Source: Branchiostoma lanceolatum
Taxonomy: Eukaryota > Chordata > Leptocardii > Amphioxiformes > Branchiostomatidae
Reading direction: 5' to 3'
Length of the DNA stretch: 64,000 nucleotides
NCBI RefSeq assembly: GCF_035083965.1
Contig: NC_089740.1
Location: 10,414,596 to 10,478,595, forward strand
Each line of letters opens with the position of its first letter. Positions within the stretch are counted from its first letter, which is position 1. Under the pieces are notes generated by a model. It ran no database searches. It was not told the DNA's origin and worked only from the letters and a program-made list of their open reading frames with translations. Both the position numbers and the translations under genes were made by a program. Positions 1 to 64,000 of the stretch are shown piece by piece.

Positions 1-87
1 AAAGGTATCCGCAACATACAAAGGATAGTGAGAAATTGTGAAGGCTACTTTACAGTCTATTGATCTCATTGATGCTAATTTCCGCAG

Positions 88-3000
88 GAGATACAGTTTT
101 ACACAGACATCAACAAGATGTTCATCCACATCATGTCTGCCGTACTGAGTCGTGCCGACACGTCTCAGCTGTGGACCACCATCGTGGCCTACCAGATGCT
201 GCTGGGGAGCATCGAGAGCACCAACATTGAAATGAACCTGGGCTGGACGTTCTTTAACAAAGGTAAACACTAAAATCTATGGCTACAAGTTTTTCATGTT
301 TTTGCACAGAAAGAAATCTTAAGTATGTACAGTTATACATTTAAGCACTCAATTTATTTTAATATCTATTTGTTTTTTTCCGCTAAACGTAATTGAAGGT
401 CTAGTAAAGAAAAACAGAACGAAATGTCATCCACTGTAGGGTTTGGCAAACAAAGGTCTGGTCCTTTTTTTCTGTCTTAGTCTCATTAGGATGACGTGTG
501 TGGTGCTTGTTTAATCAAATTGCTGTGTTGGTGATGTTGATGTTGATTTATGCCGTTGATGATACTTGGAATGGTGAGTCAGCACACTTTGGACACAGGG
601 ATTGCATGGAAGTCTTTTCAGTCGTTAAATTATATTACTCAACTGCGATTTTAAGTCTGGAGATCGCACGCATTTCACCTTGAAATCCCAGTGCATTGGA
701 TTAAGGTCAAGGATGAAGAAAAAGGTCACGTTGTCAGCGTTTTTGTGCAGCATCTTATAGACTTAATCTGCTCTGGATTAACCCGCCCTGAGGATAATCA
801 GACTAATCTCGCTTAATCCCCTACGTGCGTGTAGTCAGCTGTACAACAACATCCACGGCTTAAACACGTAAAAGTTTATGTTTGATAATGTTTGCTGACT
901 ACAGTGATTTAGAGTGTGGAACATAATACACCAAGCACGAATAATCACTTTTGTTTGTTTTTCTCCGCGGAAGCAGTAGTCCTCTGCTTAGTAGCTGTAA
1001 TGTCAGTTGTATCAACAACGTGCGGAATGCTTTCTTTCTCTTGTCACAATCAGTGCGAAGTACTTAAGAGCATTTAGAGCCTGGATTTGAACTTCAATCA
1101 AATCAATATCGACACTTCTCCCCACAATCTACCCATGGATAACCTTACATGCAGAAATGAATTGTCAGTTTATTTTTAGTTTATTTGCATCTTGAAAGAC
1201 TTCAAATGCTATGCATACATGTGAATTCCAGCACCTTCAAAAATCTATACCGTAGATACATTTATTTTGCCATGTAAAACGAACCTACAGTGCTTTAATA
1301 ATTGCTCCTTTAACGATTACGAAAAAGTGAGCTATGCAAAGAGGCCGCCAAAATAATATGCGTAAAATAATCATTATCTTAATGATTGCGTATGGTTTCT
1401 CAGGACCAGAAGGTTTTTCTACGGATGAACTTATTTGGTACGACGAGGCATTGGCCATCGGCATCCACCAACTCGAAAACGCGATCGTGTACAATCACGC
1501 CGTGGAAGACGACTTGGAGAAAGAATTCCGTGGCACCCCACACGAGAAGGAACTCACCAGGCTCCGCAACCAAATCAAGAAAAACAAAGTCCCTAACTCC
1601 CCTACTGAGAACGGTGCGAAATGGTTAGAAGTCATGGATACATATACCCATGTTTTAGAGGAGATTGGCGAGAAACTGTCAGAGGAGGTCCTTAAAATCA
1701 TCGATGGCATTCTCCAAGAAAACAACATCCGGCTGAGTTCGGGCTTCTCTATATTGATAGTGGTAGCCTGCATTGGCCCAGTGATAGTCCTGGGCGTATT
1801 TAAGATGGCCAGCGAGTCTCAAGCAGTTGCAGCCAACCTTGAGAAAGTGACGACGAAGTTGGCAGTCGAGCAGAAGAAATCAGACAAGCTGTTGTACAGC
1901 GTCTTCCCCTCCATCATTGTAGAGTCCATGAAGAAGGCCGAGAAGGTTCCGGCTGAGTACTTCGACCAAGTAAGAAAGTGATATGATAAATCTATTAACC
2001 ATGAACTTGGTGTTATTCTATATTATAGTGTCTTTAAGAGTTTTTGAACGTTATGCAGCCTAGTTCGGCTAGCGGAAATTGGGTTTATGGCGGAGAGAGG
2101 GGCGGGGTGGATCGTCGGGGCCAGCTGGAGGGTGGGCCGGGGAAAGCTCGGGGGCGCGTGCGGTGGGTGGCGCGCCGATACACGGGGTCTAAATTCCAGG
2201 GTATGTAACACGTATATTTGTAAATACTTTGCGTTTGGGAACGCATCTATAAACCGCGACACCGCAGTGTAATGTGAACCAGTCAGAATTGCCTTGATAA
2301 AGGTGACAGATAGTCACCGAAACGTCGGTTGAATAAAAAGAGTCTTCTTATTCAGTGACTTCCCAACCTGATGACACTATTCACGGATTGCCTATACCAG
2401 TACTCCTGTTTTTCCCCAGGCCACCATCATGTTTTCAGACGTGGTGGGTTTCACAGAGGCCACTGCCTCCCTGTCCCCCCACAAGGTCATTGACCTGCTC
2501 AACCGGATGGACCATGCTTTTGAAGCCGTCTTCACTCGCTACGATGTGTACAAAATGGAGACAATGGGTAAGTGCAAACTTCCGATTTTTAACATTAAAG
2601 ATATGTCATTTTGTAAACGTGTCAGTCGCTACATGTAAATATGCTTTATTGATGTATACTGTGAATTCTATGTGGGAACGATGACAATCAGTTGTAATGA
2701 TAAAACTCATCAAACGGATCTAACTGTTTCTACTCGACGTATACTATATTTCTAAATGAATATAGCCCATTTTATTTCTTGTGGGGTTTTGCTAGTTCTG
2801 GAGAAAGTGTATATGATGTGCTACTCGAAAGGGGTGCCATCTTAAGGTATAAACCTTTAGCATAATCGTCTGTGCACTGCGTAAAACAATGTTGCTTTAA
2901 GAAACGATAGCTGATGCTTCTCATACATTGAAACTGCAGGGTTTTTTCTCTTACTTTCATGATCGGCAGCTGGGTCGTACATGGTAGCCTCTGGTTTACC

Positions 3001-5352
3001 GATAAAGAACGGAGACCAGCACGCCGAGCAGATCTCGTGCGCGGCGCTACATCTCCTGAAAGCCGGCCTGGCCTTCCACCCAATGCACATCCCCTATCCC
3101 ATGGAGTTCCGCATCGGCATACATACAGGTATACTGGATCTGTATCTGTATCTGTATCTACATAGCCGGTATAACCGCCATTAGGCGTAACACACCAGCT
3201 TCGCAGGCACGCGGCGCGGCAGCAGCTGGTCATATTACACCGAACGGTCTGTTACACCTAGTCTTTGCATATCTGACTGCAACCGTTCTTTAAAGCTGCT
3301 TAGTGAGGAAGCTCCTACAGTACTTGATGACAACGAGTTCCATTCTACCATGGTTCTCGGGAAATACGATTTTTTGAACACATCAATCCTTGGCTGATAA
3401 CTCTGGTACTTAAAAGCATGACTATTTCTAGTCCTCTTCTGAGCTGGCATTAGATACTTATCAGTCGGTACGTCCACAAGTTTATTAGTCATCTTGTACA
3501 TCATGCATACTGGATGGTCTTCTTGTCTTCTTAAATTGGTGACTGACACTTTTTTTCGTTTCCAACTAAGAAGAACAAAGGGTGTATATAGCATTTCAAG
3601 TGGATCATTCCAATCGACCATTGATTTTTAAAACCCTTTTATAAGAAACACGATCTGTTCATACATCTACACATGTACAAAGAAGCGAGAAGAAGTTGAC
3701 TCTGCTAGCTTTATTTATCACGTTAGTCCACTATGTATGTTTAAGATATGTATTGTCACATACATATTAGTTAGGCTAATGTTAGACGACCTGTACCTAG
3801 TCCCTCTGGACACGAATGTTCAAAAGCAATTTCATTCCATTATTGATTTTTAATCATTTTATGTTTTTCCCAGGACCGTGCGTAGCTGGGGTTGTGGGTT
3901 CAAAGCGGCCTCGATACTACATCTTCGGTAATACCGTCAACATCGCGCAAAGCCTGGAGAAAACCGCACAACGTAAAGTGTTCACGATACTTTTATACTA
4001 GTGTAACAGTCTCTAATACTTTTCAGAAGAGATTTCACCTTAGAATTCAAAGACATGTATACCATCTGTAATATGATATGGTATGGAAACAGCTTCCTAA
4101 TGGAATGGTCAATAACCAACAACATAACATACTTGGTAACATGATAGCGCTAGCGCTATGCTTAATTGTTTCTAGTTTCAAGCAGCATTCCTCAATGGGC
4201 GCTAAACCATGAAGTTTATCCATACTTAGGGTGATATTCAGCAGATTCATCATCATCATCATCATCGGTAGTAGATACATATCGTCTGAGAGACAGAAAT
4301 GAAAAGCGTCTTAAAAACATATGTAAGTCGGCTACATTATGTTTATGGCGTTGTTTTAGTATTTTGTGTGTCGAATCTGATGTCCAGAATGTTTGCATCC
4401 CTGTTCAGCAAGCAAGATTCACATTTCCTCCTCTACAAGCGAGCTTCTCGTGTCGCTAGGGGGCGTGTTTAACTTGGAGCCAAGGGGCGAAGTCACCATC
4501 AAGGTTGGTCTCGTATAACCGGAAAATTTTCTTCAGGTGTAACACACCAGCTTTTCACACTAAGTGCCGAGACAATACTTCTTTTCAGTAAGTGTGGCGG
4601 GTTCCTAAAGTGTGGCTCCCCTAAAACATCGGACCTCCGTCTTTATGTCCCATCCGGCGAGAGGAAGTTCCTAGCCGGAGCTAGGCACTCATTTTCATTT
4701 GGGGAGAAAGGTTTTAAGTGCACAACATTGCGGCCTGCTAGGAATTCGAATCCAGAACCTTTAGGTTCTAGCTCAACAACCCTCACCACATGGCCATCTT
4801 GTTACCACAGGTATACGTAATGTGCCTGTCAATGCAGATTTGCAGATTTGTGGCATCGTGTCGCGCAATCGGTAGGGTGTGTCGCCCACAACTGCCGAGC
4901 TTCGAAACCACCGATATGCCCCGCGGCCCGATGTTGTGCCCTTGGGAAAGGCACTTAACACGACTTTCCTCACTTCACTCAGGTGTGAATGAGTACTTAG
5001 CTTCGGTTAGGGACGTGCCTCGGATAGGATGTTAAATGGAGGTCCCGTGTTTGAGAAGAGCCACACCTCGAGCACGTTAAAGACCCCACTGCACTTATCG
5101 AAAAGAGTAGGGGTCCTTCCCGGTGTAAGTGGTTCAATACATACAATCCTATGACCGTACATGGGTTCGCCCCTAGTAATAGCCTCAAGCTAGTTGGCCC
5201 ACCCTGGCATGTACATGCAGAACCAATAAATAGATAAATGCAGATCTGCAACAAACCATTTTATGAAGTGCGCTTTTTAGCTGCAAAGATATTTTTATTC
5301 TTTCCAGGACGGAGTGAAGATGACGACATACTGGCTGTCGCAGAAGGAATGA
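88..5352 (+). CDS. NIT-domain membrane guanylate cyclase, 3' part (start lies before the window)
   Basis: Seen exons, all GT/AG and in phase: 88-262, 1404-1969, 2420-2567, 2970-3128, 3874-3972, 4409-4503, 5308-5352 (TGA). The first two encode a sensor region resembling the NIT (nitrate/nitrite sensing) domain, then a hydrophobic membrane segment ([19 protein letters not shown]), a signalling helix ([14 protein letters not shown]) and a class III cyclase domain ([22 protein letters not shown], ending TTYWLSQKE). The family turns GTP into cGMP at the plasma membrane; NIT-cyclases are described in invertebrates, including as NO-linked sensors in an annelid. The first metal-binding Asp is present (FSD) and so is the base-recognition Glu (MET). 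The usual second metal Asp (GDAYMV) reads AGSYMV, the Cys before LFG is Tyr, and the Arg of NTASR is Ser. Activity is therefore doubtful. Identity as a NIT-cyclase is strong for the cyclase half, moderate for the NIT half. The N-terminus is missing. Confidence 0.85.
2285..2345 (+). repeat. Degenerate hammerhead-like 3' end of a Penelope-like element
   Basis: A 6-bp perfect hairpin (GGTGAC/GTCACC, loop AGATA) sits between TTGATAA and CGAAACGTC, the order of a hammerhead ribozyme core (CTGATGA, stem II, GAAAC, GTC). The first box has two substitutions, so this is probably a dead relic. It lies in the cyclase intron before exon 2420-2567. The assignment to Penelope-like elements rests on the known association of such motifs with them. 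Confidence 0.45.
3130..3621 (-). mobile_element. 5'-truncated non-LTR retrotransposon, C-terminal ORF2 tail and 3' end
   Basis: An open minus-strand frame at 3621-3235 encodes the tail typical of Jockey/CR1-type reverse transcriptase proteins, with the sequences [34 protein letters not shown] and SSFKERL. After the stop comes a short 3' UTR, then a GATACA-type microsatellite tail at about 3130-3160, as in LINEs that end in short tandem repeats. It sits in the cyclase intron, opposite to the gene, with its 3' tail only a few bases from the splice donor at 3129. No RT core is present. Confidence 0.75.
4600..4800 (-). repeat. tRNA-derived SINE, antisense copy
   Basis: The complement carries a box B-like GAATTCGAA/GGTTC region beside a tRNA-like head and a body shared with the copies at 41.7 and 34.1 kb (the phrase GGACATAAAGACGG and the GAGTGCCTAGCT block read on the minus strand). 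Boundaries are approximate. It lies in the last cyclase intron. Confidence 0.5.
4845..5240 (+). repeat. tRNA-derived SINE, near full length
   Basis: The head resembles a tRNA (box A-like GCAATCGGTAGG, box B-like GAGCTTCGAAACC). The body has GCCCTTGGGAAAGGCACTT, then GGTCCCGTGTTTGAG and CGAAAAGAGTAGGGGTCC, phrases that recur near 21.7, 48.8, 49.7 and 54.1 kb. It ends near AATAAATAGATAAATG. It sits in the last intron of the cyclase. Confidence 0.65.
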
Positions 5353-8127
5353 GCCACTGTCAACTCATGAGATGGACTCAGTTTACATGTTCAGCAGTCT
5401 GATTGTTGTAATTAGAAGCATTAGATACCTTTATTGAAAAAATAGGCCGAAAATAGTTGGTCATGATCAAGACCTTTCTATGTTCTCCGCTTCGCTCCTT
5501 TGATCGCCGTCGCTGATTTCCGCCTAATGGTCGTTGCCATTTGAAATGGTCGATGCCACATCGCAGACGGTACTATATATATATACAAATACATATATAT
5601 AATTAGCACACTCCCTCGACACTGTGATGTTTTCGTGGCGAAGAGGATTATGGTTTCAGCATTTGGCTTGTTGACCCGAGTTCGAACTCAACCTGGTGCA
5701 CTTTATTTTTTTCACAATTTTTTTTACCATTTTGACGATACATTTCTAATTGAAATGTTGTTTTCTATTTGTTTTTTTAGCGTTTTTAAGCCCCCAAGTT
5801 ATGATGCGCTCGGATATGACATTAAGCGTTTCAAATGGCAACGACAGTTTACAAGACGGAAAAGCACATCACCGGCTTCCCTTGGAATAGGGACGGGGAC
5901 CAAACACTTTGGCAGGGAAGTGATCAGAAGACCGAATCAGAGCTAGAATAGAATGTACAAAGGCTAAAATGTTCCCCCCTGTTGAAAGCACTCAGCACAT
6001 GAAAGCATGCGATGCCGTGTGAATAGATTTATCCCATAACTAGGCACATACCTCGGCCTACCTTTCTTACCAAATCGATAAACTCTATACTTAATACCTC
6101 GTTCACACGACCTTCAGATTAAAGGTTATCTATCGATGTAGCAATCAAAGACTATCCGCTTTATAATCCTCCGCTTAACCACGTTTAATCTACCATTAAT
6201 TCTGTTAAAAGTAATAAAGCAAAAAATACTTGCTCAAGCTCACGTTGCTATAAATACAGAAAATGTAGACAGCTTCTTTGTTATTCAAACCGTTTAGAAT
6301 CAATAAACTGGGCAAATTTAGACGTCCGAATTGTTATTGACAACGCTAACACAATGTCGACCTAATCAAATACTTAACTGGGATATCGTATTTGTATAGC
6401 GTCCGTATCTTATCAAATCACTACTAGATACAAACACCGCAGCGCACGATGTTGTTTTTAACGGGATTGTTGTATACATTTTGTGTGTGTTTGGGGAGGG
6501 GCGATTGTCGGATTTGCCCTTTTAAACCTCGGGTTGAATCGGCTAACCCCACGACACTTGTCGCGCATTAAGTACGACTACACCCCGACACGGTCGGCTA
6601 GTATCGCCTCCCCGAACAAAACCTCCACACAAAACGAGTTGTTCTCATATGCAGGTGTTTCAAACACGATATTTGCACAGTTTTGTTTGCGATGTTTGGG
6701 GAAGTCCTCTCATAAAAGTGCTTGGGAATGAGCTGTGTCAATGCACCCTGGATTGTTTGTGTTGCCGTGCCATTTGGCTCTCTCCCTCCCCAAATTGGAG
6801 TCTTATAACCAGACAAATCATAACATAAATATAAATTAAAGCATCAATTGATAAAGTACAAAATCATCGCTTTCACAGTGCCTTTGATAAATTTTGATTC
6901 ATATCATACCATAACAGTTTCCAGACACGAAGCCTTCTGCTGCAGTACCATGGAGAGTCGCCAGGGGTCCATAATTAGAGTTGTCCTTTACTCTGCCAAC
7001 ACCTACCTACAGACCAAATGTCTATCCGCGACTTCTTGAGTTATGCTGTCCACACAATCAAACGGCACTAAAGACATATAACCTTCTTGGCGAAGGTAAC
7101 AACATAGCATTCCAGTGTTTAAAATTGAATAAGCGACCCCTATCATGTCGAGATAAATTTTCAACCGTATACGCCACGGTTCCCTGCTTCAATTGAAGGC
7201 ATGCACGATCATGGGAAGAAAGAACCCACCATTAGGTGCAAGACTGAATAACTCACAATGTTTCAATGCTACGGCTTTCTGGTCCAATGGCATTGAATAG
7301 CTTTTGGAAAAAGCAAGTAGAAATCTACCCCTTTGAAATGCATTGGCCAAAATGCTAGCGACTATTCTACTTTTAATGGGTCACTGGTATAAGTGTCTTA
7401 TTCATGACGTAATTGATACTTATTGTGCAATCATTTGACCTCTTCTTGGGCTTACAAAATGGCTTTCTCGTAACTGATACCTTTTCATCTTCTCTACGTA
7501 AACATAGTAGATAATTGGTGGCCGACATTCGAGCCTCCTCAAATGTGCAATGGACCAAGACCTTTTATACGTGACCTGTTGCATTCAAACATCTTTATTT
7601 GTGAGTGAGACAGCAAATTATGTAGGTTTTGTTGCCAAAATATGCTTTTACAAGATTGTAATTGTAAGAATGTGATACAATGAGAGAAAGTGGCAGATTA
7701 TCAAAGTACAATTTTTCATCTCAAACGAATATCATTTGTATAGCAGAAACTACTTCTTTTAGATACGGTAAAATCGAGATTCGTGCTCTTTCGTCTAGTC
7801 GAAATTTTTACCAAAATTTGAAAAAAAACACGATTTCATCATAAAGATGTTTTTCTCATATTTTTAAATGCATATTACCCGTTAAACGACATGCAAAATA
7901 CAAATCCTTCAAAAGATACCGTAACATTGTAACAGTCCACCTTGATAATCCCCGGAGGGGGTGCCCCCTCTGTCCGGACTAGCCGTTCCTTAGCCTCTCG
8001 CCCCTCTGACAGGCATAGGCTGTTGCCATGCAGGCGTCAATGGTGTTTTCGCAACCTTCCCAATGGCCGTTCCCTAGCTACGACCGGCCTTACCTAACGG
8101 CGGAATGAAAAATTGCGGACTAATTTC

Positions 8128-8254
8128 ATGACCTACAACAGAACTCAACCCCCCAAGGAGCCAGCAACAGTCGAATCAGACGATACTACCCTGAGGAAAA
8201 TCAGACGACTTTTCTTTACCTCAGAGAAACGACAGGCGATAACGCCCAGGCAAG
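8128..8254 (+). other. Possible small coding exon
   Basis: An ATG opens 42 codons of hydrophilic protein (beginning MTYNRTQPPKEPATVESDD) and runs into a consensus-like donor (CAAG then GTACGT) in phase 1. Joined to the good acceptor at 11718 (TTTATGTTTCAG) it would end after about 11 more codons. Joined at 11946 it would stay open into the coiled-coil frame downstream, but that acceptor has no pyrimidine tract. It may equally be a 5' UTR upstream ORF or chance. Confidence 0.25.
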
Positions 8255-8839
8255 GTACGTTGGTATTTTATCAGTTTAAGATAACCTCACCACTGATTGG
8301 TAGTGTGCATAGCGTGAACGTTGGAATGGTACTAAAATTGGGGTAGAATTCTTGGCGTTGTTAGTGAGGTGTTTTATGAATGGCGCACGCCTTGAAACAA
8401 AAAGTCGTAACTTTATCCGGTATCAACACGTGAAATTGAATCTACCAGGAGAGGTCGTTGTAGTAAACATTCACGTCGACGTACCGACGGTGGAAAATGC
8501 AGTACTGGCATGTTTGTAATAAAATGGAGATTAAGGTTTTATGGGGGATTTTTGTAACGTATAAACATCCCATAAGTCTATTCTCCGTTGGTGTGACCGT
8601 AGCAATTAGATTGACCACACATGTCTTCGTATATGGGTACCGTAAACTTCTTAATACTGTGCTAGTAAACATCTACTACATGTATGCTCATATGGGTTAG
8701 AATTTGGCGTTTTTGAACGGGTTGTATACAGAATTCTGCGTGCATACGTTAGTGGGATCTTTGTTTGAATAATTTAAACATTGACCTATGAGTGTGCTAA
8801 TCGGCAGAATCCTAACATACTACAATCAAACATGTACCA

Positions 8840-8970
8840 CTAGTGACCACTTCTGCATTAAAGACCACCTTTCCGTTTGGGACACTTTCTGGTGGTTCCT
8901 TAGATTTTTCCCTGATCGATCCTAGCACAGTGAATCCTGTCTCTAGTGAGTGGTCACTGTAGACTGGGTG
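8840..8970 (+). repeat. Dispersed repeat fragment (GTGGTCACT family)
   Basis: The phrase family around GTGGTCACTGTAGAC and CCTGTCTCTAG recurs at about 17.3, 35.4 and 36.2 kb (GTCACTATAGACA, CAGGATTCTTA). No ends or target duplication were resolved. Confidence 0.35.
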
Positions 8971-11900
8971 ACTCTACGCTTACAAACATGCTAAACTTAG
9001 CTGTCGTTTTGTAGCTACGTAGTACCTAAAGAGTGAAGATTTTCTGTTAACATGTTATCCTTATAGGCCACATTTTACAGCCAATCTATCCTGTACGCTG
9101 GATGCCTTTGACAAAGGCTTTGATATCCATATACTGAGTAGAAATCTAACCGTAAAAGGATGCTCTCTACTCGGCATGAACATAGTCACGCTCTTACAAG
9201 TTTATGATCAAGTTTGAAACATTGATAAGAATACACATTTTTTATTCGTAACAGAGCTGTCTACCTTGACCTTAACGTCCGGTAATTTGAAACGTTTTGA
9301 CTTTCTTCTTTGACGTCCTAACATTCAAAGAGTACGAAGATCGAAGACGTCAGGCCCACACCTTCTGAACAATTAAAACATTGACACTTCCTGTAAAGAC
9401 ATTCCCCACGCCTCTAGAATTTTCAAGAGCATTGACAGCTACTCTAAAGACATTCCTCGCGACCACAGAACCCTTACTACATTCACAATCACCACAGAGA
9501 CACCCTGAAAGGTATTGTCGAATCGGCAAGCAAATTTTGTACCCAATTAGCCTTTGGCTCATAGTTTGCGATATACACAAACCACTCCTCTTAATTAACA
9601 ACTATTGGGTACGTAAAGAAGACGATACTATAGACACTATAGGCGTACGTGACTTGCGAACACCCTTATTGCACGACATATGGGGCTCTAAAGACATTCT
9701 CTTGACAATTCCTGTCTTGAAAATCAGATCACAAACTGGAGTTGTTTGGAGAGTAAACGGTGTCCTTCGCGAGGTTATAATCAGAGCTACACGCGCGAAA
9801 TGCATTTGTCATGTCGAACTGTCAATGTCAGACACCCTGTTGACAGTGTACGTTGGATCACAATCTTATTTGATGTCCCTTTTTCTTACGCCTCACGATT
9901 CAAGAGGCCATCGGTTTGGAGCGAAAAACTAGCTAAGATACTAGAAAAAAATACCATCTCTTTGTGGTCACGCTCTGTATATAAATAGTCTAAGAGAGGC
10001 ACTGAAAATGGCTTTTTGCATATAATATAGTAGGTAGACTTCTACGCCGCAAAGTTGCAAAAATAGATATACTTTGTCATTGTGTGACGTATTGAAAACT
10101 CAACTATTTAAATTGTTTAACCAAGGTGGAGACGTTGGAATTGTCACGTAATATTGGCTAGCAACTCCCAACCACTTAATGCAGAAATGAGCTCCTCAGC
10201 GATAAATTAGTTTTATTACGCAAGTGTCCTAGCCATTCAACTTCAAGTGTTCTTTGTTCTAAAATGGTCTAATAAAAGTGCTCCGCATTCAGAGTTCGTG
10301 TTGTGTATACAAAAGGAATTGACGGGCGTTTCCGCTAATTGAAATATGTTTGCACATGATTTAGACTGCGAAGGTTTCCAAGGTTATATATCTTTGGGTG
10401 GTTAGTTCAGGTGCATATGTATACTACAAAAAATACCTAAAGAACGCAGATTTCCTTATCTTAGATTTTTAGTATGCTTTAATGTGTAAAATCAACTCTG
10501 CTTTCAATGATAAAAACTGTTTTGTCAAAGAATTTCATCTTAAACGGCTGATAATGGAAGTAGAATATAACTAAGAACTTAGCAGCCTATAGCTATATTG
10601 CTGACGCATCCGCCCACAATGCATGAAACCACATTTTCGCAACGCTATATTGGTCAATAGTCTGGCTATAATCTAAATGTCGAACTCTTCTACAATATCG
10701 TTTGGATTCCATAATCTTTGCGTATCCTTAGAGCCGATTCTTAATGTCCAAGCAGAGCAGATGTTGGGCGGTAAAATCGTTGCATCTTACTACCTGCCCG
10801 TTTTTGTTACAAACTGCCTACTCCTCTTTCTTTTCTTGCGAAGTCGACCGTAAAAACTACTTTAATTTTCTACGTTTAGACAACTTCTTGGTCGGCTGAT
10901 TTTTCTCTTAACCATATGCGTATCCTTTTACGTGAATTCTGCTTGTGGTCCGACACTTCAAGAGGCTGGGTATACCTTACTCCAAGCGCCCGCCGTACAC
11001 TGTAAGCACGTCCCAAATTGTTTAGGGTTACACGCAAGCACTGAAAAGGAAACAAGACTCTTATTCGAGTGCCCATTCGGAAACCCGCCTCTGTTATTAT
11101 TAAACAGAACGACATGAATGAACCAGTGTTGTGCTTCCAAACCACATAGAGAGATCTGTTATACAAAACGAAAAACGTACGTATACTGTAAAAGATATTC
11201 AACATAATTTTATCATTAGAATGTACGACCAGGGTTATAAAAGTGAAATTGCAACAGTATCGAAGGTGAAGGTAAAATCGAGACGGTTGTCTGGGTCAAT
11301 GACTTGCACGTGAACTTGAAAGGATAATGTATCAAGCAGTGTGTTTGCAAAACAAAGCAACAGAATTTGGTTACTATTTTAGTTACTATTTAAGAGTGGA
11401 CAAAAATAACATTAGAAAGTCTCCCAGGTTGGTGTGTTAGTTTGATGCCAGTTGTAATCAAACGAAGGATTTTGGCATGATCTTCTTCGTTCGTTCTCTG
11501 CACGGAGGGGTATGTTCGTAAAAAAGTATCGCAAAGTTTAGGAAATGTGCCATTTTCTGTGTGCACGTTTAACAGTATATAGCGCCCTAAATATGTAGAT
11601 AGTTCTTTACCTTCCATTGCATCTTCATTGTTTTGTTGCTAATAGTGTAGATGACACCGATTGTTTTGATTTGTGTAATGACAAATTAACCTATCTCAAC
11701 TAAATTTTATGTTTCAGGAGACAAGAATTGTTGCAAAGATGCACTGGCCTAACTGAGAAACAAGGAAGAGACTGACTTCTTTTCTGTGATCAAATGTTTC
11801 CAGACAAAGTCCTCAGGGTTATCGAGTAAAGATGTTCAGACGAACGTGACGAAAAGTGACAATGGAGGATGAACGGACATACAGTGACACGAAATGTGTT

Positions 11901-11989
11901 AGTAAATCGCTAATCGGGCGACACGAAGGTCAAGATGGCGGACAGTGAAAATTGAAGAGTTGAACATTTCACTCCACCGAACGACAACA

Positions 11990-14485
11990 ATGTTAAACCA
12001 GCGCGCCAATGCGCAACAGTCGCGAAAAGCGGACGAAGAGGCGTGGAAAAAGTTCAAAAAGGAAAGAGACTTGGCCTTGAAGCGTGAGGAAGCGGCCAAG
12101 AACTTGAGTCACCTCATCGCCTATCAGAAGGACAAGAGAGTGCGTGAACTCAAGGAAAGACAGAAACAGAAGGACGCTGAGAATTTGAATCTTGGCAAAT
12201 CGGTGAAAAGACTTAAAGGTGATTTAAAAGACACTGTTAAAGGAAGGAGTAAACTAGAACAGAAGCTAAGACAAGAACTTAAAGCCTTAAGAGAGCAAAA
12301 TAAGAAGCTACAAAAGGAGTTGGTCGTTTTGAAAGAAGCAGAACCCACGAAACAAAAGAATAGCAGAAAACAAAAGGGAGAAAGGATAGAAGAAAATGCA
12401 AAATTTTACAGTTGTGCGACAGAAGATGACGAACTAGACTTTGAAACAGACGACGAATCCAGGGTTCCGAACGGGAAAGTAGACAGTAAACTCCGAAAGG
12501 TGGACCAAAGAAAGAGGGTTGACAGAAGAGCAGCAAAGGATGCGAGTAAAAACGCGTCAACGAAGCAACCTAGAGAAAACAAGAAAGAAAGAAAACAGTC
12601 AAAGGATGATGTTAAAAGACCAACGTCGTCAAAGACAAAGGCAAGAAAACACAGTGGAAAAGCGCAAAGAGACGCACCTCGTCCGGGAGAAACCGTAAAG
12701 AAACAAAACAGACCAAGAAGTCGGGAAGAAAACGAGAAAAGGCAAGCGAAAAAACAAAACAGACCGATAAGTCGGGAAGAAAACGAGAAAAGACGAGTGG
12801 CAAAGAAAAACAGATCTAAACGCGCAGCAAGACATCAAGACGACGGGTTCGATTCTTATTCCGATGACGATTTCGAGGACACGGAGAACGAAGGTGAGTC
12901 TAATCGTCAAAACATCGGTGAGAAAAAGTCCAGACTAAGCACAAATAATACTCGTAAGGGTCAGACAGAGGCCACGGTGGGAACAAAGGAAGCGGAAAAT
13001 AAAGCAGCTTTCAGAGAAAAGACTGATGGGACAGGTGGCGACAGGGCCATCAAAGGGGGTGACCGAAAGGTCAGGGGTCAAGATGAGGACCTGTCAGACC
13101 GTCAAGCGCGCAGGACTAAAAGAGAGACAAATGGACGGTTAATTGTGGATAATGGGGAAACGAGCGACAGTGGGGCAAACAATGATGGAGACCGCCAAGT
13201 GGGGAGAAGAAAGGACGCGGGAAAAACTAGACCGCGAGGGGGGAAGGGGGGCGACGCTCTGCTGACGTCAGATTCGGAGGACAGTGAACAGATCGACCGA
13301 ATGAAAGGGCGTGATAGAAAGCAAAACGACAAAGGGAAAAGTGACAAATACACTGAAGATGAAGCCACCAGAGGCTACGAAAGACAAAAGGAATACGAAA
13401 GAGGGCGTGGCAACAAAAATGACCGTAATGGTGGTAAACATGAGAGTCATTCTGAAAAACACAGAAGAGGCCAACTTGCACAGGACAGCAGTTCAGCCAC
13501 GGAGTCAGACACGGACCCACAACACCACAGAGAAAAGCGCGGGAAAACTAAAACTCAGAACCGTACGGACCATGACGGGCATGGTCTTCCTCAAATCACA
13601 TTAACAGACGACAAGAACACGGTTAGCCTGATTTCCAAACAGAGTTCGACGAAGGCGCCAACGCTCGACTTCCGACAACCACTTCAAGAAAGTGGGGACG
13701 AGAGAGAGGGCAGAAAGAAACTCGGGAACAATCGTAAACCACGTGATGATCACGTGACGAACTCACATGAAGTCAGAGGTAGCGACGCGCACCGTTCTTC
13801 TTATGGTAAATCGTATGAACCTGAAAATAGCGCATACGGACCAGCATTTTCTCAAAGTCATCGACGACAAGCCGATCAGTTTGCTAAAGATGGCGGAGGT
13901 CCACACTCAGACTTGAGAACAGATCTTTCCTACAAAAAGAGGTTAGTCAACAAATCTGAGTGGGAAAAGTTCCTGTCAGAAAACGCTGATCACGTCAGCG
14001 GCGTCAAGGGCATGTCTGACGGTAAAAATCGTTCAGGTGTCCCCATGGCAACGCACGGCAACTCGTTCCCAATGTCTTACCCGCCTAACATCACAAACAA
14101 CTCCCCCGGACATTTTGGACACTCTCTTGGGCACAAGAAAGGCCACTATAACGGGATCAGTGTACCCGGCGACAAACCCGTATTTCCTACGGGAAGGAGA
14201 AAGAAGTCCTCCCGCAAAACTGACGACGATTTTTCAGACGACAGTGAGGAAAGCTCTGACGTCATGGGCTCGTTCCTGGGCTCGCCTGTGGACGTGAATG
14301 CTAAGATCAGACAGTACAGAGAGCGCGCGGAGAAGATTGACGTACAACTGAGACGTAACCAGCGAGTGGGCATGTTTGCCGTGCAGCCTGCTGGGAAGAC
14401 TGTTAAAGAACGAAGAGTTTACCCGACGACGAGGATTTTGTTTAGAACTTACCGTAACCCGGGGCAACCGAGAGCAACCTTATAA
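11990..14485 (+). CDS. Intronless, highly charged coiled-coil protein of unknown function
   Basis: A single open frame gives 831 residues from the ATG at 11990, which has A at -3 (ACAACA then ATG). The frame is open a little further upstream (to about 11906) but without ATG, so an earlier spliced start is possible. Residues about 1-110 are a Lys/Glu/Leu-rich predicted coiled coil. The middle is a long disordered, Arg/Lys/Asp/Ser-rich stretch with two tandem 17-residue repeats (KKQNRPxSREENEKRxx, 12698-12799). Acidic serine clusters (DSYSDDDFEDTE, FSDDSEESSD) and a conserved-looking C-terminal helix (VNAKIRQYRERAEKIDVQL) follow. No catalytic domain or known family was recognised. An acceptor-like site at 11718 suggests an upstream non-coding exon. 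A single long exon is unusual beside its intron-rich neighbours and could mean a retrogene or lineage-specific gene. Confidence 0.75.
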   Translation: MLNQRANAQQSRKADEEAWKKFKKERDLALKREEAAKNLSHLIAYQKDKRVRELKERQKQKDAENLNLGKSVKRLKGDLKDTVKGRSKLEQKLRQELKALREQNKKLQKELVVLKEAEPTKQKNSRKQKGERIEENAKFYSCATEDDELDFETDDESRVPNGKVDSKLRKVDQRKRVDRRAAKDASKNASTKQPRENKKERKQSKDDVKRPTSSKTKARKHSGKAQRDAPRPGETVKKQNRPRSREENEKRQAKKQNRPISREENEKRRVAKKNRSKRAARHQDDGFDSYSDDDFEDTENEGESNRQNIGEKKSRLSTNNTRKGQTEATVGTKEAENKAAFREKTDGTGGDRAIKGGDRKVRGQDEDLSDRQARRTKRETNGRLIVDNGETSDSGANNDGDRQVGRRKDAGKTRPRGGKGGDALLTSDSEDSEQIDRMKGRDRKQNDKGKSDKYTEDEATRGYERQKEYERGRGNKNDRNGGKHESHSEKHRRGQLAQDSSSATESDTDPQHHREKRGKTKTQNRTDHDGHGLPQITLTDDKNTVSLISKQSSTKAPTLDFRQPLQESGDEREGRKKLGNNRKPRDDHVTNSHEVRGSDAHRSSYGKSYEPENSAYGPAFSQSHRRQADQFAKDGGGPHSDLRTDLSYKKRLVNKSEWEKFLSENADHVSGVKGMSDGKNRSGVPMATHGNSFPMSYPPNITNNSPGHFGHSLGHKKGHYNGISVPGDKPVFPTGRRKKSSRKTDDDFSDDSEESSDVMGSFLGSPVDVNAKIRQYRERAEKIDVQLRRNQRVGMFAVQPAGKTVKERRVYPTTRILFRTYRNPGQPRATL

Positions 14486-14982
14486 GGACATGTAGAAATG
14501 ACGTATTGCAATCCTGCAATTCCTGGTAAATTTTGCAATGAAAGCAATGTATCAACAACGTTAGTGTTCACCAATGAAATTGTCAAGCAATATAGAATTG
14601 ACTAAATTATATATAGCGAACTATTTTTGATATACATGTACCAGTTTAAGAATTGGGAACCACTAGTTTTGCTTCTATTACTTTTATATAGATATTTCTC
14701 CAACGTGTGGTTTTTATTATTTATATTCTATATATATCCACACTTGTACACCATTTCATTTAGATATATATATAAACAACCAAACGAAATAGATACAATC
14801 GATGTTATTTAATAAGCAGACAAGGCTTTACTTTCTAAGTTATATTTGTGCATGTGTTGTCATACATATGACGTTTCGTTTGAACATTTCTTTACATCCT
14901 GATGCAATGAAGAATACTTGATTTGAGTTTGTGTCTCTTTCAAATGTAAACTAAAAACTTTCATGAGCTTCAATATGCAGGA

Positions 14983-14988
14983 AATAAA
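14983..14988 (+). terminator. Polyadenylation signal of the coiled-coil gene
   Basis: AATAAA about 500 bases after the stop at 14485, in AT-rich sequence with no other gene between. Confidence 0.4.
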
Positions 14989-15574
14989 GTGGTTGAAAGA
15001 GTACAGATTTTCAATGTGCATTATTTTGGTTAGCAATGATAAAATTGGATATACGTCTATCAATGAAAAGCTCTAGCTAAAGTATTTCAAATGGCCATGT
15101 AACGTTCACGTTATATTGGAAACATTGACTTGAACATTGATATCCGCTATGAAGGACAAATCGTACTGGAAAAACTTTATTGATTGTACCTCACCGGAAT
15201 AATCCGGAAGAATGATGATGATGATGACTTGAAAAAGTGTCCCGCCAAAAGTAAATTTAAAAGGACGCTGTAGGAAGCATTCAACATAGCGCTGATATAG
15301 TCATATTAAACAATGGAGTGACAAGAACAAACAATTAAGTAGAATGCACTTTAAAAGTCATATCAACACTGCGTCATACTCATACACACTCTGAAACACC
15401 TGTTGCACCCACAAGGCAGTGCGTGCTGTAACACCGGAAACAGCTCTTACACCGGAAACAGCTGGTATATCGGTGAAAGGTCACCGACCGACAGGTCCTG
15501 ATTTTGGCAGAGAATTAGAAACGCTAGATAAATAGCCACGTTTAAAGCTATTTACTTCAATAATAACACTTTGC

Positions 15575-17704
15575 ATGGCAATTGTGAGACCATTGGTTGG
15601 TAGGGCAGCCAACTGGACAGGAATTTTACGTCGTTATTCAACGGTAGAAGCGTTTACAGCCAACCTGATGGCGAGTGGGGAGGGCGGAGCCATGCCGGTA
15701 GTCGGCCACGACAAAATGAAGAAGGAATTCTACATCAAAATGGACAGAAGTGAGTGTTTAGACCTATCTATAACACGCAGTAATTCGTTTGAAGGCAACA
15801 AACAATTAGTTGCCATGACAACACATGTACACTTATTATAACGGTACGATAGCGGCATTGCAAATTATTGCATCATCCGCCTTCAAAATTATATAATAAT
15901 AATAATAATAATAATATCAGGTGTATTTGCAGCCAGTGCCACAGGCAGGTACCCAATGTGTAGGGTAATGAGGCTGTTTAACGTGTTCGAGGCACCTCCT
16001 CGAGCACGGGACCCCCGTTTTACGTCCCTCCCGGAAGACGATTTCGTGGAAAGATTATAAAATGATTTAGAAACGTCAAACGTAAAATGTGTAACTTTAG
16101 ATATTCCCAACAGCGCCCCTCTTCCTCTGTTTAGGTGAAGCTCTGAAATTTTATTTATTCAGGTCCTAGCTAGCACATTACGTACAGATGTAAAGAGATA
16201 ATTCCATATCTCTAAGTACACAATCTAGCCCACTGAACGTTAATAATATATGTGTATGATTTCTCTCCCTTTCCAGCTAGTGCAGAGAAGGCCATTTTGC
16301 AGTATGACATGTACAGGAAAGGTTACGTGGACTTCTATCACACGTTTGTACCAGAGGTCTACAGAGGGAAAGGTCTGGCCAAACACTTGGCTAAGGTATT
16401 AAAGATCTATACTTTTTCAGACAAATTAAAGCTAAGTGTTCATCAGAGTGCATTATACTGTATATTTTTGTATTCATTTGTAGTAAAGGAGGGGAAAGGA
16501 GGTATTTCACTGTTTTAAATTTGAGGATGAAACAATTCTGCCAACCCCACTCGCAAGCAATCCAGAACACATCTCACAGTTTGCGGAAGAGTTCTAAACA
16601 TTGGGCGTGATTTCTACAATGCCCCTCGGCAGAAAGGCGGTCAGGAATGTTAGCCATGGCTTCCTGACATTCGGTATGGTAGCCTTACACAGTATTTAGA
16701 CAAAAAAGTACCGAGTTCGGCAAGAATTTCTAGTGTGTACGGCAAGAAATACAGAGCATGGCAATTTCTAGCAGGTACAGCTCGAATTACCAGGTTCTGC
16801 AAGAAAGAAGTGTCATGGGGGTGCAAGTGTAAAGTTCTTTTGGACTGTCAACTGGAAGATTTGAAAGACATCTGTCATTTGTACACTTGACTAGCTTCCT
16901 ATCCTCAGTATGCTATTCAACCTAATGGTGGGAATGTACAGCATTAGTTTGACTGTTGTTTTTCTTGGAACCACCTTGTATTGATACAGCTATTCACCAT
17001 ACATTTCAAAAGGGACAAAGTGTGTATTCACCTTGCAGGTGTGACAATTCTCAGGTAGTTTGCAAATCACAAAGGAAAGAAAAACCTTTGTTATAACCTA
17101 TCAGGTCACTTGATTCATAGAGATTGAATACAGCAATGTACCTTGTTAGTTTTTCAATCCATACTTGGACATTTATGGCCATGTGCATAATTGATAGGAT
17201 TGTTCATTATTATCACGTGAAGAATGAGGACATTCCTTTTGGGGACAGTCAAACCTGTCTAATGTGACTAGTGAAGGGACTTGGAAAATAGTTACAGTAG
17301 ACAGCTGGTCACTATAGACACGATTCTTAATGCTTGGGTCAATGTAAATTTTTGGCATATTCTCTTTGAATTGGAACCCCTAGAAACGCTATTCCTGTAT
17401 TTTCAGTAGCAAAGTTCAAATGCCATCAACTAAAGTTTGCCACAGTTGGCAAAGTTTGATGTCTCAATTTTTTGTTGAAATTATTTTTTTTTTACCTCAG
17501 TACTCTTTAGAATATTTCACTTCTAATGCATCTTAAGTAAAAGAAATATCTGCATTTAAATGATTATTGAAATATCTTCTACAGGCTGCCTTGGACTATG
17601 CTGTAGAAGAAGACTTGAAGATGAAGCTAACCTGTACCTATCTACAGAAGTACACTCAGGACAACCCACTTCCACAGTACGAAGAGAGGATCGTACCTTC
17701 TTAA
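15575..17704 (+). CDS. NATD1: NATD1-like GNAT N-acetyltransferase with an N-terminal extension
   Basis: Three exons in phase: 15575-15749, 16277-16395, 17585-17704 (TAA), giving 137 residues. The core matches the small GNAT family of human NATD1: RTSAEKAILQYDMYR, the acetyl-CoA-binding loop RGKGLAKHLAK, then AALDYAVEEDLK and the end YTQDNPLPQY. These proteins transfer acetyl from acetyl-CoA; the physiological substrate is not settled. The human protein is about 113 residues. The extra N-terminal 25 or so residues (MAIVRPLVGRAANWTGILRR, then YST) are Arg-rich without acids and look like a mitochondrial presequence, which is an inference. The next gene, DNAJA1, is convergent. Confidence 0.9.
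15888..16040 (-). repeat. SINE 3' half with (ATT)n tail, antisense
   Basis: On the minus strand the phrases GGGGGTCCCGTG, GAGGAGGTGCCTCGA and CTGCCTGTGGCACTGGCTGC run into an (ATT)n tail. The first phrases recur in the tRNA-headed copy at 62.8 kb and the last ones at 57.8 kb. It lies in NATD1 intron 1. Confidence 0.65.
17215..17360 (+). repeat. Dispersed repeat (GGTCACTATAGACA family)
   Basis: Contains ACAGTAGACAGCTGGTCACT and ATTCTTAATGCTTGGGTCAA; close relatives lie at 35.3-35.6 and 36.2 kb in CEP78 introns. Ends are not resolved. Confidence 0.45.
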
Positions 17705-18164
17705 AGCCAACATCACACTGTCTACGACCTTCAGCCCAATTTGTTGATCACCAGAAGGTTGCAGAGTCTCAATATCACCAGTCAGATTTTCATGTAGAAA
17801 TCTACAATATGATACTGAGCTTATGTAGACATCTGTTGAGCTTTAAATATCATGCAGTGATTGAGAGGACACCTGCCCAAAATGTAATCTAGAGCTGGCA
17901 CTCATTAGGCGTTCTTCTCTTCTTCTATGTGACAACATAAGGTTACACCAAATTAAGTTGTTGATTGATTTAACAGACAGTGATGCTAAACTGAGAGATC
18001 AACATGAAAACAGAGCATGAGAGGCAGACCTTTGCATTGGCATTTTACACAATTTGAGGGAGTGTTGTCAGATTGAAGTCTTCCTCCAAGCCCTGTTTTA
18101 ATCTTGGCATCCTAAATATCTACTCTAACATGCCTGACAACCAAGGAAATAAATTTGTGTGGCC

Positions 18165-18233
18165 TAACCTTTCCCTGCTGCTTAACCCTCTAAACAAAAC
18201 AGATCTGGTGCTACCTTAGCAGGGAGAAGGTTA
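18165..18233. repeat. Small TTAA-type hairpin
   Basis: TAACCTTTCCCTGCT pairs with AGCAGGGAGAAGGTTA across about 38 bases. Related hairpins are at 23382-23461 and, as separated arms, near 55450 and 55800. It lies in the NATD1 3' UTR region. Confidence 0.45.
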
Positions 18234-18549
18234 AATGTTAACTTTAGTCACTAGCAGAGTTTTAGAAATAAATTTTACAAGGAAAAATGTGACCAAAGCT
18301 TTGATTTTCTAACATTTCTAACAAGTGTTTTAAAGTTATTATTGTATCAGCAATAACTCTAACAGTTGTTTATACCTCAATGTTTCTGTGTGTTTGTAAA
18401 ATGCTAGATTTATTTCTATTTGTATACAATGATTTTTTCCATACATGCAACTACTTCTGTCTTTGAATAGGAAGTAAACTTTGTCATGAGGAAAAGAAGT
18501 ATATGTGCTCTTTGTAAATCTAACAGAATGCATACAGCATGATCAATGA

Positions 18550-18555
18550 AATAAA
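18550..18555 (+). terminator. Polyadenylation signal of NATD1
   Basis: Overlapping AATAAA copies (AATAAAATAAA) about 850 bases after the stop. It is the last plus-strand signal before the convergent DNAJA1 3' end. Confidence 0.55.
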
Positions 18556-18843
18556 ATAAATCTCATATTTTGGTCTTATTTGGGATTTTCTACTCTTCCT
18601 GTTATATCATATCATATGGCCAGATGTGAGAAAGATTTTGAGGAGATAGAACATGGGCATTGACAATTCATGAACTCGATGTACCCAGTCAGTAAAAACT
18701 TAGCATCTTTGGGGAAATGCATACCAACTCAACCTTGAAATCTTATGCTGCATTGTGTACATTTAGAATTACAGACACACACAGACAAACATACACACAG
18801 ACAGACAAGCCAAAAGCTTAACACAGTGGATCCAGTATTAGCC

Positions 18844-18849
18844 TTTATT
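18844..18849 (-). terminator. Polyadenylation signal of DNAJA1
   Basis: AATAAA on the minus strand about 700 bases after the DNAJA1 stop. The two convergent genes thus end roughly 290 bases apart; a short CACA/GACA microsatellite (18776-18810) lies between. Confidence 0.55.
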
Positions 18850-19542
18850 TCTTCACTGCTAGTTGACAAACATTTTGGGTCCCATCCTTTACACAGACAC
18901 ATACAACTAGCAGCTAACAGTTAAGACACTTACATATCTTAATACATTCAAATCTTTGCTACAAGCAGGGCCTCTGTTGTAGCAAGCATACAGTCCTTGC
19001 CTCTAAAAGCTGGGTGATCTTGACACAGTATCTATTGTCTGCTGTCATTCCGTAGCAAATGTCTCTCACTAAAATACTGTAGATGCATTAGGTAGGGGGA
19101 AAGGCCATGTTCGCTGTGTTTTGAGTTCGCAGTGTGCATTACTGACGGAAAATCTATACTGCCCATGATGTGATGACCACGAAAACGTGAACATGAAACC
19201 ACAGCTACTATTTCAAGACTTACAGTAGTCACAGTAAGCTCTCAAAGCACGCATTGCTAGATTTTCAGCCACAAGGACAGTTTTACAAGGCAAAGCTGTC
19301 TCTATAGGTACTTTCTTGGTTTCTTGTTTCGCAAGGTACAAGATACTGGCTGTCCTATAGACACCGCCTGCTTAAAAAAAAAAGAAGCCGTTCCTCGTTC
19401 TCTTCGTTGTAGAACACATATGGTGGAAAGTTCTACAAAAATTTAGTGCTTGTGGAGCCTAAAATGAGGTAAAATTGGCAAAAAAAGGTTGGAAGAGGGG
19501 CAAAATCATTTGGATGCAGCCGTTTTGTTTCTGAAGGGTTCT

Positions 19543-22500
19543 TCACTGTGTGGCACACTGTACCCCGCCTCTGTGGGGATGTTCATCGTCTTCCTCGTAC
19601 GCGTTTCCTGCGAAACGTTGCCGCTGCTGAGAGGGGTCGATACGGACTAAATCTACCACCTCTGCGTCGTCTGTTTCCAAGACTTCTTCGCGCTCTGTTG
19701 GGAGAACAAAAGTGAAGGTCTTACAACTGCAATTTTCTTAAGTATCACTAGGTGGCTCTATTAATAGGTGACTAAGTGTGTTACTAGGTGGTAGTAAATC
19801 CAAAACTTCTTTACTCTTTGTACTGAGAATGAGTGAAAGTAATGATTATGCTGCTGTTTTAACAAAAATCACTAGGTGGCTCTGTTGCACATTTGGTCAC
19901 CAACTAAGAACTTCATACTGAGTAAACCATCTAGATTATTAGTAAGTTATCATAATATTGGTGGCTTGGACAAATAAAAGGATGGATTCAAAAACTTGCA
20001 GGTAGGTCTAAGGAATCCGTACTAAATTTTGGGCTCCTTTCATGACACAACTCTTACTTGGGGAATCTTAGTTTTATTCTTCATCCAACATAGATATATT
20101 TAACTAGGTGTATCAGAAGTTGTCATATTTTTTTCAATTCTTCATTCAACAAACAAAGAGATAACCATTCTTATACAAACTAAGAACTGAAGGTATATGG
20201 CAAGACAAAAAGAAGAAAATTACTACAACAGGTAATAAAGGATCATCATATTTACCTGGCATCAGTGCTTCTAGCTCGGGGAGTCTTTCCTTTGGCAAGA
20301 AACCGTCTGGGGGGAAGTTGACCACAAACTGGATGATGAGACGACCCTTGTCGAACGGGTTGCGGTACATCGGCATTCCCTCGTTCATGATGCATTTCAC
20401 GTCTCCGTACTTGATGACCTCGCCTGTTTGAACATGAATACATTCGGTAAATTTTGAAGTGTCTAAATCTTTAACATCACACTCACTCACTAACAATACA
20501 CATAGAAATTCAAATACAGGGCTCTCTCTCGAGAAATGTAGAGGGTCTTATGGCGCCTGCACCCATATCCAACGGTCAAAAATAAATAAGAGTTTTAAAC
20601 TATTCAAAAGCCGATCTTGGGGGTGATTTTTGTGTGAAATCTTGGCAGTTCTGGGGCCGCTGTGGCAGGAAAGACTATGTTCTTGTTGAATCAACCTTTG
20701 TAAATCTTGTCTTCATAGACTTATTCACAGTTCACTGATACTGTCTGAAACTCATGACCTTACTATTTTAAGACACCTTATTCAATTGTTTGATTTATTT
20801 TGTATAATGTACCTGGATATCAGCTTTTATCACATTCATATATAATGTATAAGTGAAAGCCAAATTTACCAGGATGAGATGTGATCAGCAGCGTTCTGTT
20901 ATCGAGTGTTTTGATTGGTCGCTGGAATCCGCACAGCGCCTCCACCAGCTCGATCTCTAGCTTCATGAGCAGGTCGCCATGGTTACGGTGGTACACGGGA
21001 TGCTCCTTCTCGTCCAGAACGATGATGATGTCACCTGGCTCCAGACCTGGCTCCTGGTCGCCTTCTCCGTGGAAGGTGATCTTCTGTCCGTCCTTCATAC
21101 CTGAGGAAACATTGGGTTATGAGAGACTCCTAGTGACGGGCAAAGGTACTGCACAATTAAGTTTGTCTACAGGAACATAATGAAAGCTTTATCAAACACG
21201 GTATCAAAAATGTGCTGTTATATTTCCCCTTCTATATATGGAATATAGAAATGGATTTTTTTTTATTCCTTTGTAATCTTACTAACCAAACAATAACCAC
21301 AAAGTATTAGTTATGATAAACGTATTAAAATCTGCTATTTTCTGAACATCATTAGTAGACTTCTGAGAGAGAAATGATTAAAAGAAATTAAAAATGAACA
21401 TAAAACGATTACATTCATTTACCTTCATGGTGGTTTTATTTTGTGGTACATGGTAGAAGAAAAAAGGAGGTATTCCCAACGTTTCAAATTCAAGGTTGAA
21501 ACAATTTTGTAGTACAGTTGTCTTACAATGAAGACATATTCATGGTGTCATGAATTTGCTGTGGAGAGGTCGCCGCATAAAAAAACCACCATGAAAGTTT
21601 CAAGATTTACAGTAAGTAAACTTTAAAATTAGGTAAGAAAGGCCACACCTCAAGCATGTTAAAGAACCTGCTACACTTATCAAATTCGAAAAGAGTAAGG
21701 GTCCTTCCAGGTGTGAGCGGATTAGACCTTACAGTCTGTATATAGGCTACAGAATCTTCAGCAACTTGAAGTTGGTGGCCTCAAAAGAAATAAGAAGAAG
21801 AGGCTGGACTCACCTTTGTCGATGTGCACCTCTAGGATCTTGCGTTCTCGTACGATCTTCCTGCCGGTACAGGTCTTGCAGCGGTCGCGTGGGTTGATGC
21901 GCTCCCCCTGCCCCTGACACTCGTTACACATGGACTGGATCTGCTGCACCATGCCAGGGCCCAGCTGCTGGATACGAACCTGCATACCGGTGCCGCGACA
22001 GTTCGGACAGCTCTCCACCGCGCCCTTCTTCCCACCGCGACCTACGTGTCGTGGAATACCGTAAATACTTGGAAATCTCAACAACAACAACAAACAACAA
22101 CAACAAAGACACATCTCACACAGCGATGGTTATGCAAAATAATGTATTTCCTATGATACAGGTTTACAAAAACAAACTTTTAAATCTTACAAAACGATAT
22201 CATAATAGCTAAAAGTGAACATTTTCACCAAAGAATACCAGTACATCTGCATTAAGCACATGAAAGGTTTACTGATAATAGATTTGCATGCATATGTCAG
22301 GCTTTTCCATACTGTGGACACTAGGAAACTAAAGCTGCATTTACAAAGTGTAAATTGCAATACTGACTATTAAATTCAGGCAGTGTGTTGACAAGCAAAA
22401 TGCATTAATTTTGATATCTTACAATAGATAAGTTACATACAAGACAATCGGTATGCTGCATTACTTGTCATATTGATTTCTATTCCACAAAAAGGCCTAT

Positions 22501-24240
22501 AGTATAAAACGTTATGTGCAAGACCATTTGATGTACAATAGGATTTAACATATTCTTGACATACAAGTGACATGAAAAATGCTAAAACCTTAAAGTTTGT
22601 TTTATCACTTGTTAAATATTTTCAAGTCAGCTATAGAATTTCAGACTCAAGAGAGGCAAGAAGGTTTGTAGTCAGGTTTTGCTGACATTCTACTATGTTA
22701 TGTTGCGCACTGTGCATCTAAATTATTAAGCTAGGTGCACCAGTGCACCTTTTCCCAAAAATGCATTTTGAACCCTGGATGTAAAGTGATACATACCTTC
22801 ACACTTCTCGCAGATAACATTTTTCTGGAGAGCGAGTTTCCTGGTGGCACCGTTATACAGCTCCTCCAACGATACAGACAGCTGGTGCACCACGTTCTTT
22901 CCGCGCCGCTCGCGTGTGGAAGCCCGTCTTTTGTAAACAATGAGAAACAACATTTTAGTATGCCTTTTGTGGCAAAATTGATGGTTCTAAAATGTCAATT
23001 CAATTAGTCAGAACATGTATTAATTGCTAATTACAACACTGCAAATAAATCAGGAACCATCTTAATAAACATAAAAATGCACCAAAATACAACTACTGAT
23101 TAGTACTGAAATAAAATCTTACTGACAACTTAAGTAAAAACCATACAGACAGATACTTGGTTAAGCAATAAACCTACATACACTTGATATATAGGCACAC
23201 AACTAAATGATTGTTCAGTTTCACTGTTAACCTAACCCACTGTTCACCACCACAACACAACACCTGTCAAGCTTTCGTAGTTCCAAATGAAGAATTTGCT
23301 GGTTTCAAGCAGATCCACTCAGAAGACCTAGATTGTGATTGTTGATTCTTACAACAAAGTTTCTCTTGTGCAAAATACACCTTAACCGTCTTCCTGCTAA
23401 GGTTGCCTACGGGCACCAAATTTGTATCAGTTATGGGGTTAGACAGCAGGAAGATGGTTAAACAGCACATTTTAACACCTTTTTGTGTTTTGACAAAGAA
23501 TACACAAGCACACATCATATGTAACTGTGTATGCACCTTTCATGTGTTAAATTGTGAGAATTGGGTTAGACATCACCTTGGAAACAAGATACGTTACGGT
23601 TCATCAAAACTGCAAAACTCCCGTGAAAATCAGAACACTTGACAGGCGCGAGAAGATAACAATAAAATCTCTAACGATGCAAACCGTGGCCCTCCTCCGA
23701 AGAACATGTCGAACAGGTCCATTGGCGAGTGGAAGTTCCCGCCGCTCGTGCCTCCTTCCTTGATCGCCTGCTCGCCACCTTCGTCGTAAATTTTCCGTTT
23801 CTTCTCGTCCGACAAGACTTCATACGCCAAGGAAATTTCTTTGAACTAGAATGTAAAATTTCAAATCTATCAATCAAGCCAAGAAAAAGTGATGAGCATC
23901 AACTGTTAGAGTGCATGATAAGGTTAGGGCTATGGCATTAACTGATAAAGAAATTCACAAACACTTTCACAGAGGTTTTACTATGAGATCCTTGAAAGTC
24001 TTGATTTCTTGTTGTTTTTTATCTAACTTTCAAAATGGTGCTGTCCATTCTGCTCATACTAAAACAGAAAAACTGCAAAAAAGCAAAATTGTAATTAGAA
24101 GATGTTACCTTGTCTCCTGCTTCTGGGTTCTTGTCGGGATGATACTTCATTGCAAGTTTCCGGTACGCCTTCTTTAGTTCCGCCGGCGTGGCGCTAGGTT
24201 TGACACCCAGGGTGTCGTAGTACTTCATTTCCTTCACCAT
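19543..24240 (-). CDS. DNAJA1: DnaJ homologue subfamily A member 1-type co-chaperone
   Basis: Seven exons, all in phase: 24240-24109, 23845-23685, 22927-22797, 22041-21814, 21100-20870, 20423-20256, 19694-19543, giving 400 residues (human about 397). The J domain carries HPD in [12 protein letters not shown], then a G/F-rich linker (FDMFFGGGP). The four zinc-binding CxxCxG motifs are CEKCEG, CPNCRG, CNECQG and CKTCTG. The substrate-binding region has [19 protein letters not shown]. The protein ends GGVQCATQ, a CaaX box for farnesylation. The type I Hsp40 stimulates Hsp70 ATPase in cytosol and ER-facing membranes. The tail ([16 protein letters not shown]) fits the DNAJA1/DNAJA4 branch better than DNAJA2. 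The exon 2 donor (CACG then GTTTGC) is weak but keeps the frame. Several introns hold SINE or hairpin repeats. Confidence 0.96.
21635..21735 (+). repeat. Partial SINE body
   Basis: GGCCACACCTCAAGC, ACACTTATC and GAAAAGAGTAAGGGTCCTTC match the 3' body of the copies at 5.1 and 54.1 kb. It lies in the DNAJA1 intron between exons 4 and 5. Confidence 0.55.
23382..23461. repeat. TTAA-bounded hairpin element
   Basis: TTAACCGTCTTCCTGCT pairs with AGCAGGAAGATGGTTAA around an 80-bp unit whose centre (GGCACCAAATTTGTATCAG) is related to sequence near 55.83 kb. Miniature fold-back family; DNAJA1 intron 2. Confidence 0.5.
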
Positions 24241-24406
24241 GATGATGGTGTGGGTTTTTCTTCTATTTGAGAATTACGCTCCTACAACGTGCGCTGTACA
24301 AAAAATACGGATAAAACCTTGTATTCAATATATCTATTTTATGATGTGTTCAATAAATAAATTCAAATCAAGATATGACATAAAGTTTGGCAGTTCATGA
24401 ATTTGA

Positions 24407-24851
24407 CATCCTCGTCCACCAGGACCTTTCCGCTCTACGTTACATCGCTCGCGGAAAAGGCCCTGGTAACACGGGGTGGCATCCATGGTTATTGCAGGTC
24501 GACGAGGCTTGCTCATGAATAATTAATGAGCTAACCCTTATTTGGCACAAATGGCAGTTGTACCTCATGAATAGTTAATGAGCTAGCCCTTATTTGGCAC
24601 AAACGGCAGTTGTAGCTCATGAATAATTAATGAGCTAGCCGTAACACGTAACCTGATTGGTTGATAGCTTCCCAGCGTTCTTTGCGCGTTTGCTTCCGAT
24701 GAGTGGAAGCAAATGGGTTTTAACCCCTCTGATTGGCTGAAGCTGTTTTGGAGGCTCGACCTGCAATAACCATGGATTCCACCCCGTGTTACCAGGGCCT
24801 TTTCCGCGAGCGATGTAACGTAGAGCGGAAAGGTCCTGGTGGACGAGGATG
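24407..24851. mobile_element. MITE with about 95-bp near-perfect TIRs and 8-bp target duplication
   Basis: The ends read CATCCTCGTCCACCAGG and its complement. The inverted repeats stay paired for about 95 bp with a single mismatch seen (GGTGGCATCC against GGTGGAATCC). The flanks are GAATTTGA on both sides (24399-24406 and 24852-24859). The interior carries three tandem copies of an approximately 52-bp unit (24513-24645), each with the self-complementary core CTCATGAATAATTAATGAG or a variant. No coding capacity. The 8-bp duplication suggests a hAT-type transposase, though such long TIRs are atypical. It lies about 165 bases before the DNAJA1 start codon and is probably young. Confidence 0.9.
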
Positions 24852-24859
24852 GAATTTGA

Positions 24860-26160
24860 TGACCTCAGATTAAACTATGTTTTTAATGAGTTATGTCACT
24901 ATAATGTATACTAAGTCATAAAAATGCCAAAGAACTTGACACTATCCAGATCTCATTGCAAATTCCCCAACAGTATATAATATGTGTGTCACCAGTATTG
25001 AACAATTTGACTGTGAACAATAAGGGGGCCTAGCTACTAGCCAATATACGCTGAGTACAATCGGCAATCAATTTTACGTAATTCGCAGTCAGACATGTAC
25101 ATATCAGCAATATTCTAGTTCTATATAATTCGCAGTCAGACCACTCAAATTTAATGTAGAGTGTAATCAGTGAGTGCATTCTTCGTATAGTATACTAGTA
25201 GGTGCCATCATGACTCGAGACCTTCCAGTCTCTACATAAGCAAGTAAGCAAGCAATAGGTACCATACCATAATGATAAGTATTCATGATCATGAACAGAA
25301 ATTTCTCTTATCATAAAAATAGGTCATTGTGTCACGTGACCCTTTAGTATAAAAAATAAATATCGAATGTAAAGACTTTTTAAACCACCTACAAAATTTC
25401 AAATTTTGATCATGACTCTTCGTGGGGAAAAAAATCTTGATATAAATCTGTGCTGAATCTGTACACGAATTAGACAATAATTATATTCTCATGACTGCCG
25501 CTTTTTTAGACTTTTTGTCTAGAGACAAGAGACAACAAAATATGCCGAAGTGCTCCCAAATTCAGTCGTTTTCTTCTTAATTACTACTTCTAGTGCTCCA
25601 GAGAAATAGAGATTGAACATTCGACGTCAAAGTCTACCCTGAAAAGCAGAACTACCACGAGGAAATTATGACGAAACGCTGAGATCATGAAAGAGAAAGA
25701 AAACCGGCGAGCGGCAACCGGCGTGCAACCCATTTAACCCAACAAAAAGTCATAATTTCACTCAAATACATGATTTCTGACGGGAATTTTGGTCAGATAT
25801 TCCTTACCAGGTCCCTATGCGAAGAATCTGGTCCGGTTTTGACGTCCTTCTGGCTTTCGTTACGCTGAAAATGGCTTTTATAACCTTCACTTTCGAGAAC
25901 ACACGATTTTCCAGAAGGATCTATCAAACCGGAAATGATCGAAAGGCTGACTAATACCTTTGACTATTCCACATCATAATAGGGGTAACCTTTTTCATCT
26001 TTCTCATTCGAAATTATATTTTTGACATAAAAAATCAAACTATAGTAATTTTGAATATTATCAATGTCCGTTTTTATAACTAGTATATATAATATATGGT
26101 TTTTGTTGAAAAATTGTTCTAAAATATTTCTTCAATCTCCCCTAATAATTTGAAGAGGGA
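24860..26160. other. Intergenic spacer
   Basis: AT-rich sequence without a supported gene. A short direct repeat (AATTCGCAGTCAGAC) occurs at about 25081 and 25128. Confidence 0.5.
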
Positions 26161-26320
26161 TATCCCGGAAGTTGCATAACGGCTATACTTTATGGTGCAT
26201 GATGGGAGCGGCGCCATTTTAAAAAGTGTTCCCTGCCAACGCGGAAGCTGCAGAAATATTTTCTAGTTATAGTCTAAAGATGCGTAGTCTGGGTGCCATT
26301 TTTCGACATAGATGATCTGT
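26160..26320 (+). promoter_or_regulatory. Candidate promoter and 5' UTR exon of CEP78
   Basis: An ETS-type site (CCGGAAGT, 26165-26172) and a YY1-like GCGCCATTTT (26212-26221), typical of housekeeping and ciliary gene promoters, are followed by a donor-like TCT then GTAAGTGC at 26319. An acceptor-like CTTGTAG lies just before the CEP78 start at 29629. If joined, the nested transposons at 27-29.5 kb would lie inside a 5' UTR intron. Inference only. Confidence 0.35.
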
Positions 26321-27027
26321 AAGTGCTTTTTAATGTGTGTATTGCAACTTTGATCAGGTATTTGTGCGTTAACCCGAGTAACATTGGTGTATTTGACGGC
26401 AAGTCAGTCGGATTTTGATAAATGATTTGTTTATGTTTGAAAATGTTGAGACTGAACGTTTAGACAACCTTTTCAACGTAGTCAGCAGAGCATGAAAATG
26501 ATATTGTCCTCACGAGATTTATTTTCAAAACAAGTAATGTAGGTTTTTGCATTGTGCTCCCCACCAAAACAGATATAATATTTTGAAAAATTATGATGAC
26601 TTTGGATGCTTTAGTGCTCTGAAAAAAATTATAATTCTTTATGACTAGAGTAGAGTAGAGTAGAGAATTATTCTGTATGTTCATCATAAAAGAATCATCA
26701 TTAAAAATTCATTATACTGTCATCATTGAAAATATATACATGTACATTACATGTAACATCAGAAGCGAAGCCAGTCTGTGGAATAGTCAGAATTCAACAT
26801 GATTACATTGCCACTGCCTTCTTGGATTTAGCATATATAGAGAGATCTCGGGTTGCCAAGAGAAGGGTCTGAAAACTTTGAGGGTACCCCAATGCAGGCC
26901 CCCATATACATGTATTATAAGCTCCCTGCTACAACTTACAAGTCCTGATCATTGCTGATGCAAAGGTAAAAGGATATTCGTGTGCTGTACAACCAAGTGT
27001 TTATTATTCATATTTCATAAGCTATCA

Positions 27028-29532
27028 GGACAACTCGGCCCATTTCCAACTCGGCCCATCGCAAATCTGGTCAACTCGGCCCATCGCGGTGGTCAACTCG
27101 GCCCATTGCCGAGGTCAACTCGGCCCATCGCCAAATTTCCACAAAATAAAAATAAAAACACCTTCTAAACCACAACCTCATGACTGCAATTTTTAATGTT
27201 TACCCGCCGTGTCATGGGTAGTAACATACATGTACATGTTAAGTAACAATGTCTCCTTGCCTAATTGTTAGACAACTTCGACTTGTTGAGGTTTTTGGAG
27301 CTCCATACCGCTGGTGCTTTTGATAGGTTATCAACATAATTTTCATAGAGACCATGTTTTTTGTCAGAAAACTTCGAACTGTTGACTTAATTTGAGGTTT
27401 TTGGAGACCCATACCACCGTCGCTTATAGGCAATCAACTTGATTCAATATAGAGTCTAACAGACCACGTCTTTTTGTCAGAGAACTTCAAACTGTTGACT
27501 TTAAGGTTTTGGGGCCGAGTTGACTACTCTCATCTCCCAAATAAACATACCCCCCGGAATAAACATACCCCCCGGACAAATCTTCAAAATCTAATAAACG
27601 TACCCCCCGGAATAAACATACCCCCCGGAAATTGACCAAATTTACAGATAAACTGTGTCCATGCTACTTCTGTCCGAGGGAAAGAAGATGATCAGCAGGT
27701 AGCTGTAGGTTCTCTTCATTCATTTATGCCTGTCTGAGGACCATACCTGTAAAGTTTATAAATATTGAACAGCATAACTGAACACATCTTGTTCAAATTA
27801 TAATCTTCCTTGCCACTTCCAAAAAAATAATGTTGAAAAATTGGGCATAGGTTCCCTGCTATGACCCCTAACCGGGGGCCAACGGTGCTTTCAAATTCAA
27901 CAAGTGAAAATATACAGTCATGATGATGAGACTGTACATGCATTTTCTACTTGGAACTTGAAGCAAGTGATCACGGAAAATTGTTGTATAGACTGACATA
28001 TTATCAAAACACTCTTCTCAGTTCACTTGGATGGGCAACACTTTCAAAGTCTACTCTTTTTTTTATAAAAATGTATCAACATTTAGAACATGAACAAAAA
28101 ATTACAATATCCTGAATATATGGTCATCACAGGTAACATTATTACTTTTTTTTTTCTTTCCCAACTTGCCATTTATCTTATATGCATTGCATATATAGAA
28201 ACATAGATTTGTAAACATTACATGCCACAAATTATTGTGTTGTGTCAAGGACATTATCATATAATATCAATGACAATATTCTATAATGTTCTGGTTTGTG
28301 TTGTTGCAATCCAAATAATTTAAAATCCCAAAATCACCTTTGTAGGTAGAAAAAAAACATTCATTTTGAGAAACTAAATTGTCAACAAATTTGTGAGAAA
28401 CCTCAGGCTTGTTACAATGTAGCCAAACCACAGGGTTCTCATGTTACCATCAAAGGTTGAGCTGCAGACAGCAGCGGCGCCGCCAACAGAAAGGGGCGGG
28501 GCTAACAGACTATACACCCATGTTCTTAGAAAGATCGAGCATTCTTTCTGTAGAGGATTGATCTTTTTTAAAGCATTTTTAAGTGATAATAATGGCGACT
28601 AGATTGCATTTCAATTTTATGTATAGACTTTAATATTGAAATTCTTTTTGTTCAAATGCAAAAGACTTTTCTGACAGAGGCAACAAAGTTTTATTTGTAG
28701 ATCAAAAAGATTTCCTTGCCCTTCTTTGAAGTGAGCTCTTCCATTACAAATCTTTCCCACGCACCAAAGTCACTGACGTCGGCCTGCGTTACTGTCACAG
28801 TGGCGATTTTCCAAGCGCTAGATTTTCATGTTTGTGGTAGGATTGAAATGTTTTGATATATTTTGAAAGTAATTTCACAGTTTTATATGCTAAGACACAG
28901 ATTTTTCGTGGTGTTGTTTTTATATTTTCATTTTGGGAAAGACTGTATGTACTAACAAGTATCTCACGTGAGTAGAGAAATGTACATGCGTTAGAATTGT
29001 TGAAACACTGCGCCGCTGGCATGTATTGTTTTCTGATCAGCGTGCTTTGGTTTACGATGTAAACAGAGACTGTCAAAGTTGTTTATATAAAAAGAATTGC
29101 ATTTTAAAACGTCAGTGTGGCGTCTTTTTTTCTCCAAATAACAACGTTGACTTTGTAGTGTCATAGAGATCGACCGATACGTAACGAGTTCCGCCAGGAT
29201 TTCACAAACAAAGGTCGGGTCATACCTGCAGGGAAATCAACGCCGCTTGGCCGAAAAATAGCGAATTATGAGCAAAACTGCCGGGGAAATATGGGCAGGA
29301 AAACCCAGACTTTCAATTTCAATGGGATCCCTGGTTAGCAAAACTCTGATTTTCAAAAAAAAAAAAATAAACGTACTGTCCAAAATAAGAACGTACTGGG
29401 TGGATTTTGAGGCTGAAAAAAATAAACGTACCGGTACGTTTATTTGGGAGATGAGAGTAGGGAGATGGGCCGAGTTGACTAGGGAAATGGGCCGAGTTGA
29501 CTGGGCCGAGTTGGTAATGGGCCGAGTCGTCC
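27028..29532. mobile_element. Outer non-autonomous element with CAACTCGGCCCAT subterminal repeats, interrupted by another element
   Basis: The left end has five copies of a core close to TCAACTCGGCCCAT (27030-27130). The right end has four in the opposite orientation (29463-29532). The outermost ends pair as GGACAACTCGGCCCATTTCC and GGACGACTCGGCCCATTACC. Internally about 110-bp units repeat (27270-27500: AACTTCGA/CAAACTGTTGAC with GAGGTTTTTGGAG). Copy A (27527-29457) is inserted at a TA in its right part. No target duplication was found, so outer limits are tentative. Confidence 0.6.
27527..29457. mobile_element. TA-flanked non-autonomous element, copy A
   Basis: The ends CTCTCATCTCCCAAATAAAC are inverted and flanked by TA. 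The left arm repeats AATAAACATACCCCCCGG four times; the right arm repeats AATAAACGTACCGG-like units. The 1.93-kb interior has no long frame. Copy B at 31095-32694 shares both arms and interior stretches in reverse orientation. TA duplication is as for Tc1/mariner-type insertion. Confidence 0.75.
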
Positions 29533-29628
29533 GACATTCATTTCATAATACATATGTGCCCCCTAACACTTACCTTCCGTTCTATGCACACTTGTAGAAG
29601 GCTATGAACAGTTGACAACCTGCCAACC

Positions 29629-32600
29629 ATGATCGAGACCGTGCAAGTACGCCAGCGGGGAGCGTATGACTTCGGCACGTACTACGACAACCTGTGTGCC
29701 CTGCAGAATACCGTCCCACTGCCCGCCGTCAAAGGTAACAGTTAGTTTTGACTTTCCAAAACAACTTGGGGTCTAATTTGAGTTATTATGAACCACTTTG
29801 TTTGGAAGAAAAGTCATAAACAAATTTTTGTCAGAAAAAAAGGGGCAATTGATCTTCTCCCTATACATGTGTTGCCTTAGGTACGGTATTGCTTAGATAT
29901 GGAAGAATACTAAGTGTATTAACTCACTTACTACTCTAGGGAACAGACCTCAAAAACAAAGGAATGGGAAACCTAAAAACTCCAAAGAAACTCAGAGAGC
30001 GCTAGCTACGGCAGCTTGCAGGAAAAAAGACACAGTGGAAAGAAATGAAGAAAGCCTTAATGCAGCCAGAGGTTGATTCTACAACTACCTGAGCTGCAGA
30101 ATACAGTAGATCATCATCATCATGGAAGAATCATATTTTCAAGTTGGCAATGTGACACAGTGTTTAAAGCATTTTGAGGAACATTAACATCTCTAGTTGA
30201 TACATCCACACTTTGTCTCTCCCAGCCCACCTCAGTGATGGAGTACTCGACCTTAACTCTGACCGGCTACGGGGGCCAGACTTTGTCCCCCTCCTCAACA
30301 CCCTGCGAATCAACAAGAGTCTTTCATTTGTGGCTTTCAGAAGCTACTATCAACCCTTACCCTCAGGTAAGCTCCTCTATCTGTCTTTGGTCAATTAGTT
30401 TTACTGTTACTAGCATGTGGAAACCAGCCACTCTTTTGCATGAAATAACTTGTATGTGCACACAAACCAACAGACACAATGAGTACAAAGCCTCTATACA
30501 TAAAGGTAAAAAAAAGCAGATATGTCATAAATCAAACACTTGTTTATGTTTATTTGGACTAACAATGATTTTCCCACCCCAGATACTCCTGTGGGTAAGA
30601 GACATCTCTTTAAGAAGAGGGCTCCACCTGTGAGGACTAAAGACATGACGTTAAGGATCTGTAAGGCCTTGAGGGAGTGTCTTACTGTGACCCCCTCCTT
30701 AACCTGTGTGGAGGTCACTAACCTCCCTCTGAGGAACAGGGACTTAGAGAACCTCGCCAAGGTAGGGGAAGGTTTAGGAGTTGTTTGCTGCATACTAATT
30801 ATTAGGCCTTAGAGCTGTAACATCAGGACAATACAAAAAGTCAATTTTCTGATCGTTTCTGGTGTTCAACGTGGCCAACAGGAAATTGTCATCTTTCTTT
30901 GCATTCTTGTTGATTTCAGGAAATCAATGTGCCTCGTTTGGTCGTTTGTACTGATTCTGCATTAACCATTTAATGTCAGAAATGTGAAATAATATCAATA
31001 GTGCAAAGATGTTGAAAACTTTATGTTGTAAATATCGATGACATGAAAAGTTGTAGCCAGAATATTTCAAATTTTGGAGCCAAATTACTACTTACTCTCA
31101 CCTCTCAAATAAACGTACCGGTACGTTTATTTTTTTTCGCCTATAGTTCCACCCGGTACGTTCTTATTCTAGACGGTACGTTTATTATTTTTTGAAAAAT
31201 TGAGGCTTTGCAAACCAGGAATCCCTCTAAAATCGTAAGTTGAGGTTTATCTGCCCATATTTCCCCGGTATTTTTGCTCGTAATTCGCTATTTTCCGGCC
31301 TACCGGCGTTGATTTTCTCGCCGCTTTGACGGCCTTGTGAAAAGTATCCTGGCGGCACTCGTAACATATCGGTCGATATCGCTATGAAGCTACAAAGTAA
31401 ACCGGAAAAAAAGACGCGACATTGACATTAAAAATACAATTTTCATATAAATAACTTTGATAGTCTCTGTTTATATCATAAACCAAAGCACGCTGATCAA
31501 AAACGTGTGAAGTAGGGTGCTCGCCTGCACGGGGAATAAGAATATTTCCTGACCACTATATCCGTAGTATCGGCAGCGCGGCGGAAGAATTATTTGTTCG
31601 CAGAAGACATGTAACACGTTAAAACAACAATCATAACTTAACTTCCCTTGTAATATGTGTTTTGAGGCCACAAAATCTCTAAAACGGCAGAAATATGTCC
31701 GATATGATTCGGTAAACAACAGCGCGAAATCGCGAAACATGGCCGCCACTCTCAGGCATGGCGACAGTAAAACTAGCAGCATATTGCGTAGTGCGGATAC
31801 CGATCTTTAAAATGATACCGTAAACGCATGGAAATATTATATTTTTTGGGCAACGATAGACACACAAGGCCATATTTATTTTCAGAGGGTTCATTTTTTT
31901 TAAATTATCGTAAGATTTTCCCAATTTAGGCGGTTCATCGCGGGTTTCTAGTGTCAACACGTAATGGGTAACTTCTTAGTATGTGCGGTCTGTGACGTTG
32001 AGCTACTTTTACAGTCGATCTCTGTTCAATATTGTGGGATTTACCGCGGGAACTCGAAATCCGAGCGTCTCACTTTGTTTTCAACGCTATGGAGCAAAAG
32101 TTTATAGACATATTTCTTTTGTGGAAGGACTGTGTTCATATTTGTGTTTTTTTGTGGTTGATGTCTTTAGAAAATATGATCAGGTACATTTAACTTAAGT
32201 ACTCTGATGATTTTTGTTATATGTCACTGATTGTCAGTCATAATAAAATGATATAACAATTTTCTTTGATCACTTGCTTCAAGTTCCAAGTAGAAAAAGC
32301 ATGTATCATGTACATTTTCACTTGTTGAATTTGAAAGCACCGTGGCCCCCGGTTAGGGGTCATAGCGGGGAACCTATGCCCAATTTTTCAATATTACTAT
32401 CATATTTTACGAAGAGGCGAGGAAGATCATCATGATTTGAACAAGCTATGGACAGTTATTCTGTTCAATATCTATATACTTAATAGGTATGGCATAATTG
32501 ACTAAATATAAGTTACCTACCTGCTTATTATCTTATTTCCCTCTGACAGTGACACAGTTTACCTAGCCTCGACTGTCGATTTTTGAAATTTTCCGGGGGG

Positions 32601-35600
32601 TACTTTTATTCCAGGGGGTACTTATATTACATTTTGAAGATTTGTCCGGGGGATACTTCTATTCCAGGGGGTACTTCTATTTGAGAGGTTAGAGTAGTGG
32701 CACTAAATAACACAGTGAAAATGTGTAGTATAACAGTTACTACTGTACATGTACATGTTGTATTACATGGTATATTCCTTTTCATTCAGGGTATTGCAAA
32801 GAACACCACAATGACCCACCTATCATTGGAGTACTGCAGAATCGGTGATGATGGTTTAGAAGGTGAGCATACACACTGTAACGTTGTGAATGTTACAGAC
32901 CTTGATCAGAAGGTATTTTGTGCATGTCGCGTCACCTAACATGTACACAACTTTCGGACAACAATGTTCCAGAGGTAGGTTGTTTGCTTGCAACTGGCTG
33001 CAGCTTGGTGACATACCAAAGACCTCAATGATGGTGGAGACTGCTTAGCACTTTAAGACTCTTTGGCCCAAGGGCTATAGAAATGGAGATGAGCACACAA
33101 ATGGAGTTGAATATCTAAACCTAAAGCAGCTTAGAAAATATCTCTCTGTGAACTGTTGGTTGATATGAACACATGATTTTGCGTCTGTTTCAGTTGTTTG
33201 CCAGGCTGTAAAGAATTCCGCCACTATCACGTCTGTCAATTTCACTGGCTGCGGACTGACAGCGCGCGGTGCCGACACTCTAGCCAAGATTATCAAGGTA
33301 CATGTACCATAAAATTTTTGTGGGACTATGAATCAGATAAATGATAAGCCAAAGCACATTACTTAGCTTTTACTACTAGCTGTTGTACACATCTAAATTT
33401 TTGTTCCAAGGCGTTGTTAACAGATTTTGATTTATCAAAATGTATCATTTACTTTTATAAAGCATCAAGCGATGAAGAGACATAATGAGGCATGGCAGGA
33501 CAGCTTGAGATACAGGCGACCAGACTTAGACCGGATGACGGGTATCAGGCGCATCACCATGAACTCTAACCCCATGATGGATGACCTGGGAGCCATGGCA
33601 CTTGCAGAGGCGCTGAAAGATGACCTCTGGGTCAAAGGTAAGGATGGTTTTGACCATTCAAGGCTTTGTCATGGCTAGCGTACAGTTGGATCAATAAATA
33701 GTACGCTATCTGAACTGGTATGAATGCCATTTAGTATTTTTTTTAAAGAATTTTTAGTTGCTACTTGTCAACTAGTGCTTGCACAACTGTGTTGCCCAAT
33801 GGCTAAAGAAAAATAGATGCACACATCCCCCATACATCAAAAGGTGTGGAGAGGACTGTAATTCTTTTTCTAATTTTACTGTAGCCTTGGACCTGCAGCA
33901 ATGTGGCATCTCAACAGAGGGCGCTAAAGCACTGTACGACGTCCTGAGGACCAACACCACCATTGTAGTGCTGGACCTGAGGAGAAATCCTCTCATAGGT
34001 AAGCAATGGGGAAAACGGCGACAGAAATTTTGGTTCCCTCAATAATTGTATGAAAGTTGCTTCCAAGGAAACAAAAAGTAGAATGACTTGTTAAGGGCTA
34101 CAAGTCCGGCTGAACATCTCATCTAAGAAGATGTCCCTAACCGAAGCTAGGTACTTATTTTCACCCAAGGTCATAACATTGGAGCCTACTAGGGATTTGA
34201 ACCCAAATCCTTTACATTCTTAGTCACCAGCCCTAAGCACAAGACTAGCCTGTATTTACATAAGCTCTCAGCCCGAGGTTACTGACCCCCACTTGGGTAA
34301 GGCGGTTACGGGACTGGCTGGACACTAGGAGCGCGATTCGTCAGGCTAAGCCCAAGACCACCTTGTCACTTTGTGTTTTTTCTGTTTCCCCTAGATCGTA
34401 GCATGATGCAGTCCATAATGGAGCAGGTGATGATCAACACAGGAGGACAGGATACGGAGTACAGGTGGATCAAAGTAGAGAGCCCGCGGGATCCTGGGAA
34501 GGCGTCGTACCGCCCACCGCCGCGGCGCCGTAGGAGACGCACCGTTAGCAGCGGGAGGAAGACGTTCACCGTAGAGCCACAGGGGCGCAAGAGGTACGGT
34601 TTTAGAACAAGATGGCTGACCAATGATGTCACAAATCATCATGGCGGTGCCCATGGGCTGCAGGATAAAACAAAATAAGATTTTGCAATTATTTCTAGTG
34701 GCTTACTTTAGTTTGCAGTTACCATGCCAAGAAAGCTAAATGTAATACCCAATACCTAAAAAGTTACATACATGTATTTAAATCTAACTAAAGGTACATA
34801 GACACCCATATTTTCAATCTCAAAATAACCAAAAGTCAGAATGATTCAAACCAACAAAACAAAAAATTTTGACCTGCAGTTATGTGTTTTTCCTAAATAG
34901 AATTATTGCTCCACAGTTGCATTATCATGATACAATGTACTTGTATGACAAACCATACAATAGTTCTACTAAATAATTTAGATTCTTTTGTAGTGTAGGA
35001 TAAGATATCTTTGGCGGAATTTCTAATGTCCAGGCACTTTTTTTAATGTACTGTCCTATAGTTTTGCTGTAAGGATTATTGCATTATATAACCATGTACT
35101 ACATATTTTTGTCTCAGGTCCAGATCGGTTGGTTCTGTGGAAGAAGAGAGCCAACCTTACATGCCAGACAACACCCAGCCTGGCACCCAGGGGTTTGTAC
35201 CATGGAGGACCGCTGCCAGACTAGGACGGTACAGGTCAGTGGTACTACAGCACATGGGTACCTCCATTGGTGCCACAGTAAAATCCAATCTGTCTATTAA
35301 TAAACCACACTTAAGGGACTAGAAGAACATAACCACAGTAGACAGGTGGTCACTCTAGACAGGGCTCTTCATGCTGGAATCAATGGGAAATGTAGTTATA
35401 AAATGGTATAAAGGACAACAAACATTTGGCACAGTGGCAAGGTGATCCTTATGTAGAGGTGGTCATCAATACTACAGGTAGAGGTGGTCGCTGTAGTATA
35501 TCATGTTTGCCTGAATATCAATAGTCAGATCGTTGTTTTGCGAAGTTGGTCACTTGTATGTAGGTTTGGCTGTATTTACAAGTATGTATTAATATTTTCC

Positions 35601-38600
35601 AGTTCATTTGTATGTGGTCATTGTCAATTGTCCATCAAACAAGTACTCTTGTTCCTTTCCAGAGGTTTTCCACCAGAAAAAAGACCAGGGACACCATCTG
35701 TTGTTGCTCAGGAAGAGGTACTTTCAGTCTGTTTTCTATTGTTTTTTTCTAAAAACAACTTTAAAAACAGCACAAACTAAAAGAGACATCAACACATTAG
35801 ATTGCTAGAAATATGATTTTTGGCTGGTTTCTGATAAACATACCTACAAATATTTTAATTTTGTTGCTTTTCAAATTTTCGCAGAATTATTGAGAGTCTG
35901 ACATCTTTTGTCTTCCTCTACAGAGACTCAGCCCAGTTCCAGGCCTCTCCCCGCAGGTCGTAGTTGAGAGCGAATCAGAGAGCTCCAGCTCAAGCAGGCT
36001 GGAACCAGAGACTCTAGTCGGGAGATTAGAGAAAGAAGACGACATCCTCGGAGACAAACCCGTCGAGCCAGAAGTGCATCGACGCTTGGAGGTAGTCCAG
36101 AAAAGATTTTTTGACATATTTTTAGATTTCAGTCAAACTTGTCCGTAAGTACTGAAAAGAACTTTCAAATTTGTCACAACAGACTTGTGGCCACTATAGA
36201 CAGGATTCTTACTATCTTAGTGCTTGGGTTAATGGAAAAGATAATTGAAGGGACCCAAAAGTGACCTGACAGTTGTTATATACAGTTGATTACTGGTACA
36301 GGTTTGACTGTAGACTTGGCAATGCTTTGCAACAGCTTGTACATACTTAGTTACCTTTTACTTACCTGACTTTGTAGCAATGTATTTTCATTGAGCTGCA
36401 CTCAATTCTGCCCTCAATTCTGCTAGGTGGAGCTAGAGGACTGCAGAAGAAGACTGACTCAGGAGACGAGAGCTAGGAGTGAATCAGATAGGAGACTGCT
36501 GGAGGTTGGTGCAAAAGTTTGAGTGTTTCAATAGAATTGTTTCAACTGCAAACTTAAAACAGTGAGAAACCTTCCTAGAAATCTCCTTCTACCTTCAATA
36601 TCCTTGTTTCTACCATGAAAAGTCCCCAAAGAAATACAACATGTTCATGGGTTTACAGTTACTGTAGTCAGTGTATAGTGCAGGTAAAACTAATTTTGAA
36701 AGTAACCTGCACCAGGGATGCACTTCTCCTAAACTCTGCTAGGTGGAGCTAGAGGACTGCAGAACGAGACACCAGTGCATAACAAGTACCTTTTTTGAAA
36801 TCCAGCTGCAGATAGAGAACAGCAGACTGCGCCGAGAGGTAAACGATCTACGGGAACGAGAGCGACGCAGTCTCCTGGAGGACGACCGCGTACTGGAGAG
36901 CATCGAAGCCACCTTCCAGAGGTTCTACTCCTTCTTAGACCTTCTCAAGGAGAGCGGGTAAGAATCAAGAGTTTTTGACTGAGAAAGTTTATTTTTCTAG
37001 GAAATGGAAGGTGGCAATTAGATTTGTGCCTTAAAGTTTGTTGATACCTTGTATCAAGGCGCTGCAAGATTGCATACCACCCTAAAATTTGTCAAATTTC
37101 GCATCACAATTTTTAGCTACAGTGCTAGTAACCATCTCTACTTCATAAATGTAGCAAACGTCTTTCTTCTCTGTAGACTTGGAGACCTGGCATCGCTGGC
37201 TGGGATCGACCAATCACAGCTCAACCTGGAGAGCATGAGGTTCCAGCCACGGGCCACCGTCCATGCTCCAACTACGACATCGTACGCGACCCAACCCTCT
37301 CCTTACGCTGCTACAGGCGTGTACGAGTCCGATAGAAGGGCTGGATATCTACCACACAGGTGAGTTAACCAAGGAGCAGTCTAATTTTTGCTGTCCAATC
37401 TCAGAAGACAACTGTTAACTGTAAACTTTCAAATGTTTGGGGTGGTTTAGTCTTCATTCTCCACTCCAGTGCAAAATCATGACATTGCACATAATGTTTC
37501 CTATGTATTACTACTGTACTACAAATTTGGTTCAACTGCAGTATTCCAGTGCTTCTGTACTCTGTAACAATGATTCCTTTACAAATGCTACTGATGTTTC
37601 ACCAGCAAAACATTAACAGCTCATTTTCTACCCCGTTTTTTTTGTTTCTATAGACCTCAACTGATATTGTCAATGACTTGATGAAGATGACATAGTATGA
37701 AATCTAAAGACATTCATTCCTTCCTTCATTCCTTTATATTACACCTACCTCGCTTCAGAGCTGATATTGAATTTCAATGGCCTGATATAGTGAACTATTC
37801 TACCCTTTTTGACAGTGACTACTCGAGAGATGTGGACATCAGTGAGGACTTCGGTGCTCCTTCCCCTGCCCCGATCCACATCGGCCAACCAGAGCCTTCC
37901 TCTCATCAGGAGGAGACAGAGGAGATGCCTGCAGTTGAACCGGTACTGATGATTGGCTGTCACATCTAATTTCTTACATGTAGTTTAATTATGATGTATT
38001 TTCTGCCATCTAACATTAATTGAGTAAATTCATATGCTCATTGTTGTCAATATAAATGTTTGTAAAGTTAACGTTTTCACAGTGTTTGAACTTGCGGTTG
38101 TTCATAGGTTGTTATTCTTTTCTTTTTTAGACTGGTCCTCCACAAACTCTTGCTGCTCCACAACCAGTAACTGTTGAAGAAATCAAAGAGCCAATCAGCA
38201 CACCCCTTACGGAAGACTTTGGCCGTGGAGATGCTCCATCCCCCCCTCCTGACTTCAGACCAGCAGAGGTTAGATCAAACCGTTCAAGGTCAGGATCAGA
38301 GAGATCGCGAACGTCTTCAAAATCGTCGAGATCGCGGAAGAAAAGATCTGCTGCCCAGACCTTTGCCAAGAATTCTGAAGAAGAACCGAAATCAGAGAAA
38401 TCTGAAAAGTCGGTGAAATCGCAGGCGTCATCGATAAAGACACAGTCTGTGAAATCGCACGCGTCATCGATAAAGACGCAGTCGGTGAAATCTGATAAAT
38501 CAGGCACTTTCACAAAGTCACCTGCAAGTGCAGACAGCAGCATTCAGGAAATGCTATCATTATCAGAGGGAGGGGATCCGGTATCAGAATCTCCCGAGCC

Positions 38601-38664
38601 GCTCCAAGGATTGTCATCACCCCCTGCAATTGATATTGGCACTGGAAGTGAATCCTCCTTCTAG
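29629..38664 (+). CDS. CEP78: Centrosomal protein of 78 kDa
   Basis: Sixteen coding exons in phase: 29629-29734, 30226-30366, 30583-30761, 32790-32862, 33194-33297, 33463-33637, 33885-33998, 34395-34593, 35118-35234, 35663-35717, 35924-36091, 36427-36504, 36743-36957, 37177-37359, 37759-37942, 38131-38664, giving 874 residues. The N-terminus ([20 protein letters not shown], then [12 protein letters not shown]) and a leucine-rich-repeat region ([45 protein letters not shown]) match vertebrate CEP78. [16 protein letters not shown] block, a coiled coil ([19 protein letters not shown]) and [20 protein letters not shown] follow. CEP78 sits on the centriole wall and acts in ciliogenesis. The tail is longer than in human and Ser/Arg/Lys-rich with a 12-residue duplication. 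Intron 3 holds element copy B. Confidence 0.95.
31095..32694. mobile_element. TA-flanked non-autonomous element, copy B (inverted relative to copy A)
   Basis: Starts CTCTCACCTCTCAAATAAAC and ends with the complement-like TATTTGAGAGGTTAGAG, with TA on both sides, in CEP78 intron 3. Arms carry AACGTACCGGTACGTT near 31110 and GGGGGGTACTT units near 32590-32680. The interior phrase CCCCTAACCGGGGGCCA (minus strand) is shared with copy A. About 1.6 kb, no coding capacity. Confidence 0.75.
33030..33110 (+). repeat. Partial SINE (second family)
   Basis: TGGCCCAAGGGCTATAGAAA matches the complement of sequence near 54.76 kb in the antisense tRNA-derived SINE. CEP78 intron 4. Confidence 0.45.
34090..34275 (-). 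repeat. tRNA-derived SINE, antisense
   Basis: The complement has a tRNA-like head with box B GGGTTCAAATCCC and a GAGCCTACTAG-type junction; the body relates to the copies at 4.6 and 41.7 kb. CEP78 intron 7. Confidence 0.5.
35310..35560 (+). repeat. Dispersed repeat (GGTCACT family), tandem-like
   Basis: ACAGTAGACAGGTGGTCACT recurs with several degenerate GTGGTCATC/GTGGTCGCT units; related to 8.9, 17.3 and 36.2 kb. CEP78 intron 9. Confidence 0.4.
36170..36300 (+). repeat. Dispersed repeat (CACTATAGACAGG family)
   Basis: CACTATAGACAGGATTCTTA and GTGCTTGGGTTAATGG are shared with 17.3 kb. CEP78 intron 11. Confidence 0.4.
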
Positions 38665-39539
38665 AATTTGCTATTAGAATGTTTTCAAGTAGTGAACCTC
38701 TTTGAATTGTAAGGGAAAGATTCGTAAAACGTATTCTAATTTGATTTTGTGTGATTTTAGATATAAAGCATGTTGAAAATTGCTTTTTACTAGAAAACCA
38801 AAACTACAAAATTTGAACTCAAAACTTTATTTAATTTTTACTGAGCACTCTTTTGAAATATTGTGGTCTTTTCCCTATTTGTAATGTTTTATAAACATTA
38901 GTTGAAAAAATATCATTCCAGTAACATGTTTAAGTAGTAAGTCTTAGGCATCTCTCTCTTGTAAGTTTTATCAAGATTTGTACATATGTAAAGTAAAATG
39001 AAGCCTTCTGTCGTACATATTTTTTGCATTTTGGACACTTGGAGACTAGATTTAATATCATGGTTTGTAAATCGCATTCCTAGCTGTAATTTGAAAACTA
39101 AACCACATTTTAAAAATGTGATTGTGATTATAAGATACTCCTAGTATTGTCCGCACAGACTGAGACTAATAGTACTTTGGGTTTTACACGAATAGTACTT
39201 TACATGACAAAACCACTAGTTTCACAATGTTTCTTGTTTTATATATATGACATTTAGCTAGAACATGTATAGACACTTGGAAGATCTTGTTCAACTGTTA
39301 AAGCACAAAAAGTGTGTTGAAGTCTTCAGACTAAGGCATTGTTAGTATGTAATGTTCAACATGTAATCATTCACAAAGTCTTATGAAATACAGCTGGCTT
39401 GCTTACAACAGAATCAGAATTTTCCTGGTTTGTAAGTACAACATTAGCCTCCTCTTCAGACCTTCTATGCGGCTGGTGGTTTTCAGAAACACAAATGATA
39501 TCTTTAGCTTGTTGTTACATTAATTGTCACCCATTGCTA

Positions 39540-39545
39540 AATAAA
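39540..39545 (+). terminator. Polyadenylation signal of CEP78
   Basis: AATAAA about 875 bases after the stop. The interval 38665-39540 is AT-rich, without frames, and is read as 3' UTR. Confidence 0.5.
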
Positions 39546-39776
39546 ACCATAAACCCTTGCCTTGTAACGAATAGTTGAATTGCCACATCAAAAGCAAAAA
39601 CTGATAGATACAGTAAATGTATTATAAAATGCTCGTACATTTTCTACAACTGTTACAAAAGAAATCAGTGTTTGATATGTAATTGTTATGTCATATTTAT
39701 TACTGCACAATTGATCAAATCATAAGTCGAAAGTACTGAATCAGATGTAGGAACTGTTTTGATAACAAAGATGATT

Positions 39777-39991
39777 TCATTGGTCCTTCTTGGTGTTTCC
39801 AGTCAGCTGATCCCAGTCCGGCCAATAGCGTTCCTTCATACGGATGCAGTAGGCCTGTAGGTTGGGACAGTCCTCGGTAACAATCCTGTGCATGTAGGAG
39901 TCCGGAATGGTCCACAGGATTTGTGCCAAGAGGCCAAAGACCGCAGCGTCAGCCTCGGTTGGTTCGTCTCCCATCAGAAACGGCTTAGTAC
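39777..39991 (-). pseudogene. Orphan last exon of a FAXC-like (failed axon connections) gene
   Basis: After an acceptor (TACTTTCAG) the minus strand encodes TKPFLMGDEPTEADAAVFG through ERYWPDWDQ and a stop, the GST-C-like end of the FAXC family. It is very close at DNA level to the last exon at 61340-61557. A minus-strand AATAAA follows at 39697-39702. No upstream exons were found on this strand before the plus-strand gene at 41.5 kb. It is most likely a displaced duplicate exon, or less likely the end of a gene with a very long intron. Confidence 0.7.
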
Positions 39992-39999
39992 CTGAAAGT

Positions 40000-41514
40000 A
40001 TTTATAGAAAATATTATCTCTTCAGACTTTGCTACAGACCTTGCCAACAAGCTGGTTCACAGTTTGAACTGCGCATGTTGGAGGTCAGGTAAAAACCAAC
40101 TAACTTGGAAAGTCACTTCCTTTTTCCAACCCCTACCAACTATCACAAATAAAGACACATTCATGACTTCTTGATTTATGCTATAGCTAGCTGTTCACAA
40201 AAAGACAGACAGACGGACATACACATGCACCGGAAAACAACCTTCTTGGCGTAGGTAATAAGCCAAATAACTTGAATAATTTGCTAGTAAGAGGAGTTTG
40301 GTCAACAGGTCTCTACACCAATGACCAACCAAGCCATATATCTACTTGTTGCCAATTTCTACCATTTTTCTGTCCGCCAAAAGACGTGGGCGCCACTAAC
40401 TAAGTATGATATAATGTTACAATCTTTTCTGTCGACATGTCATAATCTTTATTCTTACCCCTCCCCCTCCACTCAACCTAAATGGTTAAAAGGAATTTTG
40501 CTATGGCCAACAGTGCAAATAATGGCGTCACTGACTAGGACAACTTTTAAGTATACGGTTATAATGTTCGAAGCTTTTCTCTCGACATCAGCTTTTAAAC
40601 AGCACCAGAATAAAACGGTTACGTCGGAACAGATGGAGGTAATTCCGACATGTACATGTAGGTGTGCCTTAGAACAGCGGACGCCACTAAGTACACGAGG
40701 TTACGTAGTGACATCTTCCAAAGTAGGTTGAACTAGCCTCAAAATCAGGCTTCTTGCTGCTTTGAACGCTCTAGATCTTTTGAAGATGCTTTAGTCTCAA
40801 CAGCCAGCGTTATATCATTTGTGCGATTATATTGTGTACTCTTATTATTGCCGATTGTTTCTTCTAAATTCAAAGTGCCTGGAACAATAGCAGCGTATAT
40901 CGCATAAATATTGCATAACCGTTTGCCACAATGCATTCCTTCGACGCCTGCTTTAGAGGCTAACAGTACTGCTCATTTAACAAGTGTCAGTACTGGATAT
41001 TAACAGAGGCGTAGACCGTATCTTGTAATGATCGTGAAGCCCAAGAATTGTGTAGCACAGTACGTTATGATGACCAAAAATTTCCATTATTTTGTATATG
41101 ATAAACACAAAGCATCAAAAGAAGTGTTTTTGCCTAAATCCTTCAGCAAAATTAGACATGTTTTTCCTACAGGTGATATCATCCATCTATACAAATATTC
41201 TCACCGTGATTTTCGGCTCAGTGGAAATAGGCACAAATTTTCCCACGTTGTCGCCAGAGAACCTGCTCTCCCTACCTTTCCGACATGCGTCTGTCACGCA
41301 CATATCACGCACTAGGTGGGAAAATGTTCAAATTTAGAAACCTATAGACCAATCAGAGTTTGCCACATCATCTATCTACCTGCGTGTCAGGCCAGATATC
41401 ACCGTTTGACCGCCGCTGGAAGATCATTCTGCGAGCAGAGACGACCGTCATCGGACTGAGACAACTTGGTCAACTTTGGGGAGATCTATCTACCAGACAC
41501 AGCGACAAACAGCA
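40000..41514. other. Intergenic interval
   Basis: No supported gene. Open frames at 40321-40731 and 41028-41337 show no recognisable domain. The last few hundred bases probably hold the promoter and 5' UTR of the gene starting at 41515. Confidence 0.5.
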
Positions 41515-44500
41515 ATGGGTAATACTCAACAAGTAGCCAAGTCGCCAACTGAGGTGAGATATCAGCTATATTATGTATCATTTCTACTAGTATGTAAACG
41601 TCCCGTAGCCTTTTTGAAGCCGTAGGGGCAGTGGGTTTTTATCCACTGTGTCTTAGGGGCACCGTGCATTGGCAGTCGGAGCCCATCCTTTCTCTTTCCA
41701 CTGTCTTTTACGTATCTCCCAAACCGAAATCAGATACCCATCTTTACACCTGGGTGGACTGAGGAAACTCGTGCAAAGTGCCTTTCCAAGGCCAAAGACA
41801 CAATGTCTAGCCGGGAATGCCAGGAATCGAACCCTCGACCTCTCGATCTTGGGTCCGCTAGCCTAGTCACTCAGCCATTCGACGCCCCAAAATTCTATGA
41901 ATTAACTCAAAATGAGTTGATAAAACTTCTGAAGAAAAGTAAAAGAAAATATCCATCACAAGTAGTCAATCAAGTGTATCATAATCTGACTTTATTTCAT
42001 TTTATTTCATTTTTTTTAACTTTTGCAGGTATCTATTTGCTAAAGCCTTGGATATATCCATATCTTAGTAAACGACACTTTCAAGTAACATTGTCTTCTC
42101 TTTATCTTTTAGAACGCGCAGGACATGACTGTCAAAAAGGGACCGGGGGTAAGTGCTTCACCTTTTTAGCCCTGATAATAACGTCTGGCCCCGATCTGCT
42201 ACTCTTGTATTCAACAGTAGTTGTTCTAACGTTATAATCTAACGGTAACCAACCCGACAAAACAACCTGCGAACGATAGTTTAAAAATATATAACGAGCA
42301 ATAACGCATGTTTATATAATGAATGAAGACCTTTATTGCACATTTCTGCCACATTTGGCTAAGTACAGGTCACAACAAAACAAAATAACAAGTACAGTTA
42401 ACGGATACAAAAGAATATGACTATCATTAGATAAATTCTACTTCTCCTCGCTTTTCGGTTATAGTAGATATAAAAGAACAGACGTGTTTTTCAATGGGAG
42501 GTTTGTCTAGTCGCATTAGGAATATGAATTTTTGTACAGTACTTAAATGTGTGAAGTAGGGAAATAGGTTTTCTACAAGCTTATACAGTTCATTTCTTTC
42601 TTTGGTATATGATCCGGCACATTCTACCACAAAATGACATTCGTCTTCTATTCTATTCAAAGTACAATGTTTACATAATCGTTGTTCTAGAGCAGTGCGG
42701 GTATGTCTTCCCGTTTCAATATGTAGTTTGTGGCAGCTGATTCTTAGTCTTGTGACTGCATTCCTGTCCCTCATATTTGCATTACTTAGATATTTTTCTT
42801 CATTATATATAGTTTTAAATAGTCTATATGATCTTAACTTATTTTTGGCAGCCCCACCTTTGTTGTCGTTATGTATTTCTTTTAGAAACGTTTGGAAGTA
42901 AATGTCTTTTATCCGCTGGCCAATGGAACTAACAATTTGTAACGTATTTGTATTATATGAAATTGGAAGATGCCATAAGAAAGCAAACCCGCTCTCTTCT
43001 AAAGACTTACGTATTCCTGTCGCCCAACATTTAACACCAGATTTGTCTAGATCTAACTGACAACAGAAAGCATCTGCTTGAAAACTGTCGGCTGGCACAT
43101 TCTGGCGAAGTCCAAACAGAAAGCATCTGCTTGAAAACTGTCGGCTGGCACATTCTGGCGAAGTCTAAGGATGTATCCTATTGTTTAGCGACTGAAAAGC
43201 TAACTAGAACCAAGGAGGATAAAATAAGATCTTATTTCAACCTCCTTGCTAGAACTATTCAAAATGTGTCTTATGTTTGTTTTGTTTATTTGAAAGATCT
43301 CCATTAGTGACAGTACATGATACATACTTCACTGATTTTCTTATGTTGTTGAAGTTTTCCATTAAAACCATATCGAAAAACTGTTAGGAAAACAAGTTGG
43401 ATTAGATTTCTTTCCGATGTGTACTTACCCTGGGAACCATCCTTCTTGGTCCCGGCCCGGCAGAGCCTCTGTTCGGCAGCCCATGCAGTTCTTCCCGAGG
43501 ACCTATATTAGCACTCCCAGGATTATCAGTAGTAGGCTATACTCCCTGATGGTTCCCAGGGTAATGTGTCCTAAAAAGAAAAGAAAGACTTAGACTTGTA
43601 GACAATAATCTTAACTTCTTAAACGGTAGCTGAAAAATGTCGCTAAATTGTGTTTGTTGTTTCATGCACCTGATTTGGTCTGTGCTGTGTTACAGCTGTT
43701 CAGTGCAGCAGCTGCTGCAGCTGTAGGCATGGCGACGGTGAAAGCTGCCCCCATGGGAGCCAAGGCCTGTACCTACAGCTCACCTGATGAGACCAGGTAT
43801 GTTATACGTGTGTATGTGTGTATGTATGTAAATGTATATGTGTGTGACTGTCGTGTGTGTGTGTGCGTGTGTATGCGTGTGTGTGTGTGACCGTGTGACG
43901 TGTGTGTTGGTGTGTGTGTGTGTGTGTGCATGTATGTGTGTGTGTGAGTGTGCGTGTGTGTGTGTGTATTGTATTGAGTAAAAAGAAAGTTCCTCCCTGG
44001 TTTTATTCATCAAATGATGGCGGTTCTTCACTCTGTGTTTGATTAGCATTGACGCGGGCTACAAGACGTACCTGCAAGTCTGTTCAACCTGTCACAGGTA
44101 ACTGACTTTTCAGTTTTGTTCTTTTCTCTTCAAGTTAAAACATTACTAGAGCGTTAAGAAATTAGGTCACATTATACATAATCACAGTAGATAGTATGTG
44201 TATCCAAATCATATAAAACTGACAGAGAACGCTAGCACACCGTCCTATATAGGTTATAGTGAATCAGGATGTAATACATGTCTTGTGAAGACTACGATGA
44301 TATACATATATACTGTTCAGATATTGTCAGGGAAAATGTTCATGGCAACTATCGGTGGGTATTTACTGTAACTTACGGAAAATGCTGAGAATGAGAAGTC
44401 CAAGGCCATTTTCAAGAATCTCTGCAGACCGCGGTCAACAAGTGGTTCAAAAATGTGGTTAGAATACTAGTATAGACTGGATGACTTGTTGTAGGATGTC

Positions 44501-44587
44501 TTTACTAGGGGGCGCAACTGAATCTGTTTTGACACGGATCATATTCATTTTCTTTCATCTCTCCACAGCATGAACATGACTGACTGA
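41515..44587 (+). CDS. Small predicted protein with a cytochrome c1-like CXXCH motif
   Basis: Five small exons join in phase with good sites: 41515-41553, 42113-42148, 43696-43796, 44047-44097, 44569-44587 (TGA), giving 81 residues. The N-terminus MGNTQQVAKSPTE fits an N-myristoylation pattern (Gly2). A hydrophobic Ala-rich stretch (LFSAAAAAAVGMATVKAA) follows. The end, YKTYLQVCSTCHSMNMTD, resembles the haem-attachment site of cytochrome c1 (YKQVCASCHSM in vertebrates). The rest of cytochrome c1, including its distal ligand Met region and C-terminal anchor, is absent. Polyadenylation signal at 45130. Function unknown: it may be a truncated derivative or an unrelated CXXCH protein. The intron between exons 2 and 3 contains a LINE fragment and a MITE. 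A model built only from splice signals, so less certain than its neighbours. Confidence 0.6.
41665..41885 (-). repeat. tRNA-derived SINE, antisense
   Basis: The complement begins with a tRNA-like head (box A-like TGGCTGAGTGACTAGG, box B-like GGGTTCGATTCC) and a body with CTTGGAAAGGCACTTTG. It is in the first intron of the 41.5-kb gene. Confidence 0.7.
42320..43098 (-). mobile_element. 5'-truncated non-LTR retrotransposon, C-terminal tail
   Basis: A 223-codon minus-strand frame (43098-42427) encodes the post-RT tail of a non-LTR element: TRLRISCHKLHIETGRH, then CKHC and DECHFVVECAGSY, which look like a Cys/His cluster. A minus-strand AATAAA and a CATT-rich end follow at about 42320-42335. The RT core is missing. 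At its upstream edge a 53-bp direct duplication occurs (43062-43114, 43115-43167). Confidence 0.8.
43428..43561. mobile_element. Short TA-flanked MITE
   Basis: The 134-bp unit begins CCCTGGGAACCATC and ends with its complement GATGGTTCCCAGGG, with TA on both sides. No coding capacity. Confidence 0.65.
43808..43972. repeat. (GT)n microsatellite
   Basis: About 165 bp of interrupted TG/GTGTGC repeats starting some 11 bases after the donor at 43797 of the small CXXCH gene. Confidence 0.9.
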
Positions 44588-45129
44588 TCCCGTTCAACGG
44601 AAACAGGCACTGTGATGACGTCAGAAAACTTCACCTGGCAGGCAGGCGGAAGTGACGTCATGTAGAAAGTAGTAAGATGTAGAGAATGTGACGGGCCGCT
44701 AATTATCACATATATCCAACTTTCCGTTTAAAACTGGACCGTTTATACATTGTAACTAGTGTATCCATTCCTTTCGACCCTTCTACATAATACAGATATC
44801 TCCATACTGCGCATGACAAAACTGGCATTGCAATTTCACAGACGAGGAAAGATAGGAACTGTTCTAGTTCAGTGCTTGCAGTAACGACATGCATAAGCTT
44901 CGTTGATTAAGTTAGAATATCATATTTCCGAATAACATCTTAATACAGATGAAGCAACAGATCAAACCGATTCTGCTTAGCAAACAGTATTAATTTAGTA
45001 AAGCAAAATGGCGACATATATGAATACTGTAATTTCCAGAGCGGCAATGTCACTGTAGTTGAGAATTCAAAAAGGAACAAACAATGGTAACGTGAAAATG
45101 TAACTATGACTGTTACTGCTTTGTGCTGT

Positions 45130-45135
45130 AATAAA
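45130..45135 (+). terminator. Polyadenylation signal of the CXXCH gene
   Basis: AATAAA 543 bases after the stop at 44587; no other plus-strand gene intervenes. Confidence 0.45.
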
Positions 45136-45139
45136 ATCT

Positions 45140-47910
45140 GTACAGTGTTCCAAACTCTGATTGTGCTGGTGTGTTTATTGACATGGTGGATCAAAACCAT
45201 ACCTTGTTGTCTTAGTATTCGATATATTAAGTGTAATTTTCCCACAACATGAATGAATGTAAGAAACAGAAATCACACAAACATGAAATATCAGAATCTG
45301 TGTATATGAAATGTAAGTATATGTACAGCCCAGGAGAGCAGTCTTTAGTTGAGTAAGAACAAAGTTAACGTTAGATTGAAGTCATGATATTACAGTAATA
45401 GATATAACAGTGACAGTAAAAGTGTTCAAATACTGATTGAGACTTACTAGGCAGGTACGATATTGATTATCTTAAATGTACTCTTCCATCGATCCAATGG
45501 AACCGGAGATACTCTGCAGCCTCTATAGATGTCCAGTACATGTATTTTCAACTTCAGGTGTTGTAAAATAAGGAGGGTGTTCCAAAGGTAGCGGACACCA
45601 GCGCCAGCTGCTTGGTGTTAGGGACCGTGCGATAATTAGCAGGGAAGGGCTGGTTGTCTGGGGGGAGGGCCTAGGAATTTTCTACTTTGGCCTGGGGGAG
45701 GGCCATGGAAAAAATTAGCAGGGAGGAGGGCCAAGGGAAAAAATGTATCTCATTCAGAACCTTCAAACAAATAATATGCTGATTCTATAGCACAGTTTTC
45801 AAGGTCAAAAGAATTATTAACGTGGTTAAATTAGGAAACGAGAGATAGCAAACCTAACAATGTTTCATCATTTTTAAAGAAATTAATGGCAATGGCGCAT
45901 GGGTTCAGAAGCACCAGAAAGAATCAAATCTGTCTATAGTGACCACTCAATGGGCTTGAATAAAAAGGTAACAGTATACAAGTTGCAACTATAGACATGA
46001 GTAGTTTCAACTTTTCTACAAGACACTTTTTAAATAAGTTTTTATTGTTTTATGAATGCTAGTTATTGTAATTGTAGTGAAATGGTTAAATTTTTGTAGC
46101 ATTGATTTTGTGATGGGCTAAATTGTAAAAACAACTGTTGTTTCGTGTAAAAGTAAAAATTTCATGTGATTTTCAAGCAAACAACAGGATTTTCTGCAAT
46201 GAAAAAAAAAAGTGGTCTAAAATAAACAGAGGGAGAAGAAATATATCATTTCACATTAATAGAAGACATGACAAAATTCATTCTGTGGACTACTTCAGTC
46301 AAATGTTTCTTTATTAAAAATTAAAAATATATACATAAGGTCAACTTTGAACTAGTATGGTGCTTTCAATCCTCAACAAAATTGAAGTTCCAGTGTAAAA
46401 TATTACACCCCAACCAACCTTTGTCTGATGCAACTTAATATGCATATATTTCACCAACCATTTCATCTATAGTGATCTTCTAGTGCAAGAACTTTAACAA
46501 ATGTGTTTCAGAAAACCAGAAGTTCATAAGCCAGAGATTTGTTAAACCCTCATCCTACAATGTATTAAGCACCAGTTAACAAAGTTGTACTGTGTAAAAC
46601 ATATGATAAACATCCACTAAAATGATTGTTCTTTTATGTATGTACCAGGCCCTAAGCCTGATATCCCATCCTTTTTCAACTCTTGTTTGCTCCTTGAATT
46701 GTTTCTTCACAGAATAGTCAGTCCCCATTCCTATCCAAATATTTGGTCTTTTCAACCTGTATTATTTCTGGAATGGAATACCGGGTATTTCTCAAAAGCA
46801 GTGTAACGGAGATCAAACTTCAGAACGTTTCTTCGACCCTATCACAATGCCGTTACGAGGACCGTGTTGTTCAGACCAATCAGAACTCTTGCCCATCTTT
46901 TGCTGAATATTCAAATGTCAATTATTTTTCTATCAACGGGTGCCAGACTGTTTGTTCCGTGGAGAAGCGATCAGAGAAATGAACTGGAGCTAGAATAGGA
47001 TACCAGGCTACTACTTCCAAAGAGTCATACAGTAACAATTACTTGGTCCTGGCACACAAAAACATGATGTTTGCTGTGGTAAGATGATACATAGTGTATG
47101 ATACATACATAGACATCTCTTGTATCTTATGTTTTTCATTTTATAAAAAATTGTGTCCTGGAAGGAAGCTACTGTGTTCTTCTAAATTTCAATCCTTCAA
47201 AACAAGTGGGCAGAAAAAAGATTTTCATATATGATTGTTTAATTAGAGTATATACTCTAACTTTTCTATTTTGCACTAAAATGGTCCCAAATGAGAATAT
47301 CAACTATTTCAAAGGTTTTGCAAAACTGACTTCCATGTCATACTGACGTCCTGAGCTAATCTGTTGAACCAAACTTTGTAAGTGCCCATTTTCTTCCAAA
47401 AGGAAAACATTCTGAGACCAGGAATAGTAGACTACTCAAACTACATGTGTACTATGTATCAGAGGATATAGGAGTTCTAGAAAATTAATGTTTGTGCCTA
47501 TAGAGGTAGTTGATCACTATTAAACTGCACCATTCACAACATTTAACTGTAGGTTGACAAACAGAAAAAAAATACAAAACAAAATAGCTACCTACGTTCA
47601 GATGAAAGTTAATTGTGCAAAGAAACAACACTTTGTAATATCTACAAGCTATGGTGGTTTTGTCTGCAAGTTAAAATCAATGTTCAACTAACATTTAAAA
47701 TCTGAAAACTGAATTGTGCACTAACCATCTACAGGTAACTCACCAGTCTAAAAATGATGTGTTTTTAGTGAACACCCTACAAAACTTTGATCCCTGGTAT
47801 GCTAAAACACTTGGCTACAATGCTATTTACATGTTTATCACTATCAGCACAAAAAAGGAGGAAGGTGAAAAAAAAATTAAAATTCCTCTTTTCTAATCTA
47901 AGTGCTATTT
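45140..47910. other. Intergenic interval including the ZCCHC8 3' UTR
   Basis: No gene supported. Part next to 47910 must be the ZCCHC8 3' UTR. A locally repeated GGGGGAGGGCC/TTAGCAGGGA block lies at 45630-45740. The 79-codon frame at 46743 has no recognisable homology. Confidence 0.5.
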
Positions 47911-50900
47911 CTATTTCTTCTTCTTGTTCCCTTTCAGAACACCTAGAAGTTTCTTGAAAGTCCCTTTGATTTCCGTTAAGTTCTCCTTTTCCACAAACGG
48001 TGTGATCCCGTCTGCAAACTTGCTCCTGTGTGGAAGTCCCTTGGGTGAGAAGTAGTCCTCCGGCATATCTTGACTGCTCTCACTCTCCACATTGTCATCT
48101 TTAACCAAACTTCCTGCAACCTTGGGCGAATCGGTAGGGTCGCGGCTTTCTTCTAAACTCTCCGACGTCCCCTTGAATGAATCAATGACAACCCAGTCGT
48201 CCATTCCTGCATCTGACTCGTTTGCCAAATCTTTACCGCCGACATCTTTCCTTCCTATCGTCCTTTCTACGATTTCATCCTTGTTTTCTACGCTGGAATT
48301 CGGAATGTCACTATTTTCCGAACACGGGAGGGGTTTCTCGGTCCAGAATCCCCTCCCTTCGCCCTCGGATACGCTGGAGTCATCGGTCGGTTCACGCGGT
48401 GGTGTGGCGGTTTCCGGCGTTGGGGGAAGCGGAGGTTGGAAGATTTCATTATCAGGAGGAGGGGGGATCACCTCCTTGATACAGGTATCATCGGTACCGG
48501 AGGTGTCCACGTCCATGTCGGATTCCTCCCGCTTCTGTCGCTTGGAACGGTGTGTGGTGTCGTCCTCCACGGCAGGACGTTTGGTTCCTCCTGACGACAC
48601 TGGTTCAAGGTACGCGATCAGGACGTCACGCTGGTGTTGAGGCTGCATGGGCAATCCTGAAGGAAGAAAGGAACGACTTTCATAGTCAATACAAATGATC
48701 AAATGATCATTGTGGGGTAATGTGGCGTAACAGCAGGGTTTTTGGCCCAGAACCCAGCGGTCCCGGGTTCGAATCCCTTGGCGCCACTGATGTTGTGCGC
48801 TTGGGAAAAGACACTTAACACGACTTTCCTCACTCCGCCCAAGTGTAAAAATGGGTATACTATGTGTGGGTCATGACACCAGCAATAGCTGCCTGTATCC
48901 AATGTGTATTGCACTGACTAATAGTAATAAAATCAAATCAAACCAATGTCCATTAAATTGTTGTATGCTGGAGTAAACTGCCAAAGTAATTTGTTGTCTG
49001 TCAGTATCACACTGTTAAACATTGACGGTGATTTGGTTGAAGTAGAAAGTCTTCAAATTTACTTGTATGTACACAGATTTCATTATCATCAAATAACATT
49101 GGTACATGAAGGAACGAAGGAACAACTTTCATAGCCAATACAAAACAAAACCCTTCTACTAAGTTCTAGTCTGTGCTACAACCTCTAGTCGCTGGGCCCC
49201 TCCTAGGGAATTGGTAAGTTGGGTGGGCCACTATGAGCGTTATTCAGTAAGGCTATAAGTATAATCCTTAATAAAGTTCTTGCTACAAAGTCCTTCTGAT
49301 ATACAGGGTTGGTGCGAGCAAAATGCTGTATTTTCCTATTTCCCTTTTCCAAGAAAGAAATAACTTTTTCATCGTCAAGAAAAAATGATACAGTAGAAAT
49401 GCAGAAAGTGTCTAAAGACGGAACTCCTTTGTTTAAATGAATTCTGATAAAACTGAGGGCCTTCAACTTACCCATCCTGCCCCCTACATCATCAACACCC
49501 TCTGGTACAGGCACATTGAACCCTGGATAGGCCACAATCTTCCCGATGTTGTAGGTTGGCTTGTCCTCAGTGTCAACCTGAACAGAAACAAATAGGTGTG
49601 TCATGGTAGAGAAGATGTGGCGCAACGGTTAGAGCGTTTGACACAGAACCAATGGGTCCCAGGTTCGATACTCACCGTGCCCTGATGTTATGCCTTTGGG
49701 AAAGGCACTTTATAAGATATTCCTACCATGACGGTAAAGTGACGCCCACTGAGCCTCTTCGGCTACTCTGTCAAAATGTGTGCCAAAAAAACACACTCGG
49801 ATTTGGTGTGGCAATGTGCCAATATCTGCACATTTGCCACCAAGAGCCGTAAACTTTATTTAAACATGGTACTTGGTAGAGACTTTAATCTAGCAGAATC
49901 GCCGATTCTGCCTAAGATTGAAATCTGTTTATTACACGACTCACACGGAAGTTTAGTTTGAACAGGATGATTCTAAAGTTAGGCAATCTCCTGTGGGATA
50001 CATCGATGAAGTTTAGACATCCAGGTAATAAGATACGCCAAAAAACAGTTTCTCAAGGAAGTTTCAGAATCATATCCGGTTGCTTGAGTAACTGTCTCCT
50101 GTGGCATATTTTGTGTTAACGCTAACCTCCCCATCTTCCACCTCTTCCCCCTCATCGTTGACTTTCTTCCCAGTCTTGCTGTAAAGGGTCAGACCTGAAG
50201 TCATCTCTTGTGCTTCAGCCAACCAGCCAGGAGGATATCCTGTAACATACACAAGATTTGAATTTTTGCAAATTTCAAATTTATTTTACACATTACTGTA
50301 AATCACCCACTGATTTTGTCTAATGGATTTTCTCATAATGCTTCCATAAGGCAACAGACATGCATAAATTCATGACAGAGATAACCTTTGATAGTCCAGG
50401 ACCTTTGACCTAACTTCCTACGGAGGTTAAGAAATATTGTACAGACCCAGTTTCCTCATCTGGTATACGTATGGTGGCAGCTGGTGGCTGTTGACACCCA
50501 TGGCCTTCCTCAGGTCCTGACTGACCACTCCAGGCTTGAACTTGGCAAACTTGGGGTCCAGGTCCACATGGTAACGATTGCCACTGAAAATACATGACTC
50601 TGAATTAGAACCTACATGTAGAACAGTTGTATGTACCATAGTGGGAGCAAGCATTGTTGGAGATGCTACATGTTTCACCATCTGCTTACTGACATAGCTA
50701 GAGCTGTGTACCTAAACAAATCTTAGGTACAGGGGTTTAGGTACAGGTCTGGACCTGAACCTGTACCTAAACTACTTGTTCAGAAAATGGTAGATTTTCG
50801 ATAAGGACAAAAGCATGTTTGAACTCGTAACTGTAACAACATAATATTCAATTGTACTAGGTATTATTTTTATGAAAACACAGATGAAAATTTGGTCCAC

Positions 50901-52897
50901 CAGGGTTCAGGTATTTTGGACCTGTACCTAATTCATAATTGATTGTACCTGGTACTGTATCGGTAGGAAGCTCTAGACATAGCTATTTTGCACCAACATA
51001 CTGGTTACAGAGGTACCCAGCAGTATGAGGGTTAAGTTTCCTTACCTTGGAGTCCTAGGGGAGCTGCTAAACTTCTCCATGAACAGTTTCCTGTTATGAC
51101 TATAGCACTTGCTGTATGTTTTAACAATCCTCTAGCTGAGGTAGCCATTTGGCACCAACTTTGTACTGGTCACAAAGGTACCCAGCAGTGAGAGGGTTAA
51201 CTTTCCCTACCTTGGAGTCCTAGGGGAGCTGCTAAACTTCTCCATGAACAGTTTCCTGTTCTGGCTGATCTTGGCGAGGTCCCGTGGCTGGGTGCACTCC
51301 CTCAGCTGATGGTCCCCCCCACAGTTGAAACAGGTGGGCTTGTCCTTCTTCTTACCAACCTTCACACCATCCTGGCCTTCAAAGGACAAGGCATCGAAGT
51401 AAATCTAGAAAAGGAAAAAAAAGAACATATTTTTAGGGGTTAGATGTGAAAGAAAATTACCAATGTTGATCAAATCAAACGTTTGCTCTTAACATTAGTC
51501 ATATGAACAGTAATAAGACTAGAGCAATGTGTTTTTTTTCAGTGGCATCTTCAAACCTCAGTAGATATATTCTTACGTCAGTGCTCTAAGTTGTCAGTGT
51601 ACATGTTTCTACTAAAGACCAAGTAGGTGTAAGACTTCCTTGTTTAGACAGTCTCCATTTGTTCTAAAAGGCAATATACAGTAATATTGTTGAATGCGCA
51701 TCAGCTAGGGCTGGATACCGGTTCGCTGGACCTGATTCGGACCTTTATAACATCCAAGAACCCAGGCAAAAAAACCTGAAAGCCAAAAACCTGAGTCCAA
51801 ATAAACCTGAACAAAGTTCATATTTTTTTTTCTATTTTGTTTGATAAGACATGTTTTGAGTCTCTCCTCTGACAAAAAAAGGCATTTAAAATAAGTGCGA
51901 CATTCAAATATCAAACGCTGGTTTATCTTGAAAGTCTTCTTACCAAGAAACTTTTAGTTGTGTGTGTCAGTATTAATTCTCTATGCTTAATATTGGTCTG
52001 ATAAAACAAAACATCAACTGTACAGGATCAGGTTCAGGTCCAGACCTGAACCTAAATCTCTGGAACTAAACTTGGACTTGAACCTTATTAAGCCCAACCG
52101 GTATCCACCCCTAGCATCAGCCAATATGCGCTACACGCACCAGTGTCTTAAAATAAATAAATCTAACTTTTCATAAAAATGTACTTTTGTTTGGTGGCAT
52201 TTCCTATGTTGAAAATTACATGATTTGTAGTACATAAAACCAAGGAGGTTAACCTCCTTGATAAAACTACATGTGCACCATGGCGCCATCTATATAAAAT
52301 AGTGAAAGTATCGACCTGTTCATAGGTGGGGATTTCCCATCCTTCAGAAATCTTGGCATCACCGTCGATGAGAGGCTGTCCTAGATGGTCCACGCAGTAG
52401 TCGTGGTAGAACTGTACACTTCCAGTCACTGTGTACAACTGTTTCACCTCGCGTGACGTCAAACTTTCGCTTTCAGTCTGCTCTGCCCCCCTCCCCAACT
52501 GAAGCGCGAAGGAAGACCGTTGCGGTGGAGGATGCACCACAGCCTGACTTATCTTGTCCTTATTCTTACGCTCAGACTCCTTCTGCATCAAGTGAAGGAA
52601 GAACCCTTCTACATCTTGCCTGTATTTTGTGGCGATAGCGTTATTCATGAACAACACTTGCACGGATGGACCGGCAGTGTCTGAATCCGGCGTACTTTCC
52701 AACAACGGAACGGGCGCGGAAAGTACTCTGAGTTTCCGTTTCAATGCGTCGTTTTCCTCGCACACTGCGTTGATCTCCTTCTGTAGCTCTCCAAGAGCGT
52801 TTGCAGGGATGAGGTCTTCGCCATCTTCCTCGTCTTCCCGCTCAAATTCTTCAAAAAGTGCATCGCTGGCGAAAATATTTTCCTCGCCGTCCGCCAT
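47911..52897 (-). CDS. ZCCHC8: Zinc finger CCHC domain-containing protein 8, NEXT complex scaffold
   Basis: Six exons in phase: 52897-52316, 51404-51211, 50583-50447, 50239-50127, 49577-49472, 48656-47911, giving 625 residues. Features in order: acidic N-terminus with a coiled coil (LQKEINAVCEENDALKRKL), the VQVLFMNNAIATKYRQDVE block, LGQPLIDGDAKISEGWEIP, a zinc knuckle CFNCGGDHQLREC, then the PSP domain (FKPGVVSQDLRKAMGV, PPYVYQMRKLGYPPGWL), YPGFNVPVPEGV, a disordered acidic stretch, and the C-terminal FADGITPF motif that in human contacts MTR4. With MTR4 and RBM7 the family protein feeds short-lived nuclear RNAs to the exosome. The knuckle spacing is C-X2-C-X3-H-X4-C, one residue shorter than the usual X4. 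It is divergent from ROPN1L. Confidence 0.95.
48725..48930 (+). repeat. tRNA-derived SINE
   Basis: Box B-like GGGTTCGAATCCC, then TTGTGCGCTTGGGAAAAGAC and ACACGACTTTCCTCACTCC; same family as 4.9 and 49.6 kb. ZCCHC8 last intron. Confidence 0.65.
49612..49770 (+). repeat. tRNA-derived SINE
   Basis: Head GATGTGGCGCAACGGTTAGA with box B-like AGGTTCGATACTC, then CCTTTGGGAAAGGCACTT. ZCCHC8 intron 4. Confidence 0.65.
49985..50100 (-). repeat. Partial Penelope-type terminal repeat
   Basis: GAAGTTTAGACATCCAGGTA and AAGATACGCCAAAAA match the copy at 55.29-55.33 kb that carries the hammerhead motif. The hammerhead core itself is not intact here. It lies in ZCCHC8 intron 4. Confidence 0.5.
50699..50975. 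mobile_element. hAT-type MITE
   Basis: The 277-bp unit begins TAGAGCT and ends AGCTCTA, with the 8-bp duplication GACATAGC on both sides (50691-50698, 50976-50983). Several GGTACAGGT/ACCTGTACC inverted motifs lie inside. ZCCHC8 intron 2. Confidence 0.7.
51000..51261. repeat. Tandem duplication of a ZCCHC8 exon end with its splice donor
   Basis: The stretch with CTTGGAGTCCTAGGGGAGC and TCTCCATGAACAGTTTCCTG occurs at 51043-51098 and at 51204-51261, together with flanking GGTACCCAGCAGT. The period is about 161 bp. The copy at 51211-51261 is the true end of exon 2; the other is an intronic duplicate. Confidence 0.85.
51706..52113. mobile_element. hAT-type MITE
   Basis: The 408-bp unit begins TAGGGCTGGATACCGGTT and ends with the near-complement AACCGGTATCCACCCCTA. 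GCATCAGC is duplicated on both sides (51698-51705, 52114-52121). The interior is rich in inverted GGTCCAGACCTGAACC-like motifs. It sits in ZCCHC8 intron 1. Confidence 0.85.
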
Positions 52898-53150
52898 GAT
52901 GAATGAGTGATGTCATCAAGGTTTGCGTTCATACGTGACAGTATTTGTGTTCTCACCTTTCAACTTTATGACGTCATGACTTTTTGTTCATAAACGTCAC
53001 AGTTTTTGTGTTCTAACCTTTAACCTAACTGCGCGGTAGAGCTGCGCGGAGACCGTTGCTACGAACAACAACCCTGAGAGGCAACAGAGACGTCTGAACG
53101 GTTTTAAGACATTTCTACATCTTTTAAGGCACAACAGGGCAGTCTACAAG
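52898..53150. promoter_or_regulatory. Divergent promoter of ZCCHC8 (-) and ROPN1L (+)
   Basis: Between the ZCCHC8 start (52897) and a donor-like site at 53151 (CTACAAG then GTACGA), a perfect CRE TGACGTCA lies at 52969-52976, with TGATGTCA at 52911-52918 and an ACGTCAC half site at 52994-53000. Two about 59-bp tandem units (from 52927 and 52986) share GTTCATA, TTTGTGTTCT and ACCTTT. 53040-53150 is probably a non-coding first exon of ROPN1L, joined to the acceptor at 53752. Confidence 0.6.
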
Positions 53151-53726
53151 GTACGAGACTTCCAATTTACTTCTTAGGAGGGATTATAGATAAATAGATA
53201 CGTCTATGACCGTGTTTCCTGAACCCAGGGAGGTAAGGCTCCGTTGTTTTGAACCTGTTGATAAAAGTATGGGTCGCAGATTTGCACGTTGTTCGAGGAA
53301 ATTTATAGACATGATTGTCTCATGTTTGTATCAACAGAAACTATACAAAATATAGCTAATTAGAAAATACTGTCTTAATGTTACCTAGTAAGTTTATTGT
53401 TGGAAGCACCTTAAGAACAGTTGTCATTACATATTTTGGGTTCAAATTCAAATTGTTGCCAAAAAGATGATAAAAAATGAGACTGAAATATTAGCAAAGG
53501 CTAATCAGAAATTTATCAAATCTAAAAAAAAAATTAAGTTCCACATGACCACCATTTCAGTAGCCTCACCAGCCCATAGAATGTAACAAATCCTATGATC
53601 ATCCCAAAAATTTAATCAGCTTACATTCTCATCACACTGACATGCTTTACTGTCAATCTACCATTAATTATTCATACCGTAAAACATGGTATGTTTGGGC
53701 TTCTTTGCTGAAAATATTTCGTGTAA

Positions 53727-56885
<3,159 letters not shown>

Positions 56886-56909
56886 TTATAGAAATTATAA
56901 TTGTGACAA

Positions 56910-56915
56910 AATAAA
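56910..56915 (+). terminator. Polyadenylation signal of ROPN1L
   Basis: AATAAA 25 bases after the stop, in an AT-rich stretch. Confidence 0.5.
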
Positions 56916-57769
56916 AAGAATAGCATGTGGTTGATATGTATATACACGTGCAGATACATCTTAGTCAGCATTTCAGATGTAAAATGGCTACAGATACAAC
57001 ACATGTACAGGGCATACACCCAGTTGTTTTTAAAGCTATTCTATGGTAAAACACCACTTTGTAATATCAAGTGAGCACTTTTTACATATAAGGACAGAAT
57101 TCTTTATTTTGTAAATATGTGTACTGTCATACAGTCCGAGCCCATTGCAGTAATTTTTGTTCAAGACAAGGAAATGTTTATACATATTAGGGAGAAGAGT
57201 ATGGAACATTCACATAGTACTTTTGTTTTCTATTTTTGTTTGAAAAAGCATCTCCATCTATATGATAAGATGGTTATTAATATGACTGGATATAGTCATT
57301 CATAACTGGTGTGGAAGAGTAATTTAATTGTAGACTAAGGTTGTATATTTCCTGGACAATGTATGATAATGTTAATCTATGGCTATGTACAAAGCAGTGA
57401 CTTTCTGTTAGCTAGAATGCTATTATTCTTAGCCATTATACAGCTCTGCTAGCTGCAATTTCATTCTGATTGACTAAAGTTATGGTAACAGCATTTGGCC
57501 TTAGCCATTGTGTTATACATGCACGTAATAACAAGTTTGTTCACATCTTATTGTGTGCTCTTTATTTCTACAGAGCATTTTATGTTTTATATTACATCAT
57601 CATATCTTTAGATACATTCCATGTAATTGAATGTTAATAAGTGGTTGATGTCTTGATAAAGAGTACACTAAAATGAAGAAAAAAATGCAGGTCTGTCATT
57701 CCTTTTCTCAGTTCTATAGTAGTGCTGTAAATCTTGATATGCAAAAAGATAATCTACAAGACTTTTCAT
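56916..57769. other. Intergenic spacer
   Basis: AT-rich, no supported gene between ROPN1L and the FAXC-like cluster. Confidence 0.5.
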
Positions 57770-57852
57770 AAACAGCCTCATTACCCTACACATTGGGTAC
57801 CTGCCTGTGGCACTGGCTGCAAATACACCTGATATTATTATTATTATTATTG
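57770..57852 (+). repeat. SINE 3' end with (ATT)n tail
   Basis: CAGCCTCATTACCCTACACA, CTGCCTGTGGCACTGGCTGC and a (TTA)n run are the inverse of 15888-15975. The tRNA head is missing. Confidence 0.65.
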
Positions 57853-58077
57853 TATATTCCCAAGCCGCACTGGCGTCATTGACAACTGCCACACTGTATG
57901 TTAGAGCGCCCTCCGGCGTAACACACCAGTATTGCAGAGCAAACGATATCACAGTAACTTACCATTCAAGAAAAACCCGGGGGGCCTGCATGACATATGT
58001 GCGTGTCAAATTGATCAGTTTTTACGTACTTCCAAGTCCCTGCCCTCGACCAGAGAGAATCTTACTAGCTTGCAAAA

Positions 58078-61000
58078 ATGTCCGGATGTCTTCAAAGTCT
58101 CTGGGAATCACTTGGAACCTTGTTTCAGACAGTTGTGCAGTTGCTGACGGACCCCGCCCAGCTCTCCTGTGTTGACCTTGCCGTTCTCGGTGTTTCTGCC
58201 GCCTGTGTGACTGTGGCGGTACTGTGGACATGTTCTGGTGAAGACTTTAGGACCCAGAAGGTCAAGGTTAGGGCTGACTTTACACCAGGTAAGGCAATTG
58301 TAAACTGGCAGTTGTTATTTCATACGTTTATAGGTGATTTACACGTACATTGCATTACTGTGTCGATGACCTGAATAACGCCAGCTAAATGTCAACGCCC
58401 CTGAATAAACTAATCTCCAAGCAGATGTAAGGATCAAACTCAGTCTCAGTGTTTACTCCTCACCTGTTTTGCAACATTTCGTTCATGTTTTTAGTATTGC
58501 ACTCAGGGGGTGAAGCGTTGAAATGTGCAGAACTAGAAAGATTTACTCAATATCACAAGTTGCGAAGAAACTTGCGTGAAACACAGACTGAGCCGGCTAG
58601 CCGGACTGACTTACATCTGCTTGCAATATTAGAGTAAACGCTTGATGGCATAAGGAAAGCATCACGAGATCATTGTAATGATTTGCAGTAGGTTCATCAT
58701 CATCATCATTGCAGTAGGTTCACTGTAGGCTGTACACAGATAAAAGTATTTTCGCGATGCCTCAGGGACGAAACTGAACATGTTCTACCACGATCAACTG
58801 CAGAAAAGTCTATGAATTACTCATTATCATGCCTTCACTAGGGAAATTCTAGTTCTAGGCTCTCATTGTCACAGAGTCCCATGTGACACCTACATGCAAA
58901 CAAAAACGGATTCTCATCAAAGAGATCTAGATTGCAGACGCGAAACTATGATATCTTTTATTTGAGTTCGCTCAGGGAGTTTTGTATATGTTTGGATGCT
59001 TGTTCCCAGGAAAAGTGTACTACCACGGGATACCGCCAGTCCGGGCGATTCCGTGTTTGTCTCCGTTTGGATTGAAGCTTGAGACGTACCTGCGGATGGC
59101 TGGTATTCCATACGAACCCTCTACTGAGATGGCCATGGGACCTAAGGTATTATATATGTACAAGACATTTAATTTGCAAGATGGGAGAGAAACCATTTTT
59201 GATACTCATTTTTCTTTCAAGATTTTACTTCTTTGGGATACATTTTCTGGATGTTATTCGAAGGACGTCTTGTTGAAATCTTTAAAAGTCTTAATTTCTT
59301 CGCTTACAAAAAACAGGGGAAACTCCCTTGGATCGAGTACAACGGACGAGCCATTGGCGACTCTAACCTCATTATTGAGTTCCTGAACAAGGAGAAGGGC
59401 GTGGATCTGAACCGGTCACTCCGTGATGCTGACCGGGCCGTCAGTCGGGCCTTCGTTAAGATGCTGGAGGAGAACACTTATTGGTTTGTTTGTCTGATTT
59501 TTGTTTGTAAATTTAAGAATGGTAAATTGAAAGCTGTCGTTTTAACAAAAACACTTCAGGAAAACTGACTCACTCACTTCACTCACGTTGCTGTGAAGTC
59601 GGTATCGTCCAGCAACCAAAGATACATTGTATTCTCACATGCACTTCAAATGTTGCTGGTCGTAGAGTCAATTCCATGTCACCGAGAGGGTTTTCAGATG
59701 ATATTGCTAATAAGTTTGAACAATTTTAGAGAAAAGACTATTTCAGTCAAAATAATTCCAGACCGTTCAAACAATTAGAAATGAAAGTTTGAACATGTTT
59801 GAACTCATCTCTATATTTTGGAAATATTATGAAAGTATTTGCACAAATATCTCTTTATTTAGAAAAGTTTTCAAACATCTGTGTGATTGTTCTACTGTTG
59901 GAACATGTTCCAACATTTTGCATCATTCTCAAAATGGTAGATTTCAGTTATTGCCCCCATAAAAGTAGGTGCTAATCACGCTCTATTGTCTGCCTCTGTA
60001 TATTTTTAGATTTCACGTCTGGACACTGGCAACTCTTTTGTCTATGCATGGCACTTAGGCCTAATCCCCTATACTTTGAAGGGATGTGTGAATTGCCCTG
60101 TTCCCAGCCCACTGACCCAGTTATATCATATTTGTAGAATGTTGGAACATGTTCAAATAAATGATCAATCTATGTTGCAACAGTTTAGAAACTAATACAA
60201 ATAATGTGTTCAATGTTGGAAATTTGTTTAACCTGTTGGAACACAGCAGAAAATATTTATAACACCAAATAAATGTTGGAAATTGTTCTTAACAGTTACT
60301 TATCTCACATAGATTGTTACAAAGGTTTTGTAAATGTTAGAACAAAAGGCAACAAACACCCTCTTGGTAATGTGGAATTGACTCTATATAAATTTATATT
60401 CCAAATGATTTTTTAAAAATCATTGTGAATTCCTTTGCACGATACATATCAGGGCATCACCCCCTTGGCGTATCGTTTGCAAATCTTGACCTTCAAGTTT
60501 GTGAAGCCAAAGTACCGCGTAGTATAAGACGATATGCAGACTGCCCAGCGTTTGTTTCTCAGTCCATGTTCTTTTCTAATCGCACAGGGGAGGCGCCAAG
60601 TGTAAAATGATCGATAACCAGGACAAGATACAGGAGATGTGGCAGGTGTCCTGGTTCATCTTCTTCTTTTACCTGAAGCCTGCAGTAAAGATCATTAAGA
60701 AGAACATGTGGGCCCACGGTATCGGTCGTCACTCCGACGAGGAGTTGGAAGCCATTGTCGAGAAAGATCTCAAAGCTCTCTCTGACTTTCTGGGTATGAT
60801 CCTCTGGCCTTTCTCATATCAACATATGTCCTACGATAAATAATTGCTAAAAGCTCCAACTCAAGTAGTTGAGACCCTTTTCAAGTTTTGTTTTTTGGGT
60901 GGGCCGACTATTCCTTTGTTGCAGCTATCACGGGATGAATCACGAGGAGCTAATACAGTTGGTGGGGATGAATCGCAAGTGTCGGGACATTTGTTGTACT

Positions 61001-61557
61001 CAGATTTTGATGTCGTGGAGTTTTAAAGCAGACTGTGACAAAACCAAGGATCTAAGACAGCCTTTTCCGTATTACGCAGCTCGCACTCTTGTACGACACA
61101 TGCATAACTAGTATCTCAAGAATGCCTTCAGTCCAGTACGGTTGTACGACGAAAGTGTCCGGGCCTTTAGATCACCCCAATACGATAGTTATTGCCCAGG
61201 CGCGGCCATGGGCTATAAAGTTGTGGTCCACTGATTGTGTGGTGTTTTTTTCTTTTTGCAACAGCAACCCCGATACCGTGAAATTGGATATGAAGTTGTA
61301 ATTTGTATGATCGGACTATTTTTTGTACAAATTATTTAGGTTCTAAGCCGTTTTTGATGGGAGACGAACCAACCGAGGCTGACGCTGCGGTCTTTGGTTT
61401 CCTGGCACAAATCCTGTGGACCATGCCGGGCACCTACATGTACAGGATTGCTACCGAGGACTATCCCAACCTACAGGCCTACTGCATCCGTATGAAGGAA
61501 CGCTATTGGCCAGACTGGGACCAGCTATCTGGAACTCTGACCAAAATGGACCAATGA
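58078..61557 (+). CDS. FAXC-like protein 1 (failed axon connections family, GST-fold)
   Basis: Five exons in phase: 58078-58288, 59010-59146, 59317-59483, 60588-60793, 61340-61557 (TGA), giving 312 residues. After a hydrophobic N-terminal segment (DLAVLGVSAACVTVAVLW), a thioredoxin-like N domain (CLSPFGLKLETYLRMAGIPY, KLPWIEYNGRAIGDSNLII) and a GST-C-like domain (AHGIGRHSDEELEAIVEKDL, LMGDEPTEADAAVFGFLAQI, ERYWPDW) match FAXC and insect fax. Family members are membrane-linked GST-fold proteins with roles in axon development in flies; enzyme activity is not established. The start of exon 4 (TGTAAAATGATC region) is the least certain junction. It is followed in tandem by a close paralogue. Introns contain a TA-flanked MITE (intron 3). 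Confidence 0.88.
59665..60384. mobile_element. TA-flanked MITE with recurring GTTGGAACATGTTC palindromes
   Basis: Ends GAGTCAATTCCATGTCACC and its near-complement TGGTAATGTGGAATTGACTC, flanked by TA. The interior repeats motifs close to GTTGGAACATGTTCAAA at about 59787, 59897, 60132 and 60236. 720 bp, no coding capacity, inside FAXC-like 1 intron 3. Confidence 0.75.
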
Positions 61558-61860
61558 GGGATTGCCTGTCAAAATTGTAGAAGTTCCATGAAACCTTCGC
61601 TACATATGATATATCTAAAGGACGCTTTTAATTCAACAGAAGTTAAAACTTTGATTACAATGTATAGAGCAAACAATTTTGTTATAGCCTATAACTGCAC
61701 TATGTGATAATGCGACACAAATGTACAATTGATGTATATTTCTAATATGCCAAAGTTGGGTTCGCACTCCTTTTTCCTTTCGTATTGTTTTGTTCTTGTA
61801 GTTTTCGTAAAGAAAGCAAGAAGAAATGTACTATGAAAAACTCAAGACAATATATTGCAC

Positions 61861-61866
61861 AATAAA
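61861..61866 (+). terminator. Polyadenylation signal of FAXC-like 1
   Basis: AATAAA about 300 bases after the stop. Confidence 0.5.
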
Positions 61867-62150
61867 AATGTGTCAAACTTTTTACCATGCACTACTTTCT
61901 TGGAACTTATTATCAAACGCCGCCAATCCTGTTGACCTGTGCACCTTGACCCTCAAGTAACCTTGCAGCGCTTTCATCACTTCCGCCACAGTAACTTGAT
62001 ACGACCAGTAGAGCCACCATACAACAGAACACGTCAGGCCTGCACGCATGGTTAAACTTCCTAGGCCTGCAACCCCTATTTGCATGGATTGAACAAGAGT
62101 ACTTTCTGGTCTGTGCCCTCAACATAGTTAACATTTGGCAACGTGGAAAA

Positions 62151-63584
62151 ATGTCGGGACTTCTTCAGAGTCTTGGTGTCCCGTTTCAGGCGGTAAAGAG
62201 TTCAGTTCTGCAGTTGTTGACTGACCCCGCCCAGCTCTCCTGTGTTGACCTTGTCGTTCTCGGTGTTTCTGCCGTCTGTGTGACTGTGGCGGTACAGTGG
62301 ACATGTTCTGGTGAAGACTTTAGGACCCAGAAAGTCAAGGTTAGGGCTGACTTTACACCAGGTGAGTTGTCATTTAATAGGTACGTATATCTTGTGGGAC
62401 TTGCGTTACCAACTTGTTTGTACGCGTTACTGGTCCAAATGCCCTCGTAAAAAATGCCCGAGGGCGAGGGCACTCATGCACGCGCACGTAATGCATTGTG
62501 TACAGCAAATATGCACAGACCGCGGCATCTAACGTTACGCGTTGTAAACAGTATGAAATTTGTCTACGCAGTCGGCTCCTTCATGCAAAACATTTCTTAA
62601 TACATTGAACGATATATAAACCTGTACCGTTGTCAGCTCTGAAGGTTTCAAGACCAGGTATGCCTGTTCAAACGTTCAGGTATGGGAAATCCGATCCGAA
62701 GCTTTCTGGCGACGCCTTGGGGACGGACCATATAAAGAAGTAACGTACGCAGTTGAGTTGCGGGATGTCCCTGTAGCTCAATTGGTAGCGGCTTTGCAGT
62801 TGAGCCTCCTGTTTCCAATTAGTTGGGTCCGGGAGACCCCGGATCGAATCCCGGGAAGGGTATCCTTGTCGGAGCTGCACCGTCTTTCGAAAGAGACGAA
62901 AAATGGGGGTCCCGTGTTCGAGGAGGTGCCTCGAGTGCGTTACAACAACCTCATTACTCACATAGGTACCTACTGACTGAAATAATACAACCTGGTGAAT
63001 AATATTCGCGGATCCCTCTTATGCAACATTGTATTGACATTGAATTGTATTGACAACATGTGAGGGATTAAGAGAGACTATGCCCTAGTTTGTAAAATCT
63101 CAAATCCGTCCAATTGTATCCCGCATAGATATTAATTCAATGTTGTATTGTTTGAAATTGTTTGTATAGGAAAGGTATACTACCATGCGGCACCACCGGT
63201 CAAGGCCATTCCATGCCTGACTCCGTTTGGAGTGAAACTTGAGACGTACATGCGGATGGCTGATATTCCATACGAACCCTCCCCTCAGACGGTCCATATG
63301 GGGCCGAAGGTGTGTAGGTGCAAACATTTGATTCGAAGTTTTGCGCTCTCTGTCGCCATTTAAAAGATACAATTGTTTGAATGTTAATATTTATCTGCTA
63401 ATATTTGACCACAACAGGGTAAAATCCCATGGATCGAGTACAACGGACGAGCCATTGGTGACTCCAACCTCATTATTGAGTTCCTGAACAAGGAGAAGGG
63501 CGTAGATCTGAACCGGTCACTCCGTGATGCTGACCGGGCCGTCAGTAGGGCCTTCGTTAAGATGCTGGAGGAGAACACTTATTG
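62151..63584 (+). CDS. FAXC-like protein 2, 5' part (cut by window end)
   Basis: Exons 62151-62361, 63170-63309 and 63418-63584 have the same phases and lengths (within 3 bases) as exons 1-3 of the preceding paralogue: hydrophobic N-terminus (LVVLGVSAVCVTVAVQW), IPCLTPFGVKLETYMRMADI and GKIPWIEYNGRAIGDSNLI. The remaining two exons must lie beyond 64000. Exons 1 and 3 are almost identical at DNA level to paralogue 1, exon 2 much less so. No disabling change is visible. Confidence 0.88.
62763..62975 (+). repeat. tRNA-derived SINE with intact head
   Basis: tRNA-like head: box A TAGCTCAATTGGTAG, box B GATCGAATCCC, closing CCCGGGAAGGG. The body has GGGGGTCCCGTGTTCGAGG and the ACCTCATTACTCACATAGGT end, shared with 15.9 and 57.8 kb. 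It lies in FAXC-like 2 intron 1. Not a functional tRNA: the anticodon arm is not regular. Confidence 0.75.
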
Positions 63585-64000
63585 GTACGTACGCAGCAAA
63601 CGTTCAGAAACCCCATACCTACGTGAAATACTTTGAGTTTCTCGTACAAATGTATGTCTCCTGGTAGTTGATTAATTATGCAAATAAGGTTTTGATTAAT
63701 ATTACATGATGAGTCCCTTCCTGTCTCTTAACGCTGATCGTGACCAACTGCGAAAACATATTAAACAAACCAAAATGATACCTACCCACGAATTATTAGC
63801 CTCTTCCAATGACCCCATGACCTGGAATATCTGGCAGCTGTCAGCCAAAGTGGATAAATGACTAATTCTGCCAATTCTGAACTCTAATTGCTGTTACCCC
63901 CGCAAGTTTCACCGGTGAAATATGTTGAGCTGTACCAATATACGGCGTATGCAAATAACTTCGAAAAGACAAACAGACACACCAAAAACAATACCTCCGT

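Follow-up and report, generated by a model that had tools for sequence, protein, structure and literature searches.

A five-exon amphioxus gene whose predicted product resembles cytochrome c1 around the haem-attachment site and ends just past it

Cytochrome c1 (CYC1) carries a bipartite mitochondrial presequence, and its haem-attachment site is followed by the domain of the Met axial ligand and by a C-terminal membrane anchor. A plant cytochrome c1 gene with a shuffled presequence, in which CYC1-type coding exons are joined to foreign 5' exons, is said to retain the whole of cytochrome c1. Gain of the presequence of the plant precursor by exon shuffling is described in a passage of PMC2031878 (citing Long et al. 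1996). The other closely related system consists of synthetic peptides (16-, 20- and 56-mers of cytochrome c and a 20-mer of cytochrome c1) offered as substrates to HCCS (holocytochrome c synthase), the enzyme that attaches haem to cytochromes c and c1. According to excerpts of PMC8112865, HCCS requires ∼16 residues, comprising helix 1 and CXXCH, and such peptides take haem; the products mostly stay on HCCS (14 ± 3% of the cytochrome c 20-mer was released, and the 56-mer was likely unreleased), and in vitro the 16- and 20-mers inhibit the attachment of haem to apocytochrome c that is added afterwards. The cytochrome c1 20-mer also takes haem, with a spectrum that suggests no release (excerpt of PMC11727520, which places the alpha band at 553–558 nm for bound and at 550–552 nm for released product). 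Passages of PMC4158909 indicate that the three-residue spacing of the aromatic residue to CXXCH and the His matter for recognition by HCCS, that attachment stays at a high level when Phe is replaced by Tyr, and that C-terminally truncated cytochromes c are recognised, albeit with a yield below that of a Met-ligand mutant. The authors of the peptide studies, writing on CcsBA, call it unresolved whether CXXCH peptides are true dead-end inhibitors (PMC13170271). Here we describe a gene in a 64,000-nucleotide stretch of Branchiostoma lanceolatum DNA (the window) with a cytochrome c1-type haem site close to the C-terminal end of its predicted product.

Exon structure, codon use and surroundings of the gene

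The first-pass annotation proposed five exons on the forward strand that join in frame, and this model was confirmed: exons 1–4 are followed by GT donors, exons 2–5 are preceded by AG acceptors and the joined frame encodes 81 residues and a TGA stop codon (MGNTQQVAKSPTENAQDMTVKKGPGLFSAAAAAAVGMATVKAAPMGAKACTYSSPDETSIDAGYKTYLQVCSTCHSMNMTD; C-terminal end CSTCHSMNMTD). Exon 1 (41515–41553, + strand) encodes MGNTQQVAKSPTE, starts at an ATG with G at −3 and +4 and has no match to CYC1, and exon 2 (42113–42148, +) encodes NAQDMTVKKGPG. Exon 3 (43696–43796, +) encodes an Ala-rich hydrophobic segment, LFSAAAAAAVGMATV, after which a CYC1-like stretch begins (SSPDET). Exon 4 (44047–44097, +) encodes SIDAGYKTYLQVCSTCH, which corresponds to the CYC1 haem helix and CXXCH (Tyr67, Cys71, Cys74 and His75), and exon 5 (44569–44587, +) supplies (S)MNMTD and the stop codon, so that SMN continues CYC1 and the protein then ends. 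The stop codon lies four residues past CHSM. If intron 4 were retained, the frame would end at CSTCHR, and the product would therefore end at the haem site whether or not this intron is removed. The first of the five AATAAA/ATTAAA signals listed after the stop codon, an AATAAA at 45130–45135 (+), lies 543 bases 3' of it and is followed by a GT-rich stretch; the transcript is likely to end there. A scan for sigma-70 type promoters upstream of the gene was uninformative because the DNA is eukaryotic.

Codon use over all five exons was coding-like: when presumed non-coding DNA was assembled into stop-free sequences as a null set, only 3 of 3,000 assemblies matched or exceeded the score. When the exons were scored separately, null pieces did as well in 190 of 3,000 cases for exon 1, 17 of 3,000 for exon 2, 95 of 3,000 for exon 3 and 366 of 3,000 for exons 4 and 5 together; these scores, taken alone, are weak for exon 1 and for exons 4–5. 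Because four of the eight frames in the codon training set had no Pfam hit, we use the codon result as supporting evidence only. Overall, the gene is probably spliced as drawn, and we consider the chance that it makes a protein to be about even.

The surroundings of the gene contain several other features. Intron 2 holds a 245-codon open frame on the opposite strand (42430–43164, −), which had no Pfam hit at E 0.01 and which resembles the C-terminal end of proteins of non-LTR retrotransposons; a perfect 51-base duplication (43062–43112 and 43115–43165) is located at this frame. Recent duplications with 89–96% identity were found at 39777–40014 and 61318–61557, at 59312–59485 and 63413–63586, and at 58130–58290 and 62203–62363. 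The first pair consists of copies, in opposite orientation, of a GST C-terminal domain that resembles the one in FAXC proteins (GST_C_6, E 1.1e-17 for 39777–40001). Long inverted repeats with 78–79% identity (27523–27989 with 32251–32698, and 29028–29459 with 31093–31504) are nested around ∼30 kb. Elsewhere in the window, pieces of an HNOBA-type (haem NO binding associated) protein at 1331–1978 (+) fall just under the Pfam cut-off, and pieces of a DnaJ protein are encoded at 20149–22129 (−), with the central domain at E 2.3e-14 and the C-terminal domain under its cut-off.

Resemblance to cytochrome c1

The CXXCH motif by itself provides no evidence for a haem protein, because as DNA it is not rare in the window: the two strands together have eight CXXCH-coding sites where 5.55 were expected, and eight or more were present in 15 of 100 shuffles. 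An identical CXXCH-coding stretch is also contained in both copies of a 90-base repeat (15891–15980 and 57769–57857; 97.8% identity, opposite orientation), a reminder that repeats can give rise to CXXCH. However, the resemblance of the 81-residue protein to CYC1 goes past the haem motif. In a Pfam search, the protein matched Cytochrom_C1 (PF02167) with an E-value of 6e-5 and 23.2 bits, a narrow pass of the 22.8-bit cut-off; the match covers protein residues 53–79 and only profile positions 8–34 of 219, and the other Pfam families listed, Cytochrome_CBB3 and Ponericin, were both under their cut-offs. A PDB search gave 39 rows at E-values up to 10, and all 14 rows with E < 0.001 were cytochrome c1 chains, which are close relatives of one another and not independent observations. 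One of these chains, 1bcc_D, is labelled only as ubiquinol cytochrome c oxidoreductase and was counted as c1 on the basis of its match to human CYC1 (E 2.4e-159). In the alignment with the best chain, 9h8t_D (E 1.8e-5), YLQVCSTCHSMN is paired with YKQVCSSCHSMN, which places the CXXCH haem site in a CYC1 context.

Consistent with these searches, SSPDETSIDAGYKTYLQVCSTCHSMN (SSPDET..CHSMN) shares 15 of its 26 residues with human CYC1 and 17 with 9h8t_D, and the CYC1-like match, SSPDET|SIDAGYKTYLQVCSTCH|SMN, covers at least 26 residues and spans two splice joins. The score of the local alignment to human CYC1 (84) was reached by none of 20,000 shuffles (maximum 56), nor by any of 20,000 shuffles in which CSTCH was held fixed (maximum 64). 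These shuffle controls and the Pfam and PDB E-values leave next to no probability for a fortuitous CXXCH without a gene, even though CXXCH-coding sites show no clear enrichment in the window. The protein thus looks homologous to CYC1, and the gene is very probably derived from it. The similarity comprises the SSxDxTSIxxGxxxYxQVCxxCHSM stretch, with the haem-attachment motif and the helix that would precede it. It is accompanied by differences: the Arg-Arg of the CYC1 SIRRG is Asp-Ala in the 81-residue protein, and several other CYC1 residues are changed, whereas Tyr67, Cys71, Cys74 and His75 are kept.

The protein departs from CYC1 on both sides of this stretch. The ∼200 residues that lie beyond the haem site in cytochrome c1 (325 residues in the human chain) are missing, and with them the domain of the Met ligand, the C-terminal anchor and all remaining parts of the fold; because the Met-ligand domain and the anchor are absent, the protein cannot work as cytochrome c1. 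On the other side, exons 1 and 2 gained no homology support in a comparison with CYC1, as 734 of 5,000 shuffles were equally good. The N-terminus, in contrast to that of CYC1, is not Arg-rich; its first 25 residues, whose net charge is +1, do not resemble a presequence for import into the matrix. With regard to the CYC1 presequence, a hydrophobic segment is present (15 residues, mean hydropathy 1.84), the net charge before it is +1 and the Ala-rich part matches no better than shuffled sequence (2990 of 5,000). The N-terminal myristoylation site that had been proposed is not supported, since Gly2 does not satisfy PROSITE PS00008, in which Gln6 is disallowed at the fifth pattern position. Overall, the first-pass annotation is supported in describing a short gene that has the haem site of cytochrome c1 but not the rest of that protein; its suggestion that the site is a mimic is replaced by homology to CYC1 over the two splice joins. 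A search for relatives in viral contigs returned 86 pattern-matching stretches, none of which was confirmed by tblastn.

Splice joins and the 3' end of the gene

We ranked the other GT and AG sites in the window by how well the sequence that they delimit continues CYC1, with human CYC1 and 9h8t_D as references; the comparison with 9h8t_D is favourable by choice, as it is the best PDB match. The donor of exon 3 (43796) ranked first of 2669 open GT sites over seven residues with both references. Over 10 residues, its rank among 2278 sites was first with 9h8t_D and fourth with human CYC1; when the comparison was confined to the 212 sites within 5 kb, it came first with both references. The acceptor of exon 5 (44568) ranked first of 3859 AG sites over the three residues SMN when compared with 9h8t_D, and 13th of 3859 when compared with human CYC1 (SMD), with 17 sites equal or better. 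Its rank dropped over longer stretches, to 10 (9h8t_D) and 38 (human) of 3859 over five residues and to 71 and 239, respectively, over eight, which is what a terminating exon should show. A different acceptor at 46099, which opens a frame reading SIDFVMG and a stop codon, exceeded 44568 over five residues with both references and over eight residues with the human reference only; it sits 3' of the poly(A) signal (45130), and its frame also ends at once. The exon-3 donor is therefore strongly supported, and the exon-5 acceptor is supported with respect to one form of CYC1 only.

To what extent the remainder of CYC1 lies elsewhere in the window was addressed by comparing human CYC1 with the whole window. 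The best match was exon 4 (26.6 bits, E 0.057), and all other matches were at 23.1 bits or less. As a detection control, pieces of CYC1 were planted at 58% and 70% expected identity and scored against background under an overlap rule. Pieces of 30 or 45 residues were found in 39, 40, 40 and 40 of 40 cases (159/160), and it is thus unlikely that all remaining CYC1 exons were missed; pieces of 17 residues were found in 25 of 40 and 39 of 40 cases, and a lone short exon could escape. With a stricter position filter, the numbers were 34, 30, 32 and 31 of 40 for the 30- or 45-residue pieces (127/160) and 22 and 23 of 40 for the 17-residue pieces. The results of the search and its control, together with the poly(A) signal, led us to reject a continuation into downstream CYC1 exons, and the claim that the gene does not join downstream CYC1 sequence stands to the extent that such a join is now unlikely.

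The same results bear on whether the model is wrong at its ends, in which case the true transcript would combine exons 3 and 4 with different first or last exons. Homology gives no support to exons 1 and 2 or to most of exon 5, translation could begin at Met37 in exon 3 to give a 45-residue form, retention of intron 4 would alter the end and acceptor 46099 fits CYC1 better over five residues. However, the SMN continuation at acceptor 44568 was the best of all 3859 sites against 9h8t_D, no further CYC1 exon was detected in the window with a control that recovered nearly all longer planted pieces, and the poly(A) signal follows; we consider misdrawn ends quite improbable. The planted-piece control and acceptor 46099 had opposite effects on the odds, both of them small.

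The main rival explanation is a decaying, unprocessed CYC1 fragment, i.e. a functionless partial duplicate in which a short frame is still unbroken. Only ∼56 codons of exons 3–5 must stay open under this explanation, which a neutral piece could do for some time; several CYC1 residues are altered, and other recent duplications are present in the window. Conversely, all splice borders are intact with the 5' exons in frame, the codon use of the five exons is coding-like, a poly(A) signal is in place and the four residues Tyr67, Cys71, Cys74 and His75 are kept where other positions differ. Such decay is a serious possibility, to which we give clearly less than even weight.

A proposed partial CYC1 duplicate as a putative HCCS substrate

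The 81-residue protein contains the features of an HCCS substrate, namely CXXCH with its His and an aromatic residue, Tyr67, separated by three residues from Cys71 (Tyr67-Leu-Gln-Val-Cys71); the helix upstream of CXXCH is assumed from homology. In these features it resembles the synthetic HCCS peptides as they are described in the published excerpts, which give a helix, CXXCH and an aromatic residue separated by three residues from the first Cys. It differs from them in that it is encoded by a genome rather than man-made, is ∼50 residues longer and has a hydrophobic segment. Given that the HCCS determinants are kept, covalent haem would be a reasonable prediction if the protein reaches HCCS, and poor release would follow. 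We consider it rather unlikely that haem is in fact attached to the protein, and improbable that the protein slows HCCS.

A real protein could also use its Cys/His site without haem, as an intermembrane-space or membrane-anchored peptide whose cysteines serve zinc, a disulfide or a CYC1 partner. Three cysteines (50, 71 and 74) together with the 15-residue hydrophobic segment would suit such a role, as would the lack of a clear presequence. The retention of the reported HCCS determinants beyond the letters of CXXCH argues against it, and a haem-free product seems improbable to us.

We tentatively favour, at slightly below an even chance, a partial duplicate of CYC1 with a new N-terminus that has kept the HCCS determinants and lost the fold needed for release, and which would be a micro-cytochrome or a brake on HCCS. 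The homology across two introns suggests that an intron-bearing CYC1 was partly duplicated, rather than that a retrocopy was made. The copy would have acquired new exons at its 5' end, and nothing of CYC1 beyond the haem-attachment site would remain in it. If the gene is transcribed and its product imported into the intermembrane space, HCCS would attach haem to it, and the haem-loaded product would be released poorly, because release needs folding. The product would then be either a micro-cytochrome that leaves HCCS slowly or a substrate that holds HCCS back. The more specific proposal, that the product of this CYC1 fragment is a natural dead-end substrate, which takes haem, is not released for want of a fold and throttles the maturation of cytochromes c and c1, is speculative and has in our view little likelihood. 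A truncated or partially duplicated CYC1 gene of such kind was not found in the open-access literature searched.

If expressed, the gene would yield a naturally occurring animal protein that terminates immediately past the cytochrome c1 haem site, and with it a direct test of whether HCCS is under cellular control by truncated cytochrome substrates. Should it prove to encode a dead-end HCCS substrate, the synthetic peptide inhibitors would have a counterpart in nature.
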